Assembly (NCBI GenBank): GCA_903850335.1
Contig: CAINLJ010000260.1
Location: 41,021 to 105,020, forward strand
Length of the DNA: 64,000 nucleotides
Origin: an uncultured Bacteroidia bacterium
Lineage (GTDB): Bacteria; Bacteroidota; Bacteroidia; Bacteroidales; Prolixibacteraceae
Direction of reading: 5' to 3'
In this document: piece after piece, positions 1-64,000 of the stretch
Layout: every line of letters begins with the position of its first letter
Numbering within the stretch: the stretch's first letter is position 1
Notes under the pieces: generated by a model
What the model was told of the DNA's origin: nothing
The model's input: only the letters and a program-made list of their open reading frames with translations
Databases searched by the model: none
Position numbers and translations under genes: made by a program

Positions 1-1846
1 CCTTATTACCTCCTGGAGTTGGATAATCGCCTGTAAAATACCAGTCGCCTAAGTCATTTGGACAGGCAATATGAAGGTTATCAACTGTTTGATAAACAAT
101 CTCTACCTCAGCATGGCAATCGGAAGGTTTAAGTAATTGAGCGATTTTCACAGAAATCTCATCGTCACTAAAGGGTTTATAAATCTCTGTAACGTAATTT
201 ACCATTTCTTCTTTAGGAAGATGCTGTTGTTGCTTGCATCTCTTATAAACGGAGTCAATTATACCCGACCGGCCAGTTTCCCTGAGAAGGGCAATAGCAG
301 CTTCAAATGCAACGAATTTCACGAGTACAGCCATATCAATTCCATAGCAATCCGGATAACGTATCTGAGGTGCCGATGATACGATGATAATCTTCTTTGG
401 CTTTAATCGGTCAAGAATCTTCAATATGCTCTGTTTCAGAGTAGTTCCCCTTACTATTGAATCATCAAGGACGACAAGTGTGTCCTTATGGTTTTCAACT
501 ATTCCGTAAGTCACATCGTAAACGTGACCCACAAGATCATCACGGCTGGAATCATCTGCAATAAAAGTGCGCATTTTAACGTCTTTTATGGCTATTTTTT
601 CCATTCTTGGCTGAACAGAAATAATCTCTTCGATGTCATTGTCGGTTATGTTAGCACCCAGTGCCCGGATTTTTTCTTTTTTCCAGTTGATAAGCTGAGT
701 TCTGATTCCCTCCATCATTCCCAGAAATGCCGTTTCAGCTGTGTTTGGAATATAGGAAAAAACGGTATTCTTGATGTCATTGTTAATCTTACCCAGAATA
801 ATAGGAGCCAACAGGAATCCAAGCTTTTTCCGTTCGAGATAGATATCACGATCTGAACCTCGCGAAAAATATATCCTTTCAAAAGAGCAGGACTTCCGTG
901 TTTGTGGAATTCGGACAAGCTCATGCTTTATCGTCCCATTTGTCTTGATAATTAAGGCATTGCCGGGTTGTATTTCGTTCACCTGATTCCAGCCAACGTT
1001 CATGACAGTTTGAATAACAGGTCTTTCCGAAGCTACAACGACAATTTCATCATCCGCGTAGTAAAATGCCGGGCGGATACCCCATGGATCACGCACGACA
1101 AATGCGTCTCCATGTCCAAGTACTCCACCGATTGTATATCCGCCATCCCAGTCACGGCTCGCACGTTCAAGGATTTTCCGGACATCAAGTTTCTCCTCTA
1201 TAAGTCCCGAGATCTCCTTGTTCTTGAACCCTTCATTCTTATGTTGTCTGAATAATAATTCATTTTCTTCATCAAGAAAATGTCCTATTTTTTCGAGTAT
1301 TGTTACCGTATCCGTGAATCCCTTTGGATGCTGTCCTAATCCTACAAGAAGATCAAACAGCTCGTCAACATTGGTTAGATTGAAATTCCCTGCAACTACC
1401 AGACTTCTTGAGCGCCAGTTATTTTGGCGCATAACCGGATGAGTGTACTCTACACTGTTTCTGCCGAAGGTTCCGTATCTGAGGTGACCCAGATAAACTT
1501 CACCTGCAAATGGAAGGTTCTTCTTTGCCCATACCGGATCATGAAAAGTCTGTGGAAAGTTCGTAACGGCATGATTAAATTCCTTGTAAATCTTCCCAAA
1601 AACATCTTTTATCGGATTTGGATCTACAGAGCGATGACGAAAGATATATTCCTGGCCAGGCGTGACATTTAGTTTAACTCCAACAACTCCTGCACCATCC
1701 TGTCCCCGGTTGTGCTGTTTCTCCATCAGAAGATAAAGCTTGTTCACCCCATATTGCCAGGTACCATATTTTAAACGGTAATATTCCAGGGGTTTTAACA
1801 ATCTTATCAGGGCAATTCCACACTCATGTTTGATCTGTTCGCTCAT
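1..1846 (-). CDS. Amidophosphoribosyltransferase-like (PurF-like) protein; C-terminus runs off the window edge
   Basis: Not in the ORF track because it is open to the left edge. Reverse-complement reading from 1846 gives MSEQIKHECGIALIRLLKPLEYYRLKYGTWQYGVNKLYLLMEKQHNRGQDGAGVVGVKL..., with class II glutamine amidotransferase features and a PRPP loop VVLDDSIVRGTTLKQSI. Confidence 0.85.
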   Translation of the reverse strand, partial: MSEQIKHECGIALIRLLKPLEYYRLKYGTWQYGVNKLYLLMEKQHNRGQDGAGVVGVKLNVTPGQEYIFRHRSVDPNPIKDVFGKIYKEFNHAVTNFPQTFHDPVWAKKNLPFAGEVYLGHLRYGTFGRNSVEYTHPVMRQNNWRSRSLVVAGNFNLTNVDELFDLLVGLGQHPKGFTDTVTILEKIGHFLDEENELLFRQHKNEGFKNKEISGLIEEKLDVRKILERASRDWDGGYTIGGVLGHGDAFVVRDPWGIRPAFYYADDEIVVVASERPVIQTVMNVGWNQVNEIQPGNALIIKTNGTIKHELVRIPQTRKSCSFERIYFSRGSDRDIYLERKKLGFLLAPIILGKINNDIKNTVFSYIPNTAETAFLGMMEGIRTQLINWKKEKIRALGANITDNDIEEIISVQPRMEKIAIKDVKMRTFIADDSSRDDLVGHVYDVTYGIVENHKDTLVVLDDSIVRGTTLKQSILKILDRLKPKKIIIVSSAPQIRYPDCYGIDMAVLVKFVAFEAAIALLRETGRSGIIDSVYKRCKQQQHLPKEEMVNYVTEIYKPFSDDEISVKIAQLLKPSDCHAEVEIVYQTVDNLHIACPNDLGDWYFTGDYPTPGGNK

Positions 1847-1860
1847 CCTTGATATCCTGA

Positions 1861-2358
1861 TTAGTTGTTTGTCGTTAAATTTAATAATTCCGGCAAGGCA
1901 ATCTCATCTGCAACAATAAAGGCATTCGGAAATTTAAACAATAATGATTTCTGCATTTTTAAAGCTTCACTTTTTGTCCTGAAGTTACCTATACGAACAA
2001 TAAAATCCGGGGATTTAAAAAGTAAATAAGTCTTAACGTCAGGGTAGCTGGAGAGAAACTCAGTCTTAATTCTAATCGCTTGTTTATGCGCGTTTTCTCC
2101 TGATCCAAAATAAATCTGTAGTCTGAATCCGCTCATCGAACTGTTCTTCTTATTCTGGTCCGCCTGTTGCCTGAGGAGGTCGTTAATCCTTGCGTCACAC
2201 TGAATATCCAGCTTATTCCAGATCATCAACGAGTCTGCCTCATTTAGCTGATATCCAAGTACTCTGGCCTGAAGTCCGGAACAGTACCCGGAAACAGTGA
2301 TCAGCAACAAAAGCAGGATGATCGTATATTTCATATTCCTGTATTTTTTGTCCTGCAA
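1861..2358 (-). CDS. SPOR domain-containing secreted protein
   Basis: N-terminal signal peptide and SPOR-like C-terminus (FRLQIYFGSGENAHKQA...YLLFKSPDFIVRIGNFRTKSEALKMQKSL). Confidence 0.75.
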   Translation of the reverse strand: MQDKKYRNMKYTIILLLLLITVSGYCSGLQARVLGYQLNEADSLMIWNKLDIQCDARINDLLRQQADQNKKNSSMSGFRLQIYFGSGENAHKQAIRIKTEFLSSYPDVKTYLLFKSPDFIVRIGNFRTKSEALKMQKSLLFKFPNAFIVADEIALPELLNLTTNN

Positions 2359-2617
2359 ATATAAACAAATTCAATTGGCGTCAAAAGATATGGTACCGAA
2401 CGCACATAAATTGTTTATTAACCTTTATATTAGATTATTAGCCGCAATATCCCCTAAATTTGTATTTGAACTCAAATTTATAACCCAGCACTTTAATTGT
2501 TTATTTTCTTAGATTAGTATATAAATGGTGATACTTTTGTTCTGGAATTTTTAAATGAATAATTAAACCAAAGAAAGAATTCAAATTCAATGTTTGTCTA
2601 ACTTACGATTTCCTTAG

Positions 2618-4444
2618 ATGACCCCGGTAAAAACAATAGAATTATTAGCGCCAGCAAAAAATCTGATCTGTGGTCTGGCAGCCATAAATCATGGTGCTGA
2701 TGCTGTTTACATTGGCGGTCCTAAATTTGGAGCACGGGAAGATGCCGGAAATTCATTTCAGGACATCGAAACGCTCGTATCCTCAGCCCGAATCTTTGGA
2801 GTCAAAGTTTTTGTTGCCCTTAACACGATCTTGTATGATAGTGAACTGGACGAAGCAGCTAACCAGATTACAAGATTATATGAGTTGGGTGTCGATGCTC
2901 TTATCATTCAGGATCTGGGTATTCTTGAGATGGATCTCCCTCCCATAGCCCTTCATGCCAGCACGCAGCTGCATAATTATCTGCCCGAACAACTGAAATT
3001 TCTCGAAGCGGTGCATTTCAGGCGGGCTGTTCTTGCACGTGAGCTGAGCCTCAGCCAAATAAAGGATATTCGAAGCCAGACGACTCTTGAACTGGAGGCA
3101 TTTGTCCATGGTGCACTTTGTGTAAGCTTTAGTGGAAGATGCTATTTGAGTCATGCAATTGGCGGTCGTAGTGCAAACAGGGGGGCATGTGCACAACCAT
3201 GCCGTAAACTTTATACCCTCTACGATTCAGAAAATAAGGTCATCACATCCGATCAGCACCTCCTCTCACTGAAGGATCTCAATCATTCACATTCAATCAG
3301 CGATCTGGCTGATGCCGGTATATCGTCGTTAAAGATTGAGGGACGGCTCAAGGATGTAGATTATGTAAAAAATATAACTGCATTTTACCGTCAGAAAGTT
3401 GATGCATTTCTTGAAGAAAAACCTGAGTTCATGTCTTCCTCTGCAGGAAAAACAACTGTAAGTTTTGAGGCGAATCCTTCAAAATCATTTAACAGAGGTG
3501 CCACAGATTATTTCCTGAATGGCAGGTCCAGGGAGATTACCTCGTTTAGTTCACCGAAATTCCTTGGGGAGACAATTGGTGTTGTGACTAAAGTGGATCA
3601 GCTTTTTTTTGAGACGGATAGTAAGGTAGAGATTTCAAATAACGATGGACTTGTTTTTTTATCCACTAAGGGTGAGAGTATAGGGATTAAGGTTAACACA
3701 GTCGCGAATGGAAGGATTTATCCGGATAAATTGAATGGTATTTATCCTGGAGCAATGATCCATCGAAATTATGACCATCGCTTTCAGGAAGAACTAAAGG
3801 GAGATCATACCCGAAGGAGAATATCCCTGAAAATTGAAATCGTTGATACTGAGAATGGATTTGACATCCAGGGAGTTGATGAAACCGGCACCACGGTTCT
3901 CTTGTCTTTTGAAATTCCAAAGATTCCTGCACGTGATGTTTTGAAATCAAAGGAAACTATCGTTCATCAATTATCAAAAGCAGGTGATACACCGTTTTTA
4001 GTAATTGATGTCAAAACAAATTCAACTGAAAAATATTTCTTTCAGGTTTCTGTACTAAATACAATGAGACGTGACCTGATTAACAGGATTACTGAAATCC
4101 GTATGAATAAATTGCCGGAAAGGGTAATGAATTTGCCAAATGACTTTCCCTATCCTGAGAAAAATATAGGTTATGAATGGAATATCAGCAACCATTTGGC
4201 AAGGAAGTTCTTCCAGCGCCATGGTGTAGAAAATCCTCAGATGGCCTTTGAGAAACAACCTGTGCACCACGGGAAAACTGTTATGACGACTAAGCATTGC
4301 CTAAAATTCCAATTGGGATATTGCCTTAGCTTTGGTGGGGTAAAGCCAAAGGAATTCAGAGAGCCCTTTTCTCTGAATGATGGCAAAAACAATCTTGGAC
4401 TCGAATTCGACTGCGCCCAATGTGTAATGAAAGTCATATACTAA
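2618..4444 (+). CDS. Peptidase U32 family protein (collagenase-like / RlhA-type)
   Basis: ELLAPAKNLICGLAAINHGADAVYIGGPKFGAR; FVHGALCVSFSGRCYLSHAIGGRSANRGACAQPCR; SLKIEGRLKDVDYV. Confidence 0.9.
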   Translation: MTPVKTIELLAPAKNLICGLAAINHGADAVYIGGPKFGAREDAGNSFQDIETLVSSARIFGVKVFVALNTILYDSELDEAANQITRLYELGVDALIIQDLGILEMDLPPIALHASTQLHNYLPEQLKFLEAVHFRRAVLARELSLSQIKDIRSQTTLELEAFVHGALCVSFSGRCYLSHAIGGRSANRGACAQPCRKLYTLYDSENKVITSDQHLLSLKDLNHSHSISDLADAGISSLKIEGRLKDVDYVKNITAFYRQKVDAFLEEKPEFMSSSAGKTTVSFEANPSKSFNRGATDYFLNGRSREITSFSSPKFLGETIGVVTKVDQLFFETDSKVEISNNDGLVFLSTKGESIGIKVNTVANGRIYPDKLNGIYPGAMIHRNYDHRFQEELKGDHTRRRISLKIEIVDTENGFDIQGVDETGTTVLLSFEIPKIPARDVLKSKETIVHQLSKAGDTPFLVIDVKTNSTEKYFFQVSVLNTMRRDLINRITEIRMNKLPERVMNLPNDFPYPEKNIGYEWNISNHLARKFFQRHGVENPQMAFEKQPVHHGKTVMTTKHCLKFQLGYCLSFGGVKPKEFREPFSLNDGKNNLGLEFDCAQCVMKVIY

Positions 4445-4484
4445 GTAATTAAACAATTTAGGCTGCTGTTAAGTTATTTTAAGT

Positions 4485-5141
4485 ATGAGTTTGAAATTAT
4501 TCAAAATGATTGCCGAAGGAGAGCACCAGAGGCAGGATTTTAAATATTGTATTAATGATTCGCGTAAGATCGCGCGGTCGATGGTCGCGTTTTCCAATGC
4601 TGACGGAGGTCGTTTATTACTTGGAATAAGGGATAACGGCTCAGTCGCCGGAGTAAAATCCGATGAAGAATATTACATGGCAGAGGCGGCTGCAAAACTC
4701 TACAGCAAACCTCCTTTAGACTTCCAAACCCAGCAATGGATCATTGAAGGAAAGACTGTGCTTGAAATCAAAATTCCTAAAAGTATTGAGACTCCTCATT
4801 ATGCCCAGAATGACGAGGGTAAATGGCTTGTATATATTCGCAGGGATGATCAGAATATTGTTGCTCCGGGAATCCTGTTAAAAGTCTGGGAGCAACAAAA
4901 GAATCCCCGCGGAGTGTTTATCAGCTTTACGGACGAGGAAAAACGGACACTTTCACTCCTTGAAACTGAACAACATCTCTCGCTGAACCAATTTACACGC
5001 AAGGCAAAACTTCCCCGTTGGAAAGGAGAAAAGATACTTGTTAACCTAATCGTTATCGGTGTCGTTGGAATAGAAATAAGCGAAATAGGGACAAGGTTCT
5101 TCCTTCGTGACGATTTTGATCCGTTGACCGGAATCGTATAG
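4485..5141 (+). CDS. AlbA_2 / Schlafen-type putative DNA-binding domain protein
   Basis: EHQRQDFKYCINDSRKIARSMVAFSNADGGRLLLGIRDNGSVAGV matches the AlbA_2 pattern. Confidence 0.75.
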   Translation: MSLKLFKMIAEGEHQRQDFKYCINDSRKIARSMVAFSNADGGRLLLGIRDNGSVAGVKSDEEYYMAEAAAKLYSKPPLDFQTQQWIIEGKTVLEIKIPKSIETPHYAQNDEGKWLVYIRRDDQNIVAPGILLKVWEQQKNPRGVFISFTDEEKRTLSLLETEQHLSLNQFTRKAKLPRWKGEKILVNLIVIGVVGIEISEIGTRFFLRDDFDPLTGIV

Positions 5142-5176
5142 TACTTGATTTTTTAGATTCTTCAAAATTAAACCTA

Positions 5177-7969
5177 ATGGAATTAAGAAATTATTTAGTC
5201 CTGTTTCTTTGCTTAGCCGCATATCCTTTGACAGGTCAGGAGATTCAGTCCCGTTTAACCGTTGTTTCGTCTCCTTCGGGCAGTTTATATACAAGGATTG
5301 ACAAACCCGGAACGACAGTAATCCCCAATGGCCGTTTGCTAACCCCGTTCGGAAAGTCAATTGAAGTAGCTCCTCACCCTTATGGCCTGACGCTAAACCA
5401 GGATGGAACAATTGCTGTTTCAGCCAATTCAGGTACTTCGCCCCTTTCGATAACCATCATTAAAAATCTTTATTCCGAACATCCTTCAGTTTTACAGGTT
5501 CCCCCGGGCCCTTCAACCAACCAGGGAATATTGGCGTCTGTCTTTATGGGGGTTGCCATTTCGCCAGATAATAAGATTGTCTATGTTTCGGGAGGTCAGC
5601 AAAATATGATTTATATGTTTTCGGTGGATTCAGGTGCAAAGCTGGATTCGATCGACTGTTCGCTATACCCATCCGATGGGAATCTATCAGACGGGTATAT
5701 TGGTGATCTGAAACTGAGCAAGGACGGTCGCTATTTATATGCTGTGGATCAGATGTTGTTCCGATTGATTGTTGCCGATACCAGGACAAGGAAAATTGTT
5801 GGATCTGCAAAAACAGGCCGGTATCCATTTGGAGTTATCCTTTCACCTCAAGGAGATAAGGTATATGTTACGAACGTTGGAATGTTCGAATACAGCAAGA
5901 TTGGAAGCATAGAATCGACCGGGGATTATAAAAATGCACTCAGTTTTCCCCCTTTCGGGTATGGTACTGAGGAAATGAGAAAAGGCCTCAGGATCGATTC
6001 ACTGGATGTTCCGGGCCTTGGAAACCCAAATGGGCCGGAGTCATTTTCTGTTTGGTCTTATAAACTGGATAATCCTGCAACTCCACAATTAAAATCACAA
6101 ATTAAAACAGGAGTACTTGTTGGTGAAAAAATAGAAGGAATTCCTGCCGTCGGGGGCTCAAGCCCGAATTCCCTTGCAGTTAGTAATCAATATGTTTTTG
6201 TGAGTAATGGATCCAACGACAATATCTCAGTAATTGATATCCTCAAAGACACGGTAGCGGCCGAAATTCAACTTAAAGTGCATCCTGCAATAAAGCAATT
6301 CCGTGGTGTTATTCCTTTTGGTCTTGCCGTTTCTCCCGATCAAAAAAGACTATATGTAGCCGAATCAGGTTTAAATGCAATTGGTGTAATAGATATTAAG
6401 TCGCTAAAAGTTATTGGGCATATTCCGGCTGGTTGGTTTCCTTCCAAACTTGAAGTTTCTCCGGATTCAAAGTCATTAATTGTCAGTAATGCCAAGGGTT
6501 TTGGAAGTGGTCCGAACGGTGGAAAGAATTTCATTGAAGGGAAAGAAGGGAGTTATATTGGTAATCTAATGAAGGGTAGTATTTCTGTAATGAGTTTACC
6601 GGATGACAGCAGATTACCAGAACTTTCATCCCGGGTCATTCAAAATAATTTCAGGATCGAGGATTATAATGTTGTTAAAAAACAAAGAGGAGATAATCCA
6701 ATTCCAGTTTATGGTGGAGAGAAAGAGTCACCGATTAAATATTTTGTTTTTATCTCAAAGGAGAATAGAACCTATGATGAGGTCTTTGGTCAGTTGAAAA
6801 AGGGGAATGGCGACCCTTCGATTGCCCGTTACGGCTATGGTTCCACATTTACGAACCATATCAAGACATTGAAGATAGCTAACGCAACAGTGATGCCTAA
6901 TCATCTTCAATTGGCCAGAGAGTTTTCGATTTCAGATAATTTTTATGTTGACTCAGATGTTTCTGCCGACGGTCATCGCTGGCTTGTTAATACCTATCCC
7001 AACGAATGGGTTGAGACATCTGTTCCTGCAAGTTACGGAGGGAACAGGAATTATACGTCAAAATCCAAGGCTCCTGGAAGTCTCGGTATGAACGGCGCAG
7101 CAGGAGCCATTTATCCTGAGGATTACAACGAAGCCGGTTCAATGTGGGAACACCTCGAAAGAAACAAGGTTGAATTTTACAATTTTGGATTTGGAGTGAT
7201 GTTTGAACCCTCATTCTACGACAAGTCTTATAAGTACACCGGGATTAAACATTTCGTCAATTTCCCATTACCCTTACCTATGGTTACCCGCACGTCCAAA
7301 ACCTACCCTACATTTAATATGGCTATTCCGGATCAGTTTAGAGTTCAACAATTTATGAACGAATTTGATGAAAAATGGATAAAGCAAAAGTCCCCGTTAC
7401 CACCGATGCTTACTGTAATCATCCCAAATGACCATGGTGCCGGGGAGAGGGCTGAGGCCGGATTTCCTATGCGTGAAAGTTATATGGCGGATAATGACCT
7501 GGCAATCGGACGAATTGTTGAATACCTTTCTCACACGCCATTTTGGAAAAACATGGCTATTGTAATTACAGAAGATGATGCTCAAAATGGTGTTGACCAT
7601 ATAGACGCACATCGAAGTATTCTGATGGTTATCTCACCATGGGTAAAGAGAAATTATGTTTCAAAAATGCATTATAGTTTCGGGAGCATTTTTAAAACTT
7701 TTTGGAATGTATTAGGTGTGCCTTATCTTAACCAATATGATGCCACCGCAAACGATTTTGCAGATTTTTTTACCTCAACGCCTGATTTCAGACCTTACAA
7801 CGCACTTCCTGTTGATCAGCGAGTCTTTGACCCTCAAAAAGCACTCTCCCCGTTTGATGAGAAATTTGACTGGAAAGCGCTCGAAAATTCTCCGGCAATT
7901 GATAACGATAAGGATGTTCGTGAAGAGCAGAAGGAGAAAAGTGAATACCGTTTGGAGGATCAGAAGTGA
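5177..7969 (+). CDS. YncE-like beta-propeller fused to an alkaline phosphatase-superfamily phosphoesterase
   Basis: N-terminal YVTN/YncE-type repeats (NKIVYVSGGQQNMIYMFSVDSG, NQYVFVSNGSNDNISVIDI, DQKRLYVAESGLNAIGVIDI). C-terminal phosphoesterase (FVFISKENRTYDEVFGQL, NFYVDSDVSADGHRW, VIPNDHGAGERAEAGFP, VITEDDAQNGVDHIDAHRS). Confidence 0.85.
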   Translation: MELRNYLVLFLCLAAYPLTGQEIQSRLTVVSSPSGSLYTRIDKPGTTVIPNGRLLTPFGKSIEVAPHPYGLTLNQDGTIAVSANSGTSPLSITIIKNLYSEHPSVLQVPPGPSTNQGILASVFMGVAISPDNKIVYVSGGQQNMIYMFSVDSGAKLDSIDCSLYPSDGNLSDGYIGDLKLSKDGRYLYAVDQMLFRLIVADTRTRKIVGSAKTGRYPFGVILSPQGDKVYVTNVGMFEYSKIGSIESTGDYKNALSFPPFGYGTEEMRKGLRIDSLDVPGLGNPNGPESFSVWSYKLDNPATPQLKSQIKTGVLVGEKIEGIPAVGGSSPNSLAVSNQYVFVSNGSNDNISVIDILKDTVAAEIQLKVHPAIKQFRGVIPFGLAVSPDQKRLYVAESGLNAIGVIDIKSLKVIGHIPAGWFPSKLEVSPDSKSLIVSNAKGFGSGPNGGKNFIEGKEGSYIGNLMKGSISVMSLPDDSRLPELSSRVIQNNFRIEDYNVVKKQRGDNPIPVYGGEKESPIKYFVFISKENRTYDEVFGQLKKGNGDPSIARYGYGSTFTNHIKTLKIANATVMPNHLQLAREFSISDNFYVDSDVSADGHRWLVNTYPNEWVETSVPASYGGNRNYTSKSKAPGSLGMNGAAGAIYPEDYNEAGSMWEHLERNKVEFYNFGFGVMFEPSFYDKSYKYTGIKHFVNFPLPLPMVTRTSKTYPTFNMAIPDQFRVQQFMNEFDEKWIKQKSPLPPMLTVIIPNDHGAGERAEAGFPMRESYMADNDLAIGRIVEYLSHTPFWKNMAIVITEDDAQNGVDHIDAHRSILMVISPWVKRNYVSKMHYSFGSIFKTFWNVLGVPYLNQYDATANDFADFFTSTPDFRPYNALPVDQRVFDPQKALSPFDEKFDWKALENSPAIDNDKDVREEQKEKSEYRLEDQK

Positions 7970-8007
7970 AGCTGATAAAATTTATCTTTGTAAACTATTT
8001 TTAGATT

Positions 8008-8796
8008 ATGCATATATTCCTTACAGCCGAAGCCTGGATTGCACTGTTTACACTAACATTTCTTGAGATTGTGCTTGGTGTCGACAATGTGATTTTCATT
8101 TCGATAGTTACAAATAAACTTCCAAAGCATAAACAGCAATATGCCAGACGTCTGGGTCTAAGTATCGCCCTTATTTTCAGAATTATGCTGTTATCTCTGA
8201 TCTCGTGGATGACTAAGAGTATGATTGAGCCCCTATTCACAGTTTTTGGACTTGGATTCAGTGTCCGGGAGCTTATTCTCATGGGTGGCGGACTCTTCCT
8301 TCTTGCCAAGAGTACATTAGAGATTCATGCTAAAATGGAAAATTTGCATGAGGTTGGTCATTCTGGCGGAGGTGCCATACTCTCTAAAGTGATTATTCAG
8401 ATTATCCTACTTGACATAGTTTTTTCATTTGATTCTATACTTACAGCAGTCGGATTGACAAAGCAACTGCCAATTATGATCCTGGCAGTTGTCATATCCC
8501 TGTTTATTATGATTTTCTTTGCCGGTAAAATCAGTAAATTCATTGCCAATCATCCTACCCTCGAAATTCTTGCACTTTCATTCCTTATTCTCATCGGCTT
8601 TATGCTCGTCCTTGAAAGTCTGCATGTTGAGGTACCCAAAGGATATATTTATTTTGCTGTTTTTTTCTCCTTACTCGTCGAGATGGTCAATATGAGAATA
8701 CAAAAAAAACACAACCCTGTAGTTCTTCGCCCGGGTATTGAGGCTGGCATCCTGGATAATGAAGATTATAAAATTCAGTCTCCAAAATCAAAATGA
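8008..8796 (+). CDS. TerC family integral membrane protein
   Basis: LEIVLGVDNVIFISIVTNKLP and LDIVFSFDSILTAVGLT motifs; multiple hydrophobic segments. Confidence 0.9.
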   Translation: MHIFLTAEAWIALFTLTFLEIVLGVDNVIFISIVTNKLPKHKQQYARRLGLSIALIFRIMLLSLISWMTKSMIEPLFTVFGLGFSVRELILMGGGLFLLAKSTLEIHAKMENLHEVGHSGGGAILSKVIIQIILLDIVFSFDSILTAVGLTKQLPIMILAVVISLFIMIFFAGKISKFIANHPTLEILALSFLILIGFMLVLESLHVEVPKGYIYFAVFFSLLVEMVNMRIQKKHNPVVLRPGIEAGILDNEDYKIQSPKSK

Positions 8797-8835
8797 ACAC
8801 ATTAGTTCAACAAACCAATCGCAAAAATTTAATAA

Positions 8836-10014
8836 ATGATCATTTTTGACAACTTCCTCAAAAAGTTAATAATAGGCTTTGCGTTCACCGGGCTCCTGTC
8901 TTTCACAAATCTTGCACAGGAGGAATATAAAGATCCTAAAAATAAAGCCTTGCAGGAACTTTATCCGGGTGGGCCTTTTTATGAAGTTCAGAATTATACT
9001 CAGTCCAATAGCACGAAAAACCCTAAGAACATAATCCTTATGATTGGTGATGGGATGGGACTTGCTCATGTATATTCGGCTATGACTGCAAACAGAGGTC
9101 ATCTGTTCCTTGAAAATTTTAAGCATATCGGGTTCTCAAAAACATATTCTTCAAGCGATTATATCACCGATTCTGCTGCGGGTGTAACTGCCCTTGCTTG
9201 TGGGGTTAAGACTTTTAACGGAGCCTTAGGGGTCGATCCTGAAAAAAAGCCTGTAAAAAATATCCGTGAGCTGGCAGAAAACAAAGGCCTTAAAACCGGC
9301 CTCGTTTCAACCTCTGCAATTACTCACGCGACTCCAGCCGGATTTGTCGCACACATAGATTCAAGAGGTGAGTACGAAGAGATTGCTGCCCAGTTTCTAA
9401 AAACCAATATTGATGTTTTTATTGGTGGCGGGAGCAAAAATTTCGAATCCCGCAAGGATGGAAGAAACCTGAGTAAGGAATTGATTGATAAGGGATATAA
9501 AGTATTATATACAATTGCTGATATCAAAAAAAGTACCACCGGCAAATTGGCAGGATTTACAGCACCTGAGCATGATGCACCAATGCCCGCCCGCGGTGAT
9601 GTGCTCGTTCCGGCAACTGAGACTGCAATTAAACTGCTTTCTCAAACTTCAAAAGGGTTCTTTCTTATGGTGGAAGGTTCCGAAATTGACTTTCTGGCGC
9701 ACGAGAATATTACCCCCGGAGTTGTTCTTGAAACACTTGATTTCGACCGGGCAATAGGTGCTGCCTTAAAGTTCGCAGCCTCAAATGGCGAAACTTTAAT
9801 CATTGTCACAGCTGACCATGAAACAGGTGGTATGTCAATTAATGGAGGTGATTATAAGACCGGAATGGTGACTGCCAAATATACCTCAGGCGAGCATACA
9901 GGAATTGCCGTGCCGGTTTACGCTTTTGGTCCCGGAGCAGAGCAGTTTACTGGATTTATTGAAAATACGGATATTGCCAAAAGAATGATGAAACTGTTAC
10001 AGCTTACTCCTTGA
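8836..10014 (+). CDS. Alkaline phosphatase
   Basis: NIILMIGDGMGLAHVYSA; DYITDSAAGVTALACGVKTFNGALGVD; MVEGSEIDFLAHENI; VTADHETGGM; SGEHTGIAVPVYAFGPGA. Confidence 0.92.
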   Translation: MIIFDNFLKKLIIGFAFTGLLSFTNLAQEEYKDPKNKALQELYPGGPFYEVQNYTQSNSTKNPKNIILMIGDGMGLAHVYSAMTANRGHLFLENFKHIGFSKTYSSSDYITDSAAGVTALACGVKTFNGALGVDPEKKPVKNIRELAENKGLKTGLVSTSAITHATPAGFVAHIDSRGEYEEIAAQFLKTNIDVFIGGGSKNFESRKDGRNLSKELIDKGYKVLYTIADIKKSTTGKLAGFTAPEHDAPMPARGDVLVPATETAIKLLSQTSKGFFLMVEGSEIDFLAHENITPGVVLETLDFDRAIGAALKFAASNGETLIIVTADHETGGMSINGGDYKTGMVTAKYTSGEHTGIAVPVYAFGPGAEQFTGFIENTDIAKRMMKLLQLTP

Positions 10015-10051
10015 ACTTTTAGCTTAACCGGAACTCTTACCTGATATTCAA

Positions 10052-10867
10052 TTAATGTATTGGACCCGAGAAAAAGGTATCTACCTTACGATTGAATTCA
10101 TCGGAAAAATCGATTAATGTAGCATGTCCGGAACCTGGTAAGATCCACAAATAGGCATTTGGAATACTTTGGAATATCTGCATTGTATGCTCAACACGGA
10201 TTAAATCATGGTCTCCGCCAATTATAAGCGAAGGACACTTTATCGAGCGCATGGCAGACAGTGATATATTCGGTTGATTCCAGTCGAGCAGAAAGAGCTT
10301 CCAATCGTTCTTCTCTTTTGGAGTTCTAAAGTCTGAAGGCTTAGTATTTTCAAATCTCTTTTTGTCATTTAGCCACAAGGAGGGTATAATGGCCGTAGAA
10401 TCAGGCCAGATATTTGCTCCTGTTGAGGCAAGTCTTATGACCTTTTCAGGATGACGCATTGCAAGTAACAAAGCATTAATTCCACCGTCACTCCAACCTA
10501 GTACATAAGCTGAATCAATGTGCATAGCTTCTAAAAGTGCAGCTTCGTCATCTGCCATCATTTCAAAGCTTAACGAATCCGCAGGGTCAATGGATTTACC
10601 CTGAGACCTGCTGTCAAGGGCAATAACCTTATAATCTTTTGCGAAATATGCGATGTTATTTCTAAATGCGTCGATAGAACCACCATTACCATGAATAAGT
10701 AACAATGGTTTCCCACTCCCGTAAACTTCGCAGTACATATTAATTCCTCTTATGGGAAAATATTTTCCGGTATCTTCGTTATTTCCATATTGTACAGGTT
10801 GTGTCTGACTGTGTGCACAACCTACAGTTACCCAGATCAGAACCAGAATCGAAATTAAATTATTCAT
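10052..10867 (-). CDS. Alpha/beta hydrolase, secreted
   Basis: Signal peptide; LLLIHGNGGSIDAF; VLGWSDGGINALLLAMRHPEKV; GSGHATLID. Confidence 0.88.
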   Translation of the reverse strand: MNNLISILVLIWVTVGCAHSQTQPVQYGNNEDTGKYFPIRGINMYCEVYGSGKPLLLIHGNGGSIDAFRNNIAYFAKDYKVIALDSRSQGKSIDPADSLSFEMMADDEAALLEAMHIDSAYVLGWSDGGINALLLAMRHPEKVIRLASTGANIWPDSTAIIPSLWLNDKKRFENTKPSDFRTPKEKNDWKLFLLDWNQPNISLSAMRSIKCPSLIIGGDHDLIRVEHTMQIFQSIPNAYLWILPGSGHATLIDFSDEFNRKVDTFFSGPIH

Positions 10868-10881
10868 CGGGATAGTATTAG

Positions 10882-11604
10882 CTAAGGATTCATTCTGTTA
10901 AAGTAATCGGCAGTGACTTCATTGTTTGCTTTCGCCCTTGCTTCACTCATTCCGAAGGTAAGTTCAGTTTTCCCTTCTTTCAGTTGCCGGAATATCGAAT
11001 CCACAAATTCACTGACAGGCGGGTAATCGTTGTGTATACCTTTCCCGCCCAGGTCGGTATTCAATGCGGGAGGGATCATTTCGATAACTTCGATATTTGC
11101 AGATTTTAATAAATGCCGCAAGGAAAGCGTGAATGATCGGAAAAACGCTTTTGTAGCGCAGTAAACAGGGACCTTTGAAAGTGGGATGAATGCTAATCCT
11201 GAGGTAACATTAATGATTGTATCCAACGATTTTAAGTTCGAGAACAAAGTTGTCAAATGAACGGGAGCTAAAATGTTGGTAGTGATCTCGTCATTGGCTT
11301 TTTGGTAAAAATCCGTATCAGAAATGCTCATCCAGTTTTGAATTCCTGCATTATTTACAAGAACATTTAAGTCGTTATGGTTTTCGTTAATCCAGTTATA
11401 AAGATTAATCCGCTCCTCTTCGATAGACAAATCGCATACTTTAGTGACTACAGACGGATATTTGGTGGCAACTTCTTTTAATAAATCTTCGCGCCTTCCG
11501 CAGATAATCACTGTATTATTTTCCTTTATAAACCTTTCAGTCAATCCGAGTCCTATTCCACTGGCTCCACCAGTTATCAGGATTTTATTGTTTGACAATT
11601 TCAT
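10882..11604 (-). CDS. SDR family NAD(P)-dependent oxidoreductase
   Basis: ILITGGASGIGLGLTERF, VLVNNAGIQNW, VPVYCATKAFFRSF. Confidence 0.9.
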   Translation of the reverse strand: MKLSNNKILITGGASGIGLGLTERFIKENNTVIICGRREDLLKEVATKYPSVVTKVCDLSIEEERINLYNWINENHNDLNVLVNNAGIQNWMSISDTDFYQKANDEITTNILAPVHLTTLFSNLKSLDTIINVTSGLAFIPLSKVPVYCATKAFFRSFTLSLRHLLKSANIEVIEMIPPALNTDLGGKGIHNDYPPVSEFVDSIFRQLKEGKTELTFGMSEARAKANNEVTADYFNRMNP

Positions 11605-11967
11605 TTTTTTACTTTTTGAGTTTAAACAACAAAAGTAAAGGATAAAATCATCTTTAGAAGTAAGCCTTATTTTTTGGTGTTATTTAATCTACATAGTTTG
11701 TCATTCTATGGCATATTTGTTATTCCTTTGACAGGAACTGGTCTTTTGAAAGAAAGCAGAAATGGAAACCATGATAATGGCTTTTACAAAATCTCTAAAA
11801 TCCAAAAATATAAATTCTGTTTTCATTATATAACCCAGCGGTAGCAGACTTTTGATAAAGCCTCTTTGACGCATATAGGCTCGAATATCCTACAACTTTT
11901 CATCTGATCCAAAAATAGCACCCGGCAAATCATTTCGATTCGGTATTTCAAAATACCCTATAAATAA

Positions 11968-12004
11968 AGTGAGTGGAATATCGAAATTTGATATTCCACT
12001 CACT
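11968..12004 (-). terminator. Perfect 15-bp inverted repeat, probable intrinsic terminator of the 12035-12349 gene
   Basis: AGTGAGTGGAATATC (11968-11982) / 7-nt loop GAAATTT / GATATTCCACTCACT (11990-12004). On the minus strand it is followed by TTTATTTATAGGG. Confidence 0.8.
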
Positions 12005-12034
12005 ATATTAATTCTTAAACCAGACAGTTAAGTA

Positions 12035-12349
12035 TTATTTTTTTGCCTTAGGTTTTTCTTTCTCTTTGTTTGCTTTATAACGCATATCCGGAGTGCCATC
12101 TTTTTTCAAAGGTCCGGCCGGTTTTGCTTCGTTGTTTTTGAACCGTTTGTCCGGAGTCCCATCTTTCTTTAACACTGCGGGTTTTGCTGTTTCGGCTTTC
12201 TTTTCAGGAGCCTTTTTTACTTCTGCCGCTTTTGCAGGAGCAACTTTCGTTTTAGCCTGTTCTTTTTTTGATGGTTTGGCTGCATCCTGAGCAACACCTA
12301 AAACTGAAAATCCCAGCGATAAAATTAATACGATCAATAAATTTTTCAT
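12035..12349 (-). CDS. Small secreted Lys/Ala/Pro-rich protein with a repeated KKDGTPD(K/M)R(F/Y)K motif
   Basis: Signal peptide MKNLLIVLILSLGFSVLGVAQ; VLKKDGTPDKRFKNNEAKPAGPLKKDGTPDMRYKANKEKEK. Confidence 0.7.
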   Translation of the reverse strand: MKNLLIVLILSLGFSVLGVAQDAAKPSKKEQAKTKVAPAKAAEVKKAPEKKAETAKPAVLKKDGTPDKRFKNNEAKPAGPLKKDGTPDMRYKANKEKEKPKAKK

Positions 12350-13166
12350 TTTATTTTCATCCGAGTTTATAGTGCTGATACTGCACTTTTAAAGGGTTAT
12401 AATTCTCTTACTCATAAGGCTTTTCAGAAACGCCCCATTTTTTAAGGTTGGAAATGGCCCAAATCACAATGTTCATTTAACCTAACCAGTTTAGTCGGTG
12501 AGATCATGTCAAAAATATAAATTTCTTGATAACAGATGTAAAAAAAAGCGGAAAATTTTAGTCAGAGACTGATTAGCTATATTTAAAAGATTTAAATATC
12601 AATAGAAGTCCTGATGGTTTACTGATAATTTTAGTGTTTATTATTTGTACCCAATAACACCTGCCGCGCTTCTCATCAGATCCGCGCATGCGGGCAGTCA
12701 ACAACCGCTGTTAAATAATTTATTTGGTCTGGATTTGTTGGGTTTATATCAGAGGGCCTCAATTTGTATGAGATGCTACTCGTATCAACGGGTACAGTTG
12801 GGAGAGGGTTATCTTGCTACTTATAACCTTTAAATCCAATCAAACCATAACTTTGTTTGAATTTCAGTTCATATTCAATACCCCTACCAGTAATATGAAA
12901 AGGTGATGGACAATGCCAGGAGGTGGATACCCCTAACTCTTTTAAAAATTAGTTAAATGGAATTAGTTACATTATAATAATAAATGTAGATTTGTAATTC
13001 TGACAAGAGATTATATTATTGCAAGCCTTCTGTTTTTACAGGAATCCTGGTTCAGTAAGGCTTCATCTTTTTATTGGTGTATTCAAGGATTTAGTTTGTG
13101 ATCGACAACCTCAATGAAAAGATAAATCGGATTCAGTGAACCATCACAAAAACAACTAAATGGAAT

Positions 13167-15389
13167 ATGGTTAGGGGAACATTTACGATATCGATAATTG
13201 CTACTTTGTTTATTTCATCTTCTCTCTATTCAGGAAATAGCACGAAGGATGATTTGACAAGAAAAGGTATCACATTAACCCATCCTCCCATGAAGGATTA
13301 TGGGTTAAAGGATTATATCTATCAGTCAAAAGACCTCCCTCACTCTGAAAATGTCCCTTGGAAACTTGTATGCCAGATGCCCTACAATTGTCATTTTCAG
13401 CCGTGGATGCAGATCGAAGCAGCTGTGGGGAAAGTTATCGACCTGAACTCCAGTAATCCGCTGGTTCTTTATCTTACAAAGACTGAACAATATATCACAT
13501 TATCAGGCGATCAGATCTATGAAGCCAAAAATTGGATTAGCGGTGAAGGTGCAATTTACACGATACCTGCCGGGGTGACTGTAAAATCGGTTAAATATCG
13601 TGAAACAGGCTACGCCACAACGTTTGCCGGTTCTTTTGAATGCAATGACAACGACTATAATATTCTATGGAAAAAAGGGGCTAGAACAGCCTATCTTTGT
13701 ATGAGAGACTGGTTTTATGATTGTCCGGACAGGGAGAGGGTAGGGTTCTGGGGGGATGGAACACCTGAACTGAACCAGTGTTTCTATGCTTTTGACACTT
13801 CTTCACATGCATTATGCAAAGATCTTGTTTTAAGACCGCTCGAGTCAGGTTTCTATCCCGGCCAACAACTTGAGTTTATGGGTCAGTATGGTTTGTGGTT
13901 TTATTATATGCAAACAGGAGACCTTGAATCCATAAATAAGATGTACCAGCAAACGCGGATGTTTCTAATGGCAACCTACCAATTCGGCAGGAAAAAACAA
14001 TGGTTTGATTGGGGAAAAGACAGTAAAGATGTGGCAGTGATTGAGAACTGCTTTATGTATATTGACCTGAAGTCACTAAAAAATATGGCTTTGGTTACCG
14101 GTCATTCCAATGATACGATTGCCATCAACACAAAGCTTGACAGTATCAAAAGCGGTTTTAATCAAAATTATTGGAAAGGAAGTTATTATATGTCAGATCA
14201 GGTATCTATCCCCGACGATAGGGCAAATGCGATGGCTGTAAATGCAGGTTTGGCAGATCCTTCAAAATGGGATGCAATCTACAACCATGTTCTTACAAAA
14301 TACTTCAATTCCAGCTGTTTTTTTGACAGATGGGTCTTTGAAGCCCTGTGCATAATGGGCAAACAGGAATATGCCCTTCTCAGGATGTATAACCGTTACA
14401 AAACGATGATTCCCTGCAGTTTCACAACTCTTTGGGAACATTACGACAGGTGGTGGGCGTCAAGGATAAATGCGTATGATGAAGGTTCTTCACTCAATCA
14501 CGGGTGGAACCCTCCTGTTCTTTTGCTTTCTCAGACTATCGCCGGTGTTTCGCCTGAGGAGCCGGGCTGGAGTACCTACCACGTTTTTCCTAAAGAGGCA
14601 TTTCTGACCTCCTTTAAAGTAGTTGTCCCCTCCGTTAAAGGGGATATAAAAATTGAAATGAAAAAAACCGCCGTCGAATATTCGCTTGGGATTATATCTC
14701 CGGGCAATACAAAAGCGATTGTGGGTATACCTAAAGGCTCATTTACAACTCTTAAATCAATTAAGGTCAACGGCAGGATAATCTGGAACGGATCCTATGT
14801 TAGAGTTATTAAAGGTATTTCATGGGGCGGGGAGGATTCGGGATATATAAAATTTATTGCAACACCCGGGAAATGGAATTTTGTCGCAACAGGGTTGCTG
14901 CCTTTGACTTCACCCAAACCACTGCCAATTTCTGTTCCAGGCGACCTTAAACTTGACAAAAAATCATGGACTGCAACTGCGTCAGTGAAAGACAGCCTGT
15001 TCCTTTTCAGCGGAGATAAAATTCCGATTGAAGTGCCGGCAGCAAATGCAATCGACGGAGATCACTGGACGGGATGGCGCGACATGACAGCAAAACAACA
15101 TCCCGGGCAATGGTTAAAGCTCGATATGAAGAAGCAGGAGAAATTTGATAAAGTTGTTCTCGATAATACATGGGCCCAATGGGATTCACCAAATAAGTAT
15201 TCAGTCTCAGTGTCAAATGATGACAAAGATTGGGGTATCCCGGTTGCAACTGGTTCCGGGCAACCCGGAATTACTTCTGTTGACTTCCCATTGCAGGATG
15301 CCCGCTATTTAAGGATTACACAAACAGGTACAGATACGACCTATCATTGGTCGGTATATGAAATTGATGTTTACAGGAGAATGAAATAA
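13167..15389 (+). CDS. GH78-like alpha-L-rhamnosidase-type six-hairpin glycosidase with C-terminal discoidin-like (F5/8C) domain
   Basis: YLCMRDWFYDCPDRERVGFWGDGTPELNQCFYAFDT; TTLWEHYDRWW...SSLNHGWNPPVLLLSQTIAGVSPEEPGW. C-terminus AIDGDHWTGWRDMTAKQHPGQWLKLDM...VYEIDVY. Confidence 0.75.
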   Translation: MVRGTFTISIIATLFISSSLYSGNSTKDDLTRKGITLTHPPMKDYGLKDYIYQSKDLPHSENVPWKLVCQMPYNCHFQPWMQIEAAVGKVIDLNSSNPLVLYLTKTEQYITLSGDQIYEAKNWISGEGAIYTIPAGVTVKSVKYRETGYATTFAGSFECNDNDYNILWKKGARTAYLCMRDWFYDCPDRERVGFWGDGTPELNQCFYAFDTSSHALCKDLVLRPLESGFYPGQQLEFMGQYGLWFYYMQTGDLESINKMYQQTRMFLMATYQFGRKKQWFDWGKDSKDVAVIENCFMYIDLKSLKNMALVTGHSNDTIAINTKLDSIKSGFNQNYWKGSYYMSDQVSIPDDRANAMAVNAGLADPSKWDAIYNHVLTKYFNSSCFFDRWVFEALCIMGKQEYALLRMYNRYKTMIPCSFTTLWEHYDRWWASRINAYDEGSSLNHGWNPPVLLLSQTIAGVSPEEPGWSTYHVFPKEAFLTSFKVVVPSVKGDIKIEMKKTAVEYSLGIISPGNTKAIVGIPKGSFTTLKSIKVNGRIIWNGSYVRVIKGISWGGEDSGYIKFIATPGKWNFVATGLLPLTSPKPLPISVPGDLKLDKKSWTATASVKDSLFLFSGDKIPIEVPAANAIDGDHWTGWRDMTAKQHPGQWLKLDMKKQEKFDKVVLDNTWAQWDSPNKYSVSVSNDDKDWGIPVATGSGQPGITSVDFPLQDARYLRITQTGTDTTYHWSVYEIDVYRRMK

Positions 15390-15419
15390 GAACTGGAGAA
15401 ATGTAGAGCTTAGTAATCA

Positions 15420-16289
15420 ATGGAGATATTTCTAAAAACCATCCTGGGACTTATGACAGGTCTCTTCGGGTATTTTTTTGCAGGTGATGTTTTTAAAAAC
15501 AGAAAACTGATCTCTGGGAAACCATGGTCAGTACTTCTGGGGATCGGATTCATCACCAACTTTTTCGATACCATGGGAATCGGAAGTTTTGCCCCACTGA
15601 CGGCTATCTTCAAGTTTCTTAAACTTGTCGATGACCGTGTTATTCCGGGAACTCTAAACGTCGGAAACACAATTCCAACTGTTGTTCAGGCGTTTCTTTT
15701 TATGACGATTGTCGAAGTAGACCCTGTAACCCTCTTCTCCATGTCAGCTGCAGCGCCCGTTGGTGCGCTGCTTGGCGCAGCCAGGGTAGCCAGGATGTCA
15801 CGCCGTACGATTCAGCTTGGATTGGGGTTTGGCCTTATGATCGTGGCACTTCTCATCATAGCTGGTTTTTTGGACCTTATGCCGGTAGGTGGTACAGCGA
15901 TTGGATTAACCGGGTGGAAACTAGTCTTAATTGTTTTTATATGCTTTATATTTGGCGCTTTGCAAACCATAGGTATCGGATTTTATGCTCCATGTATGGC
16001 TATGGTATACCTCTTCGGACTTCATCCTCAGACTGCTTTCCCGATTATGATGACAGCAACTGCCATGCTTATGGTTGCCGGCGGGGCAAGATTTGTCAAG
16101 GAAAATGCATATGACAGGAAAATATCTGTTTCACTGACGTTGGCAGGTGTTCCAGGGGTGTTTCTAGCTGCTTTTGTCTTCAAATCCTTGCCTTTAAATG
16201 TACTGAAAGGGATTGTGAGTGTAGTTGTTATGTATACCTCAGTTTGGATGTTTATATCTTCAACACGCAGTAACCCTGAGACAATTTAA
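15420..16289 (+). CDS. TSUP family (TauE/SafE-like) membrane transporter
   Basis: Hydrophobic ORF with duplicated TSUP-like halves: FFDTMGIGSFAPLTAIFKFLK...GTLNVGNTIPTVVQAF; IGIGFYAPCMAMVYLFGLHPQTAFPIMMTATAMLM. Confidence 0.75.
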   Translation: MEIFLKTILGLMTGLFGYFFAGDVFKNRKLISGKPWSVLLGIGFITNFFDTMGIGSFAPLTAIFKFLKLVDDRVIPGTLNVGNTIPTVVQAFLFMTIVEVDPVTLFSMSAAAPVGALLGAARVARMSRRTIQLGLGFGLMIVALLIIAGFLDLMPVGGTAIGLTGWKLVLIVFICFIFGALQTIGIGFYAPCMAMVYLFGLHPQTAFPIMMTATAMLMVAGGARFVKENAYDRKISVSLTLAGVPGVFLAAFVFKSLPLNVLKGIVSVVVMYTSVWMFISSTRSNPETI

Positions 16290-16364
16290 TAAAATGATAA
16301 ATTTGATATTAAAGCGGTGTGGGACAGCTGTCCGACTAATTTGTCAGAAAAAAAAGAATTCTTT

Positions 16365-19211
16365 ATGAAAAGCTTTTTCCCAATATTAAAAAATAGATTT
16401 ACCATTATTAATAAACTTATCCTTATTGTCGTTATTTGGTGTATTTCATTTAATTTGAATGGACAAATTCAAGACAATTCGATTAGAACTGACAGGAAAG
16501 TAAGGTACACCCAGCTTGGAAAAGGTTTTGCATATCCTCCGGGCGAAGCCGGTCTCCGTTGTTACTGGTGGTGGCTCAACAGTATGGCCACAAAAGAGTC
16601 GATTACGCGCGATATGGAAGAGATGAAAGCCAAAGGATATGGCGGAGCATCAATTGTGGATGCCGGAAGTTCCAATTACCAGGTAGCTGCCAAAACACAG
16701 GCAGGACCTGTTTTTATGAGCCCTGAGTGGATGGAATTGTACAAACATGCTGTGAAGGAGGCAGAACGTGTAGGTATTGAATTAAGTGTAAATGTCCAAA
16801 GTGGCTGGAATCTGTGCTCCCCCTCCATCACTCCTGAATTTTCAATGAAGAAAATTGTCTGGTCAGAGGTTAATGTCACAGGTGGAAAGCAAATCAACAT
16901 CGAACTGCCTAAGCTGGAAAATATCCTTTTGGCGAAGGAGATCATGGTACAGGCCATTCCTGTTTCAGATACTGCCAACTTCAGGGACGGGAAACTGGAT
17001 TGGAATGCGCCGGAAGGTAATTGGACAATCGTTCGCTACGGCTACACCTGTACAGGCGCCAGAACTTCTACCAACTGCGATGGGTGGTCAGGATTGTCCG
17101 TTGACCACTTGAGTCCCCAGGCATTTGAGGTTTTCAGCAACACTGTAATTCTGCCATTGATTAAAGCGGCGCAATCGGTTGGTAACAGCGTCAAATTCCT
17201 CCAGACAGATAGTTGGGAAATGGGCCTTGTAAACTGGACTGATAATTTTCCCAAGGAGTTTAAGAAATTCAGGGGATACGATATCAGTCCGTTTATGCCT
17301 GTTCTGGCCGGCAGGATTGTGGGGAGCCGCGAAGAATCGGACCGCTTTTTGCACGATTTCCGCCAGACAATTGGCGACTGCGTCGCGGATTACCATTATA
17401 AGCTCTTTTATAATGTGGCTCATCAATATGGAATGGGCATTCATCCTGAATCGGGCGGCCCGCATTCGGCTCCTGTCGACGCACTAAAAGTGATGGCCAT
17501 CAGCGATTTTCCGCAGGGCGAATTCTGGGCTGTAGCCAATACACACCGCATCACGGACGATGAAAGACTCTCGGACAAACAAAGTGCCTGTGTTGCACAT
17601 ACCAATGGCAAACGTTTCGTGGCTGCCGAGAGTCCGACCAGTATCGGTCCACAGTGGAAACAATCCAAAGATTTCATCAGTTACCTTGACCGATCTTGTT
17701 ACATGCTTCAGCAAGGCTTGTATGTTGCAGATGTACTTTATTATTACGGGGATGATGTTCCAAATTTTGTCTTCCTGAAAGAAGATCTCCCGGAACTGAA
17801 TTTTGGCTATGACTGGGACAAATGTTCAAAAGATGTTATTTTAAACCGGCTATCTTTTGAAAATGGGAAGATCATTTTACCTGACGGAATGAGTTACCGT
17901 GTACTGATGCTCGCTCCAGAAAAGTCCATAGACCTGAATTTACTGAAAAGAATTGAATTTCTGGTCAATGCAGGAATGACAGTTGTAGTCCCGCGACCGG
18001 AAAAACCGACGGGATTATCAGGTTTTCCTGAAAGCGACAATGAGTTGAACGCTATAGCAGACAGGCTCTGGGATAAGATCGATGGACATCAGATTTCTGA
18101 GAATACAGTTGGCAAAGGACGTGTCATCCGGGGGCAAAATATCAACAGTGTTTTAGCCTCTATGAATGTTATGCCCGACTTTGCAATCACAAGCAACCAG
18201 GACAAAACCGGACTGGATTACATTCACAGAGCCACTGAAAAGGATGATATCTATTTTGTAGCCAACCGTTTTTCCCGCAAAGGGATCAATGATTTTGAAT
18301 TCAGATATCTCACAACGCCTTCTTACAGGTACGAACAGGTAACATGCCACTGCAGGGTTACCGGTAAAGTCCCGCAAATCTGGAATCCAAAAACCGGAGA
18401 AATGTCGAAGGTGTTAACCTGCCGTGAAGAGAAAGGACAAACTCTCGTTCCAATTCAACTGGAGCCTGATGGGTCGGTTTTCGTGATTTTCAAAAAAGCT
18501 GCCTACGGGTGCCATATTGTCAGAATAGAGAAAGACAACAAAGCTCTTTTTCCTGAAAATCAGTTTGAAACAAAAGATTTCCAAATTGTAAATACTGGAA
18601 TTTCCAATGGGGGAAACACAATTTCTTTCTTTGAACAAGGTACTTATACCTTCAGTTGGTCGGATGGCAAGAAGGAAACCATTCATGCCAATGTACCTTT
18701 TAAAAAAGAACTTTCAGGGAAGTGGGAGGTGCACTTTGATCCGAAGTGGGGTGGCCCCGACCATTTTGTGATAGACGAACTCTCTTCCTGGATAAGGTCT
18801 GAAGTTCCTGGAATTAAATACTACTCTGGAACCGCCAACTATACCAAATCATTTGACCTGTCAAAAGAAGAGATGAAAAACAATGAGGTAATTCTAGATT
18901 TGGGCAATGTACAGGAAATGGCCTCTATAAAAATCAATGGAAAACAGTCGCAGGTCATCTGGAGTGCACCCTTCAGGCTTAATTTGACAGGACTGGTCAG
19001 GGAGGGCAGCAATAAACTGGAGGTTGAGATAGTTAATTTGTGGCCTAATCGTCTGATTGGTGATGCCGGATTACCGTTTGAACAACGGCTTACCAAGACA
19101 AATATCAATAAATTCAATGTTCAGGATAGAGAGAAATATCTTCGCGAATCGGGGTTGCTTGGGCCGGTAAGTTTGATATTTCCATTTTTATCCAAGGCAT
19201 CGACTGGATAA
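16365..19211 (+). CDS. GH106-like alpha-L-rhamnosidase (copy 1); start moved from ORF-track 16317
   Basis: PPGEAGLRCYWWWLNSMATKESITRDMEEMKAKGYGGASIVDAG; FLQTDSWEMGLVNWTDNFPKEFKKFRGYD; HPESGGPHSAPVDALK; C-terminal ILDLGNVQEMASIKINGK...VNLWPNRLIGD. Met at 16365 gives a better signal peptide. Confidence 0.85.
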   Translation: MKSFFPILKNRFTIINKLILIVVIWCISFNLNGQIQDNSIRTDRKVRYTQLGKGFAYPPGEAGLRCYWWWLNSMATKESITRDMEEMKAKGYGGASIVDAGSSNYQVAAKTQAGPVFMSPEWMELYKHAVKEAERVGIELSVNVQSGWNLCSPSITPEFSMKKIVWSEVNVTGGKQINIELPKLENILLAKEIMVQAIPVSDTANFRDGKLDWNAPEGNWTIVRYGYTCTGARTSTNCDGWSGLSVDHLSPQAFEVFSNTVILPLIKAAQSVGNSVKFLQTDSWEMGLVNWTDNFPKEFKKFRGYDISPFMPVLAGRIVGSREESDRFLHDFRQTIGDCVADYHYKLFYNVAHQYGMGIHPESGGPHSAPVDALKVMAISDFPQGEFWAVANTHRITDDERLSDKQSACVAHTNGKRFVAAESPTSIGPQWKQSKDFISYLDRSCYMLQQGLYVADVLYYYGDDVPNFVFLKEDLPELNFGYDWDKCSKDVILNRLSFENGKIILPDGMSYRVLMLAPEKSIDLNLLKRIEFLVNAGMTVVVPRPEKPTGLSGFPESDNELNAIADRLWDKIDGHQISENTVGKGRVIRGQNINSVLASMNVMPDFAITSNQDKTGLDYIHRATEKDDIYFVANRFSRKGINDFEFRYLTTPSYRYEQVTCHCRVTGKVPQIWNPKTGEMSKVLTCREEKGQTLVPIQLEPDGSVFVIFKKAAYGCHIVRIEKDNKALFPENQFETKDFQIVNTGISNGGNTISFFEQGTYTFSWSDGKKETIHANVPFKKELSGKWEVHFDPKWGGPDHFVIDELSSWIRSEVPGIKYYSGTANYTKSFDLSKEEMKNNEVILDLGNVQEMASIKINGKQSQVIWSAPFRLNLTGLVREGSNKLEVEIVNLWPNRLIGDAGLPFEQRLTKTNINKFNVQDREKYLRESGLLGPVSLIFPFLSKASTG

Positions 19212-19241
19212 GCAAGAAAATACAATTCATTATTATATTAA

Positions 19242-22200
19242 ATGAAACAAATTAAAATCTTAATAGTTCTTACTATTCTTTCAACTGGTCATGGATATAG
19301 TCAAAGACAATCGTTGCCAGGGGAATGGGAGAACAACTTTGTGAATCCGCCGGACTCCGCCAAGCCCTGGGCCTATTGGGTTTGGTTCGCGGGCGGGGGG
19401 CGCTGGTCAAAGGAAGGGGCTACTGCGGATCTGGAAGCGATGAAGCGGGTCGGCATAAACGGAATACTCATCATGGGTAATCCTGCAACCTTGAGTAAGG
19501 AATGGCGCGAGAAATTCAAATACTCAGTTGCAGAAGCAGCCAGGCTTGGGATGGAAGTGACTGCTTATAACGGGCCTGGATGGGCGGGCAGTGGTGGGTC
19601 GTGGATAGGTCCAGAACAATCTTCGCAGAAGTTAGTTTGGACTGAGACGAACATCGAAGGCCCGCAACATTTTGAAGGTGTACTGAAACAGCCCGAGGGT
19701 TTTTCCTGGGGCCCCCCGGACAAAGACACGAAAAAGCAAACAATATACTATCATGACATAGAGGTACTAGCCTTTCCTACACCTGAATACACGGATAGCA
19801 TTCTCAATCTCAAGGAAAAATCCTTGTTTGCACGTGGTTATTGCTCGGGATATGGCGGAGGCGGGATCGCGCTGATCGTGCCGCCGGGCAAATTTCCGGT
19901 GCTGGAACCTGGGACAAACGTTCAATCCGCCCGTCTGGCCGATCTGACGACCAGAATGGACAAGACCGGCCGCCTTGCCTGGGATGTGCCGGCAGGCAAG
20001 TGGACGGTATTGCGATTTGGTTATTGCCCCACGGGCGCGTTGGTCCAGCCAACCAGGGAGGGCCTGGAGTGCGACAAGATGAGCAAAGAGTCACTGGACG
20101 TACATTTTCAGGCACTTATGGCGCAGCTCATCGCCGATGTAGGTCCATTAGCCGGAGCGGGGAAGACACTTGTCGCAGCGCACATCGATAGTTGGGAAGC
20201 TGGTCCGCTGAATTGGACTCCTCTTTTTCGAGAGGAATTCAGGAGACGGCGAGGTTACGATCCCCTCAGGTTCCTGCCTGTCCTTACAAACCGGATACTT
20301 GACAACCTGGATGTTTCAGAGCGGTTCCTGTGGGATTTTCGGCAAACGGTCTCGGACTTGATTGTCGAAAACTATGCAGAACACATGCAGGCACTTGCGG
20401 GACAGCACGGATTGCGCCTTTCTATCGAGGGTTACGATGGTTCGCCATGTGACGATATGACCTATGCGGCGCGCGCAGATGTGCCGATGGGCGAGTTCTG
20501 GTGCGATACCTACCAAACGAAGTACAGTTGCACAGAGATGGCCTCCACTGCCCATGTCTATGGGAAGAAGGTTGTGCAGGCTGAGGCGTTCACTTCAGAA
20601 GACTTCGGACTTACCGGTGGTTGGTATTATCACCCGGCAGCTACAAAATCTTTGGGCGATTGGGCGCTCTGCGAAGGAGTGAATCGCTTTGTGTTTCACA
20701 ATTTCACACATCAACCAGACCTGAAAAATAAGCCTGGTGTCATCTGGTACGGCGTTTATCATCAGCGCAACCAGACCTGGTGGGAATTGTCCACGGCTTA
20801 TCATCGGTATCTTGCCCGTTGCCAATTCCTGTTGCAGCAGGGTCTTTTTGTCGCCGACGTCTGCTACCTGGCACCCGAGGCTTCTCCCCAATATTTTCTC
20901 TCGCCTCAGGACCGGTCGAAATATAACTATGACGGATGTACTGCGGAAGCAGTGTTGACCCGTATGTCTGTAAAAGACGGCCGGCTGGTATTGCCCGATG
21001 GTATGAGTTACAAACTGCTCGTTCTGCCGAAACTGTCCACTATGACACCTTCCCTGCTGCGTAAGATCAAGCAACTCGTGGAGGATGGCGCAACGGTCGT
21101 AGGGCCGAGACCGCTCCGATCGCCCAGTCTTCAGGACTATCCTTTGTGTGACCAGGAACTGAAGTCCCTGGCGGATGACCTGTGGGGGAATTGCGACGGC
21201 AAGACGTTTAAGCAAAGGAGTTTTGGAAAGGGCAAAATCTTGTGGGGGGATGTGGACCTGCCGCTGTATGAGGCGGTTATTTCGCGTTGTTCTCCTTCCT
21301 ACCCTTCTTATGCAGACCTGTATCCGCCGCTATCGTGGCTTCATGCTTGCCTCTCAGGGATGGGAACTCCCCCCGATTTTGCGTCTGGCAGTGGTTTCAA
21401 ATGTATTCACCGGCGGGTCGGCGACATAGACCTGTATTTCGTCGCCAACCCGGATCCCGTCTGGAGGGAGGCTAATTGCACGTTTCGGGTTACGGGCAAG
21501 CAACCGGAGCTATGGAATCCGGTGGCTGGGACTAAACAGAGGCAGATCATGTACCAGGAGAGGGAGGGACTGACGGCACTACCTTTGCGCCTGGAACCGT
21601 CCGGATCGGTCTTTGTAGTCTTTCGTAAACCTATGTCTAATACCATGCCAGTTATTGCTGTGAGCAAGAACGGGCTGAATATCGTGCCTGATCCAACTGT
21701 AACAGCACCCAGCTGGGCATCGATCGGACTACAGCCCGGATCTGGAAACAACGTGGACTTCCTTGGGTGGGAGCCGGGACGTTATGAGTTGACGGCAGCC
21801 AACGGAAAGACTGCAGTGGTTGAATTGAAAGGCATCCCGGCAATGCAAATCACCGGTCCCTGGGAGTTATCTTTCCCAGCCAACTGGGGTGCGCCTGATC
21901 ACCTGACGCTTGACAAACTGATGTCCTGGACCCAACACAACGAATCAGGTGTGAAATACTATTCAGGTACGGCAACCTATCAAAAAATCATCCATGTGCC
22001 ACCGGAGCTGTTGGGCAAGAATCACCGTTTGTGTTTGGATTTGGGCAATGTCCAGGTTATGGCGCAAGTGAAACTTAATGGAGAAGATCTTGGTATTCTC
22101 TGGAATCCGCCATTCCGTACAGACATCACCGCTGCTGTCAAACCGGGTGAAAACGTCCTTGAAATCGTCGTGGCCAATGTGTGGGCGAACCGATTGATTG

Positions 22201-22343
22201 GCGACATGAGCTTGCCGGCAGAGAGGCGCTTTACGCAGGGCGGGGTTAAACTTGAACAGAATGCGCCATTGGCGGAATCAGGATTGCTCGGCCCTGTGCG
22301 AATAGCTATTGGCGAGCGCACTGAGGTGGCATTCAGTAAGTAA
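19242..22343 (+). CDS. GH106-like alpha-L-rhamnosidase (copy 2), GC-rich body
   Basis: FVNPPDSAKPWAYWVWFAGGGRWSKEGATADLEAMKRVGINGILIM; AHIDSWEAGPLNWTPLFREEFRRRRGYDPLRFLPVL; CLDLGNVQVMAQVKLNGEDLGILWNPPFRTDI. Confidence 0.85.
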   Translation: MKQIKILIVLTILSTGHGYSQRQSLPGEWENNFVNPPDSAKPWAYWVWFAGGGRWSKEGATADLEAMKRVGINGILIMGNPATLSKEWREKFKYSVAEAARLGMEVTAYNGPGWAGSGGSWIGPEQSSQKLVWTETNIEGPQHFEGVLKQPEGFSWGPPDKDTKKQTIYYHDIEVLAFPTPEYTDSILNLKEKSLFARGYCSGYGGGGIALIVPPGKFPVLEPGTNVQSARLADLTTRMDKTGRLAWDVPAGKWTVLRFGYCPTGALVQPTREGLECDKMSKESLDVHFQALMAQLIADVGPLAGAGKTLVAAHIDSWEAGPLNWTPLFREEFRRRRGYDPLRFLPVLTNRILDNLDVSERFLWDFRQTVSDLIVENYAEHMQALAGQHGLRLSIEGYDGSPCDDMTYAARADVPMGEFWCDTYQTKYSCTEMASTAHVYGKKVVQAEAFTSEDFGLTGGWYYHPAATKSLGDWALCEGVNRFVFHNFTHQPDLKNKPGVIWYGVYHQRNQTWWELSTAYHRYLARCQFLLQQGLFVADVCYLAPEASPQYFLSPQDRSKYNYDGCTAEAVLTRMSVKDGRLVLPDGMSYKLLVLPKLSTMTPSLLRKIKQLVEDGATVVGPRPLRSPSLQDYPLCDQELKSLADDLWGNCDGKTFKQRSFGKGKILWGDVDLPLYEAVISRCSPSYPSYADLYPPLSWLHACLSGMGTPPDFASGSGFKCIHRRVGDIDLYFVANPDPVWREANCTFRVTGKQPELWNPVAGTKQRQIMYQEREGLTALPLRLEPSGSVFVVFRKPMSNTMPVIAVSKNGLNIVPDPTVTAPSWASIGLQPGSGNNVDFLGWEPGRYELTAANGKTAVVELKGIPAMQITGPWELSFPANWGAPDHLTLDKLMSWTQHNESGVKYYSGTATYQKIIHVPPELLGKNHRLCLDLGNVQVMAQVKLNGEDLGILWNPPFRTDITAAVKPGENVLEIVVANVWANRLIGDMSLPAERRFTQGGVKLEQNAPLAESGLLGPVRIAIGERTEVAFSK

Positions 22344-22390
22344 ATTTTGTTGAAAATCAGTTTCATAATCACTTAATATCAAGAGATATC

Positions 22391-24289
22391 ATGTTACTTC
22401 GTATCCTTTTTTTTGTCATAAGCTCCTTCTCGATGACATTCGCTGCAAGCGCCGCCGACGTGCCGCTGGTAAGGCTTGGCGGTGAAGTAGGTGCGGCGGA
22501 AAGGTCCTCTATCAATCGCTTCCGTTATGTACCCTATGATTCACTACCCTGGATTCGTGCCGATCTCACGGGGGAGATTGCTTCCGAATTTGACGAAGCT
22601 GGCTGGGATCACATCCTGTTCCGCCCGTTCAAAAATTACTCCGGTGACATCTCTGGTCGCTTCATCGAGATCATGGCGATGAACTCCCGTGGCGATTACA
22701 ATGTGCACCCCGCGTTCAAGGCATTGTTGGCGGAGCTGCCAAAGCATCAGCGTCCGGGAGGCTATTTTGCCGCATCCGGCCTGATTGACTGGCTGAAGCC
22801 CATTGATCATAAAGACATTTATAAAAGCACCATGATGCCCGCCTTGTGGGGCAATGCGCGGTTGTTGTGCGGACTGGTGGAGGCAAGCCGGGCGTTCCCG
22901 GATAACCTGCACCTGCTGGTGATGGCACGCAGGCTAGGGGACTTCTATGTCGGCCTTATTCCGCGTTTCGCCGATCAGGCACATATGAGCGAGTACACCA
23001 GCGGTGATACTTATGCAGCAGGATATGTGACGTGTTATTTCCCGGCGATGGAGGGTCTGGTGAAGATGCATACCCTCACCGGTGAGCGGAAGTACCTCGA
23101 AGCCGCCGTCACCATGGCGGCTTTCTACAAACAATTCGACCACCTGCCTATTGACCATGCCCACGGTATGCTTTGTAACCAGGTGTCGCTGTTGATGCTG
23201 TACGAGGCAACCAGGGACGCATCATACCTTGAACGCGTTGAGCAACGCTGGGATGAACTCGTGATAGGCGGCTATATAAATCCAGCAGGTGGCATACTGG
23301 AGAAATGCCAGGTGAAGTTCACACGCGATGAGGGCTGCGCCATTGCCGACTGGCTGCGTCTGAACCTCGCGCTCGGCCGCGTCACAGGTAAGGCGCGGTA
23401 TTGGGAGATGGCAGAACGTACTCTGCATAATCATTTCCTCCAGAATCAGACGTCTAAAGGCGGCTTCGGTCATCGCAATATGCTATGCGACAAGGAAGGC
23501 GTCTATGGCTTTGGGAATTCATCTGAAGAGGCAGTATGGTGTTGTACTTTTCATTGCCAGCTTGGTTTTGTGAATCTGCGTTCGCATGTTATTAACCGTA
23601 GTGAGGTTGATCTTATCTGTAATTTCGCCTTGGATTTCACCGCCAGGTATGCGGATGGAACCTCGGTATCCGAAATACGTCCGGCTGCCGCTGTGGGGGA
23701 GGTGATGCGTCAGCGCATACTCCTTGACGGCCTTCCCGCCATGGTACTGCGAGTGCGACTGCCCTACTGGGCCGACGGGGTTACGGCGGTGGCTAAGGAT
23801 GGCAGTGCTCTGCCACTGGTGACAAAGAATGGTTTCTGCGCCACGACCAGGCCGGTGTCGGAGGCGACCTTCATCTATGCTGGCGGGATTTATGCAGAAG
23901 ACCGGCATTGCAAGCGCCTGCCTGCCGGCCCGGTCACTGGTGAGGCCTGTGTCATCGGTTATGGTCCAAAGCTGTTAGCGGCTCAGGGCCGCACGGCTGC
24001 CGTACCGAGGTGGCCCACTTCCATCGAGGTACTCAAGGCTCTGGGCCTGGCACCATTCTCTGCAACATTGCGCGGCAAGGAATGCTGCTTCGTGAGCGGA
24101 CCTTTGTCGCTTACTGTTTCCGGCAAGACCGTCTGCGGTGCTTCGCCGATTAGTGAGCGGTATACCTATGTCAGCACCGAAAGTTGCACCGGCTTGAACG
24201 CAACAGTGAGCTTTATGCTGGGATACGATTTAGCTGGATTCACATTAAACAGCTTTTACCACCTCATTCCCAACAATTCAATTCAGTGA
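22391..24289 (+). CDS. GH127-superfamily-like (DUF1680-like) putative beta-L-arabinofuranosidase
   Basis: Alpha/alpha-toroid-like ORF: TSGDTYAAGYVTCYFPAMEGLVKMHTLTGERKYLEAAVTMA. Contains E-x-C (TRDEGCAIADW) and C-C (EEAVWCCTFHC), resembling the GH127 Zn/Cys centre pattern (ETC...CC). Confidence 0.65.
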   Translation: MLLRILFFVISSFSMTFAASAADVPLVRLGGEVGAAERSSINRFRYVPYDSLPWIRADLTGEIASEFDEAGWDHILFRPFKNYSGDISGRFIEIMAMNSRGDYNVHPAFKALLAELPKHQRPGGYFAASGLIDWLKPIDHKDIYKSTMMPALWGNARLLCGLVEASRAFPDNLHLLVMARRLGDFYVGLIPRFADQAHMSEYTSGDTYAAGYVTCYFPAMEGLVKMHTLTGERKYLEAAVTMAAFYKQFDHLPIDHAHGMLCNQVSLLMLYEATRDASYLERVEQRWDELVIGGYINPAGGILEKCQVKFTRDEGCAIADWLRLNLALGRVTGKARYWEMAERTLHNHFLQNQTSKGGFGHRNMLCDKEGVYGFGNSSEEAVWCCTFHCQLGFVNLRSHVINRSEVDLICNFALDFTARYADGTSVSEIRPAAAVGEVMRQRILLDGLPAMVLRVRLPYWADGVTAVAKDGSALPLVTKNGFCATTRPVSEATFIYAGGIYAEDRHCKRLPAGPVTGEACVIGYGPKLLAAQGRTAAVPRWPTSIEVLKALGLAPFSATLRGKECCFVSGPLSLTVSGKTVCGASPISERYTYVSTESCTGLNATVSFMLGYDLAGFTLNSFYHLIPNNSIQ

Positions 24290-24316
24290 TAAATTTTAAT
24301 CTAATAAGTATAAGTT

Positions 24317-25705
24317 ATGTTCTCTAAAGAAATCTACGTACAACGACGCGAAAAGCTGAGAAAATCTGTGGGATCAGGATTGATCCTGCTACTTGGAAAT
24401 GATGAAAGTCCGATGAACTATGCCGATAATGGATATCATTTCAGGCAGGATAGTACATTCCTATATTTTTTTGGATTGAACCATCCGTACCTGGCAGCCA
24501 TTCTCGATTGCGAAACAGATGAAGATGTAATTTTCGGGAATGATCTTACAGTTGAAGACTTTGTCTGGATGGGACCGCAACCTGCAATAGCAACACAGGC
24601 AATGAAGGTTGGAGTGAGCAAATCAGGTGATATTGCATCATTGGTATCTTTACTGAAAGAGGCTTCTGTGAAGGGAAGAAAAATACATTTTCTTCCTCCT
24701 TACCGGCCCGAAAATAAGATCAAACTCTTTGAGTGGCTCAATATCGTCCCAGCTTACGCTAAAGAGTTGACATCATTAGACCTGATTATGGGCGTTATTA
24801 ATCAGCGTAATTACAAATCGCCTGAAGAAATCCTGGAAATCCGAAAGGCCTGTGATGTTAGTGTTGAGATGCATACACTGGCCATGCGAATGGCAAAACC
24901 AGGAGTTTCAGAAGCTCAGATTGCTGCCGCTGTCCAGCAGGTTGCAGTTGGGGCAGGAGGACAGATTTCTTTTCCCATCATTGCCACAATCAACGGACAA
25001 ACGCTTCATAACCATTATCATGGAAATGTTTTAAAAGATGAAGATATGTTTCTTCTTGATGCCGGAGCCGAAACGGCAATGGGTTATGCCGGTGATCTTT
25101 CAAGTACAATTCCTGTGAATGGCAAATTCACCTCTCGTCAAAAGGATATTTACTCGATCTGCCTCGACAGCCACAATACGGCAATTTCAATGCTGAAACC
25201 GGGTGTTCCATTTAAAGAGGTATATTTTGAATCATCCAGGGTAATCATACGGGGATTGAAAGATCTTGGACTTATGAAAGGCAATGTTGATGACGCATTG
25301 GCCAATGGGGCTCATGCCCTTTTCTTTCCTTGTGGATTGGGCCATATGATGGGGTTGGACGTACACGATATGGAAGACCTTGGCGAAGTTAATGTTGGCT
25401 ATGTTGGTGAGCCAAAAAGTACACAATTCGGTTTGAAATCACTGAGGTTAGGGAGAAAGCTTGAACCTGGGTTTGTGCTAACTATTGAGCCCGGTATTTA
25501 TCTTATCCCTGAACTGATAGACAAATGGAATGCAAATAACCATAATCGTGACTATATTAATTATGATAAACTAGAGGCCTATAAAACATTTGGAGGGCTT
25601 AGGAATGAAGAGGATTTCCTGATAACGGAAACCGGATATGAGTTGCTCGGAAAGCAGAAACCAAAGAACATTAATGAGGTGGAGTCTGAATGGGCAAAAG
25701 GATAA
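24317..25705 (+). CDS. Aminopeptidase P family protein (Xaa-Pro aminopeptidase)
   Basis: YVQRREKLRKSVGSGLILLLGNDESPMNYADNGYHFRQDSTFLYFFGLNHP; LLDAGAETAMGYAGDLSSTIPVNGKF; GHMMGLDVHDMEDLG; TIEPGIYLIPELID. Confidence 0.92.
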   Translation: MFSKEIYVQRREKLRKSVGSGLILLLGNDESPMNYADNGYHFRQDSTFLYFFGLNHPYLAAILDCETDEDVIFGNDLTVEDFVWMGPQPAIATQAMKVGVSKSGDIASLVSLLKEASVKGRKIHFLPPYRPENKIKLFEWLNIVPAYAKELTSLDLIMGVINQRNYKSPEEILEIRKACDVSVEMHTLAMRMAKPGVSEAQIAAAVQQVAVGAGGQISFPIIATINGQTLHNHYHGNVLKDEDMFLLDAGAETAMGYAGDLSSTIPVNGKFTSRQKDIYSICLDSHNTAISMLKPGVPFKEVYFESSRVIIRGLKDLGLMKGNVDDALANGAHALFFPCGLGHMMGLDVHDMEDLGEVNVGYVGEPKSTQFGLKSLRLGRKLEPGFVLTIEPGIYLIPELIDKWNANNHNRDYINYDKLEAYKTFGGLRNEEDFLITETGYELLGKQKPKNINEVESEWAKG

Positions 25706-26010
25706 ATACATGAGCACGGATCTGTAGCTAATTAGAATATTTCTAAATATGAGGGAATTGATTGATCTGTTTATGTTTCGCCGTAGCTTTGTTTTACTGT
25801 AAAGAGCATTATTCAACCAGATAATTTTATCCCATATTGAGTGGATTAATGGAAACAATCATTTACATTCCAAACCTGGTCAAAACTTATAGACGTTTGT
25901 TTGAGTGCCTGATGTTCTATCATTAAGGTCGTCTCTTCTTTTGTTCCCTTAGTCTATTTTATAGTTTGTAAGATCTAATATTATGGTAATCATTTATTTA
26001 TCTTTAGATT

Positions 26011-26018
26011 TACCTTTG
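26011..26018 (+). promoter_or_regulatory. Possible Bacteroidota -7 element (TAnnTTTG) upstream of the glycyl radical enzyme gene
   Basis: TACCTTTG, 22 bp before the ATG at 26041. No convincing -33 TTTG at the expected spacing. Confidence 0.35.
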
Positions 26019-26040
26019 TTAACTTTCAGAAAGTATCATC

Positions 26041-28503
26041 ATGTTTGAAAAAATAAACACCCATACGTCTGTTCCTGAAAGAGCGGCATCTGCAGAGGGA
26101 AACTTTTATCCTTCCTCTGCAACCAGCAATAGCCCAGGAATGAATGAGCGGATACAAAAACTCAGAAAGCTGAGTTTTGAAACGGAACCTACTCTTTCGA
26201 TCGAACGCGCCTTGCATGAAACGGCTTTTTATAAGGAAAACTACGGGAAATATTCCATCCCTGTCTTACGCGCGTTGAACTTCCTCGATCATTGTAACAA
26301 GAAAATTATTTATATTGGAGAAGGTGAATTGATTGTGGGTGAGCGCGGGCCCAAGCCGAAGTGCGTCCCTACATTCCCCGAACTTACCTGTCACAGCGTT
26401 GAAGATTTTCATGTGTTGAATACACGTGATATGCAACGCTATTCCATCAGTCAGGAAGATATTGATCTCTACGAAAAAGAGGTAATCCCTTACTGGAAAG
26501 GCAAAACCCAGCGAGAGCGCATTTTCTGCCATGTTCCTGATGAGTGGAGAGCCGCTTATGAGGCAGGATTGTTTACGGAGTTCATGGAGCAACGCGCACC
26601 CGGACATACTGCCCTGGATGGAAAGATCTATCAAAAGGGAATGATTGATTTTAAAAAGGAGATCGAGGTGAATCTTGCCTTGCTTGATTATATCAACGAC
26701 CCTGAAGCTACCGACAAGGCCGAACAATGGAAAGCAATGGATATCGCTTGTGATGCTGCGATTCTTTTTGCCCGCCGCCACGCCGAATTCGCTGAGAATC
26801 TGGCACTGACAGAGGATGATCCTAACCGGGCTATTGAACTATGGAAGATTTCAGAGGTATGCCGTTGGGTACCAGCACATGCACCGAGAAACCTCTGGGA
26901 AGCAATCCAAATGTATTGGTTTGTTCACTTGGGAACAATTACTGAGTTAAACGGGTGGGATGCGATGAATCCTGGCCATTTTGATCAGCACCTGACTCCG
27001 TTTTATAATAAGGAAATAGTAGAAGGAACCCTTTCAAGGGAGGAGGCAAAGGAACTTATCTCCTGCTTCTGGATTAAAGTAAATAACCATCCTGCTCCTC
27101 CCAAGGTTGGCATAACAGCAAGGGAAAGCGGAACCTATAATGATTTCACAAACATTAATATTGGAGGCGTCAAAAGTGACGGTACAGATGGTACGAGTGA
27201 AGTCTCTTACCTGATGCTTGAGGTAATCGAGGAACTTCATATTCTCCAACCTGGTAACTCGGTCCATATAAGCACCAGGACACCTGACAGATTTCTTCAT
27301 GCTGCAGCTCATGTCATCAGGCAGGGACATGGCTATCCTTCTGTATTTAATGCAGATATCTATATTCTTGAGATGCTCCGTCAGGGAAAAACGTTGCAGG
27401 ATGCGCGCGAAGGTGGTTGCAGTGGGTGTATCGAGGTTGGTGCTTTTGGCAAGGAAGCCTATCTGCTGACGGGTTACCTCAATGTGCCCAAAATTTTGGA
27501 GGTTACCCTGAATAATGGTATTGATCCTGTGACGGGGAAAATAGTTGGCATTCATACAGGTGACCCAAGCGAATTCAGCACTTTTGGACAGCTTTACGAA
27601 GCATTCCGTAAGCAATTACAATATGTAGTTGACCAGAAAATGCGGGTAAGCAATTATATTGACAGAATGTTTGCAAAATACGCGCCAGCGCCATTCCTCT
27701 CAGTCGTTATCGATGACTGTATCAGTAAAGGCCGGGACTATTATGACGCTGGGCCACGTTACAATACGAGCTATATTCAATGTTGCGGTCTTGGAACAGT
27801 CACAGATAGCCTTGCCGCATTGAAAAAGCACGTATTTGAGGAAAAAACATTCCCCATGGACCGGATTTTGCAAGCATTGCTTGGGAATTTCAAAGGAGAG
27901 GAACTACTTCGACAGACGATTATCAACCGAACCCCGTTTTTTGGTAATGATGATGATTATGCGGACACCATTGCGGTTCAGATTTTCAACGATCTGGTAG
28001 ACACTATTGATGGGAAACCTAATATCAAGCCTGGTGGAAAATATCATCTGAATATGCTGTCAACAACTTGCCATGTCTATTTCGGGAAAGTGATGGGCGC
28101 CACCCCCAACGGGCGTTTAGCCGGAAAGTCAATCTCTGACGGCACATCGCCATCGCACGGAGCAGATACGCACGGGCCCTCTGCTGTTATAAAATCATTG
28201 ACGAAGATCGATCATGTAAAAACAGGTGGAACACTGCTGAATCAGAGGTTTCTGCCGGGATTGTTGCGTAAGGAGGAAGATATCAAAAAACTTGGCCAAC
28301 TTATAAGAAGTTATTTCACTCTGGGAGGGCATCATATCCAATTTAACATTGTCGATACAGCGACATTAATGGCTGCACAGGCTTGTCCTGAAGATTACAG
28401 GGACTTGCTTGTACGGATGGCTGGTTACAGTGATTATTTCAATGATATGAACGCTGATCTTCAGAGGGAAGTGATCGAGCGCACTGAAAATGACTCATTT
28501 TAA
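26041..28503 (+). CDS. Glycyl radical enzyme, HypD-clade-like (trans-4-hydroxyproline dehydratase-like); substrate uncertain
   Basis: Catalytic loop REGGCSGCIEVGAFGKEAYLLTGYLNVPKILEVTLNNGIDP (Cys463) and C-terminal glycyl-radical motif RMAGYSDYF (Gly795). Overall resembles HypD as recalled (FMEQRAPGHT, MYWFVHLGTITELNGWDA, GGHHIQFN). Alternative start at 26140 (MNERIQ). Confidence 0.85.
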   Translation: MFEKINTHTSVPERAASAEGNFYPSSATSNSPGMNERIQKLRKLSFETEPTLSIERALHETAFYKENYGKYSIPVLRALNFLDHCNKKIIYIGEGELIVGERGPKPKCVPTFPELTCHSVEDFHVLNTRDMQRYSISQEDIDLYEKEVIPYWKGKTQRERIFCHVPDEWRAAYEAGLFTEFMEQRAPGHTALDGKIYQKGMIDFKKEIEVNLALLDYINDPEATDKAEQWKAMDIACDAAILFARRHAEFAENLALTEDDPNRAIELWKISEVCRWVPAHAPRNLWEAIQMYWFVHLGTITELNGWDAMNPGHFDQHLTPFYNKEIVEGTLSREEAKELISCFWIKVNNHPAPPKVGITARESGTYNDFTNINIGGVKSDGTDGTSEVSYLMLEVIEELHILQPGNSVHISTRTPDRFLHAAAHVIRQGHGYPSVFNADIYILEMLRQGKTLQDAREGGCSGCIEVGAFGKEAYLLTGYLNVPKILEVTLNNGIDPVTGKIVGIHTGDPSEFSTFGQLYEAFRKQLQYVVDQKMRVSNYIDRMFAKYAPAPFLSVVIDDCISKGRDYYDAGPRYNTSYIQCCGLGTVTDSLAALKKHVFEEKTFPMDRILQALLGNFKGEELLRQTIINRTPFFGNDDDYADTIAVQIFNDLVDTIDGKPNIKPGGKYHLNMLSTTCHVYFGKVMGATPNGRLAGKSISDGTSPSHGADTHGPSAVIKSLTKIDHVKTGGTLLNQRFLPGLLRKEEDIKKLGQLIRSYFTLGGHHIQFNIVDTATLMAAQACPEDYRDLLVRMAGYSDYFNDMNADLQREVIERTENDSF

Positions 28504-28511
28504 TTAATATT

Positions 28512-28544
28512 AAACCTCGAAGGTTTTCAAAACTTTCGAGGTTT
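28512..28544 (+). terminator. Intercistronic hairpin between glycyl radical enzyme and activase genes
   Basis: AAACCTCGAAGGTTTT (28512-28527) / C / AAAACTTTCGAGGTTT (28529-28544): 16-bp stem with one mismatch, then ATTTTA. Confidence 0.7.
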
Positions 28545-28553
28545 ATTTTACTT

Positions 28554-29462
28554 ATGTCCGAAAGTTTAATCTTTGATATTAAACGTTATGCCATTAACGA
28601 TGGACCAGGCATACGTGTTGTAATTTTTTTTAAGGGGTGCAATCTTCAGTGCGCCTGGTGCCATAATCCTGAAGGCATTTCAGGGAAGGCTGAGAAAATG
28701 TATTCACCTTCAAAATGCATTAAATGCGGTACCTGCGTTGAGGTTTGCCCTGAAAGTGCAATAACACTGACACCTGAGGGTATTGTTAGCGATGATAAAC
28801 ATTGCATATTGTGCGGAAGATGTGCTGAAATTTGCCCGACTAAAGCCATTGAAATGTCAGGTAAAAGTATGTCTGTTTCCGAAATAATGGAAATTATTGA
28901 AAAGGAAAGGATTTTTTTCGATAATTCGGGTGGCGGTGTTACATTTTCAGGCGGTGAACCCCTTATTCACTCTGGAATGCTGATTGAACTGCTTGATCAA
29001 TGTCGCCTTAGAGGTATTCACAGCGCTGTTGATACAGCTGGTCATGTGAGTACCGAAATTATAATCGAAGTTGCCAAACGGACAGACCTTTTTTTGTATG
29101 ATTTAAAGATGATGGAGAGCGGTTTACACAAGGACTGGACACATGTGTGTAATGAAAGGATTCTACAAAATCTTACTGCTATTGCTGGTACAGGAGTTGA
29201 TATTATCATTCGGATTCCGCTGATAGGAGGGATTAATGATACGGATGAAAACATTAATCAAACTGCCGTGTTCATTGCTGGTCTTGAAGGTAATATAAAG
29301 GAGGTTCACCTTCTTCCTTACCATAGTATTGCCCAAAACAAATACAATAAGCTCAGTAAATCAAAGAGCTTTGAAAAGTTAATGGAGCCTGCTAGAAGTA
29401 CGCTTGACCGAATTATTTCAATTTTTGCACGGTACGAGATTAAGGCAAGTATCGGAGGTTAA
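28554..29462 (+). CDS. Glycyl-radical enzyme activating protein (radical SAM with ferredoxin-like insert)
   Basis: FFKGCNLQCAWCHNPEG (CxxxCxxC); two ferredoxin-type cysteine clusters CIKCGTCVEVCPESAI and CILCGRCAEICPTKAI; VTFSGGEPL. Confidence 0.93.
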   Translation: MSESLIFDIKRYAINDGPGIRVVIFFKGCNLQCAWCHNPEGISGKAEKMYSPSKCIKCGTCVEVCPESAITLTPEGIVSDDKHCILCGRCAEICPTKAIEMSGKSMSVSEIMEIIEKERIFFDNSGGGVTFSGGEPLIHSGMLIELLDQCRLRGIHSAVDTAGHVSTEIIIEVAKRTDLFLYDLKMMESGLHKDWTHVCNERILQNLTAIAGTGVDIIIRIPLIGGINDTDENINQTAVFIAGLEGNIKEVHLLPYHSIAQNKYNKLSKSKSFEKLMEPARSTLDRIISIFARYEIKASIGG

Positions 29463-30152
29463 TGAATTACCGGCTTAAACAGATTTTTTCTTCTCGTAAT
29501 TAGGTGCTCTTTTAGGGCACTTCCCTTAAATCGTAATCTATTTTCATGCGAATTATGAGGTTTAATCCGTTTTGGCATTTATCTTATAAAAGACAATATT
29601 TACTGACCAAAATAGATTTATATTCTTATTTAAATCTAATATGTAATTAATAAATAAAGATTAATAAATCTTAAAAATGATTACACGCCGATATTTAAAC
29701 AGATTTTGCAGAGTAATTATTATTTCCAGAACATAGATATTCAGCAGGATACAGATTATTCTTTAAAATTTCGGTTTCAGTTCATGAATAAATAAGTTGG
29801 ATGTAAAAAGCTAGTTTGTTTTAAATCAGGTCTGACCACCAACCGACGAAAATACAATATATGTGTTAAAAGCAGCTGTGAGATTACCTTTTCCACAGGA
29901 GCCTGTCTTTTGCTTATTCAAAATATTTTATTGCTTTACAAACCCAAATAGCTGTTCTGTAATCTATTATGCTTTTAATTATAAAGCTTTAATTTTGTTT
30001 TAACGGACATCACAGGTGTATGGATAATAAAACCAGTTAAGCATTGAATTATAAAATAATGACACCTTTAGTTCGAATATTAGAAAAGGGAAGTGCAAAA
30101 ACAATTCTAATTAATTTTATTTAATTTTATAATAAAATAATATCGTTTTCAA

Positions 30153-30184
30153 TTGTATATTAAAATAAATATTTAGTAGGTTTG
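30153..30184 (+). promoter_or_regulatory. Candidate Bacteroidota promoter upstream of ROK gene 1
   Basis: TTG (30153-30155), 21-nt spacer, TAGGTTTG (30177-30184), 28 bp upstream of the ATG. Confidence 0.5.
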
Positions 30185-30211
30185 TAAAATAGTATTTTAA
30201 AGTCTTATAAA

Positions 30212-31432
30212 ATGGCTCATGATTTCTCCAGAATCAATTCAAAAGAGATGAATAAGCTTAACAAGAGCAAGGTTCTCAAGCTTATTTTTGAGGGGAAGGT
30301 CCTTTCTACGGGTGACATTATAAAACAAACAGGGCTGACTGCTCCTTCAGTATCGCGACTAGTCAAATCCCTGATCTCTGAGGAAGGTTTGGTAAAGCAT
30401 TCCGGAATAGGTCATTCCAATGGAGGAAGACCACCATTCTTTTATGATTTCAATGGATCAGGAAGGTACATCATTGGAATAGATGTTGGCGCAACTTATA
30501 TAAGGGCTGTTCTTTCGAATCTGGATGCTGAGATTTTGTATGAACTTGAAGTTTTGACTGAACGAGAGAAAGGATATGAAAGTGTTATCCAAAAATTAAC
30601 TGATATAATAGGGCGTTTATCGAACAGGAAAGGAATTGATTCGGGAAATATTATGGGAATTGGAATTGGGGTTGCAGGGCTAATAGATAAAAAAAAGCAG
30701 AACATCAATTTCTCACCAGATTTCCAGTGGGAGAATGTTAGTTTTTACGATGATCTGGTTAAGAATTCCAATATTCCTATTTACATCGATAACTCTACCA
30801 GGCTAATGGCTTTAGGAGAACTTGGTTATGGAATTGGGAAAAGATGCGACAATTTTATAGTTGTAAATGTTGGCCATGGAATTGCTGCGGGAATTGTTAT
30901 GGACGGAGAAACGATTTCCGGCAGTTTTGGGCATTCTGGTGAGTTTGGTCATATGACAATCAATCCATGTTCTGAAATTGTCTGTGAATGTGGACAGCGT
31001 GGGTGTCTTGAAGCATTATCCTCTGGAAGAAGAATTGCAGAAACGGGTCGTGAGCGATGCTTTGAGAGCCCATTGTTAGTGGAGTATTGCGATCGAAATA
31101 TCAACAAGATTGATGCAAAAATGATCGCAGATGCTGCAAGATCAGGTGATAGAGTTGCTAACGAAATACTTGATTCGGCAATAGACAATCTTTGTTTAGG
31201 AATACGAAATCTCGTAAACCTGCTTGACCCGGAAATGATCCTTATTGGTGGCGGGGTTTCATTGAATGGAGAAATATTCTTTAATAAGCTTGCCTTACAC
31301 ATGGAAGGGAAACTTATGCCTACAAAAGCGAACATAAATATTGTCCCTGTAACCTTCGGTGAGAATTCCACCATAATGGGGGCACTGACACTGGTTCTGC
31401 ATAAGGTGCTGAATTTTGAATTAATCAATTAA
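30212..31432 (+). CDS. ROK family transcriptional regulator with N-terminal HTH (copy 1)
   Basis: HTH LSTGDIIKQTGLTAPSVSRLVKSLISEEGLV; IIGIDVGATYIRAVLSNLDAEI; GEFGHMTINPCSEIVCECGQRGCLEALSSGR. Confidence 0.9.
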   Translation: MAHDFSRINSKEMNKLNKSKVLKLIFEGKVLSTGDIIKQTGLTAPSVSRLVKSLISEEGLVKHSGIGHSNGGRPPFFYDFNGSGRYIIGIDVGATYIRAVLSNLDAEILYELEVLTEREKGYESVIQKLTDIIGRLSNRKGIDSGNIMGIGIGVAGLIDKKKQNINFSPDFQWENVSFYDDLVKNSNIPIYIDNSTRLMALGELGYGIGKRCDNFIVVNVGHGIAAGIVMDGETISGSFGHSGEFGHMTINPCSEIVCECGQRGCLEALSSGRRIAETGRERCFESPLLVEYCDRNINKIDAKMIADAARSGDRVANEILDSAIDNLCLGIRNLVNLLDPEMILIGGGVSLNGEIFFNKLALHMEGKLMPTKANINIVPVTFGENSTIMGALTLVLHKVLNFELIN

Positions 31433-31585
31433 ACCCGATTAATCGTATTTTAAAATAATCCTATATGATAACTAATAAATTCCAGCCTATGATTAAAATC
31501 GGAAATTAACATGTGCTACTGCACTGAAAATACACAATTATCACACTTTACAGTTAAAAATTAAACAATTAACTATGTTTTACAT

Positions 31586-34500
31586 ATGAAAAAATTAAGT
31601 AATTTATTTTTTGTGGCATTCACAACTAGTACTTACATAAAATTTGTGAAAGGCGTCGCTCTGGTTCTTAGTATAATCCTCGTTGCAACTCCGCTTTTAA
31701 ATGCAGGTAATACTATGGGTAGCGCACCTCAGAATATCCCGGTCACAGGAACAGTGAGTGATTCTGAAGGTAATCCATTGCCAGGAGTATCAATAATAGT
31801 TAAAGGAACTACAATAGGGTTAATCACTGATAATATAGGAAATTATGCTCTTAAAGTTCCAACTTCTGAATCTGTCCTGGTTTTTAAGTTTATCGGAATG
31901 AAAACTATTGAAATGGTAGTAGGCAACCAAACTACCATAAATGTTACAATGGCCAGCGATGTGAAAGCAATCGATGAAGTTGTAATTACTGCGTTGGGTA
32001 TCACAAGGGAAAAGAAGACCCTGGGATATGCAGTCCAGGAGCTAAACAACGATGCCTTGAACCAGGCGAAAGACAATAATATTGTCAACACAATGTCGGG
32101 TAAGATTGCCGGTATCCAGGTAACGAGTGGTGGAAGTACGGTTGGGGCCTCCTCAAGGATCGTAATAAGGGGAAATCAATCATTTAGCGGGAACTCTCCA
32201 CTTTTTGTGGTTGATGGAACTCCAATTGACAATACAACGACCAATCTTGATGGTACTGGTGGTTTGGACTTTGGTAATGCTGCCTCAGACCTCGATCCCA
32301 ATAATATTGAAACAATGACCGTACTAAAAGGGGCCAATGCTGCTGCCTTATATGGGAGTCGTGCTACTCACGGGGTTATCCTTATTACAACAAAGAAGGG
32401 TACAAAAGGGAACCGGAAGTTAGGAGTCGATATTAACTCCTCGATTGTTATCAATCAGGCAGCCTATTTCCCGAAATTTCAGAATGAGTACGGCGGCGGA
32501 TGGGATGGAGAAGAGTATATATTTAAAAAATTTCTTGCCAATAACCCAGGATCAAATCTATCTTATAATGATTATGCAAAGAAATATTCCTATAACTGGG
32601 TTGATGGAAACGGAGCAGGTGTAAATGACAATAATCCGATTAACTGGGGCCCGCGTCTGGATGCAGGTCTTAAACTTGACCAGTGGTCAACCGGACAAAA
32701 CAGTCCATGGGTATCGAGGCCAAACAATTACAAAGACTATTTTCAATTAGGATCCACTAAGGAAAACAGTGTTGCGATCAACTCTTCAGGGGCAAAAGCT
32801 TCAGGCCGGTTATCTTTTACGAATCAGAATACGTTGGGAATTATTAATAACACAGATCAAAAGCAGAATACCATTGCCACCAGCTTAACTTTAACACCAA
32901 CGGATAAGCTTACTGCCATTGCAAATATCTCATATCTCACAAAGTCAAGCAATAATATACCCTACAACGGTTACTCAGGTACCGGGGTTGATTATGCGTG
33001 GACAGAACGGGAATTTGATACAAATTATTCACGGAATCTCTTTTACAAACAAGGAAACAAGGGATTTATGTGGGGTCCCGGATCAAATAATCCATTTTAC
33101 AATTTAAGAAATTTGAATGGTCTTGACAGGGAAAGAGTTTATGGGAATGTAAATGTGGACTATAAACTTACTAACTGGTTAACAGCTCAGGCCCGTGCGG
33201 GAGTTGACTTCTATACGGAAAAAAGAAAAGGGATAACACAATCGGGTATGGCTTCTAATGTTAGTAGAGGAAGGGGTGGACAGTTCAATCAGACCCAGCT
33301 TTCGAACAAGGAGACAAACCTTGATTTCATTTTAAAATTTGACAAGAAATTTGGTGACATTCGTATTGACGGTCTGGGTGGTGCAAACTACAGAGCTTAT
33401 ACGTTTCACAGTATGAATATGGCTGCAAGTGACCTCACCGTTCCCGATTTGTACACGATCTCAAATGTTAAGGGAACACCTACTGTGGGCATGTCCGATA
33501 CTGAGAAAAGGACAAACAGTGTTTATGCCGCGGTCAACGCTTCATACAAGGATTATCTTTTCTTCGGTGTTACAGGACGAAATGATTGGAGTTCAACGCT
33601 TCCTGCGAGTAACAGGTCGTATTTTTATCCATCTGTCAGTTTAGGTTTTGGATTAACTGACGCGCTTAAACTGGAATCAAGTATTCTTTCTTATGCAAAA
33701 ATAAGAGGTAGCTGGGCCAAAGTTGGGGGAGACACCAGTCCTTTCCAGCTTATTGGAACCTATACGCCCGGCTCATTTAATTCTATATCCACTTTTAGTC
33801 CCGCAACTACTATGCCTCCTGCTAACCTTAAACCAGAAGAGACCGTATCTTTTGAAATAGGAGCAGATATGAGATTCTTCAAAGACCGGTTATCCTTAGA
33901 CATCACTTATTACGATCAGACTACTGTCAACCAGATCTTATCCGTTGCAACATCCAGAACAACCGGTTATTCGGCGATGAAGCTCAATGCCGGAGAAATC
34001 GAAAATAAAGGTATTGAACTGATGGTGTCCGGAAGGGCCATTCAAAAAGCGTCTGGTTTTAAATGGGATATTTCCGCTAACTGGGCAACCAATAACAACA
34101 TGGTAAATAAGCTCTATGGCGGTTTAAAATCCTATCAGATATCAGCAGGATTTGGCGGTGCAACCTCACTTGGAATTCCGGGTCAGAAATGGGGAGTTAT
34201 CTGGGGACTACCTTTTGTCAGAAATAATGCAGGTAAAGTAGTTGTCGGAAGCGATGGCATCCCACTAACAACCAATGTTGGGAAGAATCTTGGTAATGTT
34301 ATCCCCGACTGGACTGGTGGTATTACAAACTCCTTCAGATATAAGGGCTTTAATCTTAGCTTCCTTATTGACATGAGAAAAGGTGGAAAATTCTTCAGTT
34401 GCAGTGCTTGGCATGCCTATCCGACAGGAACCTATGCAATTACAACGGCCAATCATGTCAGGGAAAACGGACTTATTGTTCCGGGTGTAAAAGAGGACGG

Positions 34501-34837
34501 CAGCGTTAATGATATTCGTGTATCAGCAGAGGATTATTACGGTGGCGGCTGGATGTGGAATAACCATGAATATTCCATACTGGATGGTACCTATGTCAAA
34601 CTTCGTGAAGTTGTTTTTGGTTATGATATTAACGTAAAACGCATTCCCTGGATTCAGCGGCTTAATGTCTCAATAGTCGGAAGAAATCTGGCCCTTCTGT
34701 ACCGGGATAAAAGTTGTGCAGAACTTGGCATAGATCCTGAAGTTGGATTAGGCGGAGGCGAAGGCGGTGTTGGTTTTGAGAATTTCCAGATCCCAACTAC
34801 GAGGAACTTAGGTTTTAAACTTTCTGTCGGTTTCTAA
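31586..34837 (+). CDS. SusC/RagA family TonB-linked outer membrane protein
   Basis: Carboxypeptidase-like start (VTGTVSDSEGNPLPGVSIIVKGTTIGLITDNIGNYAL), IDEVVITALGITREKKTLGYAVQE, plug NTMSGKIAGIQVTSGGSTVGASSRIVIRGNQSFSGNSPLFVVDGTPI. Confidence 0.95.
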   Translation: MKKLSNLFFVAFTTSTYIKFVKGVALVLSIILVATPLLNAGNTMGSAPQNIPVTGTVSDSEGNPLPGVSIIVKGTTIGLITDNIGNYALKVPTSESVLVFKFIGMKTIEMVVGNQTTINVTMASDVKAIDEVVITALGITREKKTLGYAVQELNNDALNQAKDNNIVNTMSGKIAGIQVTSGGSTVGASSRIVIRGNQSFSGNSPLFVVDGTPIDNTTTNLDGTGGLDFGNAASDLDPNNIETMTVLKGANAAALYGSRATHGVILITTKKGTKGNRKLGVDINSSIVINQAAYFPKFQNEYGGGWDGEEYIFKKFLANNPGSNLSYNDYAKKYSYNWVDGNGAGVNDNNPINWGPRLDAGLKLDQWSTGQNSPWVSRPNNYKDYFQLGSTKENSVAINSSGAKASGRLSFTNQNTLGIINNTDQKQNTIATSLTLTPTDKLTAIANISYLTKSSNNIPYNGYSGTGVDYAWTEREFDTNYSRNLFYKQGNKGFMWGPGSNNPFYNLRNLNGLDRERVYGNVNVDYKLTNWLTAQARAGVDFYTEKRKGITQSGMASNVSRGRGGQFNQTQLSNKETNLDFILKFDKKFGDIRIDGLGGANYRAYTFHSMNMAASDLTVPDLYTISNVKGTPTVGMSDTEKRTNSVYAAVNASYKDYLFFGVTGRNDWSSTLPASNRSYFYPSVSLGFGLTDALKLESSILSYAKIRGSWAKVGGDTSPFQLIGTYTPGSFNSISTFSPATTMPPANLKPEETVSFEIGADMRFFKDRLSLDITYYDQTTVNQILSVATSRTTGYSAMKLNAGEIENKGIELMVSGRAIQKASGFKWDISANWATNNNMVNKLYGGLKSYQISAGFGGATSLGIPGQKWGVIWGLPFVRNNAGKVVVGSDGIPLTTNVGKNLGNVIPDWTGGITNSFRYKGFNLSFLIDMRKGGKFFSCSAWHAYPTGTYAITTANHVRENGLIVPGVKEDGSVNDIRVSAEDYYGGGWMWNNHEYSILDGTYVKLREVVFGYDINVKRIPWIQRLNVSIVGRNLALLYRDKSCAELGIDPEVGLGGGEGGVGFENFQIPTTRNLGFKLSVGF

Positions 34838-34900
34838 CCCTTTGGAAATGATAAAGCGGATAAGAAACATGAAAATTAATATATTCATAAAACTATAGAT

Positions 34901-36373
34901 ATGAAAAGAATATCAATTTTTATAGCATTTGTATTGCTTGGTATATTTATACTGGTTAATGGGTGTACCAAAAAATTTGATGCGTTAAATGTAAACCCTA
35001 ACGCAGCAACTGTTGTTCCGGCTACCAATGTTCTGGGTGGTGGGATCATTGCTGTTGCCAATACTCAATTTGGTGAAAGACTGGGTATCTATTATGCAGG
35101 TACTTATGCAGGTCAGATTGGCGCGGGTGACTATGAGTATCGGGTTGACATTAATAACAGCATGTGGGAAGGTATGTATATTGCAATGACTAAGCTTGTT
35201 GACGCTGCTAGGGTTGCCGACAAGGAGAACAACAAGAATATCTATGCCGCAGCACTAACGCTCAAAGCCTATGCAGCTCATAAAACGTCTGACATGTGGG
35301 GTAAAATTCCCTATACCGAGGCCTTTCAGTTGAAAGATAAGGGCACTTTGTATCCAAAGTATGATGATGAACCTGTGGTCTATGCAGCGATTCTCGCTGA
35401 ATTAAAAACGGCAGCCGACATCTTCAAAACTGGAACCGGTACAATTGGAGTAGGAGACTTTCTGTTTAAAGGTGATGTTTCAAAATGGAGAAAATTTTGT
35501 AATTCGGTTCGCCTCAGAGTTGCAATCCGTATGTCTTCAGTGGATCCTGCTACAGCAACGTCGGTGATTTCCGAAATTCTTGGCGATCCCGCATCCTACC
35601 CTGTAATGACTGCAAATACTGATAATGCTTATTTGTTGTATCCTGGAGTAACTCCGTTTACTGAATTATGGTTTAATCGTGTTGGTTTTACCTCGGGTAC
35701 CTATAGCGCTGGATACCGGATGAATGATGTCCTTATCAGTACTCTAAAGTCAAATAGCGACCCCCGCCTGCCGGTTTATGCCCTCCCAAATACCTGGGGT
35801 GTATACCGCGGTTACATATATGGACCTACCCAGTATAGTGATACAATCAATAATTCAAACAATCTTTCCGGAATAGGTACCAGGTTTGCCAATAACCCTG
35901 CTGGATTTTCACCTTTTATGAATTGTGCTGAAGTCAGTTTCATTAAAGCTGAAGCCTATTCAAGAAACCTGGTCGCGGGAGATGCTCAGGCAGCCTATAC
36001 GAACGGGATCACCCTGTCGCTTACTGAAAATGGAATAGCAGCACCTGCTATTGCAACCTATCTGGCTCAACCTGAAGTATCCTGGAATGGAGGAACTACA
36101 ACAAACCTTCAAAAGATATATTTACAAAAGTGGATTAGTCTTTTTAAACAGAGTGTTGAGGCATGGTCTGAGGCAAGAAGGACTGATATTCCTTTGATGA
36201 CAAATATTACGTCAATTAGCGGCTATAGTCTTCGTCATAACAGGCCGCCATTCAGAATGGCATATGCCGATGAAGAAAAATCCCTTAATACCAACTTCCC
36301 GGTCAATGTTGTCGAAACTGACATATTCTGGGGAACACAGATGTGGTGGGATAAGAGAACCAATGTTCACTAA
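34901..36373 (+). CDS. SusD/RagB family lipoprotein
   Basis: Lipobox-like LVNGCTKKFDALNVNPNA; alpha-helical repeats; C-terminal NFPVNVVETDIFWGTQMWWDKRTNVH; directly downstream of SusC. Confidence 0.88.
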   Translation: MKRISIFIAFVLLGIFILVNGCTKKFDALNVNPNAATVVPATNVLGGGIIAVANTQFGERLGIYYAGTYAGQIGAGDYEYRVDINNSMWEGMYIAMTKLVDAARVADKENNKNIYAAALTLKAYAAHKTSDMWGKIPYTEAFQLKDKGTLYPKYDDEPVVYAAILAELKTAADIFKTGTGTIGVGDFLFKGDVSKWRKFCNSVRLRVAIRMSSVDPATATSVISEILGDPASYPVMTANTDNAYLLYPGVTPFTELWFNRVGFTSGTYSAGYRMNDVLISTLKSNSDPRLPVYALPNTWGVYRGYIYGPTQYSDTINNSNNLSGIGTRFANNPAGFSPFMNCAEVSFIKAEAYSRNLVAGDAQAAYTNGITLSLTENGIAAPAIATYLAQPEVSWNGGTTTNLQKIYLQKWISLFKQSVEAWSEARRTDIPLMTNITSISGYSLRHNRPPFRMAYADEEKSLNTNFPVNVVETDIFWGTQMWWDKRTNVH

Positions 36374-36466
36374 TCTGCCTTGTTCAGTTTATTGGAAGGT
36401 TTATGTAAATTTTATTATTATCTTCGAAGTTCACGTCAATAAAATTCATTTAGGCCTAAATTAATT

Positions 36467-36507
36467 ATAACGGGAGAGGACTCATCCTTGAAAGCCTCTC
36501 CCGTTAT
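36467..36507 (+). terminator. Strong hairpin between SusD and GH95 genes
   Basis: ATAACGGGAGAGG (36467-36479) / 15-nt loop / CCTCTCCCGTTAT (36495-36507): perfect 13-bp stem followed by TTATTTC. Confidence 0.8.
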
Positions 36508-36577
36508 TTATTTCGCGGATAGATTAACTTTAATCAAACTGCCGCAAAAACACGTTCTACCTTATAAGCTTTCTCAA

Positions 36578-39034
36578 ATGAAGAAAATCACAATTCTCTT
36601 TTTGTTTTTTGCTTTTTCTCTCTATTCGGTTTGGAGTCAGGATGTAAGCATTTCAAACTTAATTTACAATAAGACATTTGATCCTTCAACTACCCTTTGG
36701 TACCAGACACCTGCTAAAGTTTGGGAGGAAGCCCTTCCTGTAGGTAACGGACGACTCGGTGCAATGGTTTTTGGAAAAAATGGAGAAGAAAGAATTCAGC
36801 TGAATGAAGATACCTACTGGTCGGGTGGCCCCTATTCTACAGTTGTAAAAGGTGGAAGTGAAGTATTGCATGAGATTCAAAAGGATATTTTCGAGGGAAA
36901 TCCTGTCAAAGCTCATAAGCTTTTTGGCAGATATATGATGGGGTATCCCGTTGAACAGCAAAAATATCAGGCCTTGGCAAATCTTATCCTCTCTTTTAAA
37001 AATGAAAAGGAAGTAAAAGGTTATCAACGCTGGCTCGATCTAAAAACAGGAATAACATCCGTTCAGTATACTGTAAATGACGTAACCTATTTGAGAGAGG
37101 TATTCTCTTCAGCGCCATATCAGACAATCGCAATCAGGCTGACAGCTGATAAACCAGGAAGTATCTCTTTCACCGCTGAATTGAGGGGCGAAAGAAACGG
37201 AGCCATGTCAAACTATACAACTGATTATTTCAGAATGGATGGCCTTGGGAATGACGGTCTCGTCTTAAAAGGAAAGTCGGGCGATTACATGGGCATCGAG
37301 GGGAAAGTCCGTTATGAAGCTAGAATAAAGGCGGTACCCGAAGGTGGTACAATGAAAGCTGATGATACCAATCTGATTGTTGAAAATGCAAATGCGGTGA
37401 CCCTTTATTTTGTTGCCGCGACCAACTTTGTGAATTATAAAGATGTAAGTGGAGATTATCACAATAAAGTTGATAAGTATTTAAAAGGAATTGATAATAA
37501 ATCATTTAATGATATTCGGGAAGCATCCGTAAGGGATTACAAAACATTGTTTGGAAGAGTCTCTATAATTCTTCCATCAACTAACGGCTCCTTCCTTCCG
37601 ACTGATGAAAGATTAAAAAGCTTTGCAACTGCACCTGATCCTCAACTGGCTGCCTTGTGTTATCAATTTGGAAGATACCTGCTCATCTCATCCTCAAGAC
37701 CTGGTACTCAACCTGCAAACCTTCAGGGAATCTGGAATAACGACATGAACCCTTCATGGGATTCAAAGTACACAACAAATATCAATACTCAAATGAATTA
37801 CTGGGCCGCTGAATCGGCCAACTTATCCGAATTGACAGAACCTCTTGTAAAAATGGTTAAGGAAATAACCGATCAGGGAAGTCAGGTTGCAAAAGAGCAT
37901 TATGGTGCAAGAGGCTGGGTGCTTCACCAGAATACCGACATCTGGAGAGTTGCCGCGCCAATGGACGGCCCGACCTGGGGAACATTTACTGTCGGCGGAG
38001 CGTGGTTAACAACCCACCTTTGGGAACACTACCTCTTCACATTGAATAAAGATTATTTAAAAGATGTTTATCCTGTAATGAAAGGTTCGGTTGAGTTCTT
38101 CATGGATTTTCTGATTGAACATCCTAATGGCAAATGGTTAATTACCTGTCCTTCAACATCACCTGAAAATCCGCCAAAAGGTCCTGGATACAAATACTTC
38201 TTTGACGAAGTCACAGGCATGTATTACTTCACAACCATTTGCGCCGGGTCTTCCATCGATATGGAGATATTATCCGATCTTTTTGGCTATTATACCGAAG
38301 CTTCAAAAATCCTTGGATTGGACAGTGATTTTGCAGATAAGGTTGCCAAAGCCAGGGCAAGACTGGTTCCTCCTCAGATAGGCAGCAACGGGTCGTTACA
38401 GGAATGGACCGATGATTTAGCCCAGATGGAAGATAAACATCGTCATTTTTCACACCTCTACGGCCTTTACCCCGGAAATGTTATCTCAGCCAAAAGGACG
38501 CCTGAATTAGTTGAACCAGTAAAAAAAGTTCTTGAACAACGGGGAGATGAAGGTGCCGGTTTTTCAAGAGCCTGGAAAATGAGTCTTTGGGCGCGTTTGT
38601 ATGATGGCAACAGGGCTAACAAAATATTCAAGGGATATATCACAGACCAGTGTTACCCTTCACTCTTTGCTAAATGCTTCAAACCTTTACAGGTCGACGG
38701 AAGCTTGGGTGTCTGTGCAGGAGTAACTGAAATGTTGATCCAGTCCCACGAAGGAACTATCGATCTTTTACCTGCCCTGCCTGATGATTGGCCAGAGGGA
38801 TCATTCAACGGAGTGTGTGCAAGGGGAGCGTTTGAACTTAAATTTAGTTGGAAAAATAAGGTTCCCACATCTGTAGAAATTCTTTCCAGAGAAGGTAAGG
38901 TTTGCAGGATTCATGCCGGAAAACTTAACTATATCACTTGTGATGGCCAAAAAGTAAAGATTACCGGTTCACTCAAAGGATCAATAGAATTCGAAACAAA
39001 ACCTGGCAAAATCTATAAGCTTGGCAAAATCTAA
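36578..39034 (+). CDS. GH95-like glycoside hydrolase (alpha-L-fucosidase / alpha-L-galactosidase type); start moved from ORF-track 36488
   Basis: LWYQTPAKVWEEALPVGNGRLGAMVFGKNGEERIQLNEDTYWSGGPY; NLQGIWNNDMNPSWDSKYTTNINTQMNYW. The 36488 start lies inside the hairpin; ATG 36578 gives signal peptide MKKITILFLFFAFSLYSVWSQ. Confidence 0.9.
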   Translation: MKKITILFLFFAFSLYSVWSQDVSISNLIYNKTFDPSTTLWYQTPAKVWEEALPVGNGRLGAMVFGKNGEERIQLNEDTYWSGGPYSTVVKGGSEVLHEIQKDIFEGNPVKAHKLFGRYMMGYPVEQQKYQALANLILSFKNEKEVKGYQRWLDLKTGITSVQYTVNDVTYLREVFSSAPYQTIAIRLTADKPGSISFTAELRGERNGAMSNYTTDYFRMDGLGNDGLVLKGKSGDYMGIEGKVRYEARIKAVPEGGTMKADDTNLIVENANAVTLYFVAATNFVNYKDVSGDYHNKVDKYLKGIDNKSFNDIREASVRDYKTLFGRVSIILPSTNGSFLPTDERLKSFATAPDPQLAALCYQFGRYLLISSSRPGTQPANLQGIWNNDMNPSWDSKYTTNINTQMNYWAAESANLSELTEPLVKMVKEITDQGSQVAKEHYGARGWVLHQNTDIWRVAAPMDGPTWGTFTVGGAWLTTHLWEHYLFTLNKDYLKDVYPVMKGSVEFFMDFLIEHPNGKWLITCPSTSPENPPKGPGYKYFFDEVTGMYYFTTICAGSSIDMEILSDLFGYYTEASKILGLDSDFADKVAKARARLVPPQIGSNGSLQEWTDDLAQMEDKHRHFSHLYGLYPGNVISAKRTPELVEPVKKVLEQRGDEGAGFSRAWKMSLWARLYDGNRANKIFKGYITDQCYPSLFAKCFKPLQVDGSLGVCAGVTEMLIQSHEGTIDLLPALPDDWPEGSFNGVCARGAFELKFSWKNKVPTSVEILSREGKVCRIHAGKLNYITCDGQKVKITGSLKGSIEFETKPGKIYKLGKI

Positions 39035-39059
39035 AGTCGCTAAAACTACTTAATGGCCA

Positions 39060-41072
39060 ATGATGAAGAAGCTTTTATTGTCACTATTTACGGTAATCCC
39101 AATGTTTGCAATGAGTCAAAAGCCAATTGTGCAGTGGGATTTTGAGAACATCAATAACCGGAAAGCTGTTGAAGTTGCAACGAATATTGCGGACACTATT
39201 GAAGGTAATTTTGAATTAGCGACGGGAGTTATCGGTAAAGGATTGCGCCTTGACGGATTTACGACCAGGGTTATCCGTAAAGGAAAGGATATCCGTATAC
39301 CAGGGGCTGCTTTTACAATAGAGACCTGGATTTCTTTAGGGGAATATCCATTGAACTGGTGTCCGGTATTCACTACTGAATCTGATGAAGTAAAGGGATA
39401 CCGCCTGCTGATAGGCCCTTCCGGGCAGGTTTCATTTGAAACGGCTATCAGCGAACAATGGATATCCTGTTCGAGTGCCAACGAGACAGTGCCGCTCAGA
39501 AAATGGACTCACATAGCGGGAGTTTATACGGCTCAGAAAGAAATGGCACTTTATGTAAATGGAGAACTTATCTCTACCCTGGCGATCAAAGGATCATTAA
39601 CATATCCATCTAAAAGCAGTTGTATCCTTGGAATGGTGACAGTGCCCGGGAAACCTGTTAATACGATCCGAACCTGGGGAACTGTTGAGGCATACTATGG
39701 ACTGGACGGAATTGTTGATGAAATTAAGTTATTTGATACTGCATTGACCACTGAACAGATCAAAGACAATTTTTTAAAAATTAAACCTGTTACGCCGGAT
39801 ATTCAAACCCGCAGGTTGCCAGTTATTGAAAGGAATCCTGGTCATTTTGGTGCTTTTTATACCAAATTGAAATACTATCCGGGATGGGATAATCTATGGC
39901 CCGTTGATCAGGATCCGGATATCGTGGTTTGTTTCGACAAAAATCCTTCCAAGTTAATTTTCTGGAGAGGTTCCAGATACGGACCTGCCTGGGTTTCTGA
40001 AAATGAAAACTGGATGGGGGATCAAAGCCTTGAAACCTGGGGCAATGGAGAAAATGACATCGAAGGATGTTTCGAGCATATGCAGGATCGGCATTGCCGG
40101 TTTTCTCATGTGAGGATTATTGAAAACAATGATGCCAGAGCAGTCGTCCATTGGCGTTATGCTCTGGTCAGTTCCCACGATCATACCTGGATGCCCGATC
40201 CAAAGACCGGATGGGAGTGTTGGGTGGATGAATACTATTACATTTATCCTGACGGATCTGCCATCCGGAAAGTTTCGTGGAATAAGGGGACTACCGGCGA
40301 TGCAATACAGTATCAGGAATCACTTCCTTTCACCCAACCGGGGCAGCGTAACGAAGATCTTCTTGACAACAACTATGTAACAGTCGCAGATTATGATTAC
40401 AATACCAGAACCGTTTCTGTTGACCTTCGAAAGCAGCCTGCTGACTGGCCAGGGAAATATACCGTTCAACAATTCAATTTCAAATCGCAGAATAAGCCTT
40501 ATATCTGTTTTGAACCAGGTAACGATATGTGGGTAAGATGGATTGATGTCGGGTATAACCATTATCCCGTAAACCAGGCCCGAAGTGACGGACGTTGGGC
40601 CAAAACACTTGACCGTCCGACCCATATCAGCAGTTCACCCTGCTCAGACCCGGTTATTCATGAGAACGAAAACCGAATGTACTGGATTGGCCTGTATGGG
40701 ATGAATGGCTTGAACATGAACGACCTGATCAGTTTCGGCCGGTCGTGGGCCTTCGCCCCGAAACTCATTATTTCTGGTAATGGAACTATTTCTAAAGGTT
40801 ACGATAAAACCCAGAGATGTTATCAGCTCGAAAACAACAATTCCAAAGTTGGAACTGTCGGGTTAACCCTTAAAGGTAGTAAGGATTCACCAGTCATCAA
40901 TCCGGCATTTATATTGAAAAACTGGAATTCAAACAGTGCAAAAATCCTCGTGAGCGGGATAGAAACCAAAAACTGCAGAGTTGGTATTAACCATCAACTC
41001 GATGGCGACGACTTGGTTGTTTATATCTCATTAAATGAAGAAGTTCCGGTGATAATTACAATAAAAAAATAA
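39060..41072 (+). CDS. LamG-domain secreted protein of unknown catalytic function (A)
   Basis: LamG/concanavalin-like N-terminal half (GLRLDGFTTRVIR...FTIETWISLGEYP...ALYVNGELI...GIVDEIKLFDTALTTEQI), then an unassigned domain (DRHCRFSHVRIIENNDARAVVHWRYALVSS). Close paralog of 44633-46678. Confidence 0.75.
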   Translation: MMKKLLLSLFTVIPMFAMSQKPIVQWDFENINNRKAVEVATNIADTIEGNFELATGVIGKGLRLDGFTTRVIRKGKDIRIPGAAFTIETWISLGEYPLNWCPVFTTESDEVKGYRLLIGPSGQVSFETAISEQWISCSSANETVPLRKWTHIAGVYTAQKEMALYVNGELISTLAIKGSLTYPSKSSCILGMVTVPGKPVNTIRTWGTVEAYYGLDGIVDEIKLFDTALTTEQIKDNFLKIKPVTPDIQTRRLPVIERNPGHFGAFYTKLKYYPGWDNLWPVDQDPDIVVCFDKNPSKLIFWRGSRYGPAWVSENENWMGDQSLETWGNGENDIEGCFEHMQDRHCRFSHVRIIENNDARAVVHWRYALVSSHDHTWMPDPKTGWECWVDEYYYIYPDGSAIRKVSWNKGTTGDAIQYQESLPFTQPGQRNEDLLDNNYVTVADYDYNTRTVSVDLRKQPADWPGKYTVQQFNFKSQNKPYICFEPGNDMWVRWIDVGYNHYPVNQARSDGRWAKTLDRPTHISSSPCSDPVIHENENRMYWIGLYGMNGLNMNDLISFGRSWAFAPKLIISGNGTISKGYDKTQRCYQLENNNSKVGTVGLTLKGSKDSPVINPAFILKNWNSNSAKILVSGIETKNCRVGINHQLDGDDLVVYISLNEEVPVIITIKK

Positions 41073-41074
41073 TC

Positions 41075-42730
41075 ATGAAAAAAAACATCCTGAAACAATT
41101 ACTCGCCATTATCCTTTTCAATATGTCTGGCCACTTTGTTTCGGCGCAGGAAAAAGCCGCAGGAGATGAAAGGTTCCGTAAGGTCAATGTTGGCGGATAT
41201 ATGATTACCAAGGTGGAGAAAGTTGATACATCCTATAACGCGGGTTACTCGATGTATGCTGCAGCCTGGCCCTTGGTGAAGGAGTATCCTGGACGAAGCT
41301 TCCAATCAGGCCTGTTCGGTACATGGATGTTTCCGCAGAATAAAGGGCCTTTGAAAAGGAAGGATTTTTATACTGATGTCGAAGGTGGTCTGGGCTGGTG
41401 GAACGACACAGAGTATGCCACCGAAACACCAAAATTCATCATGGGTGGAGTGCAGCTGAACTTTGTCGGATGGGCGAACGGGCCCGGCGCCGGACAAGGC
41501 AGGGACTGGAATGATCCCAAGGGCCATTATGGAGTAGCTCAGCTGAGCCCCTGGGTGCTTTGGCCTCCCGACGGGTTAAACCTGAAACAAGGCACATGTG
41601 GTGAATTGTTCGGCAGCGGCTACCTGCCATTGCCGCTCACAGATCCGAAATCCACTACGGCCGGTAAAGACATTCCTTCCGGGAACCAGTGCTGGACTCT
41701 GTTTCTTAACTCTGGGAATTTCAAGGGCCCGGTCGCATTCTTTACTCCCTATTTCTGGACAAAGGCATCAGTGGATGATCCAAAACTGAGCGGATTGTTT
41801 CTCGATCAACGTCCTTCACAAGCCAATAAAGCGTTCCAGATGGAAACACAGCATATCCGTTCCGCTGAAGCTACTGATTCCAAAGGGCAGACCTACGCCC
41901 GTATCGCTGCGACGCAGTACCCTCTGGGATCTGATGGAAATTCGGAACTTTTGCACCGGCTGATGGTCTATAACAGGAAGGCGCTCTGGGACAAGGTGGA
42001 AGCCTGGTTTAAGGGAGGTGCACCAGCCGATGGTATTATAGACCCCGCAGGAGCTTACATGCAGAAGTTTCAAAAGGGAGTCCGTTCAAACTGGAGTTTA
42101 TATGGCGATCATATCCCGAAGGATAAACGCGCCTTGCTTAATATTACTTCATATATGGATGCAAATGTCACTGATTCGGTAACCCTGAGGGTTCGCTGGG
42201 AAGGTGACCTTATCACCAGGAGAAAAACGAATAAAGGTTCTGTGGTTACGCTTCCTGAATATTATAAACTGGTTAAAACCGGTAATGATACTATTGGTAA
42301 GTGGATTGCAGTGGCGCCAAAAGATGTTCCTACAGTAACCGGATTGCAGAATGTTACTTTTAACAACACTGATCCAAGGACACCTGTGGCTTATGTAACT
42401 CCTCATGATAAAGGGAGTTGTTGGAAAACCCCCGGTCCGGCAGCCGGACCTTTCAAGACGAAACTGGGAGATGGCAGCACGGTGACCTACTATTGGTACC
42501 GTTTCGCTGACCAGCCTGCATTGCTTAATGCGGACCTGAGCAAGGAAGAGCGTGAAGAAATGCAAAGACGGGTGGAGCTGCTACATCGGAACTGGACAAA
42601 GAACCGCGAATATCTTCCTGCACCTATGATCGGGAAACTGGCTGAAATTGACCAGGCACTGATAGTCACCCCGCCTAAAGGTATGGAGGTAGGTTATGTT
42701 CCTATTGTTTCACAGCAGGGAATCGAGTAG
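41075..42730 (+). CDS. Secreted protein of unknown function (B)
   Basis: Signal peptide; WTLFLNSGNFKGPVAFFTPYFW; C-terminus QALIVTPPKGMEVGYVPIVSQQG. Paralog of 42785-44470. Confidence 0.7.
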   Translation: MKKNILKQLLAIILFNMSGHFVSAQEKAAGDERFRKVNVGGYMITKVEKVDTSYNAGYSMYAAAWPLVKEYPGRSFQSGLFGTWMFPQNKGPLKRKDFYTDVEGGLGWWNDTEYATETPKFIMGGVQLNFVGWANGPGAGQGRDWNDPKGHYGVAQLSPWVLWPPDGLNLKQGTCGELFGSGYLPLPLTDPKSTTAGKDIPSGNQCWTLFLNSGNFKGPVAFFTPYFWTKASVDDPKLSGLFLDQRPSQANKAFQMETQHIRSAEATDSKGQTYARIAATQYPLGSDGNSELLHRLMVYNRKALWDKVEAWFKGGAPADGIIDPAGAYMQKFQKGVRSNWSLYGDHIPKDKRALLNITSYMDANVTDSVTLRVRWEGDLITRRKTNKGSVVTLPEYYKLVKTGNDTIGKWIAVAPKDVPTVTGLQNVTFNNTDPRTPVAYVTPHDKGSCWKTPGPAAGPFKTKLGDGSTVTYYWYRFADQPALLNADLSKEEREEMQRRVELLHRNWTKNREYLPAPMIGKLAEIDQALIVTPPKGMEVGYVPIVSQQGIE

Positions 42731-42784
42731 CCGATCGGAGAGTGACAGGCTAATAGATTATAAACAGTATTAAAAAATAAGATT

Positions 42785-44470
42785 ATGCAGTGTGAAAATT
42801 TTAATTGGAGGTATAATTTAAAGTATTTTCTGTTGTTCTTTATTACTTTTTTCATTCTTCTTTATTCACAATATTGTGAGGCACAGGATGATGTTACGGC
42901 AAAAACTGAGGTTGGAGTTGTTAAATCACACGATCGCGGTCTGCATGGGTACATCAGTTATAATGCGGAGAGACCGTCTAGTCAATCAAATTTCAGTTAC
43001 GGGATGGGCTTCTATTCTGCGGTATGGCCATTGATTACCAAGCCAATTGCCGACTTCCAGATTGGTTTGGCAGGGGCCTGGGTTACTCCTGACAATTCGG
43101 ACAATAAAGATAAACCCCTTGCTCCAATTGGAACGCTTGCCCGTGACAATTGGCCGGAACGAGGCCCGACATGGGGGAGTGTGTTTCAGACCCTTGAAGG
43201 CGGCCTTGGCTATTGGGCCGGAAATCGATTTCGATATGGTTCGCCGAAATTCAGTATGAATGGAACACCACAATGTTACGACTATGAAGTAGGTTCACCA
43301 GGGTGGTCATTTTTTTACAGCAGTAAGGCTTTGCCTGACAATCGCCTTGGAATCGCCCAATTGAGCAATCGCCTGCTCATTCCACCGGATGCCTTACCTT
43401 TTAAGGACGATCCAAAAGGTAAATTTTTGGGATATACGTACATGGCTTTGCCTTTTACAGAACCGACAAAAGGAGACCCGCCAACTGGTGACCAGAGCTG
43501 GACTTGTTTTCTAAACTCTGCCAATTTCAAAGGACCGATAGCTTATTATATACCTGAGACCTGGAGCAAGATTGGCAAACTATTCAATTATGAGTTTATT
43601 TATGGACGCGGACTTGATGCCAGACCGGGCAATATGGGTGGCGGTGCTATGGAGATTAACACTGTCCCTTGCTTTGAGTCACAAGATGAAAAGGGAGTGA
43701 CTTATTCAAAAATACCTCTGCTGCAATTCCCGGTTGATAATCAGGGTAGGACCTTGCTTGTAGAGGATGTGGTGTATTATTCTAAAGCTGCTCTATATGA
43801 TGCATTTAAAACGTGGCGTGATGGTGGGGAGAGTTGCTCTGGAAAGTTCGATGAAAAGGGTGCGTGGAAATCTAAACTAACAACGCGAACTCCCGGTTTC
43901 AAACAGGATGGTAAGAAAATTACAGGAGTGGAAAAAATCTTCGATACCAAGGTTCACGGAAATAATATATGGGGATTGGAATGGGTTGATGGCACAACCG
44001 ATAAATTTGGAAACTTTCCCAGATATTTCAGGCATGAAGGCGATCATTTGGTGCCCATATCTGCATCAGAGGTGCCTGACAAAACTAATCTTCTGGATAA
44101 GGAGTTTAAATTGGCGGAACCAGGTGAGCCATTCACCTCTCCCGACAAAGGGGCATGGACCAATCCAGGTGCTGCTGCGGGTCCGTTCAAAGTCAGGCTT
44201 ACAGACGGGTCATTAGTCACCTATTCATGGTTTCGTTTTGTTGATCAGCCATCCTTCCAGCAATACAACTGGAGCAAAGAAAAAAAAGAGAAATTACAGG
44301 CTTTCGTTGAAAAGATCCATGCCGAATGGTTTATTGACAGAGATTACATGGCTCCGCCTTCAATAGGGGAATTGGTAACTCTTGATCCGGCACTATTGGT
44401 TACCCCTCCTAAAGGTATGGAAGTCGGATATGTTCCGATCGTAACATACCAGGAAGCTGCGCCCAAATAG
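42785..44470 (+). CDS. Secreted protein of unknown function (B', paralog of B)
   Basis: Shares WTCFLNSANFKGPIAYYIPETW and PALLVTPPKGMEVGYVPIVTYQ with the 41075-42730 product, in the same order along the protein. Confidence 0.7.
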   Translation: MQCENFNWRYNLKYFLLFFITFFILLYSQYCEAQDDVTAKTEVGVVKSHDRGLHGYISYNAERPSSQSNFSYGMGFYSAVWPLITKPIADFQIGLAGAWVTPDNSDNKDKPLAPIGTLARDNWPERGPTWGSVFQTLEGGLGYWAGNRFRYGSPKFSMNGTPQCYDYEVGSPGWSFFYSSKALPDNRLGIAQLSNRLLIPPDALPFKDDPKGKFLGYTYMALPFTEPTKGDPPTGDQSWTCFLNSANFKGPIAYYIPETWSKIGKLFNYEFIYGRGLDARPGNMGGGAMEINTVPCFESQDEKGVTYSKIPLLQFPVDNQGRTLLVEDVVYYSKAALYDAFKTWRDGGESCSGKFDEKGAWKSKLTTRTPGFKQDGKKITGVEKIFDTKVHGNNIWGLEWVDGTTDKFGNFPRYFRHEGDHLVPISASEVPDKTNLLDKEFKLAEPGEPFTSPDKGAWTNPGAAAGPFKVRLTDGSLVTYSWFRFVDQPSFQQYNWSKEKKEKLQAFVEKIHAEWFIDRDYMAPPSIGELVTLDPALLVTPPKGMEVGYVPIVTYQEAAPK

Positions 44471-44515
44471 TATAGAATTAGTCATACGTACTACAGTTGT
44501 TCACATTGCAGACCA

Positions 44516-44549
44516 AAAGTCTCCCCTTGAGGGAGATTTAGAGGGGGTC
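44516..44549. repeat. Probable dispersed intergenic repeat (CCCCCTCTAAATCTCCC family)
   Basis: AAAGTCTCCCCTTGAGGGAGATTTAGAGGGGGTC with internal TCTCCC/GGGAGA stem; resembles palindromic intergenic repeats common in Bacteroidota genomes. Confidence 0.5.
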
Positions 44550-44632
44550 AAAAAGAAGAAAATCAGAATTTTAAATTGTACTTTATATCTTTTTGATTAT
44601 TTAGAATCCTACGTAATGAAGAAAAATCTGAT

Positions 44633-46678
44633 ATGAAAAAACTATTATTAGCACTTTTTCCCATAATCCCATTTTTTGCGTTAAGTCAGGAACCTGTTAT
44701 GAAATGGGATTTTGAAAACATTAAAAATAGAAATTCGATTGACTTTATAACAAACATTACCGACACTATTGAAGGTAATTTTGAGGAAGCAGACGGCGTT
44801 GCAGGAAAAGGATTACGCCTCGATGGGTTTACCACCCGGGTTATTCGACAGGAGCCAAACTTGAAAAGACCAGGCATTGAATTCACCATTGAAGCATGGG
44901 TCGCCTTAGGGGAATATCCATGGAACTGGTGCCCGGTAATCACTACAGAGTCGGACGAAGTGAAGGGGTACCGTTTAATGATAGGGCCTTTGGGCCAGGT
45001 CTCTTTGCAGACCGCCATTGGGGAGCAATGGATTTCGTGTACAAGTGCGAACGAAACATTACCATTAAGAAAATGGATGCACCTTACGGGCATCTATAAA
45101 GCAGGAAAGGAGATGTCGGTTTATGTGAACGGCGAGCTTTCTGCATCTCTTCCTATCCATGGTTCAATGACCTTTCCTGCAAATGCAAAATGTGTCATAG
45201 GAATGGTGGCAGTACCCGGAAAACCTTCCGATATTCACAGAACCGGGGGAACTGTCGCCGAATATTACGGACTGGAGGGTATCATTGATGAAATAAAAGT
45301 GACCGGTCAGGCGAAGACGGCTGAGCAGGTCAAGAGTTCTTTCTTGAAATATACCGTTAAAACACCTGACATCGCTGTTCGCAAGCTTCCTAAGGTGGAT
45401 AAAAATCCCGGCCGATTTGGTGCATTTTATACCAAACTGAAATATTACCCAGGATGGGATAATCTTTGGCCAGTAGATAAGGATCCCGATATCGTTGTTT
45501 GCTTCGATAAATCTCCCGTTAAGGTAATTTTCTGGAGAGGTACACGTTACGGCCCTTCATGGATTTCTGAAAATGAGAACTGGATGACAGATCAAAGTGT
45601 TGAAGCATGGGAAGAAAGATCGGAAAACAACGAAGGGTGTTTTGAACATATGCAGGATCGTCATTGCCGTTTTTCGCATGTTAGAATTATTGAGAATAAC
45701 GATGCGAGAGTAGTAGTTCACTGGAGATATGCTTTGGTCAGTTCACATAATAGTACCTGGATGCCTGATCCTAAAACCGGTTGGGAAGCCTGGATAGACG
45801 AGTATTATTATATTTATCCTGATGCCACAAGCATCAGAAAAGTATCCTGGAATAAAGGCACATTAGGGAAAAACGTTCAATACCAGGAATCTTTGCCACT
45901 GCTGCATCCCGGGCAGATGAAAGGAGACCTGCTTAATATAGATTACGTACATGTTGCTGATTATGAAAATAATATTGGTCCTGTTTCTTTTGTTGAGAAA
46001 CCAAAAGAGCAACCGACTGATTGGGCAAATAAATATACTATTCAACAGTATAATTTCAAATCGGAAAACAAGCCGTTCATCTGTTTTGAACCTGGGAACA
46101 AAATGGAAATTAGATGGAACCATCTGTCGGAATATGACAGGCATGTTGGATGTAATCATTTTCCGGTTGGCCAGGCTCGGTGTGACGGACGATCCAGTAA
46201 AATGGCTGACCGTCCCTCGCATTGCGATAGCTTCCCGATCTCAGATCCTGTGATTCATGGTAATGGGGTCCGCGAGTTTTGGAATGGATTATATGGAATG
46301 ACACAGATGAGCATGACTGATCTGGTCAGTTTTGGACGCTCATGGGCATATGCGCCAGCAATGAAGCTTACAGGCGAGGGCTTCACGTTCAAAGGATACG
46401 ATAAAAGTCAGAGGTGCTACCAGGTAGAAAACACTAGTCAGCAAACCGGGCAATTAGAGGTCAATCTTCAGGGAAGCAAAGAATCACCGGTTATTAACCC
46501 GGCAATTTTTGTGAAAAACTGGAATTCAGATATCACTAAGATTCTTGTAAACGGAAAAGAAACCAAAAATTTCAGGGTCGGAATCAACCATCAACTGGAT
46601 GGGAATGACCTGGTTTTGTTTATTTTTATGCATGCAACCGAACCCGTCAGAATAACTTTTCTACCGTTAGTAAAGTAA
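44633..46678 (+). CDS. LamG-domain secreted protein of unknown catalytic function (A', paralog of A)
   Basis: Same architecture as A; long shared runs including KLKYYPGWDNLWPVD.DPDIVVCFDK, CFEHMQDRHCRFSHVRIIENNDAR.VVHWRYALVSSH, DEYYYIYPD, KNWNS, RVGINHQLDG. Confidence 0.75.
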   Translation: MKKLLLALFPIIPFFALSQEPVMKWDFENIKNRNSIDFITNITDTIEGNFEEADGVAGKGLRLDGFTTRVIRQEPNLKRPGIEFTIEAWVALGEYPWNWCPVITTESDEVKGYRLMIGPLGQVSLQTAIGEQWISCTSANETLPLRKWMHLTGIYKAGKEMSVYVNGELSASLPIHGSMTFPANAKCVIGMVAVPGKPSDIHRTGGTVAEYYGLEGIIDEIKVTGQAKTAEQVKSSFLKYTVKTPDIAVRKLPKVDKNPGRFGAFYTKLKYYPGWDNLWPVDKDPDIVVCFDKSPVKVIFWRGTRYGPSWISENENWMTDQSVEAWEERSENNEGCFEHMQDRHCRFSHVRIIENNDARVVVHWRYALVSSHNSTWMPDPKTGWEAWIDEYYYIYPDATSIRKVSWNKGTLGKNVQYQESLPLLHPGQMKGDLLNIDYVHVADYENNIGPVSFVEKPKEQPTDWANKYTIQQYNFKSENKPFICFEPGNKMEIRWNHLSEYDRHVGCNHFPVGQARCDGRSSKMADRPSHCDSFPISDPVIHGNGVREFWNGLYGMTQMSMTDLVSFGRSWAYAPAMKLTGEGFTFKGYDKSQRCYQVENTSQQTGQLEVNLQGSKESPVINPAIFVKNWNSDITKILVNGKETKNFRVGINHQLDGNDLVLFIFMHATEPVRITFLPLVK

Positions 46679-46752
46679 TGAGAATTATTTCTTTACGATT
46701 TCATAAAATCTCAGGAGAGGCTAACAATTTAAAGTGTTTAATTGCAAATAAA

Positions 46753-47138
46753 ATGAAAATATTACCGGTAATACTTATCCTGCTAAATTCATTTTCTTCA
46801 ATGGTGAACGCAGCCATGAATGTCTGGAATACTGACACGAGAACACTAACCTTTACAATGCAGGATGGCAAACCATGGTTAATTGAAGGTAATGCTCAGA
46901 TAAGGTTCACAGGCGGTTCATGTATTGGGGCGCATGGCCGCAGAAAAGATTCGATTCCACAATGACTTCAGTTGAAACGTATATGAAGGGGTTGAAAGCA
47001 ATGCGACGAGGGTTTGGAAAGGATACTTACTGGTTACATTGTGGCGCATTACTTGGTCCGGCCATGGGTATAAGCGATGGAATGCGCATCAGCGGAGACT
47101 CCCACGGCGATGATATAGATTCATATAAACAATGTTGA
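46753..47138 (+). pseudogene. Degraded GH36-like (alpha-galactosidase-type) gene fragment
   Basis: Signal peptide plus N-terminal sheet start (MKILPVILILLNSFSSMVNAAMNVWNTDTRTLTFTMQDGKPWLIEGNAQIRF) in one frame; TIM-barrel-like MYWGAWPQKRFDSTMTSVETYMKGLKAMRRGFGKDTYWLHCGALLGPAMGISDGMRISGDS in another frame at 46920-47138, then a stop. The intervening region and the C-terminus are missing. Confidence 0.65.
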
Positions 47139-47148
47139 AACTAAAGCA

Positions 47149-47670
47149 ATGGAGAATTTTGAAATTAATAAAGTAACTTTTGGCGACATTGACGAGTTGC
47201 AAATAATTAGCCGACAAACTTTCTTTGAGACTTTTTCGGCATATAATTCGAAAGAGAATATGAATAAATATTTGGAGGAAGAATTTTCATTAGCGAAACT
47301 GACATCCGAATTAGCCGATAAGAACTCTGAATTTCATTTTTTAAAAATTGACAACGTAGTAATTGGCTATTTAAAAGTAAATTTTGGACAATCACAGACC
47401 GAAATAAAAGACGACAAAGCTCTTGAAATTGAACGGATTTATGTAATTAAAGATTTTCAAGGAAAAAAGGTCGGACAATTACTTTACGACAAAGCAATAC
47501 AAATCTCCAGGGGAATAGGAGCCAACTATGTTTGGTTAGGTGTTTGGGAAGAAAATCCAAGAGCAATAAATTTTTATAGGAAAAACGGTTTTATAGAGTT
47601 TGACAAACATATTTTCAAACTCGGTGAAGAGGAGCAAACAGACATAATGATGAAATTACAACTTGACTAA
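47149..47670 (+). CDS. GNAT family N-acetyltransferase
   Basis: ALEIERIYVIKDFQGKKVGQLLYDKAIQISRGIGANYVWLGVWEENPRAINFYRKNGFIEF. Confidence 0.9.
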   Translation: MENFEINKVTFGDIDELQIISRQTFFETFSAYNSKENMNKYLEEEFSLAKLTSELADKNSEFHFLKIDNVVIGYLKVNFGQSQTEIKDDKALEIERIYVIKDFQGKKVGQLLYDKAIQISRGIGANYVWLGVWEENPRAINFYRKNGFIEFDKHIFKLGEEEQTDIMMKLQLD

Positions 47671-47702
47671 TTAATTCATAGAGTTACTAATAAGAACGCA
47701 AT

Positions 47703-50534
47703 ATGCGCCTGATTTCTTTTATTGTATTAAGCCTGCTGATGTCAGGTGCCTTAATTTCCGCGGAACAAAACAAAAAATCCGGGAAAAATAGTGGCAGCAT
47801 TCAGAATCTATCGGATGAATTCGTCAATCCCCCCATGTCATACCGGCCAGGTGCTTTCTGGTGCTGGCTGAATGGAAATATGTCGGACACATCGATTACC
47901 AGGGATCTGGAGGCCATGAAATCCAAGGGAATGAACAGGGCTGAAATCTGGGATGTGGCAGCCGTTAAAAATCCATCGTTTATTCCGCCGGGAGGGGCAT
48001 TTCTTGGAGACAGATCTGTAAGCCTTATCAAACATGCAATATCCGAAGGGAAAAGATTAAAAATGAGCATTGGCATTGTTGCCTCAAGCGGATGGAATGC
48101 CGGAGGATCATGGGTTACACCCGGTTGGGCATCGAAAAATCTCTTTGTATCGAAAGCTGAAGTAACTGGTCCAAAAGCACTTGCAATTGATCTTCCATTT
48201 CCAAAATTCCCGGAAGGTTGTCCTATGAAGGATCAGAATACCCCCGTCTTCTTCAAGGATGTCGCAGTCCTTGCCGTTCCTTTCAGTGCCGACAGTACCA
48301 TTAGCAGCCTCTCAAATGTGTTGAGTCTGACTCCGTTATTTAAGAATGGCACGTTGAAATGGGAAGTCCCGGCAGGGAAATGGGTAATACTGCGATTCGT
48401 CTGTTCAAACAATGGCCAGAAGTTGATTGTTCCTTCGCCCAATTCAAGTGGCTTGTTTATTGATTTTTTTGACCCTCAGGCCACCATAAAACATTTAAAA
48501 CACTTCATGGACCGGCTTGGTGTAACTCCCGAAAATTCTGCTGAAGCCGGTCTGGCCTATTTTGAATTCGACAGCATGGAACTTGCTGAAGGTACTCCAT
48601 GGACCGACTCATTTCCTGCCATTTTCAAGGAGAGGCAGGGTTATGAAATAGAGAAATACCTACCTGTACTGGCGGGGTGGGACATCAAAAACAGTACTGA
48701 ACAATTCCGTTACGATTTCAAAAGAACAGTCAGCGATCAGCTCATTTACAGCCATTATCATACAGGTAATGAATTTCTTAAGAAGTATAATGCAAAGCTG
48801 GTTTCTGAATCGGGAGGGCCTGGTGCACCGGTTTGGGATACCTGTCCCGTTGACGCCCTAAAGGCACTGGGAAGTGTCTCAGTTCCAAGAGGCGAATTCT
48901 GGATCAAGCACCGGAATATGTTCCTGATCAAGGAGGTGGCAAGTGCCTCACATATTTATGGGAAAGAAATTGTTGATGCTGAGTCGTTTACCACCTGGAG
49001 AAGATGGAAAGATTCGCCGTTCGATTTGAAAAAAGTGGTGGACCGGGCATTTTGCGAAGGACTTAACAATGTTACCTTCCATACTTTTGCAAGCACAAAT
49101 CCTGAAGATGGCCTCCCGGGCAGAACCTATCATGCCGGTTACGACATGAACCCCGGAACAACGTGGTGGGCCAAATCCAAACCCTTTATGGACTATCTTT
49201 CCAGGTGCAGCTACTTGCTTCAGCAAGGGCTATTTGTGGGAGATGTATGTTACTATTATGGCGACCAGACTCCTAACTTCTTTCCGCTATTCCATGATGT
49301 GCCTGAAAAACCCAGGCTCAAAGGCTTAGGGAAAGGTTATGATTACGATGTGATAAACACTGATGTTATTCTGAACAGGATGACTGTTATGGATGGAAGG
49401 CTGGTTCTGCCCGATGGAATGAGTTATGCCATCATGCTTCTGCCAGCGCAGGTTCACATGCCACTGGAAGTATTGAAAAGATTAAGCGAACTGGTAAAAG
49501 GCGGTGCCACCATAGTGGGTCCCCGGCCTGTATCAGTGCCGGGTTTGAAGGATTGGGAAACGGAAAATGTTCTCCTTAATCAATTCTCAGGTGAGTTATG
49601 GGGAGCAGCTGATGGCAAGACTATCTTTATGAATAACTACGGGAAAGGTCGTGTAATTTGGGGTAATTCTGCTGATGAGGTATTGCAGAAAAAACACATC
49701 GAACCAGATTTTTGCTTTACCGGACCTTCCGAAATCGATTACATTCATCGGACAACTGATTTCGGAGAGATCTATTTTTTGAGAAATGACCGTGAAGGGA
49801 CGGTAACTGCGACCTGCCGGTTCCGGGTAAACGGGATGTATCCGGAAATTTGGGATCCTTCAACGGGTACCGTTTCCCGTGTGGCTAATTTTAACAAAGA
49901 GGATGATGGGACAAGTTTTGAGATAAGCCTACCCGCTCACGGTTCCATCTTTGTCGTTTTTGACAAAGATTGTCGTAATAGTCTTAAATTTTATAGCGAC
50001 AACAAGCACGATTCTGCTAAAACTGAAATATCCGGACCCTGGAAGGTTGACTTCCCGCCAAACTGGGGAGCCCCCCCATCGGTCGTATTCGATCGGTTGA
50101 TTTCCTGGACTGAATCGGAAATTCCGGGCATCAAATATTTTTCCGGCACTGCCATTTATCAGAATACATTTAAAGTGGATGCAGGAATGGGCACTAAAGT
50201 ATTAATCCTTGACCTTGGAGGGGTACGCGATTTGGCAGAGGTTTTTATTAATGGGAAATCTGCCGGAATATTATGGAAAAAACCTTATCGGACAGATATC
50301 AGTCAATTGGTTAAAACAGGCGAGAATGATCTAAAAATTGAACTGGTGAACTTATGGGTTAACCGTATGACGGGTGATATGTTATCAGATCCTAAAGACC
50401 GGTACTGCAAAACAAATCAGACATTTATAAAATCAGAAGTGTGGCCTGGCGGAGATGAACCGTTCAGGCTTCAGACGGCCGGGCTGTTGGGACCGGTTAC
50501 ATTAACTGAAAAATGGGGAAATGAGGGGCGATAA
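47703..50534 (+). CDS. GH106-like alpha-L-rhamnosidase (copy 3)
   Basis: FVNPPMSYRPGAFWCWLNGNMSDTSITRDLEAMKSKGMNRAEIWDV; FEFDSMELAEGTPWTDSFPAIFKERQGYEIEKYLPVLAG; SESGGPGAPVWDTCPVDALKALGS; C-terminal ILDLGGVRDLAEVFINGKSAGILWKKPYRTDI. Confidence 0.83.
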   Translation: MRLISFIVLSLLMSGALISAEQNKKSGKNSGSIQNLSDEFVNPPMSYRPGAFWCWLNGNMSDTSITRDLEAMKSKGMNRAEIWDVAAVKNPSFIPPGGAFLGDRSVSLIKHAISEGKRLKMSIGIVASSGWNAGGSWVTPGWASKNLFVSKAEVTGPKALAIDLPFPKFPEGCPMKDQNTPVFFKDVAVLAVPFSADSTISSLSNVLSLTPLFKNGTLKWEVPAGKWVILRFVCSNNGQKLIVPSPNSSGLFIDFFDPQATIKHLKHFMDRLGVTPENSAEAGLAYFEFDSMELAEGTPWTDSFPAIFKERQGYEIEKYLPVLAGWDIKNSTEQFRYDFKRTVSDQLIYSHYHTGNEFLKKYNAKLVSESGGPGAPVWDTCPVDALKALGSVSVPRGEFWIKHRNMFLIKEVASASHIYGKEIVDAESFTTWRRWKDSPFDLKKVVDRAFCEGLNNVTFHTFASTNPEDGLPGRTYHAGYDMNPGTTWWAKSKPFMDYLSRCSYLLQQGLFVGDVCYYYGDQTPNFFPLFHDVPEKPRLKGLGKGYDYDVINTDVILNRMTVMDGRLVLPDGMSYAIMLLPAQVHMPLEVLKRLSELVKGGATIVGPRPVSVPGLKDWETENVLLNQFSGELWGAADGKTIFMNNYGKGRVIWGNSADEVLQKKHIEPDFCFTGPSEIDYIHRTTDFGEIYFLRNDREGTVTATCRFRVNGMYPEIWDPSTGTVSRVANFNKEDDGTSFEISLPAHGSIFVVFDKDCRNSLKFYSDNKHDSAKTEISGPWKVDFPPNWGAPPSVVFDRLISWTESEIPGIKYFSGTAIYQNTFKVDAGMGTKVLILDLGGVRDLAEVFINGKSAGILWKKPYRTDISQLVKTGENDLKIELVNLWVNRMTGDMLSDPKDRYCKTNQTFIKSEVWPGGDEPFRLQTAGLLGPVTLTEKWGNEGR

Positions 50535-50737
50535 TGACGTGTTTAGGCAAAACATGCCCGCTTTGAGATATCGGCAATTGAGTGGTAAAAAACCTCAGTA
50601 GCTTAGCAAAAAGGAGAAGCTAAAATGTTTTCATTGATATGCCAGATCGCAATACTAACCCAACGGCTTGAGGCAGGTTATATGTTGATCGGGACAAGAC
50701 AAGAACAATCGAATTAAACAATTAAATAATTTATAAG

Positions 50738-52789
50738 ATGCACTCTTTAATCAGATATCTGGCCTGCCTGGCAATTTTAGTGATTACCGGTTGCGCAAAC
50801 AACGGATCAGAAAAATCCAACAAGTCATTTATCAATGATGAATCCATACGGATGGTTCAGGATCAAATAACTAAAAAACCAGGACAACAAAGCAGTGAAC
50901 TGATAATAAAAGGTACTGCTCAACTGGCAAAAAACTGGAGATCGTCTGACGGGTCAAATAAGGATTATGTCCAATTCTGTCTCTCCAACTTTTTGGTACC
51001 TTCAGATCTCAAGCCTAATTTTCAAAGGATTTTGAAAAACCTGGAGAACCAAAACGGATATATAGCAAAGATTCGTTTCAGCATCAGTGAATCTGAAAGC
51101 TTCACTGATGTCAAAGAAGAAAAAGTTGATCTGTTTTTCAGAAAATCGATTCCCGAAGCGAATATTTATAAGGAAAAGTTTGCTTTTTTTATCCAGCTCA
51201 ATTTCCCATTTTATACCCTTGATGAAAAAAGAAAAAACGGGAAGAACTGGGATCGGGAAAAATGGGCGATGGTGCGGCTTGGTGATTTATATGCAGAAAG
51301 ACAAGATTCTGATTTCAAGCCTGATGCAGTTGATGAGGTTAAAGCATTTGAGAAATACATTGGGAAATACTTCTTCCGAATGGATCATATCTCACTGCCT
51401 GACGGAACCTATCCATTTGGCAAACCGTTGACTCTTCACAGCCATTTCGGCTTAAGAGATAATCTGAAGGAGGAATATACCAGGCCGGGAGGATTGCCAA
51501 GGCAGGAAATAACCGGTAAACTTATTGAACATATTAACGTCGGGACTGTTCCGGTTGATTTTATTGAGGACAGCACTACGAGATGGAATCCCTGGACCAA
51601 CCAACTGTTTAAGGTTGACAGTGGAAGGTTGAAAGAAGTCGAAATCAAAACAGAGGGAACAAAAAGATATGCTGGATTATTAGCAGAGTTTAAGAAAAAA
51701 AGTTCGGTCGATCGCTTCTACCCCAACGGATCAACCTACTCAAAAAGAACATTCGACAATGCCAACCTTACATCTGGAGAAGTTGAAACACTCATCAGGA
51801 ATTTCTTGTCAGATCCTGTAATTGCATCAGTGGGAAAACTTATTTCCAGGAGACTGGGCCGGTCTTTGCAGCCATTTGATATCTGGTACAGCGGGTTTCA
51901 GGCACAATCTGCCTTTCCTGCAAGCATGCTCGATTCTATTACAAGATTAAAGTATCCTGATCCGGGTGCCCTGCAAAAAGATCTTCCATTTATACTTATG
52001 AGAATGGGTTTCAGGGAACCCGAAGCAGAATATATAGGAAATCATGCTATAGTCCGGCCTATCGCAGCGGGAGGATATTCTGATCAGCCGCCCATGAGAG
52101 GTGATACTGCAATAATGACCACCGTATTTAATCGCCACGGGCTCGATTTTAAAGCCTTCAGAATTGCTATGCATGAACTCGGTCACGTGGTTTGTGGTGT
52201 CTATACAACGAAATACATCGATCATTTTATTCTGGCTGATGTACCAACCAGCGGTATTACAGAAGGAATAGCTGAATTGCTGGCTTATAAAAATACAGAA
52301 GGGCTTGGATTAGTTCAGCAAAGTTTTGAAAAGCAGAAGGAAATGCTCTCCCTGGCCGCTTTATGGTATCTTGTAGATATTGGAGGACAGTCACTAACTG
52401 AAATTGAGACCTGGAAATGGATGTACCTTCATCCCAAAGCAACAGCCGCTGAATTGCAAACTGCCGTTATGAATATTAGCGGAGAGATCTGGAATAAATA
52501 TTATGCCTCCATATTTGGGGGCATAAAGGATCAGCACATCCTCTCAGTCTATAATCACTTTATAACCGGGAGTTTGTACCTTTTCAACTATTTTATTGGT
52601 GATGTTGTCATGTTTCAGCTGTATAATGCCTATATGCCCGGAAACCTGGGCGACGGTTTGAAAAACGCTTGTCTCGAAGGACAGACATTACCTGAATTAT
52701 GGATGTTGCATGCTGTCGGAGATAAAATATCCTTAAAGCCATTAATGGAAACAGCTCAAAAGGCAATTAATAACTTTAATAATTTATAA
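50738..52789 (+). CDS. Lipoprotein with HELGH zinc-metallopeptidase motif; family unknown
   Basis: Lipobox LVITGCANN; FKAFRIAMHELGHVVCGVYTTKYIDHFILADVPTSGITEGIAELLAYKNTEGLG gives HExxH with a downstream Glu-rich segment. Confidence 0.7.
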   Translation: MHSLIRYLACLAILVITGCANNGSEKSNKSFINDESIRMVQDQITKKPGQQSSELIIKGTAQLAKNWRSSDGSNKDYVQFCLSNFLVPSDLKPNFQRILKNLENQNGYIAKIRFSISESESFTDVKEEKVDLFFRKSIPEANIYKEKFAFFIQLNFPFYTLDEKRKNGKNWDREKWAMVRLGDLYAERQDSDFKPDAVDEVKAFEKYIGKYFFRMDHISLPDGTYPFGKPLTLHSHFGLRDNLKEEYTRPGGLPRQEITGKLIEHINVGTVPVDFIEDSTTRWNPWTNQLFKVDSGRLKEVEIKTEGTKRYAGLLAEFKKKSSVDRFYPNGSTYSKRTFDNANLTSGEVETLIRNFLSDPVIASVGKLISRRLGRSLQPFDIWYSGFQAQSAFPASMLDSITRLKYPDPGALQKDLPFILMRMGFREPEAEYIGNHAIVRPIAAGGYSDQPPMRGDTAIMTTVFNRHGLDFKAFRIAMHELGHVVCGVYTTKYIDHFILADVPTSGITEGIAELLAYKNTEGLGLVQQSFEKQKEMLSLAALWYLVDIGGQSLTEIETWKWMYLHPKATAAELQTAVMNISGEIWNKYYASIFGGIKDQHILSVYNHFITGSLYLFNYFIGDVVMFQLYNAYMPGNLGDGLKNACLEGQTLPELWMLHAVGDKISLKPLMETAQKAINNFNNL

Positions 52790-54825
52790 TGAAAGCAATT
52801 TTAATACTACTCGCATCTATCCTTACGATGGGAAAGGGGGGAAGTTTTGCTCAGACTGCAAAACCAGGTTTGTTTACCCAAATCGGGAATTGCCTGGAAT
52901 GGGAGAATGAGGGAGAGCTATTCCGGATTGAACCTTTTGGCCAAAATACGCTTCGGTTCCGGTCTTCAAAAAGTTTGAATCTGTCTGACGAAATATGGAA
53001 TATATTGTCACAGCCCGGGACTAAGCCAGCAATTGAGATACTTGAAGGGAAGGCCATAATTTCAAATGGAAACATCAGGGCTGAGATTCGCGAAAATGAC
53101 GGACTGATCACCTATTATAATCAAAAAAATGAAGTGCTGCTAAAGGAAGCCTATCACCATCATGTGCCCCGCTTCGCACGACAGTATAAAAGTCGGGGAA
53201 GCGACCGGTTTGAATTGATGCTGACTTTTGAGGCTGAAAAAACGGAACACCTTTACGGAATGGGGCAATATCCGAACGACTGTCTTGACCTCAAAGGGAC
53301 TGTACTCGAACTGGCCCAGAAGAATACCCAGATATCTATTCCGTTTCTGCTCTCCAGTAAAGGCTACGGATTTATCTGGAACAATCCATCCATCGGAAGA
53401 GCTGACTTATCCATGACACATACCAGCTTTTCGGCCAAATATGCGAAACAAATCGATTACTTCATTTTTGCCGAAGGGTCACCGGCTGATCTTGTTCGGA
53501 AATATTCTACGCTAACCGGTAAATCACCGATGATGCCATCATCTGCAACAGGATTGTGGCAATCCAAACTTCGTTACTCAACTCAGGAGGAACTTCTTTC
53601 AGTTGCTAGGGAATATAAAAAAAGGAACCTGCCCATTTCGGTTATCGTGGCCGATTTTTTTCACTGGCCTAACTCGGGCGACTGGAAGTTCGACCCAAAA
53701 TTCTGGCCCGATCCGGCAGCAATGGTCAGAGAACTGGATAGTATGGGAATAAAACTTCTGGTATCGATTTGGCCGACTGTTGCACCCGAAAGCGAAAACT
53801 ACCCAGTGATGTTGAAAAGGAATTACCTCCTCCGACCCGAGGCAGGCGTAAATGCCTTCATTTCCTTTCTTGGCTTCCTCACTTTTGTGGACTTCACCAA
53901 TCCCGAAGCACGTAGGTTTATGTGGGAAAAGATAAAGAAAAACTATTACGACATCGGCATTCGTATGTTCTGGCTCGACGAGGCAGAACCTGAAATTGAT
54001 CCGCTGGATTACGAAAATGTCCGCTATTTAAAAGGGAATGGCCTTGAAATGTCTTCCATTTACCCCTATCATTTTGCCCAGGCACTATACGAAGGGCAAA
54101 AACAGGCAGGACAGAAAGAAATTATTAATCTGGTTCGTTGTGCATGGATTGGCAGCCAGCGTTTCGGTACTGCCCTGTGGTCTGGCGATATCTATGGCGA
54201 TTTTGCAACGCTACGCAGACAGGTGAAAGCCGGGTTGAATATTTCGCTTTGCGGCATTCCCTGGTGGAACACCGACATCGGTGGCTTTTTCAAATCCCTG
54301 GATACGCCGGAACAATTTCCTGAAGTCCTGATCAGATGGTTTCAGTTCGGAGCGTTTTGCCCCGTTATGAGAATGCACGGGAATCGATTTCCAATGGTAA
54401 AAGTTGAAGGAAGCAGTGTTGGTTCAGGTGGTCCTAATGAAATTTGGAGCTATGGCGATGAGACTTTTAAGATAATGTCCAGGTACCTGCAAGTTAGGGA
54501 ACAATTAAAACCATACATTTTGAAACACATGGAAGTGGCTTCAAAAGAGGGGATTCCAATGATGCGCCCTCTATTTTTTGATTTTCCGGATGACCAGCAA
54601 TGTTATACCGTTGAAGATCAGTACATGTTTGGACCTGATCTACTTGTGGCACCGGTCCTGGAATACATGGCAAAAACACGAAAAGTCTATTTTCCTGTCG
54701 GCGCATCCTGGAAAGACGCTTTAACAGGCAAGGTGTACAAAGGCGGACAAACAGTTGAATGCAAGGTTGCAATCGATGATATCCCGGTATTTTGCAAGGA
54801 TGGATTTGAGTTTAAGATTAAATAG
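52789..54825 (+). CDS. GH31 family glycoside hydrolase (alpha-xylosidase-like)
   Basis: HLYGMGQYPNDCLDLKG; RNLPISVIVADFFHWPNSGDWKFDPKFWPDP; IRMFWLDEAEPEID (nucleophile region); GTALWSGDIYGDFATLRRQVKAGLNISLCGIPWWNTDIGGF. Confidence 0.93.
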   Translation: MKAILILLASILTMGKGGSFAQTAKPGLFTQIGNCLEWENEGELFRIEPFGQNTLRFRSSKSLNLSDEIWNILSQPGTKPAIEILEGKAIISNGNIRAEIRENDGLITYYNQKNEVLLKEAYHHHVPRFARQYKSRGSDRFELMLTFEAEKTEHLYGMGQYPNDCLDLKGTVLELAQKNTQISIPFLLSSKGYGFIWNNPSIGRADLSMTHTSFSAKYAKQIDYFIFAEGSPADLVRKYSTLTGKSPMMPSSATGLWQSKLRYSTQEELLSVAREYKKRNLPISVIVADFFHWPNSGDWKFDPKFWPDPAAMVRELDSMGIKLLVSIWPTVAPESENYPVMLKRNYLLRPEAGVNAFISFLGFLTFVDFTNPEARRFMWEKIKKNYYDIGIRMFWLDEAEPEIDPLDYENVRYLKGNGLEMSSIYPYHFAQALYEGQKQAGQKEIINLVRCAWIGSQRFGTALWSGDIYGDFATLRRQVKAGLNISLCGIPWWNTDIGGFFKSLDTPEQFPEVLIRWFQFGAFCPVMRMHGNRFPMVKVEGSSVGSGGPNEIWSYGDETFKIMSRYLQVREQLKPYILKHMEVASKEGIPMMRPLFFDFPDDQQCYTVEDQYMFGPDLLVAPVLEYMAKTRKVYFPVGASWKDALTGKVYKGGQTVECKVAIDDIPVFCKDGFEFKIK

Positions 54826-54843
54826 GGTTATTATAAAAATGAG

Positions 54844-56382
54844 ATGAACGGCAAATTCAAATTGTTCATATGCTTTGTGCTGAGTGGAACTTCCGGAGAA
54901 TGCGTTCTTCATAAGAAAGAAGATTTCCGCCAGCAACCGAACATAATCGTTTTTCTCGCTGACGATCTGGGATATGGTGACCTTGCATGCTATGGAAATC
55001 CAATCATTAAAACACCCAATATTGACAAACTTTCCAGCGAAGGTGTTCTCCTGACAGATTGCCATTCAGGTGGCACCGTTTGCTCTCCCTCCCGGGCGGC
55101 ATTACTGACGGGCAGGAATCCATACAGAAGTGGATTTTATACAATTTTGGGCGGAACTACCTATCTGGATTCTAAGGAAGTGACCATCCCCGAGGCCCTC
55201 AGGACTAGGGGATATGAGAGTTGTTTTGTTGGGAAATGGCATTTATCTGTTCTCGAAAAGGATAAAAAAAATGAACCTGGTCCGGGAGATCAGGGATTTG
55301 ATTACTGGATGGGGACAACGCATAACGCTTTTGACGGACCGGCCAATACTAAGAAATTTATCAGAAATGGCGTTCCTGTTGGACAAGTCAATGGCTGGTA
55401 TTGCGATGTGATAGTCGATGAGGCCGGAAAATGGTTAAAGGAAAAGAGAGATAAAACGAAGCCTTTCTTTCTTTATGTAGCATCTCATGAACCACACACA
55501 CCGATTTCGTCCCCGAAAAAGTACAGCGATATGTATAATTCGGATAAGACAGATTCCCTCGAAAAAACAATAAATTATGGGTATGTCAGAAGACCTGAAA
55601 GAGATATTTCAGCCAATAAAAAGGAATATTATGGGACTGTTAGCCAGCTTGACAACGCTTTTGGAAGATTGCTTCATACCATCGACAGTTTAGGTCTGCG
55701 GGAGAATACCATTATTTTTTTCACAAGCGATAACGGACCAGAGTCACCGGTGACAGCAGATGAATCTCGGGGTGAATGGGATGATCAGCTAAGGGACAAA
55801 TGTTTTGGTTCTCCAGGCATTTACAGGGGAATGAAAAGATACGTCTACGAAGGGGGACATCGGGTACCGGGAATTGTCAGGTATCCTGGTATCATCCCTC
55901 CCGGGACAAAAAGTAGTGAATTATTTGATGGCACAGATCTGTTTCCAACCATCTGTAATATAGTTGGAATTCCATTACCCAAAGGTGTAAATTACGATGG
56001 CTTTGCAAACTTAAATGCATTTCTAAACAAAAAAACAGACAGGGAAATTCCCAACATCTGGTTTTATCCTCATTACGAAGATACCGACTCCAGGCTTCCT
56101 GAGATGGAGATGCGATCAGGCGATTACGCGCTTATCGGATGGTTGCCACCGAAGTCAGACTCCATCAAACCAGACAACTGGTTTTTCAAATATGGACCGG
56201 TAAAATATGAATTGTATGATTTGAGCAGCGACCCCGGTCAGCAGAAGGATCTGTCCGGGGAAAAACCTGAAATTGTAAGTTCAATGGCAGGTGGAATGAG
56301 AAAATTATGGGTGGAGATGAGGGATGAAGGGAAAAGAGCTCACCTTTTACCAAATCAGGCATATTCTGGCGGACATAAATAA
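54844..56382 (+). CDS. S1-type (formylglycine-dependent) sulfatase
   Basis: PNIIVFLADDLGYGDLACYGNPIIKTPNIDKLSSEGVLLTDCHSGGTVCSPSRAALLTGR (CxPxR); CFVGKWHLS; FTSDNGPES. Confidence 0.93.
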   Translation: MNGKFKLFICFVLSGTSGECVLHKKEDFRQQPNIIVFLADDLGYGDLACYGNPIIKTPNIDKLSSEGVLLTDCHSGGTVCSPSRAALLTGRNPYRSGFYTILGGTTYLDSKEVTIPEALRTRGYESCFVGKWHLSVLEKDKKNEPGPGDQGFDYWMGTTHNAFDGPANTKKFIRNGVPVGQVNGWYCDVIVDEAGKWLKEKRDKTKPFFLYVASHEPHTPISSPKKYSDMYNSDKTDSLEKTINYGYVRRPERDISANKKEYYGTVSQLDNAFGRLLHTIDSLGLRENTIIFFTSDNGPESPVTADESRGEWDDQLRDKCFGSPGIYRGMKRYVYEGGHRVPGIVRYPGIIPPGTKSSELFDGTDLFPTICNIVGIPLPKGVNYDGFANLNAFLNKKTDREIPNIWFYPHYEDTDSRLPEMEMRSGDYALIGWLPPKSDSIKPDNWFFKYGPVKYELYDLSSDPGQQKDLSGEKPEIVSSMAGGMRKLWVEMRDEGKRAHLLPNQAYSGGHK

Positions 56383-56396
56383 AAAGTAATTATCAA

Positions 56397-58805
56397 ATGA
56401 AGATTCAAAAAAAGCTTCTGTATTTTGTATTTCTGATATGTTCTGTGAATCAGGTTTTTTCTCAAACTTCCGGTAAAATATTCCCGGGGGCAGACGAGAA
56501 AACCCCGTCGAGGTCCGAGTACTTTTCATGGATCAATAATACCGGAGAAGGTTCCACTGAAAATCAAACGATAACCAACCTCGAATTTTTCAAATGGCTT
56601 CACGATGAATACGGGATGGTCCTCGATATCTACGCTTTTGACGCAGGGAACATTGATAATAAGGAATTTCGTAACTCTGGTAGTAAAAGCAAGTTTGAGA
56701 TTCAATTTCCTCACGGATATGAGCCAATGACGAAAAAGGCTGCAGAAATGGGAACCAGATTAGGGATATGGGATGCCCCTGATAAATTTGGTAAGACGCC
56801 GGACGATGAAGAAAAGAGAACAGAGAATATGGTTTCGTTATGTCGTGACTACCATTTTGAACTGTTCAAATTTGATGCGATGGGTGGTGACCTCAGGGAT
56901 GAAAAGCAGGAGGCATTTATTCGTATGATGACTGCTTGCCGTAATTATAGCCCCGATCTGATTCTTTTAAACCACCGGATAAATCTTGGAAAAGAGGCAG
57001 TAAAACATGCAACAACCTGGTTGCTGGGAGGTGATGAGACATACGTCGATGTACATATGCCCAATTTTCAGACAGCACCTCATCACAGGGCCGGGGCACT
57101 CTCCAGAGAATTGGTTCCTGATCTGCAGCGCCTGACCGAGGATCACGGGGTTTGTTTATCTTCCTGCCTCGATTATTGGGAGGATGACCTGGTCCTCCAG
57201 GCTTTCAATCGGAACCTTATCCTTGCACCTGAGATCTATGGAAATCCCTGGTTCTTACGTGATGATGAATATCCGCGCCTGGCGCGAATATTTAACCTGA
57301 CCCGAAAGTATAAAGAGATTCTTGTTAACGGGATTACACTTCCCGAAGAAAAATACGGAGATAAGGCTGTTTCGCGGGGGGACAACAAAACCCGGCTAAT
57401 CACTATGAGAAACCTGACCTGGGAGCCTGTGATCAGAACCATTAGGCTGGATGGTGAAATGGGACTGTCACAAGGCTCCGCTTTTGAACTCAGACAACTT
57501 CATCCAGTGGAAAGAGTCTTGGGCCATTTCAAAAAGGGGCAGACAGTGAATTTAGAAATTCTTCCATTCCGCTCATGTTTGCTTCTGGCAACCTCTGAAA
57601 AACAGAAGGAAACAATTATTGAAGGTTGCGACTACGAAATTGTCAGGGATATTGCCGGGAAACCTGTAAAGATCAATTTGCTTGCTTTTCCCGGGGAGAA
57701 GAAAAAAATAGTTCTGAGCAAGGCAAACGATGGCTTTAGAATGGCTAGCCTGGATGGTCAACCTTTGAATGAACTACTTAAAAGCGCTGTAGTTGAAATC
57801 AGTTTTCCCGGAAACCCCCTAAAAGAAAAATACCACCGAAAATTGAGTGATCCGGAGCCGGTTCCTGTACCACCGGATGCTGAAAGCCTCTATGAAGCTA
57901 CCTGTTTCGCAGCCGACAACAATGCTCTTGAAGCGCGTTCTCTGATCCGTTCCGGGCCAACCGCTATTCCTCAGGTTCAGAAAGCACGTGATGCCTTTTT
58001 CGGACAGGAACTCTTCGTCAGCCGTGGGCTTTGGGATCGTTACATGTTCGACGGAGACCCGAATACCTCATTTTATCCCAGTCGGAGGCAAGGAAGAAAA
58101 GAATTCAGAATAAATGGAGGATCGCTCCGGCTGGATTTTGGCAAACTGACTGCCCTGGACAGCCTTAAGATCATTGTTGGCGATGAACAGGCCCTTCAAC
58201 CCTTCAAATCATGGGAAGAGATTAATGTTGAAGTCTCTCCTGACGTAAAGACCTGGACACAACTCCCGGTATTGGCAGGTAAAGAGATAGAATTATCACT
58301 GAATCGGAGAAAGCCCATCCAGTATTTGCGATTCCCCGGTACCTTTGAAAAGGTTACTGAAATAGTTGGATACCTGAACGGCCAGACTGTAGACAGAACG
58401 CTTTGGCGGGCATCAAACCTATTCAGTCCGTACAGAATGGTTACTGCTAAAAAGGCATTCGAGAGTAGCTTTGTTCTGAATGAAATCCCCAATGGAAGTT
58501 ACCTCGCCATTGCACTTAATGGCCGGCATGGCAATGAAGGTGCATACGCAGCCATTCGTGTGAATGGTAAACTTGTTGGAGCACCCGACAGAAGTATTTC
58601 ATACAGAAGCAATGCATGGGAATATCCGGTTCCAATGAGCGACTCAAACTATACCTATTATTTCCCACTGACAGAGGAAATGAAAGGTGTCCAGATAGAG
58701 GCGGTAATCCTCGTAATGAAGGAGGGAGTGGCGGAATTTAAGCCTGAGGTATGGATAACAGCATATCCGATCCCCTATGAAAAGAAAGAATTGATACTTA
58801 ACTGA
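56397..58805 (+). CDS. Putative glycoside hydrolase with GH36/27-like barrel and C-terminal discoidin-like region
   Basis: WLHDEYGMVLDIYAFDAGNID; RLGIWDAPDKFG; CRDYHFELFKFDAMGGDLRDEKQEAFIRMM; C-terminal YMFDGDPNTSFYPSRRQG...LDFGKLTALDSLKIIVG. Exact family not recognised. Confidence 0.6.
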   Translation: MKIQKKLLYFVFLICSVNQVFSQTSGKIFPGADEKTPSRSEYFSWINNTGEGSTENQTITNLEFFKWLHDEYGMVLDIYAFDAGNIDNKEFRNSGSKSKFEIQFPHGYEPMTKKAAEMGTRLGIWDAPDKFGKTPDDEEKRTENMVSLCRDYHFELFKFDAMGGDLRDEKQEAFIRMMTACRNYSPDLILLNHRINLGKEAVKHATTWLLGGDETYVDVHMPNFQTAPHHRAGALSRELVPDLQRLTEDHGVCLSSCLDYWEDDLVLQAFNRNLILAPEIYGNPWFLRDDEYPRLARIFNLTRKYKEILVNGITLPEEKYGDKAVSRGDNKTRLITMRNLTWEPVIRTIRLDGEMGLSQGSAFELRQLHPVERVLGHFKKGQTVNLEILPFRSCLLLATSEKQKETIIEGCDYEIVRDIAGKPVKINLLAFPGEKKKIVLSKANDGFRMASLDGQPLNELLKSAVVEISFPGNPLKEKYHRKLSDPEPVPVPPDAESLYEATCFAADNNALEARSLIRSGPTAIPQVQKARDAFFGQELFVSRGLWDRYMFDGDPNTSFYPSRRQGRKEFRINGGSLRLDFGKLTALDSLKIIVGDEQALQPFKSWEEINVEVSPDVKTWTQLPVLAGKEIELSLNRRKPIQYLRFPGTFEKVTEIVGYLNGQTVDRTLWRASNLFSPYRMVTAKKAFESSFVLNEIPNGSYLAIALNGRHGNEGAYAAIRVNGKLVGAPDRSISYRSNAWEYPVPMSDSNYTYYFPLTEEMKGVQIEAVILVMKEGVAEFKPEVWITAYPIPYEKKELILN

Positions 58806-58829
58806 ATAATCTGATCAAGACTTAAAACG

Positions 58830-61800
58830 ATGAAAATATTTATAGCTTTTATTCTCTTATTCTTTTTTACGCAACTTATCGTTGCTCAGAAGATTGATGT
58901 GTATCAGCGTCCGGTTCAGCATGAACGGCCAAGGGATTTTGATGCTCTCCATTACAGGATCTCGCTGAATATAGATATGAATAGCAAGAGCCTTACAGGA
59001 GAGAATCGGATTTCCCTGGTGCCTCTCAATGATAATTTTGATAAATGTGTTCTCGATGCTGAATACCTGGTTGTAAGTCACGTAACCAATGAAAAAGGGG
59101 AAGAGTTCTCTTTTGATCAGAAAGAAAAGCAGATTTTTATCGGCATGCCTAAAACTTATAACCATGCTGATACGATTATTTTTACAGTAAAATATTCGCT
59201 CAACAAGCCTGTTGCGGGTTTGCTCTTCATCGATGAGAAATCTACAAATCCCCAAATGGTATCTTCCGACTGCTGGCCTGATAAAGCCAGACAATGGATC
59301 CCCTGCTACGACTACCCCAACGATAAGGCAACTAATGAAATGATTGTCACGGTAGACAAGAAGTATAAAGTATTGTCAAATGGCAGACTGGTAGGTGTTA
59401 AAGAAAATAGTCTTCAAGGGACTAAGACCTATCATTGGAGCCAGGAACTTCCCCATTCAACTTACCTCATTAACCTGAGCATTGCAGATTACGCAGTAAT
59501 TAAGGATTCTTTAAGATCACTTCCAGTAAATTACTGGGTGTACAAAGGTCTTGAAAATGAGGCAAAGACCACCTTCCGAAAAACGCCTTATATGATCAGT
59601 TTCTACAATAAGTTATTCTGCTATGACTATCCATGGGCTAAATATGACCAGGTCATTACATCATACATGGGTGGAGGGGCTGAAGCGACTACGGCCACAT
59701 TACTCGGTGAAGGAATTGTAATGGACACGTTAGCAGAAAAGGATTTTTCCAGGGAGGGAGTTATTGCCCATGAAATAGCCCATCAGTGGTGGGGAGATCT
59801 GATTACCCTAAGAAGTTGGGAACATAATTGGCTGAATGAAAGTTTTGCAACTTATTCCGACTACTTATACACCAGGTACGATAAGGGTGAAGATGCCGGA
59901 GCCTTTGACCTGCTTGGTAAAAAAAATCAATACCTGAATGAGGCCCATAACAAATATCTGCGGCCAATTGTATTTAACAGGTTTAACGGACCAGCTGATA
60001 ACTTCGACAGCCATGCATATCCCAAAGGTGCATGTATGTTACACCTTCTGCGCCATATCCTCGGAGATGAAACTTTTTTTAGGATATTAAGTACATTTCT
60101 GCATCAGAATGCTTTTAGGCCGGTGGATACCTATGACCTTATGAAGGCAGTCAAAGAAGTGAGCGGTAAAAATATGGATTGGTTCTTTGAGCAGTTTATC
60201 TTCAGTCCAGGTCATCCGGTTTTTGAAGTCAGCAAGTCCTGGAATGCGACCACAAAAAAGTTAACACTCACAATTCTTCAAAAACAGGATTCAATACCAG
60301 GAGTACCGATATACACCATACCCGTTAATCTTGGCTTTGTTTTTCCTGGTAAGAAAAATACAAAAGAAGTCTGGCTCAAAGATAAATCTACAACTCTTGA
60401 ATTCGATTTTGACTCGGAACCTTTGCTCGTAAGATTCGATGAGGGAAATTTTCTTCTTAAAGAGTGCAGGTTTAAAAAAGCACTTCAGGAATTGTTATAC
60501 CAGGCAGGCAATGACGATATGATCGGCCGGTTGACAGCACTAAAAGAACTTGAACCTTACAGCTGCGAAAGGGCTGTTCTTTTGTTGTGGACAAATCTTG
60601 CCACACAGGATAATTTCTGGGCAGTCCGGCAGGCTGCCCTGGAAAACGTAGGCAAATACAATTGTCAGAATGGTATCGAATTGTTCAAGGCATGCCTCAG
60701 GGATAAGAATTCAAAAGTAAGGAGGTCTGCGGTAAAGATCCTTGGCGAATTGAAGGATCCACGATTTATCAGGCTGTTTAAAGAAATGTTCAAGGCAGAA
60801 AACAGTTATGCTGTCCAGGCAGAATTGGTGAAATCTATTGGCAAATGCGGTGGCCAGCAACAATTGCGATTCCTAAAAAATGCCGAAGCCATAAAATCTT
60901 ACGGCAATGTTGTTAGCAAAGCTTCAACTGAAGCCATCAGTTCGATAACAAAGAAATTAGCTCCCCCAAACATTATTTTAATCGTTACGGATGATCAGCG
61001 TTGGGATATGTTGGGTTGTGCAGGGAACAATATTATTCAAACTCCAAATATTGATAATCTGGCAAACCATGGTGTCCGGTTTACGCATGCTTTTGTTACC
61101 ACACCGATCTGTGCTGCAAGCCGAGCCAGTATTATTACAGGATTATTTGAGCGAACCCACGAATACACTTTTAATAAACCACCTGTAAAAAAAGCCTTCA
61201 CAGATAAAAGTTATCCGTATCTACTCAGGCAGGCTGGTTATCGTACCGGATTTGTGGGGAAATTTGGTGTTAAAACGGAAGATGCCATTGATAGTTTATT
61301 TTCGTGGAGTAAGATAAATGGATTTCCATACTGGAATATAGTAGATGGGAAAAAGAAGCATCTTACAGATATTCAGGGAGAGCAGGCTATTCAGTTTATT
61401 AGGGAATCAACTCCCGGGAAACCATTCTGCCTTTCACTAAGTTTCAGTGCACCGCATGCCGATGATGATTCAAAGGAGCAATATTTCTGGCCCCAATCTT
61501 TGGATAGTTTATATCAGAACGCAGTCATTCCGGTACCAGCAACTGCTGATCCTGCATTTTACGAAGCACTTCCAGAATTTCTGAAAGGAACTATGAATCG
61601 CGAACGCTGGTATTGGCGTTTTAACACCCCTGAGAGATTTCAGCAATACACCAAAGGATATTATCGGATGATTACCGGAATCGATCAGGTTGTTGAGAAA
61701 ATCCGCAAAGAATTAGACGTGCTTAAAATTGCCGGGAATACAGTCATACTTTTGATGGGAGATAATGGTTATTACATTGGAGACAGAGGGTATGCCGATA

Positions 61801-62261
61801 AATGGCTGATGCATGATGTCTCCATCCGCGTGCCCCTCGTCTTCTATGACCCCCGAAGATCAGGTTCTTATAGCAAGGTTTTAAATCAGATGGTGTTGAA
61901 TGTTGATGTTTCGCCTACAATTATGGATCTTTCTGGTATCCCCGTTCCCACGAATATACAGGGTAAAAGCCTGTTACCATTGATTTCAGGGGCTCAGGCA
62001 AAATGGAGGAGTTCAATTTTCTGTGAACATCTGATGAATGAGCCAAGGATTCCGAATAGTGAATGCATCAGGACGGAAGAATGGAAATTTATACGCTATC
62101 CTAAACATCCTGAATATGTTGAATTATACGATCTTAAAAATGATCCCTGGGAGGAACACAACCTGGCCGGAAATCCTCAGTTTGAAAATCAGATTATAAA
62201 ATACCAAAAACAATGCGATTTTAAAATTAAAGAATTAATAAGAGCCAGAGTTAAGAAATAA
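58830..62261 (+). CDS. Fusion protein: M1 family aminopeptidase + HEAT-like repeats + sulfatase
   Basis: M1: GGGAEATTATLLGEG and HEIAHQWWGDLITLRSWEHNWLNES (HEXXH-X18-E). HEAT-like: NFWAVRQAALENVGKY, NSKVRRSAVKILGELKDPRFI. Sulfatase: PPNIILIVTDDQRWDMLGCAGNNIIQTPNIDNLANHGVRFTHAFVTTPICAASRASIITG (CxAxR) and LLMGDNGYYIGDRG. No stop or frame break. Confidence 0.9.
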   Translation: MKIFIAFILLFFFTQLIVAQKIDVYQRPVQHERPRDFDALHYRISLNIDMNSKSLTGENRISLVPLNDNFDKCVLDAEYLVVSHVTNEKGEEFSFDQKEKQIFIGMPKTYNHADTIIFTVKYSLNKPVAGLLFIDEKSTNPQMVSSDCWPDKARQWIPCYDYPNDKATNEMIVTVDKKYKVLSNGRLVGVKENSLQGTKTYHWSQELPHSTYLINLSIADYAVIKDSLRSLPVNYWVYKGLENEAKTTFRKTPYMISFYNKLFCYDYPWAKYDQVITSYMGGGAEATTATLLGEGIVMDTLAEKDFSREGVIAHEIAHQWWGDLITLRSWEHNWLNESFATYSDYLYTRYDKGEDAGAFDLLGKKNQYLNEAHNKYLRPIVFNRFNGPADNFDSHAYPKGACMLHLLRHILGDETFFRILSTFLHQNAFRPVDTYDLMKAVKEVSGKNMDWFFEQFIFSPGHPVFEVSKSWNATTKKLTLTILQKQDSIPGVPIYTIPVNLGFVFPGKKNTKEVWLKDKSTTLEFDFDSEPLLVRFDEGNFLLKECRFKKALQELLYQAGNDDMIGRLTALKELEPYSCERAVLLLWTNLATQDNFWAVRQAALENVGKYNCQNGIELFKACLRDKNSKVRRSAVKILGELKDPRFIRLFKEMFKAENSYAVQAELVKSIGKCGGQQQLRFLKNAEAIKSYGNVVSKASTEAISSITKKLAPPNIILIVTDDQRWDMLGCAGNNIIQTPNIDNLANHGVRFTHAFVTTPICAASRASIITGLFERTHEYTFNKPPVKKAFTDKSYPYLLRQAGYRTGFVGKFGVKTEDAIDSLFSWSKINGFPYWNIVDGKKKHLTDIQGEQAIQFIRESTPGKPFCLSLSFSAPHADDDSKEQYFWPQSLDSLYQNAVIPVPATADPAFYEALPEFLKGTMNRERWYWRFNTPERFQQYTKGYYRMITGIDQVVEKIRKELDVLKIAGNTVILLMGDNGYYIGDRGYADKWLMHDVSIRVPLVFYDPRRSGSYSKVLNQMVLNVDVSPTIMDLSGIPVPTNIQGKSLLPLISGAQAKWRSSIFCEHLMNEPRIPNSECIRTEEWKFIRYPKHPEYVELYDLKNDPWEEHNLAGNPQFENQIIKYQKQCDFKIKELIRARVKK

Positions 62262-62306
62262 GCTCAGCCTTGCTCCAACAGTGAATATTTTTTATGAAAT
62301 AATGCT

Positions 62307-62314
62307 TAATTTTG
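62307..62314 (+). promoter_or_regulatory. Possible -7 element (TAnnTTTG) upstream of ROK gene 2
   Basis: TAATTTTG about 100 bp upstream of the ATG at 62415; no clear -33 element. Confidence 0.3.
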
Positions 62315-62414
62315 TTACGGAATTAATTTAAATTTATTTTGAAACACGACTGAACAGTTGCTCATCAAGGAAGGTTAAGATCATCGGGCGAGTTCTATAT
62401 GACTATTAAAAAAT

Positions 62415-63647
62415 ATGAGATTGAAAGACTACAGACATACTACCATCAGTAAAAACTTATTGAGTAAGCATAATAAATCATGCATTTTACATACCATATG
62501 GGAGAATAAAGGAATTTCAAGAGTTGAGATTGCCCGTAACACCAATTTGAGTACTGCAACCGTCTCCCGACTAGTCGATTCTCTAATCAAAAATGACAAG
62601 TTATTGGAAGAGCGCGAAACTATCGCTATTTCTAAAGGTCGCCCAATGAAATCACTTTATTTTGGAAATAATGAGCGATTTATTATTGGAATTGATATTG
62701 GAACAACCTTCATAAGAGGTATGCTTACCAATATGAATGCTGAACCAATTAAAGAGATTGAAGTCGTTACTGAATCATTAAGAGAACCTGAATATGTTTT
62801 AAATAAGGTCGTTGACATGATAGACCGTCTTTCGAATACCAGTATGGTCAAGAGAGATCAGATTATCGGTGTAGGAATAGCTGTAGCCGGAACTGTTAAC
62901 CTTGAGAAAGGGATTGTTGTATACTCCCCTGCTTTTAACTGGCGGAACGTTCAGTTTTACGATTACATACAAAGCCGTATTAATTTGCCCCTTTTCTTCG
63001 ATAATGTCAACCGGGTTATGGCACTTGGTGAGTTAACATTTGGAAAGGGTAATGAATATGATAATATGATTTGCATTAACGTTGGTTACGGGATCGGTGC
63101 CGGGATTATTATCAATAAAAAACTTTTTTATGGTACAGACGGTATGGCCGGAGAATTTGGTCATGTTCCGGTTGCCGGCGACAACCTTATCATTTGTGCC
63201 TGCGGAAATAAGAATTGCCTGACCGCCTATTCATCAGGGGATTCCATTGCCCAAAGAGTCAGACTTTTGATGAGGGAAAAGTCATCGGAAATATTAATGA
63301 AATTATGCAATAGTAAACCAGAAGACCTGACGGCTAAAATTGTAGGAGAAGCTTTTCGCCTGAATGATCCAATTGCACGGCAAGTGTTTCAACAAGCCAT
63401 TTTCTACCTCGGACAATCCATAGCAGGACTTATTAATACCTTTAATCCGCAGGTCGTTTTTATTGGTGGTGGCGTGCCCCAAAGCGGTGATATTTTCTGG
63501 GAGCCCCTTAAAGAGATCGTAAATGAAAATGTCTTTGACAGGCTTTCAACAAAATATCAAATACTACCTGTCACTTTTCTTGACAGGGCTGCGATTTATG
63601 GCGCAATTGGCCTGGTGATTAAGGAAATTCTCAATATGGATATATAA
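62415..63647 (+). CDS. ROK family transcriptional regulator with N-terminal HTH (copy 2)
   Basis: HTH SRVEIARNTNLSTATVSRLVDSLIKNDKLL; IIGIDIGTTFIRGMLTNMNAEP; GEFGHVPVAGDNLIICACGNKNCLTAYSSGD. Paralogous to 30212-31432. Confidence 0.9.
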   Translation: MRLKDYRHTTISKNLLSKHNKSCILHTIWENKGISRVEIARNTNLSTATVSRLVDSLIKNDKLLEERETIAISKGRPMKSLYFGNNERFIIGIDIGTTFIRGMLTNMNAEPIKEIEVVTESLREPEYVLNKVVDMIDRLSNTSMVKRDQIIGVGIAVAGTVNLEKGIVVYSPAFNWRNVQFYDYIQSRINLPLFFDNVNRVMALGELTFGKGNEYDNMICINVGYGIGAGIIINKKLFYGTDGMAGEFGHVPVAGDNLIICACGNKNCLTAYSSGDSIAQRVRLLMREKSSEILMKLCNSKPEDLTAKIVGEAFRLNDPIARQVFQQAIFYLGQSIAGLINTFNPQVVFIGGGVPQSGDIFWEPLKEIVNENVFDRLSTKYQILPVTFLDRAAIYGAIGLVIKEILNMDI

Positions 63648-64000
63648 TGGATGATGTGGTTGGAATCAATTTTTCAAGATGCTCCAATAAAACTCCGGAC
63701 ATTGTTAATATTATGCTTGATTTGCGATAAATTCAGCTGTATTATGCTTCCCCGGCTAAAGTAAGGCGCTGGGAAACATGATAATATTTATAGATATTCC
63801 ATTAATAATTAATGACATATATATTCATTCCCGTAAGGTTTGCCTGATGCTGTTACCATTTTTAACCTATCCGAAAAAACTTGTTCAATGCTTCTGTTCC
63901 TTTATGGGATCACTGGTTTGCAGCAATAAAATTCATTTAATTGAAAAGATCCGAAATGTCGGAATATAATATATAATTACATATTAGTAATAAATAGATC

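Follow-up and report, generated by a model that had tools for sequence, protein, structure and literature searches.

The window (the whole 64,000-nucleotide stretch analysed) carries on its + strand open reading frames at 22391-24289, 24317-25705, 26041-28503 and 28554-29462. Domain models assign these to a GH127-like glycosidase, an Xaa-Pro aminopeptidase, a hydroxyproline dehydratase and its activase, in agreement with the first-pass annotation of this DNA. That annotation described the genes as consecutive, which is correct for their order; their spacing is uneven, with 27 nt between the GH127-like gene and the peptidase gene and 335 nt between the latter and hypD, where a small open reading frame (25849-25926) had been overlooked. 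The first two genes close a tightly packed GH106-GH106-GH127-PepP series in which the last two gaps measure 47 and 27 nt. Domain models also located three GH106, a GH78-like, GH95, GH31, SusC/SusD and sulfatase domains in the window, confirming the rhamnosidase, GH95, GH31 and sulfatase neighbours listed earlier. The additional downstream peptidases came down to a single peptidase domain, an M1 domain fused to a sulfatase at 58830-62261, among scanned frames that left out 62415-63647. Rfam returned no match across the window.

The product of hypD (26041-28503, + strand) is a glycyl radical enzyme scoring 1172.7 bits against NF043068, over the curated equivalog cut-off of 1100. Its nearest solved structure, 6vxc, is a trans-4-hydroxy-L-proline (Hyp) dehydratase that aligns across almost the full length. 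In this alignment the enzyme keeps D278, S334, D339, F340, C434, E436, Y450, T645, H160, R156, K326 and G765, as well as F152; all 13 checked substrate or catalytic positions of the solved enzyme are retained. The roles of the first twelve of these positions in Hyp binding and radical chemistry are as given in PMC7077986, which also describes HypD as abundant in the gut and the environment. We regard the identity of this enzyme, earlier called HypD-like, as firm, and predict from its sequence that it dehydrates Hyp to pyrroline-5-carboxylate. The adjoining gene, which we label hypE (28554-29462, + strand), encodes the predicted activase: it scores 340.3 bits against TIGR02494 (cut-off 174.35), and its top model of all is T4HPD_activ_SAM, for the T4HPD activase, at 349.7 bits, under the cut-off of 425. 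hypE adjoins hypD in 70 of 71 loci. A 16-pair hairpin with a T-rich tail lies between the two genes (28511-28545, + strand); a scan for terminator-like sites found 7 against 8.1 expected, this stem being by far the longest. HypD proteins fall into two clades, A, which includes that of the window and has hypD before the activase gene, and B, in which hypE comes first. The source genome contains a second hypD-hypE copy (C250) with a broken pepP2 remnant at the same place; it is the ortholog of a locus in genomes G091 and G092, where pepP2 is intact. ProC is encoded elsewhere in the source genome and scores over its cut-off.

The peptidase gene, pepP2 (24317-25705, + strand), encodes a cytosolic enzyme of prolidase-fold M24B type with AMP_N (PF05195) and M24 (PF00557) domains and no signal-like N-terminus by eye; PepP2 is our own label for a second, non-housekeeping type of aminopeptidase P. 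In an NCBIfam search it reaches 200 bits against the curated aminopeptidase P equivalog PRK10879, under the cut-off of 465. Alignment to 5m4g indicates that the D, D, H, E and E residues that we take to be the metal ligands are kept. A tree separates PepP2 (47 rows) from housekeeping PepP (14 rows) with support 100/100, which establishes its type, and the source genome encodes a further PepP of the housekeeping type (C44). HypD or a 4-Hyp epimerase operon is located no more than about 10 kb away from nine of the 47 PepP2 rows and from 0 of 14 housekeeping rows; the other 38 PepP2 rows are near neither. PepP2 adjoins hypD in G091 and G092, in the gene order of the window, and a hypD of a different clade in four other genomes (G023, G113, G099 and G098); in G113, G094 and G105 it adjoins an operon for 4-hydroxyproline epimerase, DAO, DHDPS and ALDH. 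This recurrence in separate lineages, beside hypD or the oxidative 4-Hyp operon, supports the proposal of the first-pass annotation that peptide cleavage precedes Hyp dehydration, and we infer that PepP2 may act on Hyp peptides. Members of the window's PepP2 subclade also occur near sulfatase, GH29, GH78 or LamG genes in G030, G093 and G085, a weak association because such loci are plentiful in these genomes.

The small frame at 25849-25926 (+ strand) was recognised from a block that relatives conserve between pepP2 and hypD. It comprises 25 unannotated codons and a stop (METIIYIPNLVKTYRRLFECLMFYH), lies 114 nt before hypD, and ends in YRRLF-x-C-LMFY. It matches the exact leader A pattern, for which shuffles expect 0 matches. 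Within the family, leader A precedes hypD in 47 of 50 clade-A rows, or 45 of 48 once two duplicates are removed; at the three other loci the strict motif did not detect it. A search with the pattern gave 55 matches, spread over 52 of 140 genomes, and a reversed control gave 0. HypD lies downstream in 65 of the 81 leader A matches within named records, and most hypD genes of clade A are preceded by the leader, in Bacteroidota, Ignavibacteriae, Calditrichaeota, Desulfobacterota and Anaerolineae. Outside this family but within the order, 23 clade-A hypD loci were compared: the strict motif is present at 8, a shortened one at 6 and, by eye, a B-like one at 2, while at 7 none was found. Leader A also occurs upstream of a type-2 PepP gene in a Bacteroidales MAG. 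Across 62 unique forms Y, L and C are present in 62, F in 61 and R in 59, an invariance partly fixed by the pattern used to find them. The C-terminal core, [RK]-x-L-[FY]-x-C-x-[MI], is nearly constant and stands 1 to 9 residues, mostly 1, before the stop, which differs from an arrest placed strictly by the stop; the length and N-terminus of the peptide vary freely, and the shortest forms have about 17 residues. Start-to-stop distance is equal in most copies and codon change is mostly synonymous. From position, start spacing and codon pattern we predict that the frame is translated in the 5' leader of the hypD operon.

Clade-B hypD loci have a sister leader peptide, GKGL[FY]ECW, found at 17 of 20 loci, with three lacking it by the strict motif. 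Its pattern gave 31 matches in 31 of 386 genomes and 0 in the reversed control. All 30 loci read place it upstream of hypE-hypD (25), a DPPIV-type peptidase gene (4) or PepP2 (1). At codons other than those fixed by the pattern, 70% of changes are synonymous against 17% expected; in the +1 frame the figures are 19% and 26%. Comparison at the sequence level shows that the leader exists, is coding and is specific; Pfam has no match for either the A or the B form. DPPIV-type and PepP2 genes carry a leader with no hypD adjacent, in one case in a genome in which HypD was not found (G145). Because the same leader family stands upstream of hypD, DPPIV-type and PepP2 genes, it appears to mark a regulon. 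No leader was found ahead of the oxidative 4-Hyp operons in G094 and G105, which a sensor of Hyp alone might be expected to control as well.

Straight after the leader stop lies a pyrimidine-rich, G-poor stretch (25927-25966, + strand) that is possibly a Rho-loading site. The 40 nt past the stop contain more C than G in 56 of 70 cases for leader A and in 28 of 30 for leader B; among control gene ends this holds for 206 of 479. Such a bias is a weak proxy for Rho loading. No excess of RNA structure and no conserved terminator was seen after the leader frame (mean z about -0.6).

We propose, with a probability of roughly 60%, that pepP2, the leader frame, hypD and hypE form an intact unit for the use of Hyp from imported peptides, in which an arrest leader sets hypD expression. 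In the cytosol PepP2 would cut the Xaa-Pro/Hyp bonds of imported prolyl and hydroxyprolyl peptides. Once activated by the radical-SAM partner, HypD would dehydrate free Hyp to pyrroline-5-carboxylate, which ProC, encoded elsewhere, would reduce to proline. The 25-codon leader would control a hydroxyprolyl-peptide regulon, probably as an arrest peptide of the TnaC kind. We propose that an inducer, most likely Hyp itself or a Hyp/Pro dipeptide, makes the nascent leader chain arrest the ribosome that is translating it, and that this ribosome would then shield the C-rich, G-poor RNA beyond the frame and so keep Rho from ending transcription. Somewhat short of an even chance, in our estimate, is the wider proposal of an undescribed family of about 17-26-residue leaders (...YR[RC]LFxC[LWR][MI][FL]Y... 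and ...LYHxFGKGL[FY]ECW...) that sense Hyp or hydroxyprolyl/prolyl dipeptides in the ribosome and, by stalling that blocks Rho termination, turn on hypD, PepP2 and DPPIV-type genes as one regulon. This family would be ancient in Bacteroidota, being common to two hypD clades of opposite gene order, and would have moved with hypD into Desulfobacterota and Chloroflexota.

Strong amino-acid conservation, a kept position by hypD and joint travel across phyla would also suit a working small protein, for example a HypD/HypE subunit or chaperone, in place of a regulatory leader. The peptide nevertheless precedes DPPIV-type and PepP2 genes that have no hypD beside them, including the G145 case, and retains one short core while its length falls to about 17 residues, so that we consider this reading fairly unlikely. 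Distinctly unlikely, in our view, is a classical attenuator in which slow decoding of chosen codons such as Cys, Trp or Arg under starvation sets hypD expression: the Cys near the end of the frame is invariant, as is a Trp in form B, but there is no run of Pro or any single codon, third codon positions vary freely and no conserved structure follows the frame. It is highly improbable that PepP2 is a housekeeping aminopeptidase P beside HypD by chance. Most PepP2 genes are indeed located elsewhere, and 9/47 against 0/14 is alone no strong contrast; yet the source genome has its separate housekeeping enzyme, leader peptides precede PepP2, and PepP2 recurs in unrelated neighbourhoods, on either side of hypD, in both hypD clades and at the oxidative operon.

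The first-pass annotation had envisaged a single locus dedicated to extensin- or AGP-type glycoproteins, in which the GH127 enzyme strips arabinofuranose from Hyp glycopeptides, PepP cuts the backbone and HypD consumes Hyp. The GH127-like protein (22391-24289, + strand), a probably secreted glycosidase resembling clan GH-P, has a signal-like N-terminus by eye and scores 58.4 bits against PF07944 (cut-off 24.9); no NCBIfam model matched. A phmmer comparison with HypBA1 gave no match up to E=10, and a profile match to it (E 0.0036) covers the C-terminal part only. Its top profile match, much better, is 5opj (E 2.5e-23), which we take to be the GH146 enzyme BT0349. The ExC...CC Zn/Cys motif, matched by eye, is retained, with E314, C316, C384 and C385 invariant among 6 aligned proteins. 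PMC10850190 describes the roles of the zinc-bound cysteine site and Hyp-linked arabinofuranose as a substrate of GH127 and GH146 enzymes; this, the retained motif, the tight spacing of the GH106-GH106-GH127-PepP genes and the PepP2 genes in three glycan loci would fit such a locus. Against it, the loci of G091 and G092 that repeat the pepP2-hypD order lack this gene, and comparison with the remaining hypD loci did not reveal it either. PF07944 has 11 matches in the source genome, among which this protein ranks tenth by score. Relatives of the protein at E<=1e-15 occur in 6 genomes besides its own among 140 of the family (26-35% identity) and in one besides its own in an order sample of 295; PepP and HypD are missing from five of their neighbourhoods, three of which, partly annotated, have GH29, GH2, GH28 or M14 genes. 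With only these distant relatives (at most 34-35% identical), located elsewhere, and 11 copies in the genome, we judge the GH127-like gene an unrelated neighbour of the Hyp unit, and a dedicated glycoprotein locus very unlikely. The earlier observation is partly confirmed and its interpretation partly supported: cleavage followed by dehydration is supported, deglycosylation is unsupported, and glycoprotein use survives in the weaker form of PepP2 genes near glycan genes.

The interest of the locus thereby shifts from glycans to peptides. What is new is a tiny conserved leader gene, previously overlooked, before Hyp and proline-peptide degradation genes in several phyla, which may be their switch. 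In the literature we found no account of how a hypD gene is switched on; if our main reading is true, the leader marking hypD, PepP2 and DPPIV-type genes would be a direct control mechanism for hypD, and a sequence tag for further members of a Hyp/collagen/HRGP-peptide regulon. It would also be a metabolite-sensing nascent peptide in phyla in which, to our knowledge, few are known.

Among known systems, the solved HypD (6vxc/6vxe) belongs to the same family as the window enzyme; the latter differs in that its clade-A gene precedes the activase gene and has its own leader, and it is about 50-57% identical to clade-B enzymes of the same order. The oxidative 4-hydroxyproline operon (epimerase, D-amino acid oxidase type, DHDPS type, aldehyde dehydrogenase) likewise carries PepP2 but uses other chemistry. 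GH127/GH146 (clan GH-P) beta-L-arabinofuranosidases share the domain and the ExC and CC motif with the window protein, which is far from HypBA1 and not kept beside hypD. We noticed no sequence likeness between the leader and TnaC in a comparison made without a tool. TnaC, the leader of the E. coli tryptophanase operon, has 24 residues and is followed after its stop by the tna rut site, according to PMC8429421. The leader described here resembles it in length (mostly 25 residues), in preceding a catabolic operon for a single amino acid, and in having C-rich, G-poor RNA at the place of that site. It differs in a core set 1 to 9 residues before the stop and in its genes, which are Hyp and prolyl-peptide genes of other phyla; stalling, ligand and Rho are putative here.

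The window (G000:C260:41021-105020, part of a 5.5-Mb draft assembly) carries genuine open frames for all four genes from which the first-pass annotation built a route of deglycosylation, cleavage and dehydration for hydroxyproline (Hyp)-rich glycoproteins. The HypD assignment (26041-28503, plus strand) is firm: the protein exceeds the curated cut-off, aligns over nearly its full length with a solved enzyme (6vxc), and conserves every active-site position checked against the accessible text of PMC7077986. The activase gene hypE (28554-29462) fits its family, with a score under the strict cut-off of the T4HPD activase model, and the peptidase gene (24317-25705) encodes aminopeptidase P domains. 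No ProC was found among the scanned window genes near hypD; one is encoded elsewhere in G000, the source genome. The gene at 2618-4444 encodes a U32 plus DUF3656 protein ('Collagenase' in Pfam), which we do not read as evidence for collagen use because such proteins are presumably RNA-hydroxylation factors. The single open frame at 58830-62261 encodes an unusual fusion that combines a complete sulfatase domain with HEAT repeats and an M1 peptidase domain.

The GH127-like gene (22391-24289) exceeds the Pfam cut-off, but its product is far from HypBA1 and ranks tenth on score among the 11 PF07944 matches in G000. The protein is probably an active glycosidase, since its cysteine-zinc motif is intact. 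HypD is above cut-off in 79 of the 140 genomes of the window's family. At E≤1e-15, the GH127-like protein is matched in only six other genomes of that family, with 26-35% identity, and a match occurs in one other genome of an order sample of 295. PepP and HypD are absent from the neighbourhoods of five relatives, three of which, partly annotated, contain GH29, GH2, GH28 or M14 genes. Because the gene is not conserved with hypD, we rejected it as a member of the Hyp unit; it is a bystander with no tie to Hyp. The proposed deglycosylation step is thus not supported, the gene being missing from the pepP2-hypD loci of two family genomes (G091 and G092) and its relatives residing in other contexts.

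The association of the aminopeptidase with HypD, on the contrary, was upheld. In a tree of 61 PepP proteins, a fully supported split separates 14 housekeeping rows from 47 of a second type; the window gene, pepP2, is of the second type, and G000 has a separate housekeeping PepP on contig C44. HypD or a 4-hydroxyproline epimerase operon is found within ~10 kb of nine second-type rows (of 47), as against no housekeeping row (of 14), a count in which six rows had been taken in at the outset because they are near HypD, and which leaves out ~16 further PepP2-like genes, none adjoining HypD by contig and position (a check confined to HypD). Among 71 hypD loci, 70 contain hypE; outside this pair, the most recurrent gene clusters, PepP among them, reach only seven loci. 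The order pepP2-hypD-hypE is conserved with a similar gap of ~350 nt in G091 and G092, without the GH127-like gene. In G023 and G113, where hypE comes first, pepP2 directly follows hypD, and a DPPIV-type peptidase gene lies between hypD and pepP2 in G099 and immediately 5′ of pepP2 in G098. In G113, G094 and G105, pepP2 adjoins genes for 4-hydroxyproline epimerase (above cut-off in G113 and G094), DAO, DHDPS and aldehyde dehydrogenase. PepP2, found beside hypD or a Hyp operon in separate neighbourhoods, is not a bystander. The oxidative 4-hydroxyproline operons look complete in all three loci (L106, L172 and L195); in L106, from G113, the oxidative genes are close to hypE, hypD and pepP2 and share their strand, with one opposite-strand gene between, bringing together two rival Hyp pathways. 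A 72% relative of the window's TauE-type gene (15420-16289) adjoins pepP2 within a sulfatase/GH29/SusC cluster of G030 (L166).

A second, intact hypD-hypE pair is present in G000 on contig C250, and trees identify this copy, not the window's, as the ortholog of the G091/G092 locus. Upstream of it lies only a pepP2 remnant (L083, 6849-7596, minus strand) with pieces missing and frame shifts, its fragments covering residues 4-24, 74-150, 305-410 and 407-461 in differing frames; the window therefore holds the only intact pepP2 that our search found in G000.

Alignment of the pepP2-hypD gap over five congeneric loci revealed a conserved block with a codon-like pattern. This block is a 25-codon ORF (25849-25926 in the window; METIIYIPNLVKTYRRLFECLMFYH), hereafter leader A. 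It precedes hypD by 46-322 nt in 47 of the 50 clade-A hypD rows (hypD then hypE) of the family, or 45 of 48 once two duplicates are removed, and also occurs in G080, where hypD has no adjoining PepP. A start codon stands exactly 25 codons before the stop in 59 of 70 unique forms (ATG in 51). All 62 unique core forms share Tyr, Leu, Cys and the final Tyr, an invariance partly set by the search pattern, although the family forms were originally found through DNA similarity. A strict DNA pattern built on this core gave 55 matches in 52 of the 140 family genomes and none in the reversed control; the 30 loci read account for 31 of these matches, the remaining 24 being compared with HypD by coordinates only. 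Of the matches in the read loci, two lack a nearby HypD: the outer copy of a tandem pair in G028, and a match in G049 that is followed at ~310 nt by an S9-fold gene (weak, 36.4 bits). In L324 and L233 (G028), tandem leader ORFs 1.3 kb apart precede a single hypD.

In named public genomes, at least 115 stretches match the A pattern. Among the matches listed (81 in 80 loci), HypD lies just 3′ in 65; of the other 16, three are leader-like but cut off at a stretch end (L249, L278 and L282), one (L255, a Bacteroidales MAG) precedes by ~95 nt a long-branch PepP on the second-type side, one is the outer copy in L324, and the remaining 11 look like chance. Carriers among the matches listed include Bacteroidales, Flavobacteriia, Desulfobacterota and one MAG each of Ignavibacteriae, Calditrichaeota and Anaerolineae; among them are the cultured Draconibacterium orientale FH5T (leader in L266) and, in Desulfobacterota, Desulfopila sp. 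IMCC35008, whose genome is complete. In a HypD tree built by a quick method, sequences from Desulfobacterota and Anaerolineae are nested among those of Bacteroidota, which suggests that hypD was transferred together with its leader.

Clade-B HypD, whose gene follows hypE, is ~50-57% identical to clade A and has a sister peptide, leader B, mostly of 24-25 codons, just 5′ of hypE in 17 of 20 family loci, with the consensus ...LYHxFGKGL[FY]ECWI followed by the stop. In a search blind to the gene downstream, the strict B pattern matched 31 times in 31 of 386 order genomes and never in the reversed control. In 30 of these loci that were read, the next gene is hypE in 25 (with hypD in 23 of them), a DPPIV-type peptidase gene in four (L399, L409, L417 and L419) and a second-type PepP gene in one (L418). 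The leaders thus mark the same peptidase types as the gene neighbourhoods do. With one mismatch allowed, 21 matches occur in 21 of the 140 family genomes (two in the reversed control); 18 are 5′ of a clade-B hypD by coordinates, and the other three are in G016 (C16), G093 and G110. The G093 (C326:4326-4349, exact) and G110 (C49:399-422, one mismatch) matches are on contigs with no hypD listed; they may be chance hits or may mark additional members of the regulon. No leader was found, with a relaxed pattern, 5′ of family pepP2 loci away from hypD (L164-L217). Several clade-B hypD genes of the order sample (e.g. in G211, G187 and G371) contain one or two in-frame TAA, TAG or TGA codons, as pseudogenes or assembly errors.

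The search pattern itself biases the core codons, so our codon argument draws on positions not covered by the pattern and on a +1 frame control. In leader B, 70% of single-change codons outside the pattern are synonymous versus 17% expected, compared with 19% versus 26% in the +1 frame. In leader A forms picked by DNA similarity alone, the values are 48% versus 26% for N-terminal codons and 89% versus 27% for the three codons ahead of the core. These comparisons provide strong evidence that selection acts on the leader peptide. Leader peptides are a known kind of element. Rfam has no match in the window, and neither leader peptide matches Pfam. The hypD leader was not found in the literature on leader peptides and HypD, hydroxyproline, glycyl radical enzymes or Bacteroidetes, searched mostly outside subscription papers; this leader family and its regulon appear new.

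How the leader might act is suggested by the RNA that follows it. An intrinsic attenuator was set aside because this RNA is no more structured than shuffled sequence (mean z of −0.60 for A, n=24, and −0.61 for B, n=30). Promoter and terminator scans of 22000-31000 were at chance level (22 sites versus 20.3 expected and 7 versus 8.1, respectively). The terminator scan includes one long hairpin in the hypD-hypE gap (28511-28545), with 16 pairs and a T-rich tail; it could make activase levels lower than those of HypD. After the leader stop the RNA is pyrimidine-rich and G-poor, with more C than G after 28 of 30 B leaders and 56 of 70 A leaders, versus 206 of 479 ordinary gene ends; a Rho-loading site next to the leader would look like this. 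Against an arrest peptide count the variable distance from core to stop, the oxidative Hyp operons of G094 and G105 (L172 and L195), 5′ of which a leader was sought and not found, and seven out of 23 clade-A loci in other families, where it was not found. We propose that the leader would be a metabolite-sensing arrest peptide, because the RNA after its stop resembles a Rho-loading site, as in tna. Hyp or a Hyp/Pro dipeptide would be the natural candidate inducer, being all that the three types of controlled gene have in common. In the tna operon, according to the accessible text of PMC8429421, the 24-residue TnaC stalls with tryptophan and masks a rut site.

Follow-up and report, generated by a model that had tools for sequence, protein, structure and literature searches.

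The locus examined here is part of a 64,000-nt stretch of DNA from contig CAINLJ010000260.1 (hereafter, the window) and contains an open reading frame (ORF) of 1143 codons in which, as assembled, an M1 aminopeptidase with C-terminal HEAT repeats is joined to an S1_25-like sulfatase. The parts of this ORF and the adjacent genes are the following:

54844..56382, + strand: second, only distantly related sulfatase of this gene run; nearest among solved structures, 3ED4 (arylsulfatase)
56397..58805, + strand: secreted 802-aa protein directly upstream of the fusion ORF; no Pfam, NCBIfam or convincing PDB match
58830..62261, + strand: M1 aminopeptidase-HEAT/S1_25-like sulfatase fusion ORF, 1143 aa (ORF and Pfam)
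58830..58889, + strand: signal peptide-like N-terminal stretch MKIFIAFILLFFFTQLIVAQ (sequence read by eye)
58947..59468, + strand: Peptidase_M1_N, residues 40-213 (PF17900, E 7e-27)
59577..60197, + strand: Peptidase_M1 catalytic domain, residues 250-456 (PF01433, E 1.5e-41)
60588..60956, + strand: HEAT-repeat C-terminal part of the aminopeptidase, approximately residues 587-709 (PF13646 and alignment with stand-alone orthologues)
60957..60962, + strand: fusion junction, L710-A711 (comparison with contig C476 of G015, the closest relative, from the same genus)
60963..62258, + strand: S1_25-like sulfatase, residues 712-1143 (PF00884, E 1.8e-44; SGSH_C; 6HR5, E 3.5e-123)
62415..63647, + strand: ROK-family regulator/kinase adjoining the fusion; an 84% identical orthologue follows the separate sulfatase gene in G015

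The frame is free of internal stop codons, in agreement with the first-pass annotation of this DNA, which had described it as continuous, and the two remaining frames contain many stops around the junction. The Pfam domains are arranged in the order M1_N, M1, HEAT_2, Sulfatase and SGSH_C, all above the cut-offs (E values from 1e-12 to 1e-44), with HEAT_2 matching residues 587-670, Sulfatase residues 713-1037 and SGSH_C residues 984-1127. Sulfatase homology begins around residue 711-712 (nt 60960-60963), only a few nucleotides from the start near nt 60958 that was originally proposed. The N-terminal stretch MKIFIAFILLFFFTQLIVAQ, which resembles the N-termini of the aligned stand-alone M1-HEAT orthologues, is the sole signal-like segment of the protein, with none ahead of the sulfatase half, as had also been noted at the outset; the fusion protein would most likely be exported by this aminopeptidase signal peptide, with the periplasm as the predicted location. 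Given that no methionine is present between residues 653 and 727, the latter being located beyond the TDD metal ligands, separate ATG-initiated translation of an active sulfatase is unlikely.

The aminopeptidase half retains the HExxH-x18-E zinc spacing of the M1 family (H314, E315, H318 and E337), and the zinc site HEIAH...NE reported in the first-pass annotation is indeed intact. Further landmarks of the catalytic domain are Y397 and a variant GGGAE at residues 281-285, and the Pfam scores exceed the respective cut-offs (95 bits against 25.8 for PF17900 and 142.8 against 27.7 for PF01433). The GXMEN exopeptidase motif reads GGGAEA, with the Glu retained and the Met and Asn replaced, and this variant is common to all aligned stand-alone M1-HEAT orthologues. 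Aminopeptidase activity of this half is predicted through homology: the M1 N-terminal and catalytic domains match those of 1Z1W (tricorn-interacting factor F3), 3CIA (cold-active aminopeptidase) and leukotriene A4 hydrolase (E ~1e-25 to 3e-33), whereas the C-terminal region bears no sequence similarity to these solved enzymes and their GAMEN-type motif is replaced by GGGAEA in the M1-HEAT family of the window.

Residues 1-709, including the HEAT part, align end to end with stand-alone secreted proteins of about 710 aa that are found in Bacteroidota, Gemmatimonadota and other groups, with identities of 75% for G015, 67% for a second relative (G082), 65% for a Kiruna MAG and 47-58% for many others. 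These stand-alone aminopeptidases (706-720 aa; G015, G082, UBA9300, Cecembia rubra and Gemmatimonadota; 47-75% identity) share the zinc site and the HEAT C-terminus with the window protein, but none has a sulfatase attached. Judging from these alignments, proteins of this aminopeptidase family normally consist of M1 plus HEAT, and this part of the architecture is no fusion. Thus, the HEAT-like segment recognized in the first-pass annotation is present but belongs to the aminopeptidase instead of being an added module, and the novelty is confined to a single junction, at nt 60957-60962.

The sulfatase half contains the motifs TDD (720-722), CAASR (761-765), GKFGV (810), PHADD (875), DNG (978) and DKWLM (990), of which TDD and DNG belong to the metal site, and matches PF00884 with 152.7 bits against a cut-off of 25. 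The formylglycine signature C/S-x-P/A-x-R is satisfied by C761-A-A-S-R765, identical in 6HR5, so the CAASR motif had been correctly read as intact, and the genome of the window encodes a Cys-type sulfatase maturase (TIGR03942, 528 bits; cut-off 349). Residues 711-1143 are 74% identical to the stand-alone sulfatase of G015, 52-56% identical to other stand-alone sulfatases and approximately 50% identical to the sulfatase part of 1120-1240-aa proteins that are common in the family of the window. Among solved structures, the nearest by far is 6HR5 (P36_S1_25 of Formosa agariphila), with E 3.5e-123 over 418 residues and 2.2e-55 for the next match, and by this solved relative the domain is putatively placed in S1_25.

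P36_S1_25 is an exo-3-sulfo-L-rhamnose sulfatase (PMC8511951, PMC9096561) that desulfates the non-reducing-end Rha3S of ulvan oligosaccharides, after which the GH78 module of P36 removes the rhamnose (PMC8511951); another S1_25 enzyme is given as an exo-3-sulfo-L-fucose sulfatase (PMC9096561). By this relationship, the substrate of the window sulfatase is probably the 3-O-sulfate of terminal L-rhamnose or L-fucose. A proteoglycan or sulfated glycopeptide had been envisaged previously; a rhamnose or fucose sulfate fits this type of sulfatase better than a generic proteoglycan. P36 and the window protein have the same sulfatase type, and both are multimodular secreted proteins in which desulfation would be combined with a second hydrolytic activity. 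However, the partner in P36 is a rhamnosidase, whereas in the window it is an aminopeptidase, with no rhamnosidase or GH78 domain detected in the ORF by Pfam; the sulfatase forms the C-terminal half of the window protein, where it no longer has a signal peptide of its own, but is N-terminal in the sulfatase-GH78 relative that we scanned (L045); and consecutive action on a single substrate has been demonstrated for P36 (PMC8511951) but would be hypothetical for the window fusion. S1_25-type sulfatase frames of 1120-1240 aa (L045, 6052-9585, - strand; L046, 9866-13456, + strand) have similar counterparts in many genomes of the family; these were considered as further M1 fusions, and the one scanned, L045, proved to be a sulfatase-GH78 protein with the layout of P36.

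In G015, each half has a gene of its own, and the two genes share a strand of contig C476: the M1-HEAT gene (3857-6001, + strand, 714 aa) is 75% identical to the window half and the sulfatase orthologue (19839-21317, + strand, 492 aa) is 74% identical. The 13.8 kb between these genes is filled by an inverted SusC/SusD-sulfatase block that encodes, on the minus strand and in this order, a sulfatase, a small lipoprotein with a BT_3987-like domain, SusD, and SusC-like, SusD-like and SusC-like proteins (the first three named from Pfam, the remainder from similarity and size). The G015 sulfatase gene is followed by the ROK orthologue, and in the window the order is fusion, then ROK. The junction DNA of the window reads ACA AAG AAA TTA GCT CCC CCA AAC ATT, and the G015 counterparts are ...AAA AAA TAG closing the M1-HEAT gene and ...TCA AGT CTG CCT AAC ATT within the mature sulfatase. 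All of M1-HEAT is kept up to and including the K709 codon, the point at which the G015 gene terminates, and the sulfatase is re-entered two to three residues ahead of its first conserved strand, PN(I/V); the fusion has neither the aminopeptidase stop nor the signal peptide of the sulfatase, nor any intergenic DNA. A loss of DNA from between linked, same-strand genes for secreted enzymes would explain these absences, and the separate same-strand genes of G015 support the earlier suggestion of a deletion-driven fusion of neighbouring secreted-protein genes. As to loss of the 13.8-kb block in the genome of the window versus its gain in G015, the two genes were linked in none of the outgroup loci examined.

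Searches for homologs with the same architecture, as recommended in the first-pass annotation, returned none. With the whole protein as the query, no second full-length match was found outside the genome of the window among 140 genomes of the family, 393 of the order and an earlier set of relatives, and a junction-spanning query detected no fused copy in 396 genomes of the phylum, for a total of approximately 1,036 genomes (one per species; the sets may overlap). No fused relative was among the best 80 loci when GTDB r220 species genomes were scanned by pattern, the junction search in viral contigs yielded nothing, and no peptidase-sulfatase fusion was found in the open-licence literature; the initial remark that this combination is not known as a described enzyme thus holds in both genome and literature searches. 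UBA9300, which matched the whole query, was dismissed as a second fused copy because it carries two genes with a stop between them and the neighbouring sulfatase is unrelated (25% identical). A fragment in the Desulfobacteraceae-named MAG Umea1_bin-2529 (L074, 3645-4098) ends at the contig edge and is uninformative on the fusion; it is 92% identical to M1 residues 412-489 and joined to unrelated sequence, and this contig is probably chimeric or misbinned and derived from a near relative of the window's species. The fusion is known from a single draft assembly of 284 contigs.

The two halves are equally diverged from G015 (pN, 0.143 and 0.147; pS, 0.76 and 0.77, respectively); pN/pS proportions and relative-rate tests were used in place of dN/dS, which was not computable because synonymous sites are saturated. 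In relative-rate tests with three outgroups per half, the window branch displayed no significant acceleration (chi-square 0.0-2.5). No decay is visible in either half, and most of the divergence from G015 may predate the fusion; due to the synonymous saturation, selection after the fusion is inseparable from selection before it. The architecture is absent from the relatives, which the first-pass annotation would have counted against the fusion if accompanied by loss of activity, but neither half carries a sequence sign of such a loss. The junction DNA occurs once in the assembly, and both flanks are in the expected company, the left flank (the 802-aa gene) matching G082, where the orthologue (69%) is encoded near M24 and M1-HEAT, and the right flank (ROK) matching G015. 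The AlphaFold2 model of the whole fusion, which is of low confidence (mean pLDDT 63, pTM 0.44), suggests that the last HEAT helix (691-708) enters the first sulfatase strand (714-720) within six residues.

The surroundings of the fusion are rich in rhamnosidases. Glycosidases encoded in the window include three GH106, one GH78-type, one GH127 and one GH95 enzymes as well as GH31, and an M24 aminopeptidase P is encoded there too. The GH78-type, the three GH106 and the GH127 genes are located at 13167-24289 and 47703-50534 and make up a rhamnose/arabinose-targeting locus. In most of the relatives inspected, M24 (aminopeptidase P type) adjoins M1-HEAT, and the two form a conserved pair across Bacteroidota and Gemmatimonadota (seven loci); a sulfatase adjoins M1-HEAT in G128 and UBA9300. 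Together with the second sulfatase, these surroundings suggest breakdown of a sulfated cell-wall material of plants or algae that is rich in rhamnose and may be glycoprotein. In lake and lagoon Latescibacteria genomes, GH127, sulfatases and M24-type peptidases have been tied, by annotation only, to algal cell-wall polymers including hydroxyproline-rich glycoproteins (PMC4454575).

We favour, with moderate confidence, a genuine lineage-specific fusion that yields a bifunctional exported exo-enzyme, with both activities serving the same class of material. Under this scenario, a stand-alone secreted M1-HEAT gene and an S1_25-type sulfatase gene, initially linked on the same strand, would have been joined by loss of the stretch from the aminopeptidase stop through the sulfatase signal peptide, and the resulting single polypeptide would be exported via the aminopeptidase signal peptide and would most likely reside in the periplasm. 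Its zinc aminopeptidase half would trim N-terminal amino acids off oligopeptides, and the sulfatase, with C761 converted to formylglycine by the radical-SAM maturase of the genome, would take off sulfate, probably the 3-O-sulfate of terminal L-rhamnose or L-fucose, letting the rhamnosidases encoded nearby act. Most likely, each enzyme works as it does when alone, and the fusion would ensure that both activities are co-produced and co-localised, with sulfated rhamnose- or fucose-bearing glycoprotein or cell-wall debris as the shared target class; action of both halves on the same molecule is not required.

It is a real, if minor, possibility that the fusion is incidental, that is, a transient single-lineage state produced by a recent deletion, in which the domains work independently and the linkage confers no benefit. 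The presence of the fusion in one genome of approximately 1,036 and its absence from the best 80 loci of the GTDB scan, the retention of both genes apart in G015, and the practically linker-free junction, as expected of an accidental join, are all compatible with such an event; however, the halves are joined in frame at a domain boundary, the sulfatase, devoid of its own signal peptide, would depend on the fusion for export, and neither half appears decayed, although these three features also fit chance and survival. An assembly or binning artefact, with the genes separate in the organism and the contig misjoined or the intervening block dropped, appears highly improbable. The assembly is a fragmented draft, the halves are 13.8 kb apart in the nearest relative, and the junction AAATTAG is one base off the terminal AAATAG of that relative, but the junction sequence occurs nowhere else in the assembly, has no repeat to bridge it, and is in frame at a domain edge. 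Furthermore, the SusC of the G015 block has no close copy elsewhere in the genome of the window (best 35%) and its sulfatase has none at E 1e-60, so that the block is not merely misplaced, and because the sulfatase signal peptide is missing as well, a one-base error could not restore two normal genes.

Distinctly unlikely, in our view, is the tighter coupling envisaged in the first-pass annotation, in which glycan desulfation and amino-acid removal would take place on one sulfated glycopeptide. Peptidase and sulfatase genes recur around M1-HEAT in Bacteroidota (G128 and UBA9300), the M24 association extends to Gemmatimonadota, and the GH127, GH95 and GH106 enzymes of the window are as compatible with cell-wall glycoprotein of plants or algae as with polysaccharide. 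However, S1_25 enzymes act on free oligosaccharide ends and M1 enzymes on free peptide N-termini, nothing indicates that both ends are on one molecule, and the S1_25 enzymes of relatives are fused to a rhamnosidase, a pairing that couples directly. We are equally doubtful that this protein is the first enzyme to couple peptide-end trimming with sugar desulfation in one chain for the removal of glycopeptides bearing sulfated rhamnose or fucose, with selection maintaining the fusion.

The single-lineage fusion is, then, probably a functional bifunctional exo-enzyme, and it is a new domain pairing from two well-known enzyme families, but not an enzyme of a new kind. With it, the partners known for S1_25 sulfatases come to include a peptidase, and it offers a clear case of fusion, apparently by loss of DNA between linked genes for secreted enzymes, with the unfused state surviving in the same genus. 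Should the activities be coupled, this would suggest that sulfated glycoproteins serve these bacteria as a nutrient and are broken down as a unit.

Additionally, window positions 50738-52789 (+ strand) encode a 683-aa protein that resembles a lipoprotein and contains HELGH (FRIAMHELGHVV), a motif like that of zinc peptidases. This protein had no Pfam or NCBIfam match and no convincing match to PDB sequences, and may be a metallopeptidase not yet described; its gene belongs to the same run as the fusion.
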